Of a stretch of DNA of 46,775 bases, positions 1 through 46,775 are shown in pieces (the stretch's first letter is position 1; the number at the start of each line of letters is the position of its first letter). The position numbers were made by a program, and so were the translations under genes. The notes under the pieces are model-generated. The model searched no databases and was not told where the DNA came from. It saw only the letters and a program-made list of their open reading frames with translations. Origin of the DNA: a virus; the IMG/VR virus record IMGVR_UViG_3300019776_000294, positions 1-46,775 of that record. The stretch is one strand, 5' to 3'.

Positions 1-112
1 CCCCAATGTTCAGGACCGGTGTTGCGCCGCACGATTGCAGGGCGCCTTTCCAGATCCAGCAGCCGTCCTTGGCCACGGCCATGCCTTCGATTCGTTCAAG
101 CAAGGTCGGCAT
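1..112 (-). CDS. HNH endonuclease, partial (N-terminus only)
   Basis: Leftward gene whose 3' end lies beyond the left edge; 37 codons are visible. Residues 18-21 read CWIW, followed by a Lys-Gly-Ala-Leu stretch. This is the typical N-terminal signature of phage HNH nucleases (Cys-Trp-x-Trp-x-Gly). Such enzymes nick or cut DNA and in phages act as homing or packaging-associated nucleases. The zinc and catalytic His/Asn residues are outside the window, so activity cannot be judged. The ATG at 112 has an AAGGA-type ribosome site about 10 bases upstream and overlaps the stop of the preceding 29-codon gene by 17 bases. That coupling supports this start. It belongs to the leftward operon that begins at 413. 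Confidence 0.6.
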   Translation of the reverse strand, partial: MPTLLERIEGMAVAKDGCWIWKGALQSCGATPVLNIG

Positions 113-185
113 CTTCCAGTTCCTTCAAGAGTTCGGCCAGGGCGATTGCGAATGCTTCGATTTCTGATTCGGTGGGGGTGGGCAT
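96..185 (-). CDS. Very small phage protein (29 aa)
   Basis: Begins with ATG at 185, eight to nine bases after a good GGAAGG ribosome site (plus-strand CCTTCC at 194-199). It ends with TGA at 96-98 inside the start of the HNH gene. The predicted peptide is acidic and helical (MPTPTESEIEAFAIALAEL, then Leu/Lys/Glu/Asp-rich). I do not recognise it. It could be a true microprotein, or a leader whose translation couples the 74-aa gene upstream to the HNH gene downstream. Support is the tight spacing (3 bases from the upstream stop) and the ribosome site; there is no homology argument. Confidence 0.45.
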   Translation of the reverse strand: MPTPTESEIEAFAIALAELLKELEDADLA

Positions 186-188
186 GGC

Positions 189-413
189 TCAGACCTTCCG
201 CGTGTGGCGAACGGTGCAGGCAATGCCTTCACGTTGGCAGTAGGAAACGATGTCGGCGCGCTCTGCCAGCCAGTCTTTTGCGTCAGCCAGGGCGCGCAGT
301 GCATCACCGCCCACCTGGTCCAGCCATTCGTATGCCGCGCGCCCGTTGTCGCGGATGAGGCGACGAGCACGGCGGTATTGCTGCTTGCTCATGTTGATCG
401 TAACAGTTGACAT
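189..413 (-). CDS. Hypothetical basic helical phage protein, first gene of leftward operon
   Basis: 74 aa, ATG at 413 with a GAAGGA ribosome site about 8 bases upstream on the minus strand. The protein is rich in Arg, Ala and charged residues (for example YRRARRLIRDNGRAAYEW) and is predicted all-helical, with two Cys/His-containing patches near the C-terminus. No family recognised; a small DNA- or RNA-interacting early protein is possible but unproven. Its start codon lies inside a copy of the TTGAG-N5-CTCAA palindrome (407-421). It is the first gene of the leftward operon seen from the control region, so it would be among the earliest transcripts and is a likely target of the phage repressor. 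Confidence 0.7.
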   Translation of the reverse strand: MSTVTINMSKQQYRRARRLIRDNGRAAYEWLDQVGGDALRALADAKDWLAERADIVSYCQREGIACTVRHTRKV

Positions 414-421
414 TTTCTCAA
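407..421. promoter_or_regulatory. Operator-like palindrome, copy A
   Basis: Sequence TTGACATTTTCTCAA matches the palindrome consensus TTGAG-N5-CTCAA with one mismatch. It covers the start codon of the leftward 74-aa gene (ATG = 411-413, minus strand). A bound protein would block initiation of the leftward operon. Inferred from recurrence of the motif at six other places. Confidence 0.45.
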
Positions 422-441
422 TCCTTCGGTCATGGTTTTGG

Positions 442-468
442 GTACGTTTGAGGGTGCAATTAAATACT
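442..468 (+). promoter_or_regulatory. Weak copy of bipartite promoter motif
   Basis: GTACGTTTG, 12 bases, then AATACT. The upstream block matches RTCGAATWG at only 5 of 9 positions. The spacer begins AGGGTGC, exactly as in the copy at 26468-26494, and the -10-like hexamer and spacing are right. It would fire rightward into the control region, giving a leader of over 400 bases before the VRR-NUC gene. Confidence 0.3.
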
Positions 469-505
469 CCCCGTCAACGTGACGTTGATTCTACGTTAAA
501 TACTC
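460..505. repeat. Direct repeats TTAAATACTC (x2) flanking a palindrome
   Basis: Identical 10-mers at 460-469 and 496-505, 36 bases apart. They bracket the 15-base palindrome at 474-488. Each contains the hexamer AATACT, the same -10-like hexamer as the scaffold-gene promoter, so they may be the -10 boxes of two tandem promoters controlled from the palindrome. Confidence 0.5.
474..488. promoter_or_regulatory. Perfect 15-base palindrome, probable operator
   Basis: TCAACGT-G-ACGTTGA: two perfect 7-base arms around one central base. It is placed between the two TTAAATACTC repeats, as expected for a regulator site controlling tandem promoters. It is unrelated in sequence to the TTGAG/CTCAA family, so it may bind a second regulator. 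Confidence 0.5.
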
Positions 506-513
506 GGCCTTGT

Positions 514-528
514 GTGAGAAATTCTCAA
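514..528. promoter_or_regulatory. Operator-like palindrome, copy B
   Basis: GTGAGAAATTCTCAA; the core TGAGAAATTCTCA is a perfect 13-base palindrome. One mismatch to TTGAG-N5-CTCAA. It lies in the middle of the divergent control region. Confidence 0.55.
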
Positions 529-529
529 T

Positions 530-807
530 GTTCCCAGTTCCAGTTTGTTCCGGATTTTTTTCAGAACAGAAATGGCCTGTGGATAAGTCTGTAAGTAGTT
601 GATATATATAGAATATTTTTTTTCTTTTCTTCTCTTTCCTACCCCTGTTCCAGCGTTCCAGCCTACCCCCCCTTTTTCTGAAATCCAATTTTTTTAGATG
701 GATATAAGGGGGTATGCCGGAATTCTGGAACAGCAGGCAAGAAGTGAGCATTCATGCGGGTTTGCGGGGTGTTTTCTGTTCTGGGAACAGCACCCGGAAT
801 CGGGAAC
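530..807. repeat. Cluster of eight GTTCC/GGAAC words
   Basis: GTTCC at 530-534, 537-541, 547-551, 647-651 and 655-659; GGAAC at 727-731, 784-788 and 803-807. The left half has only the forward word and the right half only the reverse word, so the cluster is arranged as a loose inverted repeat centred near 690. Possible iterons or binding sites for a phage initiator. Confidence 0.45.
578..586 (+). other. DnaA box 1
   Basis: TGTGGATAA is the exact reverse complement of the canonical DnaA box TTATCCACA. It lies just left of the AT-rich stretch at 598-640. Confidence 0.55.
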
Positions 808-829
808 TGCCGGAATTCCATAGGCTATC

Positions 830-838
830 TGTGGATAA
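830..838 (+). other. DnaA box 2
   Basis: TGTGGATAA, a second exact canonical DnaA box in the same orientation as the one at 578-586. It is 14 bases from the third. Confidence 0.55.
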
Positions 839-851
839 CTTTGCCAGCAGA

Positions 852-860
852 TGTGAATAA
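852..860 (+). other. DnaA box 3
   Basis: TGTGAATAA fits the degenerate DnaA box consensus TTATNCACA in reverse complement. It has the same orientation as the other two, and abuts the operator-like palindrome at 869-883. Confidence 0.5.
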
Positions 861-868
861 GATTTTTT

Positions 869-883
869 GTGAGTTTTACTCAA
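869..883. promoter_or_regulatory. Operator-like palindrome, copy C
   Basis: GTGAGTTTTACTCAA, one mismatch to TTGAG-N5-CTCAA. It lies exactly 36 bases before copy D, so two bound dimers could cooperate over the start of the rightward operon. It also contains the alternative GTG start (869) of the VRR-NUC gene. Confidence 0.55.
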
Positions 884-904
884 CTGCCCATAGAATTCCG
901 GACC

Positions 905-919
905 ATGAGAAAAACTCAA
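905..919. promoter_or_regulatory. Operator-like palindrome, copy D
   Basis: ATGAGAAAAACTCAA, one mismatch to TTGAG-N5-CTCAA. Its first three bases are the proposed ATG of the first rightward gene, mirroring copy A on the leftward operon. Confidence 0.5.
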
Positions 920-1327
920 CCTTTTGGGCGTGTTCAGGGCGAAGAAATTGAGCAGGCCAGACTCATCAAGTGGAGCCATAAAAAGGCCGTCAGGGACTTG
1001 ATGCCTGAGCTTCGGTGGCTGCATCACAGCCCTAACGGTGGCCAGCGCAGCTCAATGGCTGGAGCGCAAATGAAGGCGTTGGGCACCAAGAAAGGGTGGC
1101 CGGATTTGATCCTCCCGGTTGCGCACAAGGAAGGCAAGTACCCAGGCTTGGTGATCGAGATGAAGTCGGCCACTGGGCGTGCCAGCGTTGAGCAAATCGA
1201 GTGGCATGGGCATTTTCGGCGCCAAGGTTGGGCTGTGTGGATCGCCAGATCGGCCCAGGAGGCGCGCGAACAGCTTTGCCTATACCTTGGTATGCCTCTG
1301 GATCAAGCCCCACCGCTGGAGGACTGA
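905..1327 (+). CDS. VRR-NUC domain nuclease
   Basis: 140 aa from the ATG at 905; a GTG at 869 would add 12 residues. The protein is a stand-alone VRR-NUC domain of the PD-(D/E)xK nuclease superfamily. Visible features are the conserved HHSPNGG region (residues 40-46), the catalytic G-W-P-D-L (64-68) and the E-x-K motif IEMKS (84-88), followed by a conserved Gln-containing helix. In phages these small enzymes are thought to act as structure-specific or Holliday-junction-type nucleases in replication or packaging. All the key acidic and Lys residues are present, so it should be active. It is the first gene of the long rightward operon. Its stop overlaps the next start by one base. Two operator-like palindromes cover the two possible starts, so tight repression in the lysogen is likely. 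Confidence 0.85.
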   Translation: MRKTQPFGRVQGEEIEQARLIKWSHKKAVRDLMPELRWLHHSPNGGQRSSMAGAQMKALGTKKGWPDLILPVAHKEGKYPGLVIEMKSATGRASVEQIEWHGHFRRQGWAVWIARSAQEAREQLCLYLGMPLDQAPPLED

Positions 1328-1629
1328 TGGCCAGCGCCCGTGCAATCAAGCGAATGCAGAAGTCGGCCACCACAACGATTCGGATGCGGGTCTTGGCTGC
1401 TTTGCCTGCTGTGAACGAGGAACCGGGCAAAGGGCAGGACATCGCGCAGCAGACTGGCCTCACGTACAAGCAGACGCTTGACGCCCTCAATTCGCTGCAT
1501 GGCATGAACAAGGTTGGCCGCGTTGGCCGCAAGTACACGTCACGATGGTTTCGTCTGCCGCCACCCATCCCCCCAGAAGATCAACCCGCGCGCGTCTTGG
1601 AGACCGCTTTCAGGAGCTTTTTCGCATGA
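1327..1629 (+). CDS. Small winged-helix DNA-binding protein
   Basis: 100 aa; ATG at 1327 overlaps the TGA of the nuclease gene. Residues about 20-85 look like a winged helix: a first helix with MRVLAALPAV, then IAQQTGLTYKQTLDALNSL as the turn-recognition helix pair, then GRKYTSRWFRL as the wing. It resembles the DNA-binding half of MarR- or IclR-type regulators without an effector domain. A transcription regulator of the late genes is plausible from position, but no target is shown; a DNA-replication accessory role cannot be excluded. The C-terminal 20 residues are Pro-rich and probably unstructured. The end overlaps the next gene by four bases (ATGA). Confidence 0.6.
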   Translation: MASARAIKRMQKSATTTIRMRVLAALPAVNEEPGKGQDIAQQTGLTYKQTLDALNSLHGMNKVGRVGRKYTSRWFRLPPPIPPEDQPARVLETAFRSFFA

Positions 1630-1928
1630 ACCATGAGCCTATCCCTTCCGAGGTGCTTGAGCACCCGCTGTTCCCCGTTTTCGTGGACGCTATCAAGCAG
1701 GCGATGTTTGGCAAGGGCGAGCGCCATGGCGGTGCCGTGACGCCTTTCCTGAGTCAGCCTTGGGCGCATTACACCAAGATGCACGGGCGTGGCTTTGCAA
1801 CTGGTCAGGCCGCAAAAAAACTGGAAGAAGCCGCCAGCACGCGCACTGGTGACGCTTTTGAGGCTGAGGTACTCGGTGCCTTGGTGTACGCAGGCATGGC
1901 GATTTTGGTGGAGCGTGGCAATGTTTGA
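1626..1928 (+). CDS. Conserved-looking phage protein, unknown function
   Basis: 100 aa; ATG at 1626 in an ATGA overlap with the upstream gene. The sequence has an ordered pattern (RHGGAVTPFLSQPW, HYTKMHGRGFATGQAAKKLEE and a hydrophobic helix GALVYAGMAILVE at the C-terminus). The last helix recalls the all-alpha MazG/DUF5664 phage nucleotide-diphosphohydrolase group. I see no clear catalytic E-x-x-E pairs, so that is only a resemblance. It sits between a DNA-binding protein and the lysis cassette. Function unknown. Confidence 0.55.
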   Translation: MNHEPIPSEVLEHPLFPVFVDAIKQAMFGKGERHGGAVTPFLSQPWAHYTKMHGRGFATGQAAKKLEEAASTRTGDAFEAEVLGALVYAGMAILVERGNV

Positions 1929-2235
1929 GCGTCGAATTCAGCGCGAGACTTTACGCTCAGCCGCTATGAGAATCATTCCTGACAAATTGCGCATGTTGGT
2001 TTGGCTGTTGTGTGGCTTGGCGTTGTACTGGTGCGCTGCATTGGTTGGCCAAGAGTCGCCCGCGGTGCAAACTGTGTTCTACAAGCTGGGTCACGTGACC
2101 ACGTTGGCCTGGTTTGGCTACTGGATCAGCCGCAATGCCATTGGCCGCGTGGCCGATGACTCGTCACCGAACGAGAAACTGGCGCGCGCAGTGCTGATTG
2201 CTGGCGTGATTCTGGCCGGGTCGATGGGTTTGTGA
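1921..2235 (+). CDS. Putative holin (three membrane segments)
   Basis: 104 aa from ATG 1921; an internal ATG at 1966 would give an 89-aa form. Hydrophobic segments lie near residues 24-42, 56-72 and 88-104, with charged turns between them. This is the size and layout of the HP1-like two/three-segment phage holin group. The gene lies directly before a secreted transglycosylase and two spanins, so its role is almost certainly to form the inner-membrane hole that times lysis. The two starts, 15 codons apart, with the longer form adding four Arg and one Lys, recall the dual-start holin/antiholin arrangement of lambda S. Whether both are used is not known. The downstream gene starts within a few bases. 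Confidence 0.7.
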   Translation: MFERRIQRETLRSAAMRIIPDKLRMLVWLLCGLALYWCAALVGQESPAVQTVFYKLGHVTTLAWFGYWISRNAIGRVADDSSPNEKLARAVLIAGVILAGSMGL

Positions 2236-2237
2236 CC

Positions 2238-2816
2238 ATGAAGGCACTGTTCTGCTTCATTCTGGCTTTGTTGGTGCAGCATGTGCCTGCTGCAAGCCCG
2301 TCTGAGCAGTACCGTGCCCATGTTGTGCGTGAATCGCAGTTCAGATTTGGCATTCCCGCCCCTGCGCCGGTCATTGCAGCGCAGATCCACCAGGAATCGG
2401 CGTGGAATCCGATGGCCAAGAGTCCTGTTGGTGCGCAAGGTCTGATGCAGTTCATGCCTGCGACATCCACTTGGGCCAGCACAGCCGCTGGTTTTGGCTC
2501 TGTGGACCCGTTCAACCCGTTGTGGTCGATTCGCGCGGGTGTTTGGTACGACCGTTGGCTTTATGACCGCGTGAAAAACGCCGCCTCAGAGTGTGACCGA
2601 TGGCATTTTGTGCTGTCTGCGTATAACGGTGGACTCGGTTATGTCTACAAGCGGCAGAAGTTGAGCGCAGAGCCTGGTGTTTACGCGGTCACCGGCTATA
2701 TCAACCCAGGCATTACCGCCCCAAATCAGCACGAGAACCAGTCCTATGGTCCTCGCATCCTCTCCAGGCATCAGCCGATCTACCGAAATTGGGGCAAAAC
2801 CGTATGTTTGCCTTGA
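2238..2816 (+). CDS. Endolysin: lytic transglycosylase (SLT domain) with signal sequence
   Basis: 192 aa from ATG 2238. Residues 1-20 form a hydrophobic export signal ending VPAAS, so the enzyme is either Sec-exported or held as a signal-arrest-release endolysin. The mature part is a goose-type/Slt lytic transglycosylase: catalytic Glu53 in IHQESAWNP, the GAQGLMQFMPAT motif (residues 65-76) and the AYNGG motif further on. It cleaves the MurNAc-GlcNAc bond of peptidoglycan, forming 1,6-anhydro ends. The gene lies between holin and spanins, which fixes its role as the phage lysin rather than a virion hydrolase. A second SLT domain in this phage, at the N-terminus of the giant protein at 28818, probably serves entry. 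Confidence 0.88.
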   Translation: MKALFCFILALLVQHVPAASPSEQYRAHVVRESQFRFGIPAPAPVIAAQIHQESAWNPMAKSPVGAQGLMQFMPATSTWASTAAGFGSVDPFNPLWSIRAGVWYDRWLYDRVKNAASECDRWHFVLSAYNGGLGYVYKRQKLSAEPGVYAVTGYINPGITAPNQHENQSYGPRILSRHQPIYRNWGKTVCLP

Positions 2817-3154
2817 TTGACCCCCGCATTTGGGCCGCTTTTGCCGTGTCCATGGCTTGCGCCTTTGGCGTTGGCTATGGTTACAAGGCGCATCGCGTGT
2901 CTTTGGAGCAGGCCGCAACGACCGCAACGGTCGAAACAGCGCAGTCTGTGGTGACCAAGACGGTCAAAGTGACGGACAAAGCAGCCGTTGACCGCCTGAA
3001 TGCCCAGCTTGCGGACATGCGTGACCGTGCTGACGCCCTTGAAACCATCATCAACGAGGCACGCCATGCGTCTCCTATTCCTGCTGCTGACTGCCGCCTG
3101 CCTGACAGCGTGCGCACCGCGATTAACGCTGATCTCGCCCCCAGTTCCAAGTGA
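2804..3154 (+). CDS. Inner-membrane spanin (Rz-like)
   Basis: 116 aa, ATG at 2804, overlapping the endolysin end by 13 bases. One N-terminal membrane helix (residues about 9-25, rich in Ala/Phe/Val) is followed by a long charged helix (DKAAVDRLNAQLADMRDRADALE), the periplasmic coiled coil expected of an Rz-type i-spanin. With its partner it fuses inner and outer membranes in the last step of lysis. The start of the o-spanin gene lies inside this gene in another frame, the classic nested Rz/Rz1 arrangement. The identification rests on this architecture, since spanin sequences are poorly conserved. Confidence 0.82.
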   Translation: MFALIDPRIWAAFAVSMACAFGVGYGYKAHRVSLEQAATTATVETAQSVVTKTVKVTDKAAVDRLNAQLADMRDRADALETIINEARHASPIPAADCRLPDSVRTAINADLAPSSK

Positions 3155-3350
3155 GTTGATGGCCAGGTGCCAGACACACGCTGCTGAGCCGCTGACGACC
3201 GGCGATCAGTTCGACACCGCCAGGGCTTTGGCGCAGGCAAATGGGGCATTCAAAGAGTGCAAGGCGAGACACGATGCTCTGATTGACGCTGTTGTGGTGC
3301 GTGATGAGCTGGCCAAGTCAGTCAAACAACAGCTTGATGGGAGCAAGTGA
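3066..3350 (+). CDS. Outer-membrane spanin lipoprotein (Rz1-like)
   Basis: 94 aa, ATG at 3066, starting inside the i-spanin gene in a different frame and running on after it. The N-terminus is a lipoprotein signal, MRLLFLLLTAACLTAC, with lipobox LTAC and the lipidated Cys at residue 16. A Pro-containing stretch (PRLTLISPPVPSE) follows, as in many Rz1 proteins. The rest is helical and charged. It would be anchored in the outer membrane and pair with the i-spanin. It is longer than lambda Rz1 and only partly nested. Confidence 0.82.
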   Translation: MRLLFLLLTAACLTACAPRLTLISPPVPSELMARCQTHAAEPLTTGDQFDTARALAQANGAFKECKARHDALIDAVVVRDELAKSVKQQLDGSK

Positions 3351-3351
3351 G

Positions 3352-3732
3352 ATGGGTAACGATTTCAGGAATTCACGCCGCGACGAGTCGAACGAGCAGG
3401 TGTACGAAGGGCCAGAGCGCCGCGCGCAGCTTGCACCGGACATCCGGGCCTACATCAATGAGCGCATCGAGGTGGCCGTAGCCAATGCCGTTGACGCTGC
3501 ATTGACCAGGCACATAGCTGAACTCAAAGGGTTGGTGTTGTCAGGTTACCCAGGCGATGACCCTGACGGACACCGCAGGTATCACGAAACGCAGATCAAG
3601 ATGATGGAGGACCGGGCCAAGATGTACCGGGAGATTCGTGACAAGACGATTACCGGGCTGGTGTGGCTTGGCATTCTGGCCATTGGCACAGCCCTGCTGG
3701 ATTACGCCAAACGGCATTTGACGGGGAACTGA
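3352..3732 (+). CDS. Small phage protein with C-terminal membrane helix
   Basis: 126 aa; ATG at 3352 one base after the spanin stop, with GGGAGCAAG as ribosome site. A hydrophilic N-terminal part (EGPERRAQLAPDIRAYINERIEVAVANAVDAAL, split here by charged turns) is followed by one strong membrane segment, TGLVWLGILAIGTALLDYA (residues about 100-118), and a basic tail. Its position after the spanins suggests a lysis role such as antiholin or a second holin. A conserved hypothetical protein linked to terminase is equally possible. No catalytic motif is visible. The stop overlaps the small terminase start by one base. Confidence 0.6.
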   Translation: MGNDFRNSRRDESNEQVYEGPERRAQLAPDIRAYINERIEVAVANAVDAALTRHIAELKGLVLSGYPGDDPDGHRRYHETQIKMMEDRAKMYREIRDKTITGLVWLGILAIGTALLDYAKRHLTGN

Positions 3733-4325
3733 TGGCCACAAAACAAGGCGGTAAGAAGGTAGGCACGCGCAACCTCAAGACGGTGACGTTTGAGGATGGC
3801 CTCACGGTCACGCAGGAGGCGTATTGCCGTGCCCGGGCTGCTGGCATGAGCTTTGACGAGGCACTGGTGGTCATTGGGTCACCTGTGTCGGTGAACACGG
3901 CACGCAAGTGGGAGTCTCAGTTCCCAGCCGTTCAAAAGCGCATTGCCGACTTGTCGAACATGGCGACCAAGAGCGCCATCATCAAAACGGGGCTGGACCG
4001 GGAATGGGTCATCAGCCGCCTCATGAATGTGGTTGAGCGTTGTATGCAGGCTGAGCCTGTGATGAACAAGGAAGGCGAGAACACGGGCACCTACAAGTTT
4101 GACGCTGCTGGCGCCAACACCGCGTTGAGGATGTTGGGCGACACGATGGGGATGTTCAAACCTGCTGAAAAGAAGCCCGAGGACGAATATGCAAATCTCT
4201 CAGACGAGGACATTGCCAGAATCGTTGGCGAGCTTGCCTCCCAAACTGGCCTTATTGAAATTGGCGCAGGAACTCAAGCGCCGCCAAGATCGCAACAAGT
4301 TATCGAGGTACAAGCCATACGATAG
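3732..4325 (+). CDS. terS: Terminase small subunit
   Basis: 197 aa, ATG at 3732 overlapping the previous stop. The N-terminal 70 residues carry a helix-turn-helix-like pattern (AYCRARAAGMSFDEALVVIG, then VNTARKWE) suited to recognising the packaging site. The centre is helical, for oligomer ring formation. The C-terminal part (EEYANLSDEDIARIVGEL type sequence) resembles the large-subunit-binding tails of small terminases. Assignment is mainly from the HTH-like N-terminus, the size, and the position directly before the large subunit. The last 137 bases overlap the start of the annotated large subunit in another frame, an unusually long overlap. Confidence 0.75.
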   Translation: MATKQGGKKVGTRNLKTVTFEDGLTVTQEAYCRARAAGMSFDEALVVIGSPVSVNTARKWESQFPAVQKRIADLSNMATKSAIIKTGLDREWVISRLMNVVERCMQAEPVMNKEGENTGTYKFDAAGANTALRMLGDTMGMFKPAEKKPEDEYANLSDEDIARIVGELASQTGLIEIGAGTQAPPRSQQVIEVQAIR

Positions 4326-5658
4326 ACAAAAAGAATTTCATGCAAGAGGTGCCACGTTCCGCGAGCGCCTGTTCCGCGCCGGTAACCAGTTGGGCAAAAC
4401 CTGGTCGTCAGCCTATGAGATTGCCTATCACCTGACTGGCCTTTACCCTGACTGGTGGGAAGGCAAGCGATGGAACCGTGGTGTAACGGGCTGGGCGCTG
4501 GGTCAGTCCATGCAGTCCACCCGGGACACGATCCAGCGTCTGGTGCTTGGCCGACCTGGTGAATGGGGCACGGGAACCATCCCCGAGGATCTCATCATTG
4601 GGCGCCCTAAGTTGGCCGCTGGCATTGCTGATTCTGTCGATTGCGTGTTTGTGCGCCATGTGTCGGGCGGTGTGTCGCGTCTGTACTTCAAGTCATGTGA
4701 GCAGGGCCGGGAGAAGCTGCAGGGCGAGACGCTGGACTTTGCCGCACTGGACGAGGAACCCCCCGAGGACATCTACATTGAGGTGTTGACCCGAACCAAC
4801 GCCACACGCGGGATTGTGTGGATCACGTTCACCCCGCTGCTGGGCATGTCCAAGGTGGTGTCACGTTTCCTGATGGAGACGAACCCAGACCGGTCAGACA
4901 CGAACATGACCATTGATGACGTGGGCCACTACACCGAGGAAGATAAGGCGCGCATCATTTCAAGCTACCCAGCGCATGAACGCGAGGCGCGTGCCAAGGG
5001 TATCCCGATCATGGGCAGTGGCTTGATCTTCCCGGTGACGGAAGAATCCATTGTGGTCGACCCGTTCCAGATCCCCGACAGTTGGCCGGTGATCTGTGCG
5101 CTGGACTTCGGCTGGGACCACCCCACGGCCTGTGTGTGGCTGGCATGGGACCGGGACAACGACATCATTTACCTGTACGACAGCCTGCGCATGCGTGAGT
5201 CGGTGCCGCGTGACATTGCCGTGCTGATCGTGAACCGAGGTGCCTGGATACCCTGCGCGTGGCCACATGACGGTCTGCAGCACGACAAGGGTTCTGGCAT
5301 CCAGTTGGCCGAGCAGTATCGTCAGCATGGCGTCAACATGCTGCATGAAATGGCGCAGTTTCCCGAGACGGGCGACGAGAACGGGTACAAGGTCAGCCGC
5401 ACCAGTGTGGAGGCGGGTTTGATGGAGATGCTCAACCGCATGCAGACAGGCCGGTGGAAGGTGTTTTCTAACCAGAAGGACTGGCTGCAGGAGCGCCAGC
5501 TTTACCACCGCAAGGACGGCAAGATCGTGAAGGAGCGGGACGATTCGATCTCGGCCAGCCGCTACGCCATGATGATGATTCGCTACGCCAGCGTGCCACC
5601 AGACCCACAGAGGATGGCTTTGGACCAGCGCCGCGCCTACGATTGGCGTGCAGGTTGA
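4189..5658 (+). CDS. terL: Terminase large subunit (packaging ATPase/nuclease)
   Basis: 489 aa if translated from ATG 4189. The conserved part begins near residue 28 (AQELKRRQDRNKLSRYKPY), so the real start may be a TTG near 4234-4252. Walker A is AGNQLGKT (residues 64-71) and Walker B LDFAALDEE (182-190, catalytic Glu189). A coupling motif TFTPLLGMS lies near 213-221. The RNase-H-fold nuclease begins with ALDFGWD (304-310, metal ligand Asp306). It drives DNA translocation into the prohead and cuts the concatemer. All key residues are intact, and the length is normal for podovirus-type large terminases. The portal gene follows after 79 bases that hold a promoter-like motif. Confidence 0.93.
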   Translation: MQISQTRTLPESLASLPPKLALLKLAQELKRRQDRNKLSRYKPYDRQKEFHARGATFRERLFRAGNQLGKTWSSAYEIAYHLTGLYPDWWEGKRWNRGVTGWALGQSMQSTRDTIQRLVLGRPGEWGTGTIPEDLIIGRPKLAAGIADSVDCVFVRHVSGGVSRLYFKSCEQGREKLQGETLDFAALDEEPPEDIYIEVLTRTNATRGIVWITFTPLLGMSKVVSRFLMETNPDRSDTNMTIDDVGHYTEEDKARIISSYPAHEREARAKGIPIMGSGLIFPVTEESIVVDPFQIPDSWPVICALDFGWDHPTACVWLAWDRDNDIIYLYDSLRMRESVPRDIAVLIVNRGAWIPCAWPHDGLQHDKGSGIQLAEQYRQHGVNMLHEMAQFPETGDENGYKVSRTSVEAGLMEMLNRMQTGRWKVFSNQKDWLQERQLYHRKDGKIVKERDDSISASRYAMMMIRYASVPPDPQRMALDQRRAYDWRAG

Positions 5659-5677
5659 GATTTTGGCAATCAAAACC

Positions 5678-5704
5678 GTCGAATTGCGGTTTGCACAACA
5701 AAAT
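5678..5704 (+). promoter_or_regulatory. Bipartite promoter motif before portal
   Basis: GTCGAATTG (5678-5686), 12 bases, then CAAAAT (5699-5704). The hexamer ends 34 bases before the proposed portal ATG. The motif lies in the 79-base gap between terminase and portal. Confidence 0.5.
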
Positions 5705-5737
5705 CGGCACGGCGAAAAGCATCAACCGGACTTCTAC

Positions 5738-8344
5738 ATGGGCATCGGCGACATCCAATTGACCAATTCAGCGATCCCGCAGGACGAGAGTTTCGCGGCC
5801 AACGCTGGCGGGCCAACGAGGGCAACGAGCTATCAGTCCGACCAAAAGCCCAAGGGCAGTGGTGTTGTCATTGGCGAAGCAGCGACCGACAAACGCTTGC
5901 CCGATGACCTGGACGATTCGGCATTGCCCCGCGGGCAGGTTGAAATGTTCCTGCGCGAGATCAAGCACCAACCGCATTGGCGCCGGGAGGCCGACCGCGC
6001 TGCTGACTACTACGATGGCAACCAGCTTTCACCCGAGACGGTGGAAAAGCTCAAAGAACGCGGCCAGCCCCCACTCATCACAAACATCATCAAGCCCACC
6101 ATCGACACGGTGTTGGGCCTGGAGGCCAAGTCGCGCAGTGATTGGCGCGTGAGGCCAGAGGATGATGACGAGTGTGATGACGACTTGGCCGAGGGCTTGT
6201 CGGTCAAGTTGAAGCACGCCGAGATTGAGTCGCGTGCTGACCGTGCCGTGTCTGACGCCTACGCAGCTCAGATCAAAGCGGGATTGGGATGGGTGGAGGT
6301 GGCCAATGAGCATGACCCATTCAAGTGCCCATACCGCGTGAAGTACGTGCATCGCCGGGAGATCTTCTGGGATTGGCGTGCAGAGCAGCCCGACCTGAGC
6401 GATTCACGTTACCTGGTGCGCAGACGGTGGCTGGAGTTGGAGCACGCCATTGCGCTGATGCCCCAATACGCCACGCTGTTTCGCATGACGACCGGTGGTT
6501 GGGCAGGGTTTGACCCGCTGCTGGAGCAGGACAGCCGCTTGGTGCAGTCGTGGGAGGTGGAGCGTGACACGCGCATTGCCGCAGTGGACTGGCGTGACAT
6601 CCAGCGCATGCGCATTTGCCTGTACGAGATTTGGTATCGCAAATGGGTGCGCGGGTACGTGTTGACGTTGCCCAATGGCACGACCATTGAGGCTGACTTC
6701 AACAACCCACGCCACAATGAAGCCATCGTGTCGGGCATCGCCAAAGTGCGGCAAGCCACGTTTCAAAAAGTGCGTTTGGCCTGGTACACCGGCCCACACT
6801 TTTTGTACGACATCCCCAGTCCGTACAAGCACAAGAATTTCCCCTATGTGCCGTTCTTTGGGCACCGCGAGGACTTGACCAACGTGCCCTATGGCCTGAT
6901 TCGGTCCATGGTCAGCCCGCAAGACGAGGTGAACGCGCGTAAATCCAAGATGCTGTGGTCACTCAACAGCCGCCGCGTGGTGACTGACAGTGATGCAGTG
7001 ATCGACCATGGCCGTGCAGCCGCAGAGGTGGCGCGACCAGACGCCTACGTGATCCTGAACGCGAACCGCAAGCCCAACAGCACGTTCAAGGTGGAGCCGG
7101 GTGGCGAGTTGGCTACCCAGCAGTTCCAGGTGTTGCAGGAGTCGAAGCAAGAGATTGCCGAGGCATCTGGCATCCACAAGAGCATGCAGGGCCAGCAGAC
7201 CGGCGCCACATCGGGTGTGGCCATCAATGGTCTGATCGAGCAGGGCATGAACACCCTGGCCGAGATCAATGACAACTTCCGCTATTCCCGCCGCTTGGTG
7301 GGTGAAATGCTGTTTGAGTTGGTGCGTCAGAAGTTGATGGAAGGCCCATCCAAGACGACGATAGGCGAGGGCCAGCAGAAGAAGGTAATTGTGTTCAATC
7401 AGCCTGCGATTGACGAGCAGACCGGCCAGCCGTTCATGATGAATGACGTGTCCAAGGTGAAGGCCAAGATTGTCTTGGATGACGTGCCATCCACGCCAAC
7501 CTACCGCCAGCAGACCTTGCAGATGCTGACAGAGATCACCAAGTCGCTGCCGCCTCAGTTGCAAGGCTTCATCATCGACTTTGTGATCGAGGCCACGGAC
7601 TTGCCCAAGCGCCATCAGTTGGCCGACCGTCTGCGTGCTGCCGTGGGCATCCAAGACCCCGAGCAGCAAAAGGCCGCTGCCCAGCAGCAGCAGCAGATGC
7701 AGCAAGAGGAAATGCAGTTGTCACGCCAAGAGCGCATGGCCAAGATTCAAGAGACAACGGCCAAGGCTCAGAAGTTGATGGCAGACGCCCAGGCAGTGTC
7801 ACAGGAACTGCAAAACGGTGGCCAAGCCGCTGACATGCAATCGTCGTTTGACCAGCAGTTGCGCCCCTTGCTGGAGCAAATCAGCCAGTTGCAAGCCGAC
7901 TTGGGCAACCGTCAGGCTGAGATTCAGAACAAGTATGCCGCCGAGGTGGAGAAGGCGCGCATTGCTGCCCAGGCCACGGTGGAGGCCGAGCAGGTGAAGA
8001 ACAGTGGTGTGCAGATGTTGCAACCGCTCTTTGACAGCTTGCAAGGCATTCAGCACCAGCTTGACCTACTCAAGCAGAGTGAGGCGATGACAGCCAAGGC
8101 GATGCAGGCCGAGTTGCAGCAGGTGCGCAAGATTGCCGAGACTGAGCCGCCAGCATCACCACCCGCGCCAGAGCCAGAGCAGAAAGAAGATGCCGCCATG
8201 GCTCAGGTGCTGGCCACGTTGGCACAAACGCAAGCCACGTTGGCCCAGGTGATGGCCAAGCCGCGTGAAACCAAGATCATTGAAGATGAAAACGGACGCG
8301 CCATTGGTGCGGTATCTGAAATCAAGACGAAGGATGAAAAATGA
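5738..8344 (+). CDS. Portal protein (P22-like family)
   Basis: 868 aa from ATG 5738, chosen because the upstream in-frame GTG at 5648 lies inside the terminase gene and has no support. The sequence resembles the P22 gp1 portal family: an early region with FLREIKHQPHWRREADRAADYYDGNQ, then PPLITNIIKPTIDTVLGLEAKSR broken by charged residues, and later DEVNARKSKMLWSLNSR and a SGVAINGLIEQG segment. Twelve copies form the vertex channel for DNA. Residues about 640-868 are very rich in Gln, Glu and Ala (a run of five Gln after AAA) and would form long coiled coils, comparable to the extended barrel of P22 portal. The gene ends in an ATGA overlap with the next structural gene. Confidence 0.88.
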   Translation: MGIGDIQLTNSAIPQDESFAANAGGPTRATSYQSDQKPKGSGVVIGEAATDKRLPDDLDDSALPRGQVEMFLREIKHQPHWRREADRAADYYDGNQLSPETVEKLKERGQPPLITNIIKPTIDTVLGLEAKSRSDWRVRPEDDDECDDDLAEGLSVKLKHAEIESRADRAVSDAYAAQIKAGLGWVEVANEHDPFKCPYRVKYVHRREIFWDWRAEQPDLSDSRYLVRRRWLELEHAIALMPQYATLFRMTTGGWAGFDPLLEQDSRLVQSWEVERDTRIAAVDWRDIQRMRICLYEIWYRKWVRGYVLTLPNGTTIEADFNNPRHNEAIVSGIAKVRQATFQKVRLAWYTGPHFLYDIPSPYKHKNFPYVPFFGHREDLTNVPYGLIRSMVSPQDEVNARKSKMLWSLNSRRVVTDSDAVIDHGRAAAEVARPDAYVILNANRKPNSTFKVEPGGELATQQFQVLQESKQEIAEASGIHKSMQGQQTGATSGVAINGLIEQGMNTLAEINDNFRYSRRLVGEMLFELVRQKLMEGPSKTTIGEGQQKKVIVFNQPAIDEQTGQPFMMNDVSKVKAKIVLDDVPSTPTYRQQTLQMLTEITKSLPPQLQGFIIDFVIEATDLPKRHQLADRLRAAVGIQDPEQQKAAAQQQQQMQQEEMQLSRQERMAKIQETTAKAQKLMADAQAVSQELQNGGQAADMQSSFDQQLRPLLEQISQLQADLGNRQAEIQNKYAAEVEKARIAAQATVEAEQVKNSGVQMLQPLFDSLQGIQHQLDLLKQSEAMTAKAMQAELQQVRKIAETEPPASPPAPEPEQKEDAAMAQVLATLAQTQATLAQVMAKPRETKIIEDENGRAIGAVSEIKTKDEK

Positions 8345-8745
8345 GTCTGTCAAACACCACAGAAGCCGCTGCGCTTGATGTTTTCTTGCGGGGTGTTGAC
8401 CCGTCTTACAGAGCGGGAACGACCCAGTATCTCGCCCTGTTCACGTCAGACCCAGGCGAGACAGCCTCATTGGCTGCTGAGGCCACCTACACCGGGTATG
8501 CGCGTGTGGCACTGACCAAAGCGTCTGCATGGACTGGCACTGCAAGCCCTTACACCAACACCAACCTGATTCAGTTTGGTGCGTGTACCGCTGGAAGTTC
8601 GGCCATCACTCACTTTGCGGTGGTGGACACGGCATCGGGTGCCGTCAGCATGATGATTTCAGGGGCATTGGCTGCGACTTTGAACGTATCGGCAGGCATT
8701 CAGCCCCAGTTTGCAGCCGGTGCTTTGTCAATTTCTGCTGACTGA
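8341..8745 (+). CDS. Small structural protein, paralogue of the gene at 17617
   Basis: 134 aa, ATG in a four-base overlap with the portal gene. It contains the block QYLALFTSDPGE with a following GYARVALT and FGACTAGSSAITHFAVVD. The protein at 17617-18006 has the matching blocks VYVALHTSDP, WYARQAATF and VTHFSLWDAAT. This pattern (ALxTSDPxE...YARxA...ItHfaL.D) is that of a widespread small phage structural family often annotated as tail-fibre-like or Gp80-like. It is mostly beta-strand with small residues. Its role here is probably a virion decoration or tail-spike base component. The paralogy is read directly from the two sequences. Confidence 0.7.
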   Translation: MSLSNTTEAAALDVFLRGVDPSYRAGTTQYLALFTSDPGETASLAAEATYTGYARVALTKASAWTGTASPYTNTNLIQFGACTAGSSAITHFAVVDTASGAVSMMISGALAATLNVSAGIQPQFAAGALSISAD

Positions 8746-8852
8746 TGAACTTTCACTGCGCCCATTGTTTCAGGCTGCTTGCCGAAGGTGAGCACTGCCC
8801 GGATCATCCAGACGGCGTAGTGGATGCAGAAGATGCTCCAGTCAATCAGTGA
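8745..8852 (+). CDS. 35-aa zinc-finger-like microprotein
   Basis: Start ATG at 8745 overlaps the preceding TGA by one base, and the stop lies at 8850-8852 inside the next gene. The peptide begins MNFHCAHCFRLLAEGEHC and continues PDHPD. It has CxxC (Cys5, Cys8) and CxxH (Cys18, His21), a complete set of four zinc ligands spaced like a treble-clef or zinc-ribbon knuckle. The coupling to the portal-side genes and the intact ligand set argue that it is real despite its size. It may be an adaptor or regulator. I do not know a named family for it. Confidence 0.55.
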   Translation: MNFHCAHCFRLLAEGEHCPDHPDGVVDAEDAPVNQ

Positions 8853-9687
8853 CATCGACAGCGCCTACGACGAAGGGCGCTTTCATTCGCAGCGTTTCTT
8901 GAAGAACGCAGGTGTAACAACGTCTGGCCGATGGGTAGATTGGACGTTTGCATCAGGTCAGCCACTGTATGACGCAAAGGTGGGAACGGCAGGCAAGTTC
9001 ACGCCTTTGGTCGCGCAGGGCAATGACGCCATCTACTTCCCGCCCATCCCGGCTGGCATGGAGCGCAAGCTCGCTGGCATCACCATTCGGTCATCAACAG
9101 CCGGTGGGCCGATGTCGGTGTTGATTGCCGATGTGCTGGGCTATTACCCGCTGATCGACGGCGATAGCACAGACCTGCAGGTGTTTGACAATGGGCTGAC
9201 TCTGCCGCGCTATCAGAATGGCGTTGGCGTCATCCCAGTGCTGGTGTCGTCGGTAGCCCCATCAGTTCAGGACGGCATAGGTACTTTCACGTACATCGGG
9301 CCAGACAATGTTGAGCGCACTGGTGGCGCATTCCGATTTCAAAACAGCACGCTCAATGGGCTGGTCGCAACGATACCGGCCAATGTGGGTGCAGGAGAGG
9401 GCGCTTTGTCGCTGCCCCTGGTTGGCGGTGCGACGGGTTGCAAGGCGATCACAAGCCTGCAGTACACACAGCCACCAGGCGGTCTGTCTGCGATCTACAT
9501 GGTGCGTCTTTTGGGCAGTGTGCTGACCAACGGCAATCAATCTCTGGCTGCTGAAAAACAGTTCCTAGTCCACAACGGATTCCATGCGCCACGTGTTTTT
9601 GATGGCGCTTACATCAACCTGTTTTACCGGTACGGAACGTCTGCGAGCGCCGACTTCTTCGGTGAGATCAACTTCGTTTGGGGTTAA
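8824..9687 (+). CDS. Virion structural protein, tandem paralogue 1
   Basis: 287 aa; ATG at 8824, with an alternative ATG at 8833. Beta-rich and without export signal or catalytic motif. It aligns by eye with the next gene: both start with MxQSI, have GRWxDxxx near residues 35-40, a central LGYYP / EGYYP block followed by NG(V/L) and later S(V/L)QT/Y strands, and both end in INFVWG / LEVVWG. So the two arose by duplication. Position between portal and spike-base genes suggests a capsid-surface or tail-spike-associated protein present in the particle. The exact role is unknown. The start overlaps the zinc microprotein gene by 29 bases. Confidence 0.65.
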   Translation: MQKMLQSISDIDSAYDEGRFHSQRFLKNAGVTTSGRWVDWTFASGQPLYDAKVGTAGKFTPLVAQGNDAIYFPPIPAGMERKLAGITIRSSTAGGPMSVLIADVLGYYPLIDGDSTDLQVFDNGLTLPRYQNGVGVIPVLVSSVAPSVQDGIGTFTYIGPDNVERTGGAFRFQNSTLNGLVATIPANVGAGEGALSLPLVGGATGCKAITSLQYTQPPGGLSAIYMVRLLGSVLTNGNQSLAAEKQFLVHNGFHAPRVFDGAYINLFYRYGTSASADFFGEINFVWG

Positions 9688-9690
9688 CTC

Positions 9691-10569
9691 ATGATTCAAT
9701 CAATCGACCAACTCGTTGCAGCCATCAGCGCAGGCAAGACCACGCGCTACGACTGGAACAAAGTCACTGGCGCAGCCGCTTACACCGCTGGTCGCTGGTA
9801 TGACACAAGCCCATTGGCCGGACTGCCTGTTGCCAATGCGTGGGCGGGCACTGCGCTGAACTGGGTGCCTTGCAATGAATCGACCGGCAACGGCACCCAA
9901 GCGTTTGGCATCCCTCATGGCGGCAACGTATCGACCGACATCAAGCACGCGCTCAACATGAGCGCATGGGGCACCGCGGCCACTGCTGTTCCAGCGACAT
10001 TGATGCTGGTGGACATGGAGGGCTACTACCCCGGCATCAACATGAACTTGGCCACAGCGCAGACTCTGGTGGGCACGCCAAGCACTCGCGCTGTCAATGG
10101 GGCCGGGTTGCGCGCCATGCTTGTGACAACTGCCACCACGGGCGCAACGGCGCATAACGTGGCAATGAGCTACACCAACCAGGCAGCAACCGCTGGCCGC
10201 TCTTTGCCCGTGACCGTGGCGTGTACGGCGTCCGCGATCACGCCGCACATTACCCACTCTGGAACCGCCGCCAACAACTACGGCCCATTCTTGCCACTGG
10301 CAAGCGGTGACACTGGCATACGGTCTGTGCAGACGGTCACGATCTCAGCAGCATCCGGGGCTGGCACGGCTGCGCTGTGCCTGGTGCGACCACTGGCTCA
10401 GATCACCATCAGCGTGTCTGGTTTGATGACTGAGAAAGACCTGCTGAACCAGATCCCATCTTTGCCGCGTATCCCCGATGGCGCATGCTTGACATGGCTG
10501 CTGGGTGCAGGTGCTGCTGTGGCCGCAAGCACCACGTTCAACGGTGGCTTGGAAGTGGTCTGGGGCTGA
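9691..10569 (+). CDS. Virion structural protein, tandem paralogue 2
   Basis: 292 aa, starting three bases after the stop of its paralogue. Shared features with the protein at 8824 are GRWYDTSPLAGLPVANAW (compare GRWVDWTFASGQPL), DMEGYYPGINMNLAT (compare VLGYYPLIDGDSTDL) and the C-terminal FNGGLEVVWG (compare FFGEINFVWG). It is very rich in Ala, Thr and Gly and predicted all-beta. Two distinct copies kept in tandem suggest a heteromeric assembly or two related positions in the virion. No enzyme motif is visible. Confidence 0.65.
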   Translation: MIQSIDQLVAAISAGKTTRYDWNKVTGAAAYTAGRWYDTSPLAGLPVANAWAGTALNWVPCNESTGNGTQAFGIPHGGNVSTDIKHALNMSAWGTAATAVPATLMLVDMEGYYPGINMNLATAQTLVGTPSTRAVNGAGLRAMLVTTATTGATAHNVAMSYTNQAATAGRSLPVTVACTASAITPHITHSGTAANNYGPFLPLASGDTGIRSVQTVTISAASGAGTAALCLVRPLAQITISVSGLMTEKDLLNQIPSLPRIPDGACLTWLLGAGAAVAASTTFNGGLEVVWG

Positions 10570-10570
10570 C

Positions 10571-11320
10571 ATGGCGCTGTACCCCAATAGCCGTTACATG
10601 AGCCAATCCCCTGGCAGGCACTTTGGTGTCGCACCAGGGTTGGATGTGTACTTGCGTGGCCGGGGTGATTCACGAAACCGCTTTGTTTCAGACACGTATT
10701 CGCAGACCCTTGGTGCCGTTCCTTCTGGATATGGGCCAAACGCATGGATCATGGCCACCAAAGCAGGTGGCATTGCTGGATTTTCAAGCATGGCGGTATC
10801 GCCATCGGGCGCAGGCGTATTGGGCGTGCCGGGTTCTGGCTCAACAGACTTTACTATCTCGATTGCAGATGCCACAGGCCAACTGATTTCTTCTGGGTCT
10901 GGCACTGCGTCACTGTCATTCACATGGGCAAATGCGCTTTTGGTGGCCTCTTTGGGAGGGTCTGGCAATGCTGCGCTTTCCATTGCGCCCAACACACCAA
11001 CGCTGGGCGCCAAAGCAAGCCTCACGGCAAATGGCACATTCAGCATCACAGCAACAAACTCCCAAGTTTTGCCGCTGGACACCACTTCACCACTGCGCAC
11101 TGGCGGTGCAAGTTTTGCGGTCACCGGCCAGCTTACGCCTTATGCCATTGGGACAATGAACGGGTCCACCGTTGACAATTCCGTGTTGACTGTTGATGCC
11201 ATCACGGCTGCGCTGATTGCAGCAGCCATGACAACGCCGATCCACGCGAACATCAAGCGGGTGAACGATTACGCCGTGTCAGGCAACGGACAGACAGGGA
11301 GCGAATGGGGGCCAGCATAA
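10571..11320 (+). CDS. Structural protein with short beta repeats
   Basis: 249 aa, ATG at 10571 one base after the previous stop. The first 75 residues are unique (contains YLRGRGDSRNRF). From about residue 85 onward the protein is built of roughly 20-24-residue beta repeats of the form x-F-x-x-x-G-x-L, for example ASLSFTWANALLVASLGG, AALSIAPNTPTLGAKA, ASFAVTGQLTPYAIG. The same repeat is seen in the proteins at 11321 and 18003. Composition is Ala/Ser/Gly/Thr-rich, as in fibrous or spike proteins. The RGD at residues 33-35 is probably fortuitous. Function unknown; virion component inferred from position. Confidence 0.6.
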   Translation: MALYPNSRYMSQSPGRHFGVAPGLDVYLRGRGDSRNRFVSDTYSQTLGAVPSGYGPNAWIMATKAGGIAGFSSMAVSPSGAGVLGVPGSGSTDFTISIADATGQLISSGSGTASLSFTWANALLVASLGGSGNAALSIAPNTPTLGAKASLTANGTFSITATNSQVLPLDTTSPLRTGGASFAVTGQLTPYAIGTMNGSTVDNSVLTVDAITAALIAAAMTTPIHANIKRVNDYAVSGNGQTGSEWGPA

Positions 11321-11944
11321 ATGGCCACTTCATTCAAAGGCTGGCTATCGAGTTGGCTTAATTCTTGGGGTCCACAGTCACAGCCAGACCCCAACGCAAT
11401 GCAGGGCGTGGCAAGAGTCACGTTTGCAGCTACCGGCAATCTGACCAGTGCACTTGCGCCAGCAAACGACATGCAAGGCACGGCCAGCATGTCTTTTGGG
11501 GCAACTGGAGAGCTTTTACAGCCGCTCACGCAGTACACCCCGCAGCAAGGTGCAGGCGGTGGATTCGTCAAGACCAGCCGGTACTCAGACTCTGACGCCT
11601 ACAACCCTGACCGTGTTGCAAGCAGGCTGGACAAGATTGTGGTGGCCGGTCGTGAGTACAGCCCATTTGACCCTGGCTTGCTGGATGCGATTGAGCAAGC
11701 GGCCAAGGTGCCTGAGCCTGACCACTTGCCAGAGTTGGAGCGCCAAGACCGCAAGCTGGGTCGCACGTTTGCTGTGCGCAACGCTGACCAGGTTATCGAG
11801 GTGCCCATGTTCAGGCCGGTGTTGCGCGAGTTGCCTGACTTCAAAAGCGCCCTCATGAAAGATTTTGAGGCATTTGCCCAAAAAGCACGGGAAGCAGCCA
11901 AGGAAGAACGGCGCAGGATTGTGCTGCTGTTGATGGCTGAGTAA
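11321..11944 (+). CDS. Structural protein with two beta repeats and helical C-terminus
   Basis: 207 aa, ATG at 11321 immediately after the upstream TAA. Residues 27-70 hold two copies of a repeat, MQGVARVTFAATGNL and MQGTASMSFGATGEL. These match the x-F-x-A-T-G-x-L unit of the neighbouring protein. The middle has a conserved-looking REYSPFDPGLLDAIEQAA segment. The C-terminal 60 residues are strongly helical and charged, ending KEERRRIVLLLMAE. The mix of a beta-repeat head and a helical tail suggests an attachment or linker protein in the virion. No named family recognised. Confidence 0.6.
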   Translation: MATSFKGWLSSWLNSWGPQSQPDPNAMQGVARVTFAATGNLTSALAPANDMQGTASMSFGATGELLQPLTQYTPQQGAGGGFVKTSRYSDSDAYNPDRVASRLDKIVVAGREYSPFDPGLLDAIEQAAKVPEPDHLPELERQDRKLGRTFAVRNADQVIEVPMFRPVLRELPDFKSALMKDFEAFAQKAREAAKEERRRIVLLLMAE

Positions 11945-11970
11945 TCGAATAGCACGGGTCAATTCATACT
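11944..11970 (+). promoter_or_regulatory. Bipartite promoter motif before spike-base gene
   Basis: ATCGAATAG (11944-11952), 12 bases, then CATACT (11965-11970). It ends 29 bases before the ATG at 11999, the same distance as the copy before the head-tail adaptor gene at 16282. Confidence 0.5.
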
Positions 11971-11998
11971 TTGGCCGACCACCAGAAGGACCAGCATC

Positions 11999-12271
11999 AT
12001 GTCGTCAAACATCAAGACACGCCACACCAACAAGGCACAAACGATTGTCAGCCCCGTGACAGGTGCAGTTGTCGTGGCCCCAAACGACTCCGCAGACTTG
12101 CCTGAAATCACGCTGAGCGTGTACATCAGCGTGGCCGGAGCATTCAAGGCAACGATGTTGGACGGCACCACGGTGACCTATCCCACTTTGGCCGCTGGCC
12201 GTCACCCCTTGCGCGTGAAGCGTGTGTTTGCCACAGGCACGGCAGCTACTGGCATCGTGGCCGAGTATTGA
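11999..12271 (+). CDS. Spike base protein (RCAP_Rcc01079-like)
   Basis: 90 aa, ATG at 11999 with AGAAGGA about 8 bases upstream. The pattern VVVAPNDSADLPEITLSVYISVAGAF...LDGTTVTYPTLAAGRHPLRVKRVFATGTAATGIVAEY, given here only in parts, is that of the small spike-base family first seen in the Rhodobacter gene transfer agent: a compact beta domain with the ending ATGTTATxIVxxY. In the GTA and phages it forms the base carrying head or tail spikes. Its own promoter-like motif lies upstream. It is followed after 5 bases by the membrane-protein gene. Confidence 0.75.
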   Translation: MSSNIKTRHTNKAQTIVSPVTGAVVVAPNDSADLPEITLSVYISVAGAFKATMLDGTTVTYPTLAAGRHPLRVKRVFATGTAATGIVAEY

Positions 12272-12276
12272 GCCAC

Positions 12277-12810
12277 ATGAACACCATCTTCATTGGCATT
12301 GTTCAGACCCTGATCGGGTTCTTGGCACCAATCTACATGGTGCCGTTGGTGTTTCTCATCCGCTGGGATTCGTTCAAGACAGCAAGCGGCAGCGCAGACG
12401 ACCCGAGTTTCATTGTGCGTGGCGATCTACCAGGCTGGGCACGGTGGGCACAGACGATGGATTGCAGGTTCCCGGGTGGAATGTACGAGAAGGCCATCAC
12501 CGAGTCGCTGGGCGATGGCGGGTACTGGCGAAGGTTGTGGACTTCTTACCAATGGTGCGGGCTGAGGAACAGGGCGCAGGGCTTGGCGTATTCGTGGGGC
12601 AAGTCAGCCGATGGGTGGATACCAGACCCGTTCAGTGAGCGTTTTGCGGAGTGGCGTGTCAGTGGGCAGGTAATGCGCTACGAGCGTGAAGGCATTTGGC
12701 AGGCTTGGCGCAAGGTTGGGCCTGTTTGGTTGGTGTACGGATGGCAGGTGTACCGGTTGCGCGATGGCACGTTTTGGGCGGTGAATCACTTTAGTGCCAA
12801 GAGAGTTTGA
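12277..12810 (+). CDS. Phage protein with N-terminal membrane segment, unknown function
   Basis: 177 aa; ATG 12277, 5 bases after the spike-base stop. The first 28 residues include a membrane helix (IFIGIVQTLIGFLAPIYMVP). The rest is soluble and Trp-rich: LPGWARWAQTMD, then GYWRRLWTSYQWCGLRNRAQGLAY. Phage proteins with the pattern 'LPxWaxWfeTxD...G.....RN.a.gL' are common in podoviruses and siphoviruses and are annotated only as DUF7338-type hypothetical proteins. A cytoplasmic face domain attached to the inner membrane is implied. It ends a transcription unit: a strong terminator begins four bases after its stop. Confidence 0.6.
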   Translation: MNTIFIGIVQTLIGFLAPIYMVPLVFLIRWDSFKTASGSADDPSFIVRGDLPGWARWAQTMDCRFPGGMYEKAITESLGDGGYWRRLWTSYQWCGLRNRAQGLAYSWGKSADGWIPDPFSERFAEWRVSGQVMRYEREGIWQAWRKVGPVWLVYGWQVYRLRDGTFWAVNHFSAKRV

Positions 12811-12813
12811 ACC

Positions 12814-12835
12814 AACCCGCTTCGGCGGGTTTTCT
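12814..12835 (+). terminator. Rho-independent terminator
   Basis: AACCCGC-TTCG-GCGGGTT: a 7-base-pair stem closed by a stable UUCG tetraloop and followed by TTCTTTT. It ends the portal-to-12810 unit and separates it from scaffold and capsid. Confidence 0.85.
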
Positions 12836-12847
12836 TTTGCCTGTACG

Positions 12848-12870
12848 TGCAAACAGTCGAATTGTTTGCA
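12848..12870. promoter_or_regulatory. Inverted repeat over the scaffold promoter
   Basis: TGCAAACA (12848-12855) and TGTTTGCA (12863-12870), perfect 8-base arms around 7 bases. The spacer is GTCGAAT, the conserved block of the promoter motif, so a factor binding the arms would sit on or activate that block. Confidence 0.5.
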
Positions 12871-12882
12871 TTGAGAAATACT
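12856..12882 (+). promoter_or_regulatory. Bipartite promoter motif before scaffold/capsid unit
   Basis: GTCGAATTG (12856-12864), 12 bases, AATACT (12877-12882). It lies just after a terminator, so it is the obvious start of the scaffold-capsid transcript. Its -10-like hexamer falls inside the operator-like palindrome at 12871-12885. Confidence 0.6.
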
Positions 12883-12885
12883 CAC
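12871..12885. promoter_or_regulatory. Operator-like palindrome, copy E
   Basis: TTGAGAAATACTCAC, one mismatch to TTGAG-N5-CTCAA. It covers the -10 element of the scaffold/capsid promoter motif, an arrangement typical of direct repression. Confidence 0.6.
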
Positions 12886-12974
12886 TTCCACCTGAAAGAT
12901 TGATTCCCAGCCATGGGTTATTGGCGCAATCAATTGGGATTTCCGCGACCAACGCGATAAGTGGAGTGAAGTGA

Positions 12975-13985
12975 ATGGCAGGTTTCGAACTTGATATGAA
13001 CACGACCGACCCAGAGGAACTGGCGAAGGTTTTTGCGCAGCTTGAAGCGGGTGACACGCCTGCTGATAAACCCGCAGATCCACCACCAGATACCCCGGAC
13101 ACTCAGACCAAGCAAGAACCGGTTGTCAATGAGCCACAGCAGGCCAAGCAGGACCAGTCTGCAACGGAGCAAGAGCCGCAAGGCATTGCCACCAAGGACG
13201 GGAAACACGTTATCCCGTACTCGGTACTCAAGAGCGAACGTGACCGTGCATCGCGCGCTGAGCAAACGCTCAACGAGATGCAAGAGCGCGTTAAAGCTCT
13301 TGAGGCCATGCAGGCTGGAAATCAAGGGGCGAAAGATGGTGAGAGCGCCCGCACCGACCAGCAGCAACCCACTGTGAATGACTTGTCCCCAGAGGACTTG
13401 GAAGCACTGAAAGAGGACTTCCCGACCGTTTACAAAGCCGTGATGGCTTCGATGGCAGCAGCCGAGCGTCTCGCTCAGCAGTTGCAACCGGTTCAGGAAA
13501 CAGTGCGCAATGCAGAAGCCGAACAAGCGCGCACCTCACAGGAAGCTGTGCAGGACGCGATTTATTCCGTGCCCAAGCTGGCGCACATCCAGGCGACGAA
13601 CAAAGAAGCGTTCGACCTGGCCAAGCAGTTTGATGCCACCTTGCGTGGCCAGTCAGCTTGGGCAGAAAAGCCCCTTTCTGAGCGTTTTTCCAAGGTCGCT
13701 GAGATGGTCGAGTCAGTCATCGGCCCCATTGATGTACCGGGTGCACCTAAGCCCACTTCACAGGCAACGGCTGAGGATTTGAGAAAAGCGGCACTCGCTA
13801 AGGCCCAGCAATCGGCCAAGGCGTCTCGGACGGATGTACCGAATTCGCTTTCTGAATTCCCAGCAGGTCAACACGCAGCGCAGGACGAGCGCGAGGCGGC
13901 TGAAAACCTTTCTTCCATTCAGTTGGCTGAGAAGTTCTCCCGCATGACGCCCGAACAAATGGATGCGTATTTCCAAGAACTTTGA
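12975..13985 (+). CDS. Scaffolding protein
   Basis: 336 aa, ATG 12975 with a GGAGTGAAG ribosome site. The protein is acidic and hydrophilic, with a disordered Pro/Asp/Gln-rich N-terminus (residues 25-65), a predicted coiled coil (about 75-110) and long charged helices to the end. It has no globular domain, no Cys-rich motif and no catalytic signature. This profile and the position directly before the major capsid gene are those of podovirus scaffolding proteins, which template procapsid assembly and leave before or during DNA packaging. The short C-terminal helix (EKFSRMTPEQMDAYFQEL) is a good candidate for capsid binding. It is transcribed from the regulated promoter at 12856. Confidence 0.8.
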   Translation: MAGFELDMNTTDPEELAKVFAQLEAGDTPADKPADPPPDTPDTQTKQEPVVNEPQQAKQDQSATEQEPQGIATKDGKHVIPYSVLKSERDRASRAEQTLNEMQERVKALEAMQAGNQGAKDGESARTDQQQPTVNDLSPEDLEALKEDFPTVYKAVMASMAAAERLAQQLQPVQETVRNAEAEQARTSQEAVQDAIYSVPKLAHIQATNKEAFDLAKQFDATLRGQSAWAEKPLSERFSKVAEMVESVIGPIDVPGAPKPTSQATAEDLRKAALAKAQQSAKASRTDVPNSLSEFPAGQHAAQDEREAAENLSSIQLAEKFSRMTPEQMDAYFQEL

Positions 13986-14001
13986 TTAGCGAGGACTCTA
14001 A

Positions 14002-15270
14002 ATGTCTACCAATATCCCAGTCGGTTCCGCACTTGCGCGGAAGGTCTACTCGGTGGGTCTGTTCACCCGTGTGCAGCACTCCCCTGGTTTCATGAATCTG
14101 TTGGCCGGTGAGATGCCCAAAGAAGGCAGTTTCGCAGCCAAGACCAAGGGCCAAACCAGCCCCGATTACCCTATCGTCAAAGCCGGTGACTTGGCCAAAG
14201 GCGCTGGCGATACCGTGAGTATCGACCTGTTCAATATCTTGCAAGGCAAGCCGGTGATGGGCGACACCCGCATTGAAGGCCGCATGATGCAGTTGACGTA
14301 CTCCAGCATGGATGTGCGCATTGACCAGGTTCGCGGAGGTGCTGATTCCGGTGGTCGCATGACCCAGAAGCGCACTGTGCACAACCTGCGCAACATCTCC
14401 ATGGCTGGCATTCAGGCTTGGATGCAGCGTTTGGAAGATCAAACCGCATTGGTGCATTTGGCCGGTGCACGTGGTGCCCAGTCCACGACCGATTGGGTGG
14501 TGCCTACCCAAGCAGATCCTGATTTCTCCAGCATCATGGTGAACTCGGTCAAAGCCCCCACCAAGAACCGCTACTTTGCCGCCAATGACGCCACTGGCCC
14601 CGATGACATCGGCACCAATGACGCGCTGACCCTGCAAGACGTGGACCGTATCGTGGCGCAGTTGCGTGAATCCCCAGTGGTCATGCAGTCCGTCAAGATC
14701 AAGGGCGATGACCGCGCATGGAATGACCCTTTGTGGGTGATGTTCGTGACAGAGCGCCAGTGGTTGTACCTGCAGTCCCGCACCAGTCAGACGACCTGGC
14801 GCCAAGCTGTGCAGTACGCCTTTGAGCGCAAGTCTGGCGGCGTGAAGCACCCTCTGTTCGACGCTTACGAGACGATCATGTGGAATGGCGTGCTCATCAA
14901 GCGCATGAACCGCTACGCCATCCGCTTCGGCGCTGGTGATTCGGTCATCAAGGACACGGGTGGTTCTGACGGCGGCACCTACACCGAAAGCACGGTTCAG
15001 ACCGCGCAACCGGTGGACCGCGCGATCATCGTGGGCGCACAGGCCATGGCCAAGGCTTACGGCAAGTCGGCATCTGACTACTTCTACGACTGGTCGGAGA
15101 AGGAAGTTGACCACGGCAACAGCATTGAGACTGTGGCCGCTGCGATGACTGGTTCTGCCAAGATCCGCTTCAAGATCGACGGTGCTGATACTGACTTCGG
15201 CGTGGCCGTGGTTGACAGCTACGCACCGGACCCTGCATCTGCAGCCGGTCGCACTTTGCTGGGTTCCTGA
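14002..15270 (+). CDS. Major capsid protein (N4-gp56 / DUF4043 family)
   Basis: 422 aa, ATG 14002 after a GAGG ribosome site. Family hallmarks are visible: an N-terminal SALARKVYSVGLF-like arm, the GDTVSIDLFNILQGKPVMGD strand region, the RIEGRMMQLTYSSMDVRIDQVRGG segment and the WMQRLEDQTALVHLAGARG helix. It should adopt the HK97 fold of the phage capsid families. No protease gene lies beside it and there is no long N-terminal delta domain, so it is probably not processed. It is followed by an operator-like palindrome, a hairpin and the decoration-protein gene, so it is part of a short, separately controlled unit. Confidence 0.9.
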   Translation: MSTNIPVGSALARKVYSVGLFTRVQHSPGFMNLLAGEMPKEGSFAAKTKGQTSPDYPIVKAGDLAKGAGDTVSIDLFNILQGKPVMGDTRIEGRMMQLTYSSMDVRIDQVRGGADSGGRMTQKRTVHNLRNISMAGIQAWMQRLEDQTALVHLAGARGAQSTTDWVVPTQADPDFSSIMVNSVKAPTKNRYFAANDATGPDDIGTNDALTLQDVDRIVAQLRESPVVMQSVKIKGDDRAWNDPLWVMFVTERQWLYLQSRTSQTTWRQAVQYAFERKSGGVKHPLFDAYETIMWNGVLIKRMNRYAIRFGAGDSVIKDTGGSDGGTYTESTVQTAQPVDRAIIVGAQAMAKAYGKSASDYFYDWSEKEVDHGNSIETVAAAMTGSAKIRFKIDGADTDFGVAVVDSYAPDPASAAGRTLLGS

Positions 15271-15285
15271 TCGAGTTTTACTCAA
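15271..15285. promoter_or_regulatory. Operator-like palindrome, copy F
   Basis: TCGAGTTTTACTCAA, one mismatch to TTGAG-N5-CTCAA, placed directly after the capsid stop codon. It shares with copy E a following ACCTGAAAG word (15291-15299 here; 12890-12898 at copy E). Confidence 0.5.
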
Positions 15286-15304
15286 TCTTGACCTGAAAGT
15301 TAAC

Positions 15305-15319
15305 GGGGGCTTGTCCCCC
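15305..15319 (+). other. GC hairpin between capsid and decoration genes
   Basis: GGGGG-CTTGT-CCCCC, followed by TAACC rather than a T run. It could slow transcription or protect the 3' end of the capsid message. It is not a full rho-independent terminator. Confidence 0.5.
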
Positions 15320-15337
15320 TAACCTGGAGATTCCCAA

Positions 15338-15745
15338 ATGGCAACGATCAATGCCCCCTCCCTGCAAGACACCGTGTACAGCGGTGATTGCCCCCTGGCC
15401 AACGCGCACGGTTACGTGACGCTGGCTGCTGCCGCCATCGCTGACAAGGTGCGCTTGAACAAGGTTTACGCAGGCACCAAGGTGTATGGCGTGAAGATGG
15501 TCAACGCAGCACTCGGCGCAAGCACCACGGTGTCTGTCGGCTTTGAGTACGTCAATGGTGAAGCTGGTGGTTCTGCTACCGCTTTCATTCCAGCGACCTC
15601 CACCGCCTCCGCTGTCGTGACCCGTGAAGGCGCTGTTGCACCTGTCACGCTGGCCTATGACGCCTACATCATCGCCACGGTCGGTGGCGCTGCGGCAACC
15701 GGCCAGTTGGACACGGTTGTGACCTACGAATTCAAGGGCAAGTAA
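15338..15745 (+). CDS. Small capsid-associated (decoration/head fibre-type) protein
   Basis: 135 aa, ATG 15338 with TGGAG ribosome site. It is all-beta by composition and rich in Ala, Val, Thr and Gly, with an unstructured start (MATINAPSLQDTVYSGDC) and a strong beta pattern (LNKVYAGTKVYGVKMVN, TTVSVGFEYVNGE). Small beta proteins placed directly after an HK97-type capsid gene are usually decoration or cement proteins bound to the capsid surface. A terminator follows, so scaffold, capsid and this protein make one unit. The identity is inferred from position and composition. Confidence 0.65.
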   Translation: MATINAPSLQDTVYSGDCPLANAHGYVTLAAAAIADKVRLNKVYAGTKVYGVKMVNAALGASTTVSVGFEYVNGEAGGSATAFIPATSTASAVVTREGAVAPVTLAYDAYIIATVGGAAATGQLDTVVTYEFKGK

Positions 15746-15768
15746 TTGACCTTGGCGTAGCCAGTGAG

Positions 15769-15796
15769 AGGGCGACTCGATGGGTCGCCCTTTTTT
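15769..15796 (+). terminator. Rho-independent terminator
   Basis: Stem GGGCGAC (15770-15776) / GTCGCCC (15784-15790), 7-base loop, then six T (15791-15796). It closes the scaffold-capsid-decoration unit. Confidence 0.85.
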
Positions 15797-15815
15797 GTTT
15801 CAAAAGGAGATTTGA

Positions 15816-16226
15816 ATGTCGAAACTCATCAAGATCATCTACGTGGGCAAAAAGCCTTTTGCGTATGACAACGTGGCCGGGTCTGGCAAGTGTTGGAACG
15901 GCAATGGTGACGTGCACGAAGTGACCGACAACCAGGCCAAGCAGTTGCTGAAATACACAGATCAGTGGGAACTCGTTGACGCTGCCGACCAGGCGGCTGT
16001 GGACAAGCCCACCACGGTTGAAGTGGTTGGCGAGGATGGCGAGGACGTGACCATTCGCACCGATGGTCTGGGCAAAGCCTTGGAAAAGATGAGCAAGGCC
16101 GAGTTGCTGGCATTTGGCAAGGCCAAGTTTGGCAAGGACATGGACATGGCCAAGTCGAAAAAAGCACTGATTGATGCCATCGAAGAATTTGAGCGCGACC
16201 TAGAGCCTGTGGGCAAGGTGGGCTGA
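15816..16226 (+). CDS. Phage protein with C-terminal HeH/LEM-like helix pair
   Basis: 136 aa, ATG 15816 with a strong AAAAGGAG ribosome site 6 bases upstream. The N-terminal half is a beta-rich domain (SKLIKIIYVGKKPF...) with an internal segment NQAKQLLKYTDQWELV, a form common in small head-completion proteins. Residues 85-130 (KMSKAELLAFGKAKFG, then SKKALIDAIEEFE) look like the HeH/LEM/SAP-like helix-extended-helix fold, which binds nucleic acid. It lies between the capsid unit and the head-tail adaptors, so a head-associated role is likely. Function not known. Confidence 0.6.
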   Translation: MSKLIKIIYVGKKPFAYDNVAGSGKCWNGNGDVHEVTDNQAKQLLKYTDQWELVDAADQAAVDKPTTVEVVGEDGEDVTIRTDGLGKALEKMSKAELLAFGKAKFGKDMDMAKSKKALIDAIEEFERDLEPVGKVG

Positions 16227-16253
16227 GTCGAATTGCAGGGTGCGTTTGATACT
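16227..16253 (+). promoter_or_regulatory. Bipartite promoter motif before head-tail adaptor genes
   Basis: GTCGAATTG (16227-16235), 12 bases, GATACT (16248-16253). It starts inside the stop region of the gene ending at 16226 and its hexamer ends 29 bases before the GTG start at 16282. Confidence 0.6.
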
Positions 16254-16281
16254 CGCAGCACTGCAAAACTGAGGCCGTTCC

Positions 16282-16920
16282 GTGGCGACCACCAAGTATT
16301 CCGACCTGATTGATGATGTGCTGCCAAGTCTGGCCGCAGATCCATCTGACCCGGTGACGGAGCACGCCATCAAGCGTGCCGTCATCGAGTTTTGCGCTGG
16401 GTCTTGGGTGTGGCATCACCTGCCAGACCCTATTGATGTCGAGGTGAGTGAATCCACGTACGACCTGGAAATGCCAACGGGCACCGACATCTCTACAGTG
16501 ATGAGCGCATCCCTGAACGGGGTTCCGCTTGATCCCAAGTCGATCCTGTGGCTGGATTCCAATATCCCCCGCTGGAAGCAGCAAGTTGCCACGCCCAAGT
16601 ATTTCACGCAGGTGGATACCGAGCAGATCATCTTGGCGCCTGTGCCCGAGGTTACATCAGCACAGGGTCTGACCATGACGCTGGCCTTGCAACCCAGCCA
16701 AAGCTCTACCAACTTCCCGCGGTGGATTTACAGCCAGTACAGCTATGCGCTGGCCGATGGTGCCATGGCGTACTTGATGCTGATGCCGGGTAAACCCTGG
16801 ACCGACATCAAGAATGGTGCCGACCGTCGCTCTAGCTTTGATGCAGCGATTGCCAATGCACGGGCCAGTGCCGTCACTGCCTTGGGCCGCGCGCCACAAC
16901 GCACCACTTCACAACACTGA
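16282..16920 (+). CDS. Head-tail adaptor protein
   Basis: 212 aa with a GTG start at 16282, supported by the GAGG ribosome site and by the conserved beginning VATTKYSDLIDDVLPSL. The body has the pattern of podovirus adaptor proteins (helical N-terminus, LPDPIDVEVSESTYDLEMP strand region, late helical pair RRSSFDAAIANARASAVTALGR). These proteins attach under the portal as a dodecameric ring and accept the tail. It is the first of two consecutive adaptor-type genes driven by the promoter-like motif just upstream. Confidence 0.68.
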   Translation: MATTKYSDLIDDVLPSLAADPSDPVTEHAIKRAVIEFCAGSWVWHHLPDPIDVEVSESTYDLEMPTGTDISTVMSASLNGVPLDPKSILWLDSNIPRWKQQVATPKYFTQVDTEQIILAPVPEVTSAQGLTMTLALQPSQSSTNFPRWIYSQYSYALADGAMAYLMLMPGKPWTDIKNGADRRSSFDAAIANARASAVTALGRAPQRTTSQH

Positions 16921-16931
16921 CCGGAGCACGC

Positions 16932-17603
16932 ATGGGAACCATTGTTGCAAGTGTCGTGATTGAGAAAGTGCAGATTGTGTTGCAAGACGTGCTGGGCGTG
17001 CGCTGGCCGTCTGCTACTGAGTTGCTTGGCTGGCTCAATGATGCTCAGCGCGAGATCATGGTGTTCAAGCCGAACTCCAATCCCAAGACGCTGGCCGTGA
17101 AGCTGGCACCAGGCACGCGACAAAGCATTCCCAGCGATGGCGTGCAGTTGATGGATGTGGTGCGCAACATGGGCACCACGGGCACAGACCCAGGACGCGC
17201 CATCCGAATCGCCATGCGCGAGGTGTTGGACGCACAGATCCCCAACTGGCATGCCGCGCCAGCCGCATCTGTGGCCAAGCACTATATGTACACGGTCTTG
17301 GACCCCAAGAACTTCTATGTGTACCCACCACAGCCCGCAGTGAACCAGGGCTATGTGGAAATGACCTATGCCGCCATGCCTGCTGACGTGGGCTTGGGTG
17401 CAGCGATTTCTGTGGACGATATTTACCAAAACGTGATGGTGGATTACATCCTCTACCGCGCTTTGAGCAAGGACACGGAATACGCAGCGGACCCCCAACG
17501 GGCCATTGCGCACCAGACCGCTTACATCACCGCACTGACGGGAAAGATGAAGGTGGAGGCGGGTGTGAACCCGAATGTATCGGCCCCGGCCAACCCCAAT
17601 TGA
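16932..17603 (+). CDS. Head-tail connector (DUF6682-like)
   Basis: 223 aa, ATG 16932 with CCGGAG upstream. The recognisable pattern is an N-terminal helix (ATELLGWLNDAQREIMVFKP) followed by a conserved strand block (YVYPPQPAVNQGYVEMTYAAMP) and a C-terminal helical block with VMVDYILYRALSKDTEYA. This is the 'phage adaptor protein' DUF6682 family of tail-proximal connectors, which often occurs with DUF4043-type capsids. It probably forms the second ring between portal and tail hub. Confidence 0.75.
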   Translation: MGTIVASVVIEKVQIVLQDVLGVRWPSATELLGWLNDAQREIMVFKPNSNPKTLAVKLAPGTRQSIPSDGVQLMDVVRNMGTTGTDPGRAIRIAMREVLDAQIPNWHAAPAASVAKHYMYTVLDPKNFYVYPPQPAVNQGYVEMTYAAMPADVGLGAAISVDDIYQNVMVDYILYRALSKDTEYAADPQRAIAHQTAYITALTGKMKVEAGVNPNVSAPANPN

Positions 17604-17616
17604 AAGGAAATTCACC

Positions 17617-18006
17617 ATGCCAATGTCAACCTACATGCGCGGCAAGGTCGTCGACCACGCTTTTCGCAACGTCAACTGGACGCCACCCACCACCGTCTAC
17701 GTGGCACTGCACACGTCTGACCCCACCATTGCAGGCACGCCAGCAACGGAGGTATCTGGCGCATGGTACGCGCGTCAAGCAGCGACCTTTGCAGCACAGA
17801 CCACCGCAGGCCAGACCAGCAACAGCACGACCATCACTTTCCCGGCTGTCACAGGGTCTGGTCTGACGGTGACCCACTTCTCGTTGTGGGACGCTGCCAC
17901 GCTGGGCAACATGCTGGAATTCAGCGCACTGAGCGCCAGCAAGACCTACAGCATCAGTGACGTGCCATCCTGGTTGGCCGGTACTTTGGCGATCACCGCG
18001 ACATGA
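17617..18006 (+). CDS. Small structural protein, paralogue of the gene at 8341
   Basis: 129 aa, ATG 17617 after an AAAGGAA ribosome site. It shares with the 8341 protein the order of blocks VALHTSDP / WYARQAATF / VTHFSLWDAAT, and a C-terminal strand AGTLAITAT (compare AAGALSISAD). It belongs to the same small Gp80-like structural family. In this second cassette it is followed, as in the first, by beta-repeat proteins, so the two cassettes look partly duplicated. It overlaps the next gene by four bases. Confidence 0.7.
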   Translation: MPMSTYMRGKVVDHAFRNVNWTPPTTVYVALHTSDPTIAGTPATEVSGAWYARQAATFAAQTTAGQTSNSTTITFPAVTGSGLTVTHFSLWDAATLGNMLEFSALSASKTYSISDVPSWLAGTLAITAT

Positions 18007-18626
18007 ACGGTTTTGGGCTTAACGCTGCCGGTCTGAACGGCGCAGGAAATACCAACAGTTTTGTTGCGTTTCCTGCGTCTACAGCCACCTTCACGGTGGC
18101 CATGTCAGAGCGCGCGTTGAGCTTTTTACCGGCAACGGTCATGGGCCTGTCGGTGGACTCGTCTGGTGCTCTTATCAGCATCAGCCCGTTTGCACCGACC
18201 ACTGCCACGTTCAGCATCAACTCAAGTGGCACTCTTTACCGAGTTGCTCCCATGGGCAATCAGGCCATGGGCATTGATGTGGCCATGTCAGGCAACCCCA
18301 TCCTGACGGGCGGGCTTGGTGGCGAACTGACTGCCGATGTCGCACTGAGCGGGCAAATCAGGCGCATCACGTACTTCAATGAGGAAGTGCTGGGCGCGGA
18401 CGTGGCCATGAGTGGCGATCTGTTGGCATCAATTCGGTACATGGCCGGTGTTATGGATCTGGCGGTGGACCTGGATGGCCAGATCATGAGCTTCAGGCCC
18501 ATGGTGGGATCTATGTCGCTGGGCATTGACGTGGACGGATTGCTGTCAGTGAATGCCACAGCACCGGACCTGGAAGAAAACACGTGGTCGCACCCCTACC
18601 GCGAACTTGAAACGGTGTTCTCATGA
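18003..18626 (+). CDS. Protein made of about eight ~21-residue beta repeats
   Basis: 207 aa, ATG in an ATGA overlap. After about 28 residues the whole protein consists of repeats with the pattern V-A-M-S-G-x-L followed by about 14 residues: LSVDSSGALISI, FSINSSGTLYRV, IDVAMSGNPILT, ADVALSGQIRRI, ADVAMSGDLLAS, LAVDLDGQIMSF, IDVDGLLSV. Each should give a beta-hairpin, together a solenoid or stacked-beta rod. The same unit appears in shorter arrays in the proteins at 10571 and 11321. A fibrous virion part is likely. No family name is known to me. Confidence 0.6.
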   Translation: MNGFGLNAAGLNGAGNTNSFVAFPASTATFTVAMSERALSFLPATVMGLSVDSSGALISISPFAPTTATFSINSSGTLYRVAPMGNQAMGIDVAMSGNPILTGGLGGELTADVALSGQIRRITYFNEEVLGADVAMSGDLLASIRYMAGVMDLAVDLDGQIMSFRPMVGSMSLGIDVDGLLSVNATAPDLEENTWSHPYRELETVFS

Positions 18627-19147
18627 GCATGCTTGGCAAACTCAAAAAGCAGCCTTACGAGGTGAATGTACTGTCGATCACGTACAACGATAGCCTGACG
18701 CCATCGGATGAACTGGTGTCGGTGTTCACCTTTGTGGCCCCCAAGTCTGCCGCCAACTGGGACCAGGTTGTGCAATCTTCACCATACACCACGCTGGCCT
18801 CAGACGATGGCCGCATTCTGGTGGCCACGGCCAACGTGACGGGCTACGCGGGCGCGCTGGACGGGTACACGCTGTGCGTGTCCAACCAGTCGCAAAACGC
18901 TGTCATCACCGTTTGCGGTTTCACCGTGCAGGCCCGCGGCGCTGTGATTGTGCAGCGCAAGGCTGGTGCTTGGGTGAAAGTGGCCAGCACCAATTCAATC
19001 TTGGTCAATTCTGTGGGCGATCAGCGTGTGCGCACCTATGTGGCAGGCGGCGCAGATGGTGCGACCTACAAAGCCCAGGTGACGGTCACCACATCCGAGG
19101 GTTTGGTTTTACAGGGTGAATTCCTGATTTCAGTCAAAGAGGTGTAA
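18623..19147 (+). CDS. Beta-rich virion protein, unknown
   Basis: 174 aa, ATG 18623 in an ATGA overlap; a second ATG at 18629 is possible. Two beta domains can be guessed: residues 10-105 (AANWDQVVQSSPYTTLASDDGR) and a C-terminal one (VGDQRVRTYVAGGADGATYKAQVTVTTSEG) resembling the 'phage fiber-tail adaptor' type of small Ig-like strand set. The C-terminus ends in LQGEFLISVKEV. It is most likely a baseplate or tail-fibre adaptor, judged from position between beta-repeat and fibre genes. Confidence 0.5.
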   Translation: MSMLGKLKKQPYEVNVLSITYNDSLTPSDELVSVFTFVAPKSAANWDQVVQSSPYTTLASDDGRILVATANVTGYAGALDGYTLCVSNQSQNAVITVCGFTVQARGAVIVQRKAGAWVKVASTNSILVNSVGDQRVRTYVAGGADGATYKAQVTVTTSEGLVLQGEFLISVKEV

Positions 19148-19150
19148 CCC

Positions 19151-19846
19151 ATGCCCCAAATTTTCGCAAATAACGCAGACTCCACTCTGGCCGCACCGGT
19201 CAGTAGCGTGGCGCTCAGCATCCAAGTCGCAACCGGCGAGGGCGCCAAGTTCCCTACGCCCACTGGCGGCGATTACTTCCTGGCAACACTGTGCAAGGTT
19301 GTCTCAGGCGTGGAAACAACCATTGAGATCGTCAAGGTCACCGCGCGCTCCACTGACGTACTGACCATCGTGCGCGCCCAAGAGGGCACCACGGCGCAAA
19401 CCTACACCACTGGCGACCGCATCAGCTTGCGCATGACCGCGGCGTTTGTGAATCGCGTGGCTACCCTGGATGATGCTCAGACCCTGACTAAAAAGGCACT
19501 TAAAGACATTGGTTTGTCGTATTACGACAGCACCACGACCAATGCGCTCAATGTGACCAATGGCCCACACCAACGGTGGGCACCGGCCACGGGGGCGCAA
19601 ACCTTGAGCATTACCGGTTGGTCAGTATCGGGACAGCACAGCGAATTGTTGATTGAAGGCGTGAACCTGGGCGCGGCGACGATCACTTGGCCAACGATTC
19701 AATGGGTGAAGAAGGATGGCACGTTCACCACATCGGTGTCCACCTACCTGACTGACGCAAGCCGCACTCTGCAAGCCAGCGGCACCGACTTTGTGTTTCT
19801 GTGGACCAGGGACGGCGGCACCACGATTTACGGGAAGCTGCTATGA
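19151..19846 (+). CDS. Tail fibre/structural protein with 'RAQEGTTA' motif
   Basis: 231 aa, ATG 19151. The N-terminal 100 residues carry a well-known phage pattern: a strand-rich domain ending in LTIVRAQEGTTAQTYTTGDRISLRMTAAFVN. This occurs at the virion-proximal end of many tail-fibre and baseplate proteins. The C-terminal half is a separate beta domain (QTLSITGWSVSGQHSELLIEGVN, then IQWVKKDG) like a small collar or pectin-lyase-free spike cap. It probably connects the receptor-binding protein encoded next (ATGA overlap) to the tail. Confidence 0.7.
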   Translation: MPQIFANNADSTLAAPVSSVALSIQVATGEGAKFPTPTGGDYFLATLCKVVSGVETTIEIVKVTARSTDVLTIVRAQEGTTAQTYTTGDRISLRMTAAFVNRVATLDDAQTLTKKALKDIGLSYYDSTTTNALNVTNGPHQRWAPATGAQTLSITGWSVSGQHSELLIEGVNLGAATITWPTIQWVKKDGTFTTSVSTYLTDASRTLQASGTDFVFLWTRDGGTTIYGKLL

Positions 19847-21822
19847 GCTTGATGCTTCGGGCCGTGGCGACCCGCATGAATTCAATTGGTTACACCTATG
19901 CGGCTTTGAATGCCGCAGACAAAACCAACGTCAATCTTTCTGGTGGCAATCTGATTGCAACGATGACATCTAACGGTGCCGTCAGAGCCGACCACGGAAA
20001 GTTGACAGGCAAGTTCTATTTTGAAGGGACTTTAACAACCGCCGCTATTGTTGAGGGTATTGGTTGTGCTCCTTCTTATGCAACGCAGACCAATTTCCCT
20101 GGCATTGCAACTGTCGGATTTTCTTACAACACCAATGGGGGTCTTAATGACAACAATGGTGCAAACAGTGCGGTCTATGCCTCCTACACAACGGGTGCTG
20201 TAATTGGTGTTGCGGTTGACCTCGATGCAAAAACTGTCAAGTTTTACAAAAACAACACGCTGCAAGGTACCTTTACCTACACCGCACCATACGCTGGCAT
20301 GGCGATGTACCCGTCAGTTGGGGCAAACGGCGCCGGTGGTGTTTGGACTCTTAATTTTGGTGCCACTCCATTTACATACACCCCACCAGCAGGATATTCG
20401 GCCTGGGGTTATGTTTCTGGGACAGACGAATATCCCGCAGCGTCAAAATACTTGCTGCATTTTGATTCGGCATTGACCGCTGACGTAGGCTTACACGCAT
20501 TCACAAATACCGGTTCAGTGACCCTGGACACCACAAACAAAAAATACGGCGCTGGAAGCGCATTGTTTGCTGGGACGACTCAATCCATTACGACCCCATC
20601 GAACGCTGATCTGCACATGAGTTCGAGTGGTAGTCCAACAGACTTCACTGTTGAATGTTGGATCAAGGCCGGTACGGGCGGTGCTGGAAACCTCAGCATG
20701 ATTTGCGGAGCATGTGATTCTGGCGGCGGGACGGCATACCGAGGCGGGCCGCTGATGTGGTTGACTGCCTCTGGTTTTTTGGCTGGAGGTTTTCAAACCG
20801 GTGGGACTTTCTATAACGCGACAGGCACTGTAAACCTGCGCGATAACACTTGGCATCACGTTGCGGTATCAAGGTTTGGCACGATCATTCGCATTTATGT
20901 TGACGGCACCATTGCCGGAACAACAACAGGTGTGTCCGTTTCTGACAGCGCACCAACAGGCCAATATGCCATTGGTCAATTTGGTGAATTCCTTGGATAC
21001 CCCTGGTTTGGAAACATTGACGATTTCCGCATTACCAAAGGCGTTGGTCGTTACACCGGCAATTTCACACCGCCATCGCAGGCACTCCCTGACCCCTACC
21101 CATCTTTCCCTGGCGGATTAGCAAACGGCCTTGTGATGTGGTTGGATGGCAATGACGCAACCACTGTCACCAGTTCTGGCGGTGCTGTATCTGCTTGGGC
21201 CGATAAGAGCGGCAGTGGGCGAACTTTCACTCAATCCACTGGCGCCCGAAAGCCAACTGTGGATACCACTACATTTTCTGGGCTCAGTGCACTCAGTTTC
21301 AACACCGATAAAAACTTGGTGGCATCGTCCGCAATTACTTTGCCAGCGGCATGCACATTTTTCATGGTCACGTATGAACCGGCTGGGGGTGTTTCGGCAT
21401 CTACGGCATTGGTAAATAACGCCAGCAGTATTCAATCTGGAACAGATTTTTTAGGTTTTTATGCTGCCGGTGGACAGTTCTTTTTGCAAGCAACAAGTTA
21501 TCAAAGCGCCGGTTCAGTTATCCGGTATGCAGATTCAAGCGGCGCGGGTGGCATCAGTTCAGTAAAAGCACAGGCCACATTTTTAGCTGATGGAATAGCA
21601 GCCAATTTCAAAATCCGAAGAAATGGGTCTAACTTAACGATTGCATCTTCATCACCCGGCGTCACTACCGGTTTTAGCTTGAATCAAATTGGTGAAACAG
21701 CAGGCGCTCTATATACGTCAAGCGGCGTCATTGCGGAAATCGTCGCCTACAACCGCACCCTCACGGCGACCGAATACGCAGCCGTTGAGTCCTATCTCAA
21801 AACCAAATGGGGCACACCATGA
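19843..21822 (+). CDS. Receptor-binding tail fibre with three lectin-like domains
   Basis: 659 aa from ATG 19843 (ATGA overlap). Three jelly-roll modules follow each other. Residues about 45-185 are a SPRY/B30.2-like domain (GKFYFEG, VGVAVDLDAKTVKFYKN). Residues about 200-418 are a LamG/concanavalin-like domain (FTVECWIKAG, NTWHHVAVSRFG, GNIDDFRITKGVGRYTGNF). Residues about 426-659 are a second concanavalin-like domain (GLVMWLDGNDA, AWADKSGSGRTF, IAEIVAYNRTLTATEYAAVE). Such modules bind sugars or proteins, so this should recognise the host surface. Base composition is visibly more AT-rich than its neighbours and codon use differs, a sign of recent exchange. A tail-assembly chaperone gene follows directly. 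Confidence 0.82.
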   Translation: MSLMLRAVATRMNSIGYTYAALNAADKTNVNLSGGNLIATMTSNGAVRADHGKLTGKFYFEGTLTTAAIVEGIGCAPSYATQTNFPGIATVGFSYNTNGGLNDNNGANSAVYASYTTGAVIGVAVDLDAKTVKFYKNNTLQGTFTYTAPYAGMAMYPSVGANGAGGVWTLNFGATPFTYTPPAGYSAWGYVSGTDEYPAASKYLLHFDSALTADVGLHAFTNTGSVTLDTTNKKYGAGSALFAGTTQSITTPSNADLHMSSSGSPTDFTVECWIKAGTGGAGNLSMICGACDSGGGTAYRGGPLMWLTASGFLAGGFQTGGTFYNATGTVNLRDNTWHHVAVSRFGTIIRIYVDGTIAGTTTGVSVSDSAPTGQYAIGQFGEFLGYPWFGNIDDFRITKGVGRYTGNFTPPSQALPDPYPSFPGGLANGLVMWLDGNDATTVTSSGGAVSAWADKSGSGRTFTQSTGARKPTVDTTTFSGLSALSFNTDKNLVASSAITLPAACTFFMVTYEPAGGVSASTALVNNASSIQSGTDFLGFYAAGGQFFLQATSYQSAGSVIRYADSSGAGGISSVKAQATFLADGIAANFKIRRNGSNLTIASSSPGVTTGFSLNQIGETAGALYTSSGVIAEIVAYNRTLTATEYAAVESYLKTKWGTP

Positions 21823-22358
21823 TCCTGAATATCAACACAGGGGCATACCCCTTGTCGCTGGACCAAGTTAAAACGGCCCACCCCAATGTCAGCCTACCCA
21901 CCGTGCCTACTGACGCCGATCTTCTTGGCCTTGGGTATGCCAATGTCTTGCCCGCCGATGCACCTGCGTTTGACCCCATCACCAAGCAGCTTGCCGAAGG
22001 TGCACCACGCCAATCGCAAGCAGGCTGGGTGCAAACCTGGATCGTGACTGACTTGGAGCCCGCCGCTGTGGCAGCAAACCAAGCGGCAAAAGCTCAGCAA
22101 GACCGCGAAAAAGCAAAGGCGCAACGCGCGATTGCTGTGGCAAACATCGTGGTCACTACATCCACCGGGCGCCAGTTTGACGGCGACGAGACAAGCCAAA
22201 CCCGCATGTCACGGGCCATCATCGGCATGCAAGCGGCTGGCGCACCCACCATCAGTTGGGTGCTGCACGACAACACCACCGCATCGGTAACGGTTGCCGA
22301 ACTGACTGAGGCCATGGTATTGGCCGGTCAATCACAGAGCCGCCTCTGGGTGATTTGA
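21819..22358 (+). CDS. Tail fibre-associated protein, DUF4376-like C-terminus
   Basis: 179 aa from ATG 21819, overlapping the fibre stop (ATGA). The N-terminus (MILNINTGAYPLSLDQVKTAHP) and the C-terminal domain (RAIAVANIVVTTSTGRQFDGDETSQTRM, WVLHDNTTASVTVAELTEAM, split) match the DUF4376 type found in tail-fibre assembly proteins. In between is a helical, Ala/Lys/Gln-rich linker. Proteins of this form are thought to assist folding or trimerisation of the adjacent fibre. It is most likely the dedicated chaperone of the 19843 protein. Confidence 0.75.
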   Translation: MILNINTGAYPLSLDQVKTAHPNVSLPTVPTDADLLGLGYANVLPADAPAFDPITKQLAEGAPRQSQAGWVQTWIVTDLEPAAVAANQAAKAQQDREKAKAQRAIAVANIVVTTSTGRQFDGDETSQTRMSRAIIGMQAAGAPTISWVLHDNTTASVTVAELTEAMVLAGQSQSRLWVI

Positions 22359-22642
22359 TGAGCCGTTTGGTGTTGTGCCTTTTGCTGATACCCATGGCGC
22401 TGGCTGTGCCAGTGGCATTGCTGCACTACATCTGGGCAGTATTCACGGCACCAGCCACCGCCCTGCGCATTGCCATCGGGTTTGACCAGTTGGGCAATGT
22501 GGCACTGAACGGCGATCCCGATGAAACCATCAGCAGCCGTGCCGCGCGAGCGCGGGATGAAAAACGAAGGTGGGGGTGTGTGCTTTGCAAGGTATTGGAC
22601 TGGCTGGATCACGACCACTGCAACAAATCAAGAGGCATGTAG
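22358..22642 (+). CDS. Small phage membrane protein
   Basis: 94 aa; ATG at 22358 overlaps the upstream TGA by one base. One N-terminal membrane segment (LVLCLLLIPMALAVPVALLHYIW) is followed by a conserved soluble pattern: FDQLGNVALNGDPDETISSRAARARDEK, then CVLCKVLDWLDHDHC (split). The 'D.l.Na...G.p.eTiSsRaar' and 'lC..Ld.ldpdHC' blocks are widespread in small phage membrane proteins of unknown function and may bind metal through the Cys and His residues. Function unknown. Confidence 0.65.
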   Translation: MSRLVLCLLLIPMALAVPVALLHYIWAVFTAPATALRIAIGFDQLGNVALNGDPDETISSRAARARDEKRRWGCVLCKVLDWLDHDHCNKSRGM

Positions 22643-22647
22643 CGTGC

Positions 22648-22674
22648 CTCGCATTGCTGCAGGTGCCTTAAATT
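22648..22674 (+). promoter_or_regulatory. Bipartite promoter motif (two mismatches) before tail hub gene
   Basis: CTCGCATTG (22648-22656; 7 of 9 to GTCGAATTG), 12 bases, TAAATT (22669-22674). The hexamer ends 8 bases before the ATG at 22682, which has no ribosome site, so the message could be leaderless. Confidence 0.4.
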
Positions 22675-22681
22675 AAGTCAC

Positions 22682-24748
22682 ATGGCCGCTTTCAAAATCA
22701 CCAATTTTTCAGGCATTCGACCACGGATGTCTGAATCGCTGTTGCCGGAAAGCGCAGCTACCATTGCCCAAAACTGCGATCTTGCCTATGGCGAGTTGCG
22801 AAACACCAAGGGCGGGTACTTGGTCAACACCATGACCAATGAGCCAAAGTCGATCTACACAGACGATGGCCTGACGTTTTACACCTGGCCATTTGACGTG
22901 GACGCGGTTCGGTCCCCGTTGGTCAGCGACACCTTCAACCGGATGTACTTCACCGATGGCACAGCCATGCGTGTGACAAGCCGCATCAGCACGTCCATGT
23001 CTGGTGGCCAGCCCGCCAATTCGTACATCGTCGGCGTGCCTAAGCCCACTGTGGTGCCCAAGCTGGAGACGCGCATTCCAGATGTGCTGGACACCACCAA
23101 GTACACCTTGGCATTCAAATTCCATTTTGAGTACGGTGGGGTCAAGTACCAAGAGCAGGCCATCACGCCCACGGTGCTGACAGGTGGGCAATTCAGATTC
23201 ACGCCACCGACCATGACGCGGCAGGTGGCGCATGCCACACAAGACGACTTCCCGACCGAGGGGGAGACGGGTGTGGTGTACAAGGCCAGCGACACCGGCA
23301 AGCTGTTCACGTGGAGCGGCACGGCCTACGTAGAAACCACCACCGAGGCAACACCTGCCCAGGCTTTTGCAGTGCTGCGAATCATTGGCACGGTCGTGGC
23401 TGACAAGTCGCAGCTGTTCGACATCTACACCGACAATTCATCCACCAATTCAACCGGTGGGCTGTGGTCTGTGGCCATTGCCAAGGACACGGGCGCGGCT
23501 ACCTACACCGCTACGCTGACCACTGCCGTCAAGGAGTCAGACAAAGAGGCGCGGGCCTATGTCTACACCTATGTCAACACGTATGGCGAGGAAGGACCTC
23601 CCAGCGCGCCCACCATCGTGACGACTTCACCCATTGTGGAGGTAAATACCACGTGCACGCTGGACACGGTGACAGGCTTTGCCCCCATCAAGGAAATGCG
23701 GATCTACCGCACGCCAACGGGATCAACGGTAGCCGAGTATTTCTACGCTGGAGCCATCCAGGTGCTGTCACAGCCAGCAGGCGCATACGACTTTTTGGAC
23801 AACGTGAAGGCGGAAATGCTCAACGAGCCGCTATCGTCCACCAACTTTTACGCACCACCAAACACCCTGGTTGGGTTGATGTCACTGCCCAACGGGATTC
23901 TGTGCGCATGGAAGGGCAATGAACTTTGGTTCAGTGAGCAGTACAAGCCGTGGGCTTGGAACCCTCAGAACGTGAAGCCATTACCGGCCACCATCGTTGG
24001 TGGGATTGCGCATGGTGCTGGCGCCATCATCACCACCACCAAGAACCCGTACAGCGTGTCCGGTGTGTCGTCTGACTCGATGACCACCAGCAAGTTGAAC
24101 GTAGACCAGGCCGGGTTGTCCAAATGGTCGATTGCGGTGGTGGATGGCGCTGTGGTGTACGCCAGCAATGACGGACTGGTGACAGTGGTTGGCGGTGGTG
24201 CATCGCTGAATCAGAGTCAAATGTTCTTCACGCGGGATGTGTGGCGGGCACGGTATGGCGCGGGCCTCACTGGCATGCGGTTTTCTGTGTGGGATGGGCG
24301 CTTGGTTGTATTCCACGCTGCTGGCGCGTTTGTGCCGTTCATGCTGCGCACCGATGAGGCTGACGGCACCATGACCGACTTGCCAAACCTGGTGGCGTCT
24401 TGTGCCTTCATCAGTCAATTGTCAGACCAGTTCTACTATGCCATGGGGTCTGGCATCTACCAGTTCAATGGCGGGTCAGATCAGCAGGCAGTCTGGCAGT
24501 CGCGCGAGTCGGTGACGGCAAGGCCCACCAATTTTGGATTTACCCAAACGGTCACCGAAGGATCATGGTCGATTGAGTTTTACGGTGATGGCGAGTTGCG
24601 ACACACTGAAACCGTGACCAATGGCGTGAAAAACTTTCGCCTGCCCGGTGGTTTCCTGGCCAGCCGGTGGAAGATCAAGATCACTGGAACAGGCCGGTTC
24701 CGTGAGTTGCGTGCAGGCGTCACCGCGCGGGAGTTGTCACAGATATGA
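22682..24748 (+). CDS. Tail hub / nozzle-type virion protein
   Basis: 688 aa, ATG 22682 without a visible ribosome site. The start MAAFKITNFSGIRPRMSESLLPESAATIAQNCDL (two parts) is typical of a large podovirus protein family that forms the tail tube or nozzle under the head-tail adaptors, comparable in position to T7 tubular protein B and P22 gp10. The rest is beta-rich with repeated W-rich strands, including a fibronectin-like stretch at about 290-370 (ARAYVYTYVNTYGEEGPPSAP) and a propeller-like C-terminal half. Adjacent tail genes overlap it by four bases. The precise family is inferred from the start motif, the size and the position. Confidence 0.72.
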   Translation: MAAFKITNFSGIRPRMSESLLPESAATIAQNCDLAYGELRNTKGGYLVNTMTNEPKSIYTDDGLTFYTWPFDVDAVRSPLVSDTFNRMYFTDGTAMRVTSRISTSMSGGQPANSYIVGVPKPTVVPKLETRIPDVLDTTKYTLAFKFHFEYGGVKYQEQAITPTVLTGGQFRFTPPTMTRQVAHATQDDFPTEGETGVVYKASDTGKLFTWSGTAYVETTTEATPAQAFAVLRIIGTVVADKSQLFDIYTDNSSTNSTGGLWSVAIAKDTGAATYTATLTTAVKESDKEARAYVYTYVNTYGEEGPPSAPTIVTTSPIVEVNTTCTLDTVTGFAPIKEMRIYRTPTGSTVAEYFYAGAIQVLSQPAGAYDFLDNVKAEMLNEPLSSTNFYAPPNTLVGLMSLPNGILCAWKGNELWFSEQYKPWAWNPQNVKPLPATIVGGIAHGAGAIITTTKNPYSVSGVSSDSMTTSKLNVDQAGLSKWSIAVVDGAVVYASNDGLVTVVGGGASLNQSQMFFTRDVWRARYGAGLTGMRFSVWDGRLVVFHAAGAFVPFMLRTDEADGTMTDLPNLVASCAFISQLSDQFYYAMGSGIYQFNGGSDQQAVWQSRESVTARPTNFGFTQTVTEGSWSIEFYGDGELRHTETVTNGVKNFRLPGGFLASRWKIKITGTGRFRELRAGVTARELSQI

Positions 24749-26058
24749 CCGCCAACACCAAGAAAGGCGTACCAGGCATTGACCTGGCAGCGGTTGACGC
24801 CATCCAAGACCCCAACACTCGCCTTGTCGTCAAGTCGATTGTGGATGGCTGGCATGTGCGCAATGGTGCAGCGGGTGATGGATCTAGCCGTTTTGTCACG
24901 TCAGCCGAATTGAGCGACCTCAGCCGCTTGGTGAGCACTGTGCAAACCTCAGTGGCCCAGGTTGAAAAAAAGACCAACAACGGGTTGCCCATGACGGCGG
25001 GCCAGATCAGCGGGATCATTACCGACCTGGAAGCCTCGGTCATGGAGTCGGTGCTGTTCAAAGAGTTGGGCGACCGCATCAAGCTCATCAACATCAAGGC
25101 GACCGGCGTAGCAACCGGGTTGGCCACTGAGGTGATTGACCGCAAGAATGCCGACAACGCTTTCTTGCAGACCACCACCACGCAGTTTGCCGCGGTGAAC
25201 GGCAACATTGCCGCGCTGCAAACTCAAAACACCACGATGGCCAACAACGTGGCCGCGCTGAGCAGTTCGGTCAACACCGTGCAAGCGCAGGTGGGCACCA
25301 ACACAGCAGCGATCCAGCAAGAAGCCACAGCCCGAGTCAACACAGACAACGACATCTACGCCAAGTACAGCGTCAAGATCGACAACAACGGGTACGTGTC
25401 AGGGTTTGGCCTCATCAGCACGTCGAACAACAGCACGCCCACGTCTGACTTCATTGTCAGGGCTGACCGCTTTGCCATTGGAAGCCCAAGCGGGCCGGGT
25501 ATCACGCCTACCGTGCCTTTCATTGTGCTGACCACACCAGACGCCAAGGGCAATGGGCCGGGGGTCTACATGGCCAAGGCCATGATTAAGCGGGCTGACA
25601 TTGGCACGGCGCAGATTGACGATGCGGCGGTGACGACCCTAAAAATAGGCGGCGAAGCTGTCATCGTGCCAAGGTTTTCTGAGTTGTATGCGACAGGCAT
25701 ATCGCTCACCACGTCCTATACATCTGACATTGTTTCGACCACCTTCAACATTGCGGGACTGGACTTCACGGAATCGGCACGGGTGCTGGTGTTTGCCATC
25801 ATGCAGGCTTACCCGTCTGACAGCACCACAACCAACCTGGTCATGGGCATATTTGCCAATGGGACATTGAACACCGAGGTGGCATCGTCTTACAGCTTCG
25901 CCGGTATCTCCATGAGCAACATTGGCAGCTTTTTTGTGCCGAACGGCACACACACAGTGTCTGTCAGGGTTCGATGTGACCCTAACCCTGGTGGCTCATC
26001 GTCAAAACCTGCGAGCAACTTTGTCACACGCATTGTCGTGATGACCGCAAAACGATGA
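24745..26058 (+). CDS. Tail fibre/tip protein with lambda-J-like (DUF1983) segment
   Basis: 437 aa, ATG in an ATGA overlap. Residues about 50-200 are helical coiled coil with repeated Asn/Ala/Val heptads (for example AALQTQNTTMANNVAALSSS). Residues about 206-263 hold YSVKIDNNGYVSGFGL, SDFIVRADRFAIGSPSG and PFIV, the conserved central-fibre segment (DUF1983) known from the C-terminal part of lambda tip protein J and related fibres. The rest is a beta domain ending VTRIVVMTAKR. It would form the central tip or fibre. This segment is more typical of siphoviruses, so it was likely exchanged. Confidence 0.75.
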   Translation: MTANTKKGVPGIDLAAVDAIQDPNTRLVVKSIVDGWHVRNGAAGDGSSRFVTSAELSDLSRLVSTVQTSVAQVEKKTNNGLPMTAGQISGIITDLEASVMESVLFKELGDRIKLINIKATGVATGLATEVIDRKNADNAFLQTTTTQFAAVNGNIAALQTQNTTMANNVAALSSSVNTVQAQVGTNTAAIQQEATARVNTDNDIYAKYSVKIDNNGYVSGFGLISTSNNSTPTSDFIVRADRFAIGSPSGPGITPTVPFIVLTTPDAKGNGPGVYMAKAMIKRADIGTAQIDDAAVTTLKIGGEAVIVPRFSELYATGISLTTSYTSDIVSTTFNIAGLDFTESARVLVFAIMQAYPSDSTTTNLVMGIFANGTLNTEVASSYSFAGISMSNIGSFFVPNGTHTVSVRVRCDPNPGGSSSKPASNFVTRIVVMTAKR

Positions 26059-26477
26059 AGCACTTTCTCAAAGTTGACCGCCATGGGTACGTCAGTGGCT
26101 ACACATTCTCGGACCTGGCCCCCGATGGCACGTGGGTTGAGGTGGAGTCTGGAGCGTCTGGCATCACCACATCACCGACCAAGAAACGATTGATTGACGG
26201 TCGATTGGTGGATACCGATGTTCCAAACCTGCCACCAGATCCCTGGTGCATGTGGGATGAGTGGGCGGGCGCGTGGGTGCCCAACGTGGCCATGGCCGAA
26301 GCAGCGGCGCGCACCAAGCGCAGCAGTTTGCTGCAACAGACCGATTGGACGCAGGGGCGTGACGTGCCGGATGCAGTGGCCGAGAAGTGGGCGCCATACC
26401 GCCAAGCCTTGCGCGATGTCACCGGCCAAACGGGCTTCCCTCTGCACGTCACTTGGCCAGATCCACCGTCGAATTGA
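26055..26477 (+). CDS. Tail assembly chaperone (Phage_tail_APC family)
   Basis: 140 aa, ATG in an ATGA overlap. The C-terminal third has the family signature: LLQQTDWTQGRDVPDAVAEKW, then PYRQALRDVTGQTGFP and VTWPDPP. This is the phage tail assembly chaperone pattern that usually stands beside fibre genes. The first part (VDRHGYVSGYTF, PPDPWCMWDEWAGAWV) is a fibre-interacting extension that echoes the NNGYVSGFG of the preceding protein, so it probably serves that protein. Its last codons contain a copy of the promoter-like motif. Confidence 0.82.
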   Translation: MKHFLKVDRHGYVSGYTFSDLAPDGTWVEVESGASGITTSPTKKRLIDGRLVDTDVPNLPPDPWCMWDEWAGAWVPNVAMAEAAARTKRSSLLQQTDWTQGRDVPDAVAEKWAPYRQALRDVTGQTGFPLHVTWPDPPSN

Positions 26478-26494
26478 GGGTGCTGACCCAAAAT
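26468..26494 (+). promoter_or_regulatory. Bipartite promoter motif before GNAT gene
   Basis: GTCGAATTG (26468-26476), 12 bases, CAAAAT (26489-26494). It overlaps the end of the chaperone gene and ends 7 bases before the ATG at 26501, which has no ribosome site, so a leaderless message is possible. Confidence 0.5.
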
Positions 26495-26500
26495 CAGCCT

Positions 26501-26968
26501 ATGAAAATTCGCACAGCCACGCCTGATGACATCCCATCAATTCGGCGTATGGGCCTGGATTTCCACAAAGCATCGTGTTATTCGGATGTGATACCGGCAT
26601 GCTTGGACACGTTTGAAAAAACGGTGGTCAACCTGTTCATGTGTGGGCGGGGAACGGTCATTGTGGCCGAGCATGACGATGGTGAATTGATGGGCATGGT
26701 GGCAGGCGTCACCCAACCGCATTGGTTCAATGCAGCCCACTTGGTTGGGCAAGAGTTGTTTTGGTGGGTTGACCCTTTGGCGCGTGGCAGTGGTGCTGGG
26801 TTCAAACTGATGGACGCCATAGAGAAATGGGCGCGCGACATGGGGTGCAAATCGTTTTGCATGGCCAGCACAGCCAATTTGGCGCCAGAAAAACTGGCAC
26901 GGGTTTACAAGCGGCGCGGATACGTGCCACAAGACATTTATTACGCAAAGGTGATGAACCATGCCTAG
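26501..26968 (+). CDS. GNAT-family N-acetyltransferase
   Basis: 155 aa from ATG 26501. Starts with MKIRTATPDDIPSIRRM, the usual GNAT beginning. The acetyl-CoA pyrophosphate-binding motif is RGSGAGFKLMDAIEKWA (residues 95-111; R-x-x-G-x-G), and the ending ARVYKRRGYVPQDIYYAK is typical motif B. The donor is acetyl-CoA; the acceptor cannot be told. It lies in a virion-gene region, between tail chaperone and internal virion genes, so it may modify a virion or host protein, or inactivate a host defence or toxin. Start codon without ribosome site, next to a promoter-like motif. Confidence 0.85.
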   Translation: MKIRTATPDDIPSIRRMGLDFHKASCYSDVIPACLDTFEKTVVNLFMCGRGTVIVAEHDDGELMGMVAGVTQPHWFNAAHLVGQELFWWVDPLARGSGAGFKLMDAIEKWARDMGCKSFCMASTANLAPEKLARVYKRRGYVPQDIYYAKVMNHA

Positions 26969-27650
26969 CTCAGCATTGCCAGCAGTCGCAAGTTTTGCGC
27001 TGAACCAACTTTTTACCGATGACAACGGCGCAGGTGAGGCCAACGGCGCAGCGGCCAACGCATCCAACACGCAGGCTCAGATTTCAAAAGAACAGTGGCA
27101 GCGATACAAGGAGTTGTACGCCCCACTTGAATCGAGCATGGTCAAGGAGGCGCAGAACTACGACTCGCCTGAAAACTACGCCAAGGCAGCGGGCGAAGCT
27201 CAGGCCACGGTGTCCAGTCAGTTTGGCAAGGCACGTGAACGTCTCAGCCGCACACCAGGGCTGGACCCTTCTTCACCTGGTGCAACAGCCAGCATGGCGG
27301 GGCTGGATCTTGCACAAGCCGCAACAGACGCCACACAGCAGAACGCAGCACGGCAGAAGGTCAAGGACGTGGCCTACGCGCGCAAGACCGATGCCATCTC
27401 ATTGGGCAAGGGGTTGCCTGCACAAGCATCTGCCGGGTTGGCCCAGTCAGCAAACAACAGCTTGGCACAGGCTCAATTCCAGCAAGGCCAAGCAAACATG
27501 CAGGCCGGTGCCAGTGGCCGCGTTATCGACCGCGTGTTGAACAACCCGTCTACCAGCAATTGGATCAACAACAAGTTTGGCGGCAACAGCGTACCCGGTC
27601 AATCAATCAATCCAAACTCTGGCGAGTTTGCTGGTTCGCTTGAGTTTTAA
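26961..27650 (+). CDS. Internal virion (ejection) protein, small
   Basis: 229 aa, ATG overlapping the GNAT gene by eight bases. Hydrophilic, Ala/Gln/Ser-rich and helical with a Gly-rich start; low complexity towards the C-terminus (QFQQGQANMQAGASGR). No enzyme motif. In podoviruses the first of three internal proteins (T7 gp14, P22 gp7 type) has this profile: it leaves the capsid first and helps form the channel through the envelope. Position just before two longer internal-protein genes supports this. Confidence 0.68.
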   Translation: MPSSALPAVASFALNQLFTDDNGAGEANGAAANASNTQAQISKEQWQRYKELYAPLESSMVKEAQNYDSPENYAKAAGEAQATVSSQFGKARERLSRTPGLDPSSPGATASMAGLDLAQAATDATQQNAARQKVKDVAYARKTDAISLGKGLPAQASAGLAQSANNSLAQAQFQQGQANMQAGASGRVIDRVLNNPSTSNWINNKFGGNSVPGQSINPNSGEFAGSLEF

Positions 27651-27662
27651 GGACGACACACC

Positions 27663-28802
27663 ATGAATATCGGACTCGGACTCATCGCGGCAGACGAATA
27701 CTTCAAAGAGGGTGATCGTCGCCAATTGCGCGAGCACCAGCAGGCATTGCGAGACTATGAGCGGGATATGTTGCCTGACAAAGCCAACGCTGAACGGTCT
27801 GGCTACCAGCTGCGCAACAGCCAAAACAATGCCAACTCGGAACTGTTGCCCAGTCAAACCGAGAACGCAAAAAAGCGGATTGGCCTGGATTCCGCAGAGT
27901 TGGAGGGTCAAGCAGAGCGCCAGCCCACCGAGATCAAGACCAAAGGCATTCAGGCGGGTATTGGTCTGGCCAACGCAGAGAACGACCAAATCAATGTGCC
28001 ATGGTCGCTGCAAGTCAAAAACAACGGGCTGGCCGGTCAGGTGCTGAACTCTGAGCATGAAATCGCAACACTGCCACAGAAGCTGCGCATGGCCGCGACC
28101 CAAGGCACGCTCAGTGAGCAGGGTCAGATGGACGTGGTGTTGGGCACCATGGGCGGGCTGATTTCTCGTAACGACAAGGCCGGTGCACTCAGGTTCGCAA
28201 ACGAGATTGCCAAAACGTCAGAGGTACTCCCAGGCACCAACGGCGTGACGTTCACGGACATCAAGCCAGCCAGCGGTGGGCCGCAAGGACCGGGCTATCA
28301 CTTCATCACTTCTGATGGCAAAACCATTTTTGCACCCAAGGATGCCATTGGCGGCGCCATGCAGAAACTGCAATCGGGAAAGTACAAGTTCATCGAACGC
28401 AGCGACGGCAGCATCTTTGCTGGCAACGAGGCCAACGGGCGCGGCGGGATTGTGCAGGGCGGCGATCCAGCCATGTTGCGTGGCAAGAACGCACAGCACA
28501 CGCCTGCCGACATTCAATCGGCTGAATGGCTCATGGAGCGAGTGCCCAAGTTCAAGGGCAATCCAGAAGCCGCATGGGATGCCGTGCGATCTTCCAAAGA
28601 GAAAACGCGCAGCAGCTTCATCATGGATTACGTCAGCAAGAACGCATTGCCTGGAACCGACAGCAACAAGATGGCACAAGAGGCTGGTGCCATGTATGAC
28701 GCGCTGCGCAGGAACCAAGGTGGCGGCAATTCTGCACCGTCGAATAGCGGACCCGTGGGTAAAGTTGATCCGGCAATTTCCTCCCTCATCGGCATCCCTT
28801 AG
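27663..28802 (+). CDS. Internal virion (ejection) protein, medium
   Basis: 379 aa, ATG 27663 after AAGGACG. The first 180 residues are helical and charged with many Gln/Asn/Glu. The second half has short beta-like stretches (GPGYHFITSDGKTIFAPKD) and ends in a Gly/Ser-rich tail. No catalytic motif. Order and profile match the second podovirus ejection protein (T7 gp15 or P22 gp20 position). Its end contains a copy of the promoter-like motif that would serve the giant gene. Confidence 0.65.
   Translation: MNIGLGLIAADEYFKEGDRRQLREHQQALRDYERDMLPDKANAERSGYQLRNSQNNANSELLPSQTENAKKRIGLDSAELEGQAERQPTEIKTKGIQAGIGLANAENDQINVPWSLQVKNNGLAGQVLNSEHEIATLPQKLRMAATQGTLSEQGQMDVVLGTMGGLISRNDKAGALRFANEIAKTSEVLPGTNGVTFTDIKPASGGPQGPGYHFITSDGKTIFAPKDAIGGAMQKLQSGKYKFIERSDGSIFAGNEANGRGGIVQGGDPAMLRGKNAQHTPADIQSAEWLMERVPKFKGNPEAAWDAVRSSKEKTRSSFIMDYVSKNALPGTDSNKMAQEAGAMYDALRRNQGGGNSAPSNSGPVGKVDPAISSLIGIP
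28739..28765 (+). promoter_or_regulatory. Bipartite promoter motif before giant-protein gene
   Basis: GTCGAATAG (28739-28747), 12 bases, TAAAGT (28760-28765). It is inside the end of the upstream gene, 53 bases before the ATG at 28818. Confidence 0.45.
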
Positions 28803-28817
28803 ACGTTAAGAAGCCTC

Positions 28818-31800
28818 ATGGACTCAAATCAAGACTTTGGCAGTATCCTCCGCAACAGCAACGGTTTGAGTCCAGAAGGACAGCAGCAAGAGGGCTTAGG
28901 TTCTCTGCTGAACCAATCGCCTTACATCAGCCAGCAACCCCAAGCCACCCCATCAGCGGGCGGCGGGCGCAGTACCAAAGGCTCACTCGATCCCGCCTTT
29001 GTTGATTCCATTGCAGCAAAAGAAGGTCTGAGCGACACCCAAAAGCGGGTGATGAATGCTTTGCTGGCGCAAGAGTCGGGCTACGGTCGCAACGCGCGCA
29101 CCAGTGTGGACGGCGCGCAAGGCGCTGGCCAGATCATGCCGGGTACGTTCCAGCGGTACGCCAAGCCTGGTGAGGACATCAACGACACGGCACATAACCT
29201 GGCCGTCATGTCTCGCATCGTCAAGGATGCTGGCACCAAGTTCGGTGACGACCCCGCAAAAATCGCCACTGCCTATTTCTCGGGTGATGGCAATGTGAAC
29301 CAGGGTTCTGGCAGCGCATGGAAAAACGACCGTGCAGACGGCAACGGCAAGCGCGTGTCGAGCTATGTGGCTGACGTGCTGGGCCGTGTGGGCGAAGTGC
29401 CACCCACCCAAGCACAAGCAGCCAACCAAGCGCCAGACCTGTCCAAAGCTCCCAAGTGGGCTGACGTGGAAGCCAAGCCCGCTTTCAAGGCATTGCCAGC
29501 AGAAAAGCAGGCAGAAGCCAAGGCGGCGTACTTCGATTACTGGATTGCCCCTCACTCGGGCGAGCGGGCCGAGGAACTGCGCGGCAAGTTCTTGGCGCCA
29601 GCATCCACCGACCGCACAGCGATGCAGGTGGCCGGTGATACCGCGGTTCAACTGGCCGAAGGCGTGAACACGATCTTTGGCGCGGTGCCCAACCTTGTGG
29701 CGCCAGAGGGCCGCGTGGCCAAGTTCTTCAACGACAACGCCGAGACGTGGCGCAAGAACCAGTCTCCACAAATTCAGCAGCGCAGCGAGAACGCCAGCAA
29801 GGCCATCGACAAGGCGGGCGAGGATGGGGTGATCTCCCAGATTGCCGAAGCAGCAAGCCAGTATTTCAATGATCCAGGACTGGCCGCTCGTTTCGTGACC
29901 ACCAACCTGCCGAGCATGATCCCCGGCATTGGTGCGATGAAGGTAGCGCAAGCCGCGGCGCTTGCACGTGGCGCCAGTGCAGCCAAAGCAGCCAGCGTGG
30001 CCACCACAGCGGCGGGCGGCGTCAATGCCGTGCTGAACGCGGGCGGTGCGCGCGGCGAAGCGTTTGAGGACATCAAGAACACCCTCATCAAGCAGGGCTA
30101 CACCCCAGAACAAGCCGAGATTCAGGCTATTGCAGATTCACGCATCGTGGCAGCAATCGGCGGCGCGGCAGGCTTTGCCAGCGGCAAGATGGGCTTGGAG
30201 AAGGCACTGTCAGGCGCAGCGGGCGCGGGCGGTATCCGCGCGGGTGCCGGTGCACTGGCAAAAGAACTGGCCGGTGAGCAGATTGAAGAAGTCGCACCCA
30301 AGATTGCAACCAACATGCAGGCGCAGGCTTACGACAAGCGCAGTGCACTCAAGGACGTTGGCCGAACCATCGTAGAGACGGGCATCGGGTCAGCACCTGG
30401 CGCAGCGTTTGCCGGTGTGGCCGAAGGTCGCAAGGCCACGCTGACCCCTGACGGTCGCCTGGAAGAAGTGCCAGAAGCCAAGGCACCTGCGCCAGCACCT
30501 GAACCAACGCCAAACCCCACACCTGAGCCGGTTGCTGACCAAGACGCGGTGAACTTTGCCAAGGCACGCTATCAGCAGTTGCGCGAGAAGCAAGACGGCA
30601 AGACGGAAACGGTTGCTACCGATGACGGCATGGCCGACCAGGAGACGGCGGGCGCTGGCCTGTCTCCCACGGAGCAACAGGAATTCGATGGCCTCAAACA
30701 AGCAGCCAACGACCCCGCGGCGATTCGTACCCTGTACGGGCTGGATCAAGAAACCACCACTGAAAGCACACCAAATGTTGAAACTCAAGGACAAGACCAA
30801 GCAGATGGGCCTGCACCTGGCACGGATGCCAGCCTCCCAGATGGGCGACCAGAAGGGACAGCCCCCGAGCAAGAACCCGCAGCCGAAGCCACAGCCCCCC
30901 AAGAGGATGTCAGCAACGCAGTCGGAATCCCCGAACAACAAGATGAAGTAACGCCCAATCTGGCCGAACGGTCAGAGGGTGAGCTGCGTCAACAACTGCG
31001 CGATGCCAATGACCGCGGTGTACAGCGCCAGATCAGCGAGGAATTGGCGCGGCGCAAGGCTGAGGCTGAGCAGGCAGTGGAGCAGGTGGCCGAAACGGCG
31101 CCACCTAAGACCGAGAAGGAATCCAAGCAACGCAAAGCCCTGGACCGCATTGCCAAGGGCACGGCGTACTTTGGCAAGCAAAGCAAGGCGCAGGAATGGG
31201 TTGAAGCCAACGGTTTGACCGACACCCACACCGTGGAGAAGGATGCCAGCGGGGCAAACAAATGGAACATCGTAGCCAAGAAGGAAGATGCAAATGGCAC
31301 TCAAGCCACTGAAACCCAGCAAGCAGCGCAAGAAGGACAAGCGGCACCAAGTGCCGAGCAGCCAGTAACAAAGCGGGTTGATGGAAATCAACGCAACAGT
31401 GAGCCAATGCAAGAACTACTTGGCTTCAAGGTTGGCGACACTGGACTGAAAGTAAAAAACCGCACTTTCCCCAATGTGACCATTGAGGCGCTATTCACTC
31501 GGACGCTCCCAGGTTTTGCCGAACCTTCCAACATGGCGCGAGTACGCACGCATGCCGGTGGAATCAATGATGTATTGGTCGAGGACTTGATTCGATCTGA
31601 ACCTGTTGAAAATTCAATGGGACAAATCACAGACGGAAAACTGTTTGCAAAGCCCAAGACCGAGAAAGCGGCCAAGCAGGCCAAAAAGGCCACAGCAATG
31701 CGCGAAAAGGCAGACCGCATTGAGTCTGCTGGCGGCGATAAACAGGTTGTTCAATCGTTACGCGATCAGGCTGAGCGGGATGCACCAACTGGTAAGCAAG

Positions 31801-34800
31801 ACTTACAAGTTGACGTGTCGAAAAGCCAAGAAAAAATCGACACGTCTGCTGAACCTGTACAGGAAACCACCACAACCGACCAATTCGCCAACAACAAACT
31901 GTTCACCGCAGACAAGGTGGCAGCAGCCCGCGCCCGCATGAAATCCAAGCTGGGCACCCTGAATTCTGGGCTGGACCCTGAGTTGATGGTGGACGGCGTG
32001 ACCATTGCTGGTGCCTACATTGAGTCGGGTGTGCGCACGTTCAGCGAATACTCCAAGGCCATGATTGGCGACTTCGGGGACAAGATTCGGCCCTACCTGC
32101 GCAGCTTCTATGAAGGTGTGCGCCATTACCCCGGGCTGGACACCAAAGGCATGAGCACGCCCGCGGAAATCGACCTGATGGAAAGCCAAGGCACGGCAGA
32201 GCACACCAAGCCAGCACCGGGCACTGAGGCGGCTGTGGGCGAGGTTGTGAAGGCGCCTAAGAAAACGAAAGAGCGCAAGCCCACCGACATCCGACTCAAA
32301 GACGATTACGGCGTGGCTCACATTGATGGCTATGACGGCAACGGCGAAGGGTCAAGCGGGCCAGTCAAGGCTCAATTCCTGAAAGACACCCAGGCATACA
32401 TGCGTGACGTGTCGCTCAAGCTGCAGGACTCAGGCTTTGTGCCAGCGACCACCAAGAACGGCAAAGCATTGAAGGCGGTGAGCGTCAATGAATCTGGCGT
32501 GGCCGGGTCTGGTGACGTGATGCTGTCGATGTTTCACCCAGAAATGGGCGCTGGCATTTACATCACCATCGGCGGCACAGCAATACGCGGCGCGGTGCCC
32601 ACCACCACGTCTGGCATTTCCGTCATGATGCGCGTGACCAAGCAGGGTGACCCCTACGGTGGCGATCAGAACCGCTGGTTGCCTGTGAACCTGTCAAGCA
32701 CTGAGCTTGCAGACCTGGCCGTTCAGACGGTGCAGAAGAACCCAATTGTTAAATCTGACGCAAAGGTTCAAAATCAGACCACTGCCAATGACACCCAGGA
32801 ATCCCAAAATGCAAGCCCTGTACAAGCCGAGCCAGTATCCAAAGGAACTGCAAGCCAAGATCAAGAAAATGCCAGCACTGGCAACGGAGATAGCAAACCG
32901 GTGGGCACTGGGGTGGCCGCAGATGGTGCAGGATCTAATCAAGTCGGGGGAGTACCTGCAAGCACTGGTGAACCAGGAGGAACAGGAGCGCAACGCACTG
33001 ATTCAGGACGGAATGAACCACCTGTCAAGCTGGGAGAAAGCGGAAGTGATGGGGCTGACACAAAGCCCACCAGCAGCAACGACGACCACGTAATTGACGC
33101 CGAGGAAATCGGCAAAGGTGGGCTGGCCAAGAAGTACAAGGACAACATTGCCGCCATCAAGATCCTCAAGGCGCTGGGCGCAGAAGGGCGGGTAGCGACA
33201 CCTGACGAGCGCAAGGCGCTGGCCAAGTACGTTGGTTGGGGCGCCATGAAGGGCGCATTTGACGCATTCAACAAGTCTTGGGCAAAGCAACATGCCGAGT
33301 TGAAGGAGCTGCTGACAGACGCAGAGTTCAAAGCAGCCAAGGCATCCACGCTGGACGCCCACTACACCAGCCCGATTGCTGTGGGCGCCATGTATGACGC
33401 CATGACCCGCTTGGGGTTCAAAGGTGGCCGGGTGCTGGAGCCTTCTGTTGGGTCTGGCAATTTCTTCGGCATGATGCCGCGCGACATGCGCAATGCTTCA
33501 CAACTGTTTGGTGTGGAGTTGGATTCTCTGACCGCCAGACTGGCCCAGGCGCTGTACCCCAAGGCCAAGATTGCACACTCGGGCTTTGAAGATTTCGACA
33601 TCCCTGCCGAATACTTCGATGCCGTGGTGGGCAATCCACCCTTTGGCAGTCAGACGGTGATTGATAAGGACCGCAGCCCCTACTCAGGGTTCAGCGTTCA
33701 CAATTACTTCTTGGCCAAGGCCATCGACAAGCTGCGACCAGGCGGCATCATGCAAGTGGTGGTTTCCCACAACTTCATGGATGCGGTGGATGGCCGCACC
33801 CGAAAATGGATCGGTGAGCGCGCCACGCTGATTGGCGCAGTGCGATTGCCTGACACGGCATTCAAGGAAAACGCGGGTACTGAGGTGGTGACCGACATTC
33901 TGATTTTCCAGAAGAATGACCCCAATGCCGTGCAGGTGGACAACGCGGGCGAGTGGCAGGCGGTTGTCGATCAGGTCAACACCAACCCCAAGACGGGCGA
34001 ACCGGCCAAGCACAAGGTCAATGAATTCTTTGCCAAGAACACCGACATGGTGTTGGGCACCCCATCTGCTGGCGGCACGATGTACACGGCCAACCAGTAC
34101 ACGGTCACGGGCAATGGCGACCTGAAAGCCCAATTGGCCGATTGGGTGAAGTCTTTGCCAGAAGGCGTGTTTGACAACATCGACCGCAAGGCAGACAGCG
34201 CCGTGATTGACATGGCTGTGCCAGATGGTGTGAAGGTGGGTTCTTTCTACGTGGATGGCGCTGGCAAGGTGATGCAGCGCGGCCCTGACGTGATGGGCAA
34301 CAAAACGGCCAACGAGTGGACGCCGAAGAACCAGACGGCACCCAAGCGCATGCGGGGCATGATTGCTTTGCGTGACTTGCTGCGCACCCAGATGCGCCTG
34401 GAGCGTTCCCTCGATTCGACCACTGACGACATTGAGGCGAACCGCGCCGAGATGAACAAGCAGTATGACGCCTTCCTCAAGGAGTTTGGCCACCTGAACA
34501 GCACCACCAACCGTGGTCTGTTCATGGATGACACCGAATCCCAGTTGCTGCAAGCCTTGGAGTTTGACTACGACAAGGGCATCAGCAAGGCCACGGCTGA
34601 CAAAGAGGGCATCGACCAAAAACCCCCATCGGCAGTGAAAGCCGACATCTTCAAGCGCCGGGTTGCGTTCCCGCCACAAGACTTCTTGACGGTGAGCAAC
34701 GCCAAAGACGCCCTGTTGGCATCGCTGAACTACCGCGGCAAGGTGGATGGCGCCTACATGGCCGAGGTTTACAACAAGCCCATGGCCGAGATCGTCAAGG

Positions 34801-37800
34801 AATTGGGCGATGTGGTCTTTGAAGATCCACAGGCTGGCATTGTCACGGCTGACGAGTACCTGTCTGGCGATGTCAAGACCAAGTTGGCCGAGGCCCAAGC
34901 AGCAGCGCAAGATGATGCCAAATTCAAGCGCAACGTCAAAGCCCTGGAAACGGTCATCCCCAAGGACAAGAAGCCGTCTGAAATCAGTGTGGGCATTGGT
35001 GCATCGTTTGTGCCTGCCGAGTTGTATCAGCAGTTCGTGAAGGAAATCACGGGCGCAGGAGCGGTGGCGCACTATATGAAGGCGACCGGCCAATGGTTGA
35101 TCGACTTCAACGGCCAAGCAGACCCAGCCCTGAATGTGGGCAAGTACGGCACGGAAGATCTGGACGCGCGCGCGCTGTTCCAGTTGGCCATGCTGGGCAA
35201 GGGTGCAGTGGTCAAAAAGACGTTCAGGAATGTGGACGGATCTACCACGACTGTTGTGCTGGAGAAGGAAACCGAGGCGGCACGGTCCAAGCAAAACGCC
35301 ATCAAGGACGAGTGGAAGAAATGGATCTGGGCAGACGCTGCGCGCGCTAACCAGGTGGCCACCATCTACAACGACACCATGAACCGGCTGGTAGACCGCA
35401 AGTTCGATGGTCTGCACCTGACATTCCCAGGCATGAACCCTGCAATTTCACTGCTGAACCACCAAAAGAATGGTGTGTGGCGTGGATTGCAGTCTTACCA
35501 GGTGCTCTATGACCACGTGGTGGGCGCTGGCAAGACCTTTGAAATGGCCACTCTAGCCATGGAAATGCGCCGACTTGGCATTGCGCGCAAGCCCCTGTTT
35601 GTGGTGCCCAACCATTTGACATTGCAGTGGCGCAGTGAATTCACCCGCTTGTACCCAGGCTCCAACATCCTGGCAGCAACACCCGAGGACTTTGCCAAGG
35701 ACAAGCGTGAGCGCATGTTCTCCAAGATCATCACGGGCGATTGGGATGCGGTGGTGATCGGCCATTCTTCGCTCAAGAAGATCGGACTGCCGGAAGAAAC
35801 AGAGCGGGCCGTGCTGCAAGAGCAGATTGATGAAATCTCCCAGGCCATCGAGGACATGAAGCGCACCCGTGGCGACCGCAACATCACCCGCGACATGGAG
35901 GTCATCAAGAAGAACCTTGAAGCCAAGATGAAGGACAAGATGGCCGCAATCGGCAAACGCTCCAAGGTGGTGACGTTTGACGAATTGGGTGTTGATGCCA
36001 TGTTCGTTGACGAGATGCACGAATTCAAGAACCTCACGTACAACTCAACGATGGACCGTAACCCTGGCATGGGTAACCCTGCCGGGTCTGGCAAAGCCTT
36101 CGATATGTTCGTGAAAACCCGTTGGCTGTTTGACACCTTTGGCCAGAAAACGCCATTCATCACCGCCACGGGCACGCCGGTATCAAACTCGCTGGTCGAG
36201 ATGTACAACATGCAGCGGTACATGCAGTACCCCACCATGAAGCAAAAGGGGCTGCATGTTTTTGACGCATGGGCCAAGCAGTTTGGCAGCGTGGAAAGCG
36301 TGTACGAAGTGGCGCCATCGGGCAGCGGTTACCGCCAGTCGTCGCGCTTTGCCAAGTTCACCAACCTCCCAGGCTTGATGTCGCTGTACAACTCGTTTGC
36401 CGACACGGTGACCCTGGACGACCTGAAAGCGCAGGAAGAAGCTCAGGGCAAGCGGTTCCCCGTACCCAAGATGGTGGGCGGGCGCCCCGTGCTGGTGGTG
36501 GCCAAGCGGTCCCCGGCAGTGGCTGAGCGCATGGGCGTGCCCATGGCTGAACTGAATGAGGATGGGTCTGTCAAGTTTGAGGCTGATCCGTCACAAGAGG
36601 TGAGAATCACCCAGGACGACAAGACGCAGAAGTGGACCGCCAAGGTAGGCGATCTGACCATTGGCAACAACTTCGACACCGAGCAGGACGCCAAACTCAA
36701 AATCGTAGAGAAGGCGCTGACGCCAAAGGTATCGGTCGATCCTGGCTCAATTCTGGGCCGCTTCGCCAATTTGCGCCAGTTGACCAAACAATCCAAGGGC
36801 AAGATCAATGCTCTGTCGCTGACGGGCGAGGCCAACAAAATGGGCCTGGACTATCGCCTGATTGACCCACGTGCTGCTGACTTCCCAGGATCAAAGATCA
36901 ACATGGCCGTCAACAACATGATGGACGTGTACAAGAAGTGGGCAAAAGACAAGGGCACGCAGTTGGTTTTCTGCGATATGTCCATCCCATTGTCTGCCCG
37001 TGCTGCTTACGGTAGCAAGGAGCGCCGCTTGTACGTGCGCGGTGACGGTGACACCATTGAAATGAAACGCGGCACCCTGCACGCGGCTACCGGCCATGAG
37101 GACTTGCCGTTCTTTGTGGTGCCAACTGGTGAGAAGGAAAGCAAGGTATTCCACATCTACGATGCTGCCAGCGGTGCATACATCACACCAGGCGGTAAGA
37201 CCAAGGCTGGCGCCATCGAGAAGGCATCCGAGATCATTGCCGACGATGAAAAGCGGGCCAAGTGGATTGGCAGGCGTGAATCTGTTGGCGAGATCGGTCA
37301 AACCGACATTGACGAGTTCAACAACGAGAACGATGTCGAAACCGAAGGCATTGCTTTCTTTGGCGCCGAGGACATCGCGGGTATGTCTGGCTCTGCCCAG
37401 TTCTCTGTCTACGACGACATCAAGGCCAAGCTGGTAGCCAAAGGCGTGCCTGAGCGTGAGATAGCGTTCATCCACGACTACGACACCCCCACGGCCAAAG
37501 ACAAGCTGTTCAAGCAGGTGAAGGCCGGTGACGTGCGCTTCTTGCTGGGGTCTACGCCGAAGATGGGCGCGGGCACCAACGTGCAGGATCTGCTTGTTGG
37601 CCTGCATCACATTGATGCACCATGGCGCCCAAGCGACCTGGAGCAGCGTGAAGGCCGAATCATCCGGCGTGGAAACAAGCTGTACGAGCGTGACCCTCAA
37701 GGCTTTGAGGTGTTCATTGGCCGCTACGCCACGGAACAGACTTACGACACCCGCCGCTGGCAGATTCTGGAGCACAAGGCGCGCGGCATCGAGCAGTTGC

Positions 37801-40800
37801 GCAACTTCGATGGCACGATCAATGAGATTGACGACATCGACGGCGAGGCAGCAAACAGCGCCGACATGAAAGCCGCGGCATCGGGCGACCCGCTGATCTT
37901 GGAAGAAACCAAGCTGCGCAATGAAGTGCGCCGCCTGGAGCAGTTGCAGGCCAGCCACGCCGATGAGGTGTTGGCCATGACCCGCCGCGCGACTGACCAG
38001 AAGGAGTACGCCAGCAAGCATGGCCCAGCCAAGGTGCAGGAACTGAAAGAGTTGATTGCCGAGACGGCAAAGCACAAACTGGACAAAGACGGTTGGGCGC
38101 CTGTTCGTGTGGATGGTCAACTGCATGGCGAAAAAGAGTCAGCAGCCAAGGCGATCACCGACACGACCAGCGTGGTGAGGGCTGGCCTGGCTGAAAGCGT
38201 GATGATCCGTTATCGCGGGGTTGAGTTTGAGGTCACATACTCACATGGCAGATTGGCAGCAGACTCGCCAACGGGCAGCATTGGGACATGGGCCGCAGCA
38301 GAACCATTCAGCGCAAGCGGTTTCATCCAGCGCATGAAGAACTACGTTGACCGCTTGCCAGCCATCCAAGATGACGTGAAGGAACGAATCAAGAAGGCAG
38401 AGCATGATTCCGTGGCCTTGCTGGCACAGGCAAAACAACCATTTGCCCAGGCAGCGGATTTGGACAAGGCGCGCGAAGATTACAAAGGTGTGCAGCGTGC
38501 CCTGATGTCAAAAGGCCCAGCAGTGCCAGAGAACCAAAAGCCATTGGTGGCCAAGGGCATGGAAAACCAGAAGGCAGCACTGAAAGCTGCTGGCTTTGGC
38601 GAAGCGTTGGGCGAGTTCTTGGGTGGTGAAAGCGTCACACCCAAGCGTAACGCCAAGGACGATAATTCCAAAAATGATGACACTGACGCAGGCCAAGCAG
38701 ACAATTCGCCAGATACGGTCCGGGCTATCGGAATGCTCGAACGAAGATTTGGCGGAGATTACTTGGTTTCACATCCAGTGGAAGGATGGAGCACCAATGG
38801 AACCGCGTCGGTTGCACCAATTGCGCAAGCATTTGGCTCGAAAGTTGTTGGCTACAAGGTTAGGGCTGGACTGGAAAAAGCCGATACCTGGGGCATGGCC
38901 GGGTCCAACGGCACCCAGGCCGTGGGTCACATATTCCTCAACGTCAGCACCAACAGACCACACCTGGCAATTCTAGGCCACGAAACTGCGCATGAAATGC
39001 GCAAACGCAGGCCAGACCTGTATGCCAAGTTGAGCGATGCCATTGAGTCCTATGTAGACAAGGACAAGTACAGCAACAAGTTCAGAAACTCCAAAGTAGG
39101 TCGTGGGTCTTTGTGGGCTGGCATGACGCCAGACCAGGTGGAAGATTCCATCCAAGAAGAATTCATCGGTGAAGTGCTCTCCGATGGTTTCATGGATACA
39201 AACTTCTGGCGCGCACTGGGCCAAAAGAACAAGCAACTGCTGGCGCAGGTGTGGGCTTTCGTGGGCAAGATTTTGGGCAAGGTGCTGGGCAAAGATGGCA
39301 CCGGGTACACGAAGCGCACCGAGCAGTACCTGACCGACTACGCCAAGGTGATGCAGATTGCCGGTGAGGTGATGGCCGAGTACGGCATGAATCCGGGGGG
39401 CATGGGGAAGGCGATGGGTGTGCCCACAACACCAGAAGAACCCACGTTCAACCGCAAAGACGACACCGTTCGCCGCGTCCAAAACAACCTGTTGCAGTTC
39501 TTTGGCAACCGGGACAAGGTGCCAAGCCTCAAAACCTTTGGCGCCTACGACAAAACGCTTTCCACCCAGTTCCACAAGGCGCTGAAAGACAAGCACTATG
39601 GCAAGGTGTTTGGCCTGGTCAACGCCATGCAGAATGAAGTGAGCTTGACCAGTATCCGGCCAGCAGAATTGGCGCCAGGTGTGTTGCCCCGTGTGGATGA
39701 CGTGAAATCGGCATTCATGCAGATGGTCAAGGGCAAGAAGTCTGACTCTAATCTGACTGCAGCAGCCGATGCGATCTTTGCGGGCACCCTGGACGGCAAC
39801 AATGTCATGAGTGGCAAGGTTTGGTCTGATGACGAGTTGAAGGGCATGGGCCTGAATGACACTGGCATTGCGCTGTACCGTCAGGCGCGTGCTGCCATTG
39901 ATGCCAGCCTGGATGAAGTCGCCGCGGCTGAGGCTTACGCCATGGCACAAGGGTTTGTACCTAAGGCCATGCGCCGCGCGATCATTGACGCACCGGCCAA
40001 CGCTGAGGAACTGGTGACCAGCGAGATCCAAAAGCAGATCACCATGCTGGACAAGGCGATCAAAGCGGCTGAGAAGATGGGCGCCGAGCAGCAAGCGGCT
40101 GAGTTGAGCGCAGCTCGCAATAACTACAAGAGCACGCTTCGCCAAGTTGAAAAAATCTTCATCACTGCCAAGAACCTGAAAGCAGCCGGGTACGCACCAT
40201 TGATGCGTTTTGGCAAGTACACCGTGACCGTGCAAGCCATCGACCCAGACAGTGGGCGCGTGGCCAAGGATGAGAACGGGGATTCTATCACGCTGTTCTA
40301 CGGTCAGTTTGAGACTGAATCCGAGGCACAAGCCGTGCGCGCGCAGATGGACCAGCGGTATGCCGGCCAAGACGATGTGCGCGTGTCGGCGGGCACCAAG
40401 AGCACAACCAGCCATGAACTGTACGCTGGCGTGTCACCTGAGACGCTGGCACTGTTTGCCGAGTCCATTGGTGCTGACACGGCCATGCGCAAGTACATCG
40501 AGTTGGCCATGAATGAGCGCAGCGCCCTCAAGCGCAGGCTGGAGCGCAAGGGCACACGCGGGTACAGCGAAGATTTGCCACGGGTGCTGTCCAACTTCAT
40601 AACCAGCAATGGCCGGTTTGCCGCCCAGCGGTACTACCTGCGCGACCTGAACAACGCCATCAAGTACATCCCCAAAGAAAATGGCGATGTGATTGACGAG
40701 GCCAATGCACTCAAGAAGTTCATGACAGACCCCAATGACCCGGCAGCGCCTGTGTCGTCGGTGATGTTTGCATGGTTCTTGGGTGGTTCGGTGGCTGCAG

Positions 40801-42248
40801 CACTGGTCAATATGTCGCAGCCGGTGATGATGACCGGCCCGTACCTGTCGCAGTTTGGTGTGGGCCTGGCCACAAAATCCATGGCCAAGGCTTTGCCGTT
40901 CGCTATGGGCAAGAAGCAGATCACCGACACCGAATTGCGCGCCGCTCTCAAGCGGGCCAGCCAAGAGGGCATTGTGGATGCTCAGGAGATTTTCCACCTG
41001 TACAGCATGGGGTCACAGAATGTGGCCGCGGGCTTGGCCAGCACGTTGTCAAAACTTCCAGGCGTGGGCAAGTCGATCAAAGCCGGTAGCGAAAGCGCGC
41101 GGGCACGCATCAACGGGTTCTTGACCTTGTGGGGTTCCATGTTTGCGGTAGCCGAGGGTTTCAACCGCAAGTTGACATTCTTGGCCGCTTGGGACATTGC
41201 CAAGGCAAACGGCGAGAAGAATCCCTACGGTTTTGCTGTGCGGGCTGTGAACGAGACGCAGGGCATTTACAACAAGGCCAACCGCCCGAACTGGGCACGC
41301 AGCGCAACGGGTCGCACCATCATGACGTTCAAGCAGTTCAGCCTGATGTACGTCGAACTGCTGTCACGCATGTGGAAGAAAGGCGGGCCAGAGGGTAAGC
41401 GTGCTGCACTCATCATGCTGGCCGTGTTGATGCTGGCCGCAGGTGAAGATGGTTTGCCGTTCGCTCAGGATCTGGACGATCTGATTGACACCATCGGTCA
41501 ATTGTTCGGCCTGGACACCAACATGAAGCGCAACAAGCGCCGCGTGGCACATGAGATTTTGGGCAAGCAAATGGGCGATCTGTTCCTGCATGGTGCATCT
41601 TCCATGTTGCCGTTGGATTTTGCCGGTCGTCTTGGTCTGGGTAACTTGATCCCCGGCACCGGCCTGCTGAAACCCAGCGATGCAGACATTCGCGGTCGAC
41701 AAGTGGCTGAGGTGTTTGGCCCCACGGCGGGCATGGCCACCCAGATTGGTGACGCCTACGATGCTGTGTCAGAAGGTAACCCAGGCAAGGGCGTGCAGAA
41801 CATGATGCCCAAGGCCATCAAGGATGTGATGGCAGCAGGCGAGATGGCCAAGAAAGGCTATGCCACCGACGCCAAGGGCCGCAAGGTGGTGGACGTGGAG
41901 AAGTCAGACGCAGCCATCAAAGCGATTGGTTTTCAGCCTACCAAGGTAGCGCAGGAAACCCGCAAGACCATGCCCATCTATCAGGACATCGCACTCCAAA
42001 AGCGTACTGAAACCAGCATCGTGAATCAGTGGGTTCGTGGTCTGGCTGACAACGACATGGAAATGGCAAAAGCGGCTGAGAAGCGGCTGGATGCCTGGAA
42101 CCGTGACAACCCTGGCACGCCTATCAGGATTTCGCCAGACCAGTTGCGCGCGCAGGCCCGCCTGATGGTGACCGACAAGGACACCCGCTTGCTCAAGTCG
42201 GTCCCAAGGGAAATGCGGGCGCGGGTTGGGCTAGACCTGGCAGATTAA
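28818..42248 (+). CDS. Giant polyvalent virion protein (SLT, N6-MTase, SNF2 helicase, HExxH protease, PLxRFG)
   Basis: 4,476 aa, 29 percent of the window, uninterrupted. Domains in order: lytic transglycosylase, residues 60-190 (catalytic Glu86 in AQESGYG, QGAGQIMPGTF); hydrophobic Ala/Gly helices, about 355-540, for membrane passage; Pro/Glu/Gln linkers, 540-770; small polyvalent-associated domains, about 860-930, 1028-1115 and 1160-1308; N6-adenine methyltransferase, about 1435-1650 (VLEPSVGSGNFFG near 1539, NPPF 1606-1609); SNF2-like helicase, about 2220-2990 (Walker A GAGKT 2236-2240, DEMH 2398-2401, QREGRIIRRGN near 2945); metallopeptidase, about 3310-3490 (HETAH 3388-3392); PLMRFG at 3794-3799, the motif naming the PLxRFG family; C-terminal helical LPD38-like region, about 4070-4476. 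Polyvalent proteins are packaged and injected with the DNA to open the cell wall and protect the incoming genome from restriction. All catalytic motifs look intact. Confidence 0.88.
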   Translation: MDSNQDFGSILRNSNGLSPEGQQQEGLGSLLNQSPYISQQPQATPSAGGGRSTKGSLDPAFVDSIAAKEGLSDTQKRVMNALLAQESGYGRNARTSVDGAQGAGQIMPGTFQRYAKPGEDINDTAHNLAVMSRIVKDAGTKFGDDPAKIATAYFSGDGNVNQGSGSAWKNDRADGNGKRVSSYVADVLGRVGEVPPTQAQAANQAPDLSKAPKWADVEAKPAFKALPAEKQAEAKAAYFDYWIAPHSGERAEELRGKFLAPASTDRTAMQVAGDTAVQLAEGVNTIFGAVPNLVAPEGRVAKFFNDNAETWRKNQSPQIQQRSENASKAIDKAGEDGVISQIAEAASQYFNDPGLAARFVTTNLPSMIPGIGAMKVAQAAALARGASAAKAASVATTAAGGVNAVLNAGGARGEAFEDIKNTLIKQGYTPEQAEIQAIADSRIVAAIGGAAGFASGKMGLEKALSGAAGAGGIRAGAGALAKELAGEQIEEVAPKIATNMQAQAYDKRSALKDVGRTIVETGIGSAPGAAFAGVAEGRKATLTPDGRLEEVPEAKAPAPAPEPTPNPTPEPVADQDAVNFAKARYQQLREKQDGKTETVATDDGMADQETAGAGLSPTEQQEFDGLKQAANDPAAIRTLYGLDQETTTESTPNVETQGQDQADGPAPGTDASLPDGRPEGTAPEQEPAAEATAPQEDVSNAVGIPEQQDEVTPNLAERSEGELRQQLRDANDRGVQRQISEELARRKAEAEQAVEQVAETAPPKTEKESKQRKALDRIAKGTAYFGKQSKAQEWVEANGLTDTHTVEKDASGANKWNIVAKKEDANGTQATETQQAAQEGQAAPSAEQPVTKRVDGNQRNSEPMQELLGFKVGDTGLKVKNRTFPNVTIEALFTRTLPGFAEPSNMARVRTHAGGINDVLVEDLIRSEPVENSMGQITDGKLFAKPKTEKAAKQAKKATAMREKADRIESAGGDKQVVQSLRDQAERDAPTGKQDLQVDVSKSQEKIDTSAEPVQETTTTDQFANNKLFTADKVAAARARMKSKLGTLNSGLDPELMVDGVTIAGAYIESGVRTFSEYSKAMIGDFGDKIRPYLRSFYEGVRHYPGLDTKGMSTPAEIDLMESQGTAEHTKPAPGTEAAVGEVVKAPKKTKERKPTDIRLKDDYGVAHIDGYDGNGEGSSGPVKAQFLKDTQAYMRDVSLKLQDSGFVPATTKNGKALKAVSVNESGVAGSGDVMLSMFHPEMGAGIYITIGGTAIRGAVPTTTSGISVMMRVTKQGDPYGGDQNRWLPVNLSSTELADLAVQTVQKNPIVKSDAKVQNQTTANDTQESQNASPVQAEPVSKGTASQDQENASTGNGDSKPVGTGVAADGAGSNQVGGVPASTGEPGGTGAQRTDSGRNEPPVKLGESGSDGADTKPTSSNDDHVIDAEEIGKGGLAKKYKDNIAAIKILKALGAEGRVATPDERKALAKYVGWGAMKGAFDAFNKSWAKQHAELKELLTDAEFKAAKASTLDAHYTSPIAVGAMYDAMTRLGFKGGRVLEPSVGSGNFFGMMPRDMRNASQLFGVELDSLTARLAQALYPKAKIAHSGFEDFDIPAEYFDAVVGNPPFGSQTVIDKDRSPYSGFSVHNYFLAKAIDKLRPGGIMQVVVSHNFMDAVDGRTRKWIGERATLIGAVRLPDTAFKENAGTEVVTDILIFQKNDPNAVQVDNAGEWQAVVDQVNTNPKTGEPAKHKVNEFFAKNTDMVLGTPSAGGTMYTANQYTVTGNGDLKAQLADWVKSLPEGVFDNIDRKADSAVIDMAVPDGVKVGSFYVDGAGKVMQRGPDVMGNKTANEWTPKNQTAPKRMRGMIALRDLLRTQMRLERSLDSTTDDIEANRAEMNKQYDAFLKEFGHLNSTTNRGLFMDDTESQLLQALEFDYDKGISKATADKEGIDQKPPSAVKADIFKRRVAFPPQDFLTVSNAKDALLASLNYRGKVDGAYMAEVYNKPMAEIVKELGDVVFEDPQAGIVTADEYLSGDVKTKLAEAQAAAQDDAKFKRNVKALETVIPKDKKPSEISVGIGASFVPAELYQQFVKEITGAGAVAHYMKATGQWLIDFNGQADPALNVGKYGTEDLDARALFQLAMLGKGAVVKKTFRNVDGSTTTVVLEKETEAARSKQNAIKDEWKKWIWADAARANQVATIYNDTMNRLVDRKFDGLHLTFPGMNPAISLLNHQKNGVWRGLQSYQVLYDHVVGAGKTFEMATLAMEMRRLGIARKPLFVVPNHLTLQWRSEFTRLYPGSNILAATPEDFAKDKRERMFSKIITGDWDAVVIGHSSLKKIGLPEETERAVLQEQIDEISQAIEDMKRTRGDRNITRDMEVIKKNLEAKMKDKMAAIGKRSKVVTFDELGVDAMFVDEMHEFKNLTYNSTMDRNPGMGNPAGSGKAFDMFVKTRWLFDTFGQKTPFITATGTPVSNSLVEMYNMQRYMQYPTMKQKGLHVFDAWAKQFGSVESVYEVAPSGSGYRQSSRFAKFTNLPGLMSLYNSFADTVTLDDLKAQEEAQGKRFPVPKMVGGRPVLVVAKRSPAVAERMGVPMAELNEDGSVKFEADPSQEVRITQDDKTQKWTAKVGDLTIGNNFDTEQDAKLKIVEKALTPKVSVDPGSILGRFANLRQLTKQSKGKINALSLTGEANKMGLDYRLIDPRAADFPGSKINMAVNNMMDVYKKWAKDKGTQLVFCDMSIPLSARAAYGSKERRLYVRGDGDTIEMKRGTLHAATGHEDLPFFVVPTGEKESKVFHIYDAASGAYITPGGKTKAGAIEKASEIIADDEKRAKWIGRRESVGEIGQTDIDEFNNENDVETEGIAFFGAEDIAGMSGSAQFSVYDDIKAKLVAKGVPEREIAFIHDYDTPTAKDKLFKQVKAGDVRFLLGSTPKMGAGTNVQDLLVGLHHIDAPWRPSDLEQREGRIIRRGNKLYERDPQGFEVFIGRYATEQTYDTRRWQILEHKARGIEQLRNFDGTINEIDDIDGEAANSADMKAAASGDPLILEETKLRNEVRRLEQLQASHADEVLAMTRRATDQKEYASKHGPAKVQELKELIAETAKHKLDKDGWAPVRVDGQLHGEKESAAKAITDTTSVVRAGLAESVMIRYRGVEFEVTYSHGRLAADSPTGSIGTWAAAEPFSASGFIQRMKNYVDRLPAIQDDVKERIKKAEHDSVALLAQAKQPFAQAADLDKAREDYKGVQRALMSKGPAVPENQKPLVAKGMENQKAALKAAGFGEALGEFLGGESVTPKRNAKDDNSKNDDTDAGQADNSPDTVRAIGMLERRFGGDYLVSHPVEGWSTNGTASVAPIAQAFGSKVVGYKVRAGLEKADTWGMAGSNGTQAVGHIFLNVSTNRPHLAILGHETAHEMRKRRPDLYAKLSDAIESYVDKDKYSNKFRNSKVGRGSLWAGMTPDQVEDSIQEEFIGEVLSDGFMDTNFWRALGQKNKQLLAQVWAFVGKILGKVLGKDGTGYTKRTEQYLTDYAKVMQIAGEVMAEYGMNPGGMGKAMGVPTTPEEPTFNRKDDTVRRVQNNLLQFFGNRDKVPSLKTFGAYDKTLSTQFHKALKDKHYGKVFGLVNAMQNEVSLTSIRPAELAPGVLPRVDDVKSAFMQMVKGKKSDSNLTAAADAIFAGTLDGNNVMSGKVWSDDELKGMGLNDTGIALYRQARAAIDASLDEVAAAEAYAMAQGFVPKAMRRAIIDAPANAEELVTSEIQKQITMLDKAIKAAEKMGAEQQAAELSAARNNYKSTLRQVEKIFITAKNLKAAGYAPLMRFGKYTVTVQAIDPDSGRVAKDENGDSITLFYGQFETESEAQAVRAQMDQRYAGQDDVRVSAGTKSTTSHELYAGVSPETLALFAESIGADTAMRKYIELAMNERSALKRRLERKGTRGYSEDLPRVLSNFITSNGRFAAQRYYLRDLNNAIKYIPKENGDVIDEANALKKFMTDPNDPAAPVSSVMFAWFLGGSVAAALVNMSQPVMMTGPYLSQFGVGLATKSMAKALPFAMGKKQITDTELRAALKRASQEGIVDAQEIFHLYSMGSQNVAAGLASTLSKLPGVGKSIKAGSESARARINGFLTLWGSMFAVAEGFNRKLTFLAAWDIAKANGEKNPYGFAVRAVNETQGIYNKANRPNWARSATGRTIMTFKQFSLMYVELLSRMWKKGGPEGKRAALIMLAVLMLAAGEDGLPFAQDLDDLIDTIGQLFGLDTNMKRNKRRVAHEILGKQMGDLFLHGASSMLPLDFAGRLGLGNLIPGTGLLKPSDADIRGRQVAEVFGPTAGMATQIGDAYDAVSEGNPGKGVQNMMPKAIKDVMAAGEMAKKGYATDAKGRKVVDVEKSDAAIKAIGFQPTKVAQETRKTMPIYQDIALQKRTETSIVNQWVRGLADNDMEMAKAAEKRLDAWNRDNPGTPIRISPDQLRAQARLMVTDKDTRLLKSVPREMRARVGLDLAD

Positions 42249-42250
42249 TT

Positions 42251-42280
42251 CACGGGCTGATCTATGTTGGTCGGCCCGTG
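42251..42280 (+). other. Hairpin after giant gene
   Basis: CACGGGCTGA / TCGGCCCGTG pair over ten bases (one G-U) with a 10-base loop. No T run follows, so it is at best a weak or factor-dependent terminator, or an RNA-stabilising hairpin at the end of the late operon. Confidence 0.4.
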
Positions 42281-42304
42281 TCGGATGCTTGGTGTGTAAA
42301 TAAT

Positions 42305-42319
42305 TCACAAATTTTGTGA
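42305..42319. promoter_or_regulatory. Perfect 15-base palindrome before moron gene
   Basis: TCACAAA-T-TTTGTGA, two perfect 7-base arms around one base, the same geometry as the palindrome at 474-488 but a different sequence. A hairpin GGCTGAACC-TT-GGTTTAGCC (42321-42340) follows. Likely a regulator site for the secreted-protein gene. Confidence 0.45.
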
Positions 42320-42376
42320 TGGCTGAACCTTGGTTTAGCCATGAAAATCATGATTTCAATCAACACTGACTCCACC

Positions 42377-42748
42377 ATGAAAAAGATTATTTTCTCCGCA
42401 TGCTTTGTGTTTTCTTTGAGTGCTTTTGGAAATGAGTCATCCAATGTTTTGGCAACCAAGGAAGGTCGATATGTCCTTGGCAGTGTTGAAACCGGTGGTG
42501 GTGGTGTAAACACAAAAAAGCTGTATCTTTTGGACACCGCAAACGGACAAGTTTGGCATCAAGGCTGCATCACTTGGGATAAGGATGACAAATGCACCTC
42601 AACAGGATTGAGGCCAGTTGGCCTGAGTGATGGGGCTGGAGGACGAGTTTTTGACAACGCGGAAGCCTGGAGCTATGCCAATGATCTTGGTAAGGTGATT
42701 CGTGAATCTGAACGCAATGGTCAAAAAACAAACCCATTGAAGAAATAG
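42377..42748 (+). CDS. Small secreted protein, probable lysogenic-conversion (moron) gene
   Basis: 123 aa from ATG 42377, chosen because it begins the signal peptide MKKIIFSACFVFSLSAFG; an upstream in-frame ATG at 42341 would place 12 residues before it. The signal is cleaved probably after AFG-N. The mature part is about 105 residues with short beta stretches (GRYVLGSVETGGGGV, KKLYLLDTANGQVWHQGC) and two Cys that could form a disulphide. It is more AT-rich than the phage and lies alone between the end of the late operon and the integrase, with its own palindrome upstream. This is the usual place for genes expressed from the prophage. Function unknown. Confidence 0.65.
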   Translation: MKKIIFSACFVFSLSAFGNESSNVLATKEGRYVLGSVETGGGGVNTKKLYLLDTANGQVWHQGCITWDKDDKCTSTGLRPVGLSDGAGGRVFDNAEAWSYANDLGKVIRESERNGQKTNPLKK

Positions 42749-42752
42749 TCAA

Positions 42753-43778
42753 TCACCCCCCAAACTGCCCATGCCCAGCCTTGTGCAGATCCACTGCACG
42801 AAGCTGGGTGTAGCGTTTGAGCATTTTCCAGTCACGGTGGCCTGAGACGATGGCCACTTGCTCGATGCGAAAGCCCTGTTCAAACAACCGGCTGACACCC
42901 TCATGGCGCAGGTCATGAAACCGCAAACCCTTGATGCCCAGGGCATGGCACGCGCGCGGGAAGATAGAACTGATGGTGCCGCCTTTCTGTGGAAAGATCA
43001 GTTCACCCAGCCTAGCCTGTCGCTTGACGATGGCAAATGAGTCGCCCAACAGTGGCACCTCCTGATCGTTGCCTTCTTTCTGGTTGGGGTGTTTGCGATC
43101 CCGTATCAGGATGGTCCTGTCCTGTTCGTTCAGGTCATCCCAGCGTAGGCGCATGATTTCGTCTAGGCGCATGGCAGTGAGCACGGCAAACTGGATGATG
43201 TCGCGCATGGGCAGTTTGCTGTGCTTGTCAAAGTAGTCACACAACCGGTCCAGTTCATCGGTGGTGGGGCGCCGGTCGCGCTCTTTGGCTTTGGTGCTGA
43301 CCTTGATGTGTTTCAGGTAGGCGCGGGCCGTGGTGAAAATCTCGGTGCTGACGGGGATCTTCCAGATTTGGCGGGCCGTCTTGTAAATGCCCCCCAGGTA
43401 GGTGAGGTCAATGGCGATGGTGACACCGCCAGCACCTTCCCGCATTCGTTCTTTGACGTACTGGATCAGGCGGTCGTCAGTCAGCTTGTCAAGCGTGAGG
43501 TGGCCAAGGTTGCCCTCAATGGATTTCAGGACAGCGGCCTTGTTTCGGCCAAAGGTGACGTGTGAAAGTTCGGTGCGGTATCGGTCAATCAGGCTGGACA
43601 ATGTGACCTTTTCCAAGTCTCGCCCATCCACATAGGTGCCCGAGTCGATTGCGAATTCGGTTTTGGTGGCCCACTTCTTGGCCAGTGCAAGGGTGGGAAA
43701 ATTGGCGCTGATAGAGTTGTGGCCCTTACGGCGAATCTGGGCGCGGAACCCGTCTCCGACCTTTGTAAAAGATGCCAT
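42753..43778 (-). CDS. int: Tyrosine recombinase integrase
   Basis: 341 aa on the minus strand; ATG at 43778 with AAAGGAC upstream. Arm-binding N-terminus (SAFTKVGDGFRAQIRRKG-like), core-binding helices (70-150), and a catalytic domain with Arg204 (TAMRLDE), Lys229 (RDRKH), His288 and Arg291 (FHDLRH), His314 (SGHRDW) and the nucleophile Tyr323 (KRYTQL). All residues needed for strand exchange are present, so the phage is temperate and integration-competent. Four copies of a GGTGCA word in the region just upstream are candidate arm-type sites. It is the most downstream gene of the leftward block. Confidence 0.93.
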   Translation of the reverse strand: MASFTKVGDGFRAQIRRKGHNSISANFPTLALAKKWATKTEFAIDSGTYVDGRDLEKVTLSSLIDRYRTELSHVTFGRNKAAVLKSIEGNLGHLTLDKLTDDRLIQYVKERMREGAGGVTIAIDLTYLGGIYKTARQIWKIPVSTEIFTTARAYLKHIKVSTKAKERDRRPTTDELDRLCDYFDKHSKLPMRDIIQFAVLTAMRLDEIMRLRWDDLNEQDRTILIRDRKHPNQKEGNDQEVPLLGDSFAIVKRQARLGELIFPQKGGTISSIFPRACHALGIKGLRFHDLRHEGVSRLFEQGFRIEQVAIVSGHRDWKMLKRYTQLRAVDLHKAGHGQFGG

Positions 43779-43842
43779 ACACGTCCTTTCGGTGCAATTT
43801 TGGTGCAGTGAAGTTGATAAACACAGGTAGTATCAAGTAATG

Positions 43843-43857
43843 TTGAGTAAAAATCAA
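43843..43857. promoter_or_regulatory. Operator-like palindrome, copy G
   Basis: TTGAGTAAAAATCAA, one mismatch to TTGAG-N5-CTCAA, 65 bases upstream of the integrase start. It puts integrase under the same regulator as the two main operons. Confidence 0.45.
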
Positions 43858-43870
43858 GTTGGCTGGACAT

Positions 43871-43891
43871 ACGGAAAAGATCCATTTCCGT
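43871..43891. promoter_or_regulatory. Inverted repeat upstream of integrase
   Basis: ACGGAAA (43871-43877) and TTTCCGT (43885-43891), perfect 7-base arms around 7 bases. Possible excisionase or regulator site. Confidence 0.4.
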
Positions 43892-44003
43892 TTAAGAAAA
43901 CTCAATGGAGACTGTCTACAGCCCCCATGATGGATTGGACTGAATAGTTAATGTTTATGCGGGTTCCAAGAGGTTTGGTGCAAATTTTGGTGCACAGAAA
44001 TTC

Positions 44004-44210
44004 TCAACTTTCCGCGCGCATCTTGTCCAACGCTTCGGCAACGTCTCGCACATCTGCGGTAAGTGGCTTACCGGCCAGCTTTACGGGGAAGTCACCGCGG
44101 GCGCGCATGTTGTAGCCGGTCTGTGTGGCTACGCCGATGGCCTCGCACACCTGGTCGAAGGACAAACGCGGTTTGTTGTAGATGGCCATGAGCATGAAGT
44201 CAGTACGCAT
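44004..44210 (-). CDS. PrtN-like small regulator
   Basis: 68 aa from ATG 44210 (MRTDFMLMAIYNKPRLSFDQ), with a GAAAGAG ribosome site. An in-frame TTG at 44225 is less likely. The start TxFLLMAxY, the Cys in QVCEAIG, and the end with LTADVRDVAEALDKMR are the layout of the pyocin activator PrtN family: small helix-turn-helix or excisionase-fold proteins that activate late pyocin or phage genes. Here it lies directly upstream of integrase in the leftward block, so it could be either an excisionase-like directionality factor or an activator of the phage's own promoters. Resemblance is by pattern only. Confidence 0.6.
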   Translation of the reverse strand: MRTDFMLMAIYNKPRLSFDQVCEAIGVATQTGYNMRARGDFPVKLAGKPLTADVRDVAEALDKMRAES

Positions 44211-44221
44211 GTTTCGCTCTT

Positions 44222-44425
44222 TCAAAACGGGATGCAGTCATAGCGCCACTCAGGGCACCCGGTCTTTTGCACTTCTGGTGGTGGCTTGACGCCATTGGCC
44301 AGCTTGCAGCCTGAGTCCCAAAAGTGTTCGCAGCTCTCGCATGATTTTTTCTGCAGCACTTGCCCCCAGTGTTCCATTTCACGGCGGGCACATGCGATCT
44401 TCACTTCGATTTCAGCGGGGCTCAT
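44222..44425 (-). CDS. Cysteine-rich small phage protein
   Basis: 67 aa, ATG 44425 in an ATGA overlap with the gene upstream. Residues: Cys12, Cys29, Cys32, Cys40, Cys57, Cys64. The pattern CxxC-x7-C-x16-C with the local sequence KSCESCEHFWDSGCKLA and a final CPEWRYDC suggests a zinc- or iron-binding knuckle. Similar Cys-rich small proteins occur in early phage operons and are unnamed. It may bind DNA or a host protein. Function unknown. Confidence 0.65.
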   Translation of the reverse strand: MSPAEIEVKIACARREMEHWGQVLQKKSCESCEHFWDSGCKLANGVKPPPEVQKTGCPEWRYDCIPF

Positions 44426-44712
44426 GCCGTGATCTCCTTGTCGGTGGTGGTGGTCTGTGTCGGGGAGGGTGGGTCGATCTTGCGCAACCAGTCTTGGGCA
44501 AAGTCAACCAGGCCAAGCGGTACGAAGGGGCGATCAGCCGGATTCAATGCACGCTGGGCGTATTCAGCCTCACAGCGCCAGATTCGGCCCAACTGTGGGC
44601 ACTCATAAACCAACTGCTTCACTTTGACAATCAGGCCGATGTTGGGGCTTTTTTCGCCAGTCATTCCATTGATGACCACAGCCATGTCACCTGCTTTGAT
44701 GGGTTCTTTCAT
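44422..44712 (-). CDS. Hypothetical small phage protein
   Basis: 96 aa, ATG 44712 in an ATGA overlap with the helicase stop. The N-terminal 60 residues look like a small SH3-like beta barrel (AGDMAVVINGMTGEKSPNIGLIVKVKQL). Residues 60-80 are a short helix pair, and the C-terminus is a Pro/Thr-rich tail (SPTQTTTTDKE). An SH3-like domain fits a nucleic-acid- or protein-binding accessory to the adjacent helicase, but no named family is recognised. Confidence 0.6.
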   Translation of the reverse strand: MKEPIKAGDMAVVINGMTGEKSPNIGLIVKVKQLVYECPQLGRIWRCEAEYAQRALNPADRPFVPLGLVDFAQDWLRKIDPPSPTQTTTTDKEITA

Positions 44713-46352
44713 TCGAGACTTTCAAAATATACGTTTCGTTCATTCACCGATGACACGTCCATGCGGCGGGCGCCCATGTCTGCGTCGATGATTCGCCAAT
44801 ACTTCCCATCGGGCTTGACCGTGATGGTGTCGGGCGCGGGTAGGCGGTTGTCACGCACCATCTGCAATCCTTCCTCCACGTTCTTTGGGCACATGGCGCC
44901 ACGCTTCCAAAACCATTGGACTGCGTGCTTGCGCACAAAGGCGCGCTCGTCCTCGATGGGCACCCACTCTGTGAACTGCGACACGCCACAGTGGTAGGTC
45001 ACTTTCAAACTGGCTGGGCGTGGGTGCTTTTCGTGACGGATGTAGGAAACCCGGTCAACCGGGTACAGCCTGGGCTGTTCCAGTGCGGCAACAATCACGG
45101 CATCAGCGGCTTCTGTGCCGTGGGCTGCGCCTCGTTGCCATTCATGGCCACAACCGGGGCAGACCATGATGCTGGTGTGCAGCAGTTCGTGACAGCTTGG
45201 GCACTCTTTGACAGGGGCCACCGACACGCTATCCCCCTTGCCACCTTTGCGCTTGACCTTGATTTGGTCAATGGGTCCGTGCCGCTCCACGTTGCCAGCG
45301 AAGTCGAGAACCAGGGTGTTCTCTTTGTCAGGGTGTTTGCGCAGACCACGGCCCATGATCTGAACGTACAGCCCGGTTGACTTGGTGGGGCGCAGCATCA
45401 CGATGCAATCAATGTTGGGTGCATCGAACCCGGTGGTCAGCAGCATCGCATTGAACAGGAATCGGATACGGCCCGATTTGAAGGCGGCAATCTTGGATTC
45501 GCGTTCGTGCGGGGTCATGTCACCGGTCACGAAGTCGGCAGGCCAACCGCGGTCTTTTGCAGCTTGGGCACAGTGCGCAGCATGCTCAACACCAGCACAG
45601 AACCCGAGAATGTGCTTACGGTCGTGTGCGTAGATGGCCACTTCATCCAGGGCACCGTGGATCAAATTGTCTTTGTCCATGGCCTTTTGCAGCTCGTTGG
45701 CCACAAATTCACCACCACGGGTATGCACGTCGCTGAGGTCTGCTTTGGTGGCGCCATTCTTGGCGACCAGGGGGCACAAGTAGCCGTCTTGAATCAGCTT
45801 ACCCACGTGGGCTTCGTAGGCAATGTCGGTGAAGATCCGCTCGTCGCCATCGGTCAGCAAGCCAGAGTCCATGCGGTAATGCGTGGCCGTCAGGCCAATG
45901 ACCTTCAACGCTGGGTTGTGGTGACGCAGGCCAGCCAAGAACCTGCCGTACATGGTGTCAGACCGTTTGCTGACCAAGTGGGCCTCGTCAATGATGACCA
46001 GATCAGTGCCCGCAAACTTGGTGGGCAGTGAGTGGATGGACTGAATGCCCGCGACGGTGATCTGTTCCTTCTGCTTGGACCCCACACCAGCAGACCAGAT
46101 GCCGATGGGGGCTTCTGGCCAATACCGGATGATGGCTTGGGCGTCTTGTTCGATCAGTTCCTTGACGTGAGTCAGCAGAATGATGCGTGTACCGGGGTAT
46201 GCCTCGATGGCGCCTTTGATGAAAGCGGCCATGGTCAGGCTTTTCCCGGCGCCGGTGGGTAGGACGATCAGGGGGTTACCGGTGTTTGAGGCAAAGTAGG
46301 CGTAGATGGCCTGGACCGCTTCGTTTTGGTAGGGGCGCAGGGAGACGGTCAT
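44709..46352 (-). CDS. DEAH-box DNA/RNA helicase (SSL2-like) with zinc ribbon
   Basis: 547 aa, ATG 46352 in an ATGA overlap with the Dcm stop. Superfamily 2 helicase: motif I PTGAGKS (residues 32-38), motif II DEAH (122-125), motif III TAT (155-157) and motif VI QIMGRGLRKH in the second RecA domain. A zinc-ribbon follows (CPSCHELLHTSIMVCPGCG) and then a C-terminal domain of about 140 residues. ATP-driven unwinding or translocation in phage replication or recombination is likely, as for similar phage helicases of COG1061 type. All motifs intact. It is the largest gene of the leftward operon seen here. Confidence 0.88.
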   Translation of the reverse strand: MTVSLRPYQNEAVQAIYAYFASNTGNPLIVLPTGAGKSLTMAAFIKGAIEAYPGTRIILLTHVKELIEQDAQAIIRYWPEAPIGIWSAGVGSKQKEQITVAGIQSIHSLPTKFAGTDLVIIDEAHLVSKRSDTMYGRFLAGLRHHNPALKVIGLTATHYRMDSGLLTDGDERIFTDIAYEAHVGKLIQDGYLCPLVAKNGATKADLSDVHTRGGEFVANELQKAMDKDNLIHGALDEVAIYAHDRKHILGFCAGVEHAAHCAQAAKDRGWPADFVTGDMTPHERESKIAAFKSGRIRFLFNAMLLTTGFDAPNIDCIVMLRPTKSTGLYVQIMGRGLRKHPDKENTLVLDFAGNVERHGPIDQIKVKRKGGKGDSVSVAPVKECPSCHELLHTSIMVCPGCGHEWQRGAAHGTEAADAVIVAALEQPRLYPVDRVSYIRHEKHPRPASLKVTYHCGVSQFTEWVPIEDERAFVRKHAVQWFWKRGAMCPKNVEEGLQMVRDNRLPAPDTITVKPDGKYWRIIDADMGARRMDVSSVNERNVYFESLE

Positions 46353-46775
46353 TCTGAATCCTTCATTGCGGCATCAATCCGTTTACCGATCCACCGAGCA
46401 CATGGCACAGCCCAGCTATTGCCCAGGGCTTTGTACTTTGGGCGATCCTTTGCTGGCTTGCCACGCACTGTGATGTCCAGGTAATCGTCGGGGAACCCTT
46501 GCAGTCGCGCGCATTCAACGGGAGTCAGGCGGCGGACTTGCATGGCGTGAGGCAGTACGTGCCCAGCGTCCACTGCTTGATTGCAGGCAAAGTTACCAGC
46601 GCCGTGGCCGTTAGGCCCGGTGTTGCAGGACAAGGTGCCAACGGTTGGTGCAAGCACATACGCCTTGTCCCCGCCACCCCCACTGGCACGCAGGCAGTTC
46701 TGTACCTCGTCACCCAGTTCAGCAGTTGCACCGCCCTCGCGGCCACGCAGGGCAACAGCCACGGCAGTCGGGTTC
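46349..46775 (-). CDS. DNA (cytosine-5)-methyltransferase, C-terminal part
   Basis: About 142 codons visible; the gene enters from beyond the right edge with its N-terminal catalytic half missing. Recognised by RRLTPVECARLQGFPDDY (motif IX/X region) and YKALGNSWAVPCARWIGKRI, the classic C-terminal end of phage Dcm-type enzymes. The GREGGATAELGDEVQ insert before it, with many Gly, is also typical for phage cytosine methyltransferases. It probably modifies phage DNA against host restriction. The catalytic Pro-Cys motif is outside the window. Confidence 0.85.
   Translation of the reverse strand, partial: NPTAVAVALRGREGGATAELGDEVQNCLRASGGGGDKAYVLAPTVGTLSCNTGPNGHGAGNFACNQAVDAGHVLPHAMQVRRLTPVECARLQGFPDDYLDITVRGKPAKDRPKYKALGNSWAVPCARWIGKRIDAAMKDSE

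Follow-up and report, generated by a model that had tools for sequence, protein, structure and literature searches.

The window, by which we mean the whole 46,775-nucleotide viral stretch analysed here, carries genes for terminase, portal, major head protein, adaptor, tail, internal virion proteins, integrase and helicase; since the contigs of larger relatives measure 60-65 kb, this 46.8-kb record is probably incomplete. Two genes in tandem (16282-16920 and 16932-17603) both match the SU10 head-tail adaptor family. The gene under study (28818..42248, + strand, ATG start) runs without internal stops and encodes a protein of 4,476 amino acids and 484 kDa. It is the last of a conserved three-gene operon, preceded on the same strand by two putative ejection genes: the first (26961..27650) matches a 'DNA ejection' PHROG (E 1.7e-5) and the second (27663..28802; 379 amino acids) is conserved ahead of it in related loci, its product having no annotated relatives in a tblastn search of phage records. 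In nine relatives (L002, L003, L004, L006, L007, L030, L031, L033 and L096) both genes again adjoin the giant gene. Ahead of them lies a GNAT acetyltransferase gene (26387..26968, + strand), a homologue of which takes the same position in Cobavirinae, beside internal virion protein genes. The giant gene is followed (42341-43778) by a small unknown gene and an integrase on the other strand; Pseudomonas phage 8P has holin, lysozyme and integrase genes there, so the lysis genes of the window phage are elsewhere or in the missing part. Megablast against phage records found no close DNA relative of the window, and scans for promoters and terminators returned sites no more numerous than in shuffled sequence.

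The original prediction had read in this single frame an SLT domain, an N6 methyltransferase with an NPPF motif, an SNF2 helicase, an HExxH peptidase and the PLxRFG motif. All are present, with motifs found intact by Pfam, NCBIfam and alignment, and degeneracy, which would have counted against that reading, was not seen when the motifs were aligned with 27 relatives including P1 DarB. The hydrophobic segments proposed to serve membrane passage are real at residues 3979-3997 and 4198-4216 and are few, the region 260-560 being Gly/Ala-rich and not strongly hydrophobic. Three independent contigs (L018, L020 and L023) have the same architecture, with cargo 72-76% and C-termini 71-75% identical to the window protein; the architecture is therefore not an assembly artefact, and a chimera is ruled out. 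GC content along the gene ranges merely from 0.55 to 0.61. As a whole, the protein matches the PHROGs family 'DarB-like antirestriction' (phrog_10089, 2,044 bits), and, as polyvalent proteins do, it unites in a single chain several catalytic domains that are unrelated to one another, with packaging genes nearby. Judged by its sequence, it is a member of the known DarB-like/polyvalent family.

The central cargo begins with an LPD36-like region (33105..33332, + strand) ahead of the methyltransferase. Its GWGA (residues 1473-1476) corresponds to the GXGU motif by which LPD36 was defined (PMC5512222), and GXG[GAS] occurs in 28/28 aligned sequences, including P1 DarB (GEGG). There follow a TaqI-like, gamma-class N6 adenine methyltransferase (33414..33947, + strand; residues 1533-1710, NPPF at 1606; Pfam N6_Mtase, E 2.8e-10) and an SNF2/SF2 ATPase with both lobes (35490..37674, + strand; residues 2225-2952), in which Pfam places ResIII/SNF2 at 2225-2406 and Helicase_C at 2879-2952. 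The motifs HYT, LEPSVGSGNF, NPPF, GAGKT, DEMH, ATGTP and QREGRIIRRGN are intact across the window protein and the 27 relatives. Both marks of the DarB-like family, LPD36 GXGU ahead of a gamma-class methyltransferase and fusion to an SNF2-type helicase with intact motifs, are thus found here, and this unit would methylate and protect the entering DNA.

At the N-terminus, a peptide conserved in relatives (28818..28937, + strand) contains (F/L)GS(I/L)L twice, at residues 7-11 and 27-31. By analogy with P1 DarB, which is packaged via its N-terminus (PMC9024508), it is a candidate packaging signal; a scan of the other virion genes for this type of motif found a single internal FGEFL. An SLT lytic transglycosylase domain (29034..29315, + strand; residues 73-166; Pfam E 2e-7, over the cut-off) keeps a QES of the catalytic type in alignment with relatives. 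Beyond it, the stretch 293-522 (29694..30383, + strand) is exchangeable, being common to L018/L019 and missing from L003. The model of residues 770-1440 is poor except at 949-994, 1025-1130 and 1182-1309, and a PDB search with it returned nothing significant. Residues 1025-1130 (31890..32207, + strand) form an all-helical domain (pLDDT mostly >80, core ~95) common to DarB, Sno and other cargo classes. Three unnamed stretches had been proposed as places where new activities might hide. One, 1160-1308, does hold a mostly confident alpha/beta domain (residues 1182-1309; 32361..32744, + strand), without a PDB match; 860-930 gave no confident fold in the prediction of 770-1440; and in 3500-3780 the HExxH domain ends and a conserved, all-helical C-terminal module starts. 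Structure prediction and fold search showed no new enzymatic activity in these stretches.

How such a protein is deployed is suggested by better-known systems. BcepIL02 gp70 and JC1 gp69 share with the window protein its size, N-terminal SLT domain, LPD36-methyltransferase-SNF2 cargo and late-gene position, and JC1 gp69 (4,515 amino acids, same kind of cargo) is present in virions, as seen by mass spectrometry with 51 unique peptides (PMC9144972). The earlier description of an injected polyvalent protein is thus borne out for family membership and for the presence of a homologue in virions, and injection itself would be expected from JC1 and P1. The proposed analogy with the Bcep22 group stands for the cargo (34.5% identity with BcepIL02 across 1,254 aligned residues) and fails for the C-terminal module: BcepIL02 ends in LPD38, whereas the window protein has no LPD38 in Pfam at E up to 1 and an hhalign probability of 0.3% to the BcepIL02 C-terminus, and in contrast to the Bcep22 group it carries an HExxH domain directly ahead of its C-terminal module. 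That module is instead homologous to those of F116-like phages and Pavtokvirus/Lastavirus. The nearest annotated relative, Pseudomonas phage 8P gp23 (5,145 amino acids), has cargo 58% identical to that of the window protein and a C-terminal module of the same family, yet its C-terminus is 31-35% identical to the window's and 78% to that of the F116-type Epa33, and another protease family precedes it. Epa33 gp62 itself has a PLxRFG module 33-36% identical to the window's but lacks DarB cargo, carrying instead another methyltransferase with LPD23 and LPD3. P1 DarB (2,255 amino acids) shares the LPD36-methyltransferase-SNF2 core but has no match to the SLT, HExxH and PLxRFG parts. Annotated phages with related proteins also include Erwinia PEp14, Klebsiella SopranoGao and the Bcep22 group.

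We compared the relatives all-against-all. Scans with the C-terminal module found it at 78 loci of viruses and at 27 loci in genomes, most of these 27 from beta- and gammaproteobacteria. By cargo, the 88 dereplicated proteins comprise 27 DarB, 10 Sno, 9 F116-type and 35 other, with 7 too short. Exchange of the middle between conserved ends is plain in IMG/VR L004/L006/L007, which keep the N-terminal 220-290 residues (54-58%) and the C-terminal 930 (40-62%) but differ between them, with a methyltransferase and a Strawberry-notch helicase; likewise L025 has a C-terminus 70% identical, yet cargo of the Strawberry-notch type. On an 86-row tree of this constant part, the chassis, cargo class changes at least 29 times, against 30-43 (mean 37.7) with shuffled labels, a rough count because the 'other' class is a mixture; cargo is therefore weakly tied to chassis. 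Among DarB carriers, identity to the window in the chassis shows no correlation with identity in the cargo (rho 0.22, n=26, p 0.28). Further cargo on the same chassis includes ART (ADP-ribosyltransferase), MuF-C, InPase (pyrophosphatase), ddrB-ParB, PBECR1 nuclease and Acb1/2H, the last being an Acb1/2H-phosphoesterase-like domain of anti-CBASS type in L052 (2-9940, translated residues 443-535). Two loci have divided modules: in a Paracidovorax prophage (L118, frame from 5105) ~300 residues interrupt the C-terminal module (matches 1601-2256 and 2571-2891), and in L040 it extends over two frames (9566 and 11814), possibly through a frameshift or sequencing error.

The C-terminal module of the window protein (39450..42245, + strand; residues 3545-4476) is mostly helical, has PLxRFG at 3794-3799 and matches the NCBIfam PLxRFG domain NF032893 at 3791-4466 (E 3.8e-139; 465 bits against a cut-off of 100). 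An AlphaFold2 model of residues 3277-4476 (pLDDT 83, pTM 0.71) was compared with viral models by Foldseek. Ranked after other polyvalent proteins were internal virion protein D of Roseobacter CRP-4 and CRP-5, with further matches to P12053L gp42 and the core proteins of Ab05 and RSB3; E-values for CRP-4, P12053L, Ab05 and RSB3 were 2e-6 to 3e-4, although long helical proteins may match over part of their length and the TMq of the gp16-class matches is ≤0.34. With this model a PDB structure search returned nothing significant, the best-ranked rows (ABC transporters) having TM-scores <0.1, and the C-terminal profile found no PDB relative at the sequence level. By hhalign, the same profile reached 51.1 against the phiKMV gp37 family and 53.8 against that of Siovirus; the maxima in 60 column shuffles were 32.2 and 30.4, and the decoy maximum was 31.5. 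The corresponding probabilities were 53% and 68%, and 5% for T7 gp16 alone, making homology to the gp16-class likely, not proven. When the Siovirus IVP-D HMM was run over 1,691 ORFs, the 18 best matches all fell in proteins with the C-terminal module, nearly all at one consistent place near the C-terminus; with the phiKMV-family HMM over the same ORFs the two best matches lay outside the module, and those at the FKxF segment were co-located and each weak (E ~0.7 or more). The stretch 41280..41465 (+ strand) comprises this segment (GRTIMTFKQFSLMYVE / GKMVMQFKSFTIKSL) and the hydrophobic residues 4198-4216. In T7 gp16 the alignment begins at residue 1096, so that it covers the second putative membrane region of gp16 (1119-1290; PMC8954989) and the residues immediately ahead of it. 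A module shared with N4 virion RNA polymerase, BcepIL02 (LPD38), VvAW1 or P1 DarB was considered and rejected (hhalign 0.2-0.4%).

T7 gp16 resembles the window protein further in its N-terminal SLT domain and in being the last ejection gene, the distant C-terminal similarity including the FKxF segment. It differs in that gp16 and internal virion protein D, of ~1,000-1,500 amino acids in the proteins compared, have no such enzymatic cargo, and sequence similarity is weak. The founding Bcep22 paper may have made this comparison with gp16 before. In phage N4 another giant enzyme, the virion RNA polymerase, occupies the gp16 position among the ejection genes (PMC12633501); its C-terminal domain has no detectable similarity to the module of the window protein. 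The chassis might instead be a structural or tape-like tail component, with cargo acting in the virion or in assembly and never injected; homologues are annotated 'structural protein' in phage records, and NCBIfam names the C-terminal family tail-700. We regard this as very improbable, since methyltransferase, SNF2, ART and PBECR RNase activities make most sense in the recipient, and P1 DarB shields injected DNA in cis from type I enzymes (PMC5512222, PMC9024508).

It could also be argued that the window protein is an ordinary DarB-like antirestriction head protein, lying in the capsid as in P1 and outside any ejectosome, its SLT domain merely helping entry. The PHROGs assignment of the whole protein agrees with this, as do the conserved, repeated N-terminal motif and the fact that P1 DarB, which has no match to the window's SLT or PLxRFG parts, is packaged into heads through an N-terminal signal. 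Against it stand the conservation of the N- and C-terminal modules independently of DarB cargo, the gp16-class similarity and the last place in a conserved three-gene operon, and we judge this explanation unlikely.

Directly ahead of the C-terminal module lies a zincin-like HExxH domain (38730..39407, + strand; residues 3305-3530), with HETAH at 3388, EEFIGEV at 3447 and a presumed protease activity. The domain is common to several relatives, and the HExxH and a downstream acidic residue (E) are conserved in those aligned; its model has the strand-helix order expected of a zincin fold, without a Pfam MPTase match or a significant PDB match. Of the 82 relatives with enough sequence, 40 have an HExxH no more than 600 residues ahead of the C-terminal module, against 0.9 expected (300 shuffles, maximum 4). 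Kinship among relatives inflates this count; independent of kinship is the number of families, the motifs in this slot falling into at least four with mutually no detectable profile similarity by hhalign. Three different HExxH families occur there among the chassis closest to that of the window (71-76% identity). About half of the relatives have none, so a protease at this place is not universal. Selection probably maintains a protease in this slot, and its simplest purpose would be to free the cargo. Within the same architecture, the HExxH domain might alternatively target a host or defence protein and not the polyprotein: cargo elsewhere on the chassis is likely to have host targets, and many unrelated zincins would fit varied targets. 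This we consider possible but doubtful, as the motif sits a short way ahead of the C-terminal module in 40 of 82 relatives whose cargo otherwise differs, a position that suits release better, and self-processing has been proposed for polyvalent MPTases by Iyer et al. (PMC5512222).

Taken together, we think it probable that the window protein is a DNA-ejection protein of the T7 gp16 class, carrying cargo that can be swapped and a protease that releases it. The N-terminal SLT domain would cut peptidoglycan, and the C-terminal helical module would package the protein and insert it as the inner-membrane part of an ejectosome, the ~3,200 middle residues being passengers between the two ends. Of these, the LPD36-methyltransferase-SNF2 unit of P1 DarB type would shield the entering DNA from restriction, and the metallopeptidase beside the C-terminal module probably cuts the cargo free. 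For the window phage, then, we infer presence in the virion, injection, cleavage, methylation and protection. The original prediction was right in part, and had not seen that both ends may form a gp16-class ejection chassis with exchangeable cargo and a protease. New here are the conserved ends with an exchanged middle, the HExxH slot with at least four families and the C-terminal link to internal virion protein D.

Polyvalent proteins have so far been described as multi-domain weapons. We judge the chances even that a whole group of phage polyvalent proteins consists of gp16-class ejectosome proteins with changing anti-defence cargo, in which the slot beside the membrane module is refilled repeatedly by unrelated metallopeptidases because cargo must be freed past the envelope. 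If what stays constant in them is an ejection protein of gp16 type, the way in which such giants are packaged, pass the envelope and are taken apart turns into a concrete mechanism that can be put to the test. The group would then be a second case, alongside the RNA polymerase of N4, in which a giant enzyme stands where gp16 would, and its variable part would be a catalogue of anti-defence enzymes, readable between two conserved ends.
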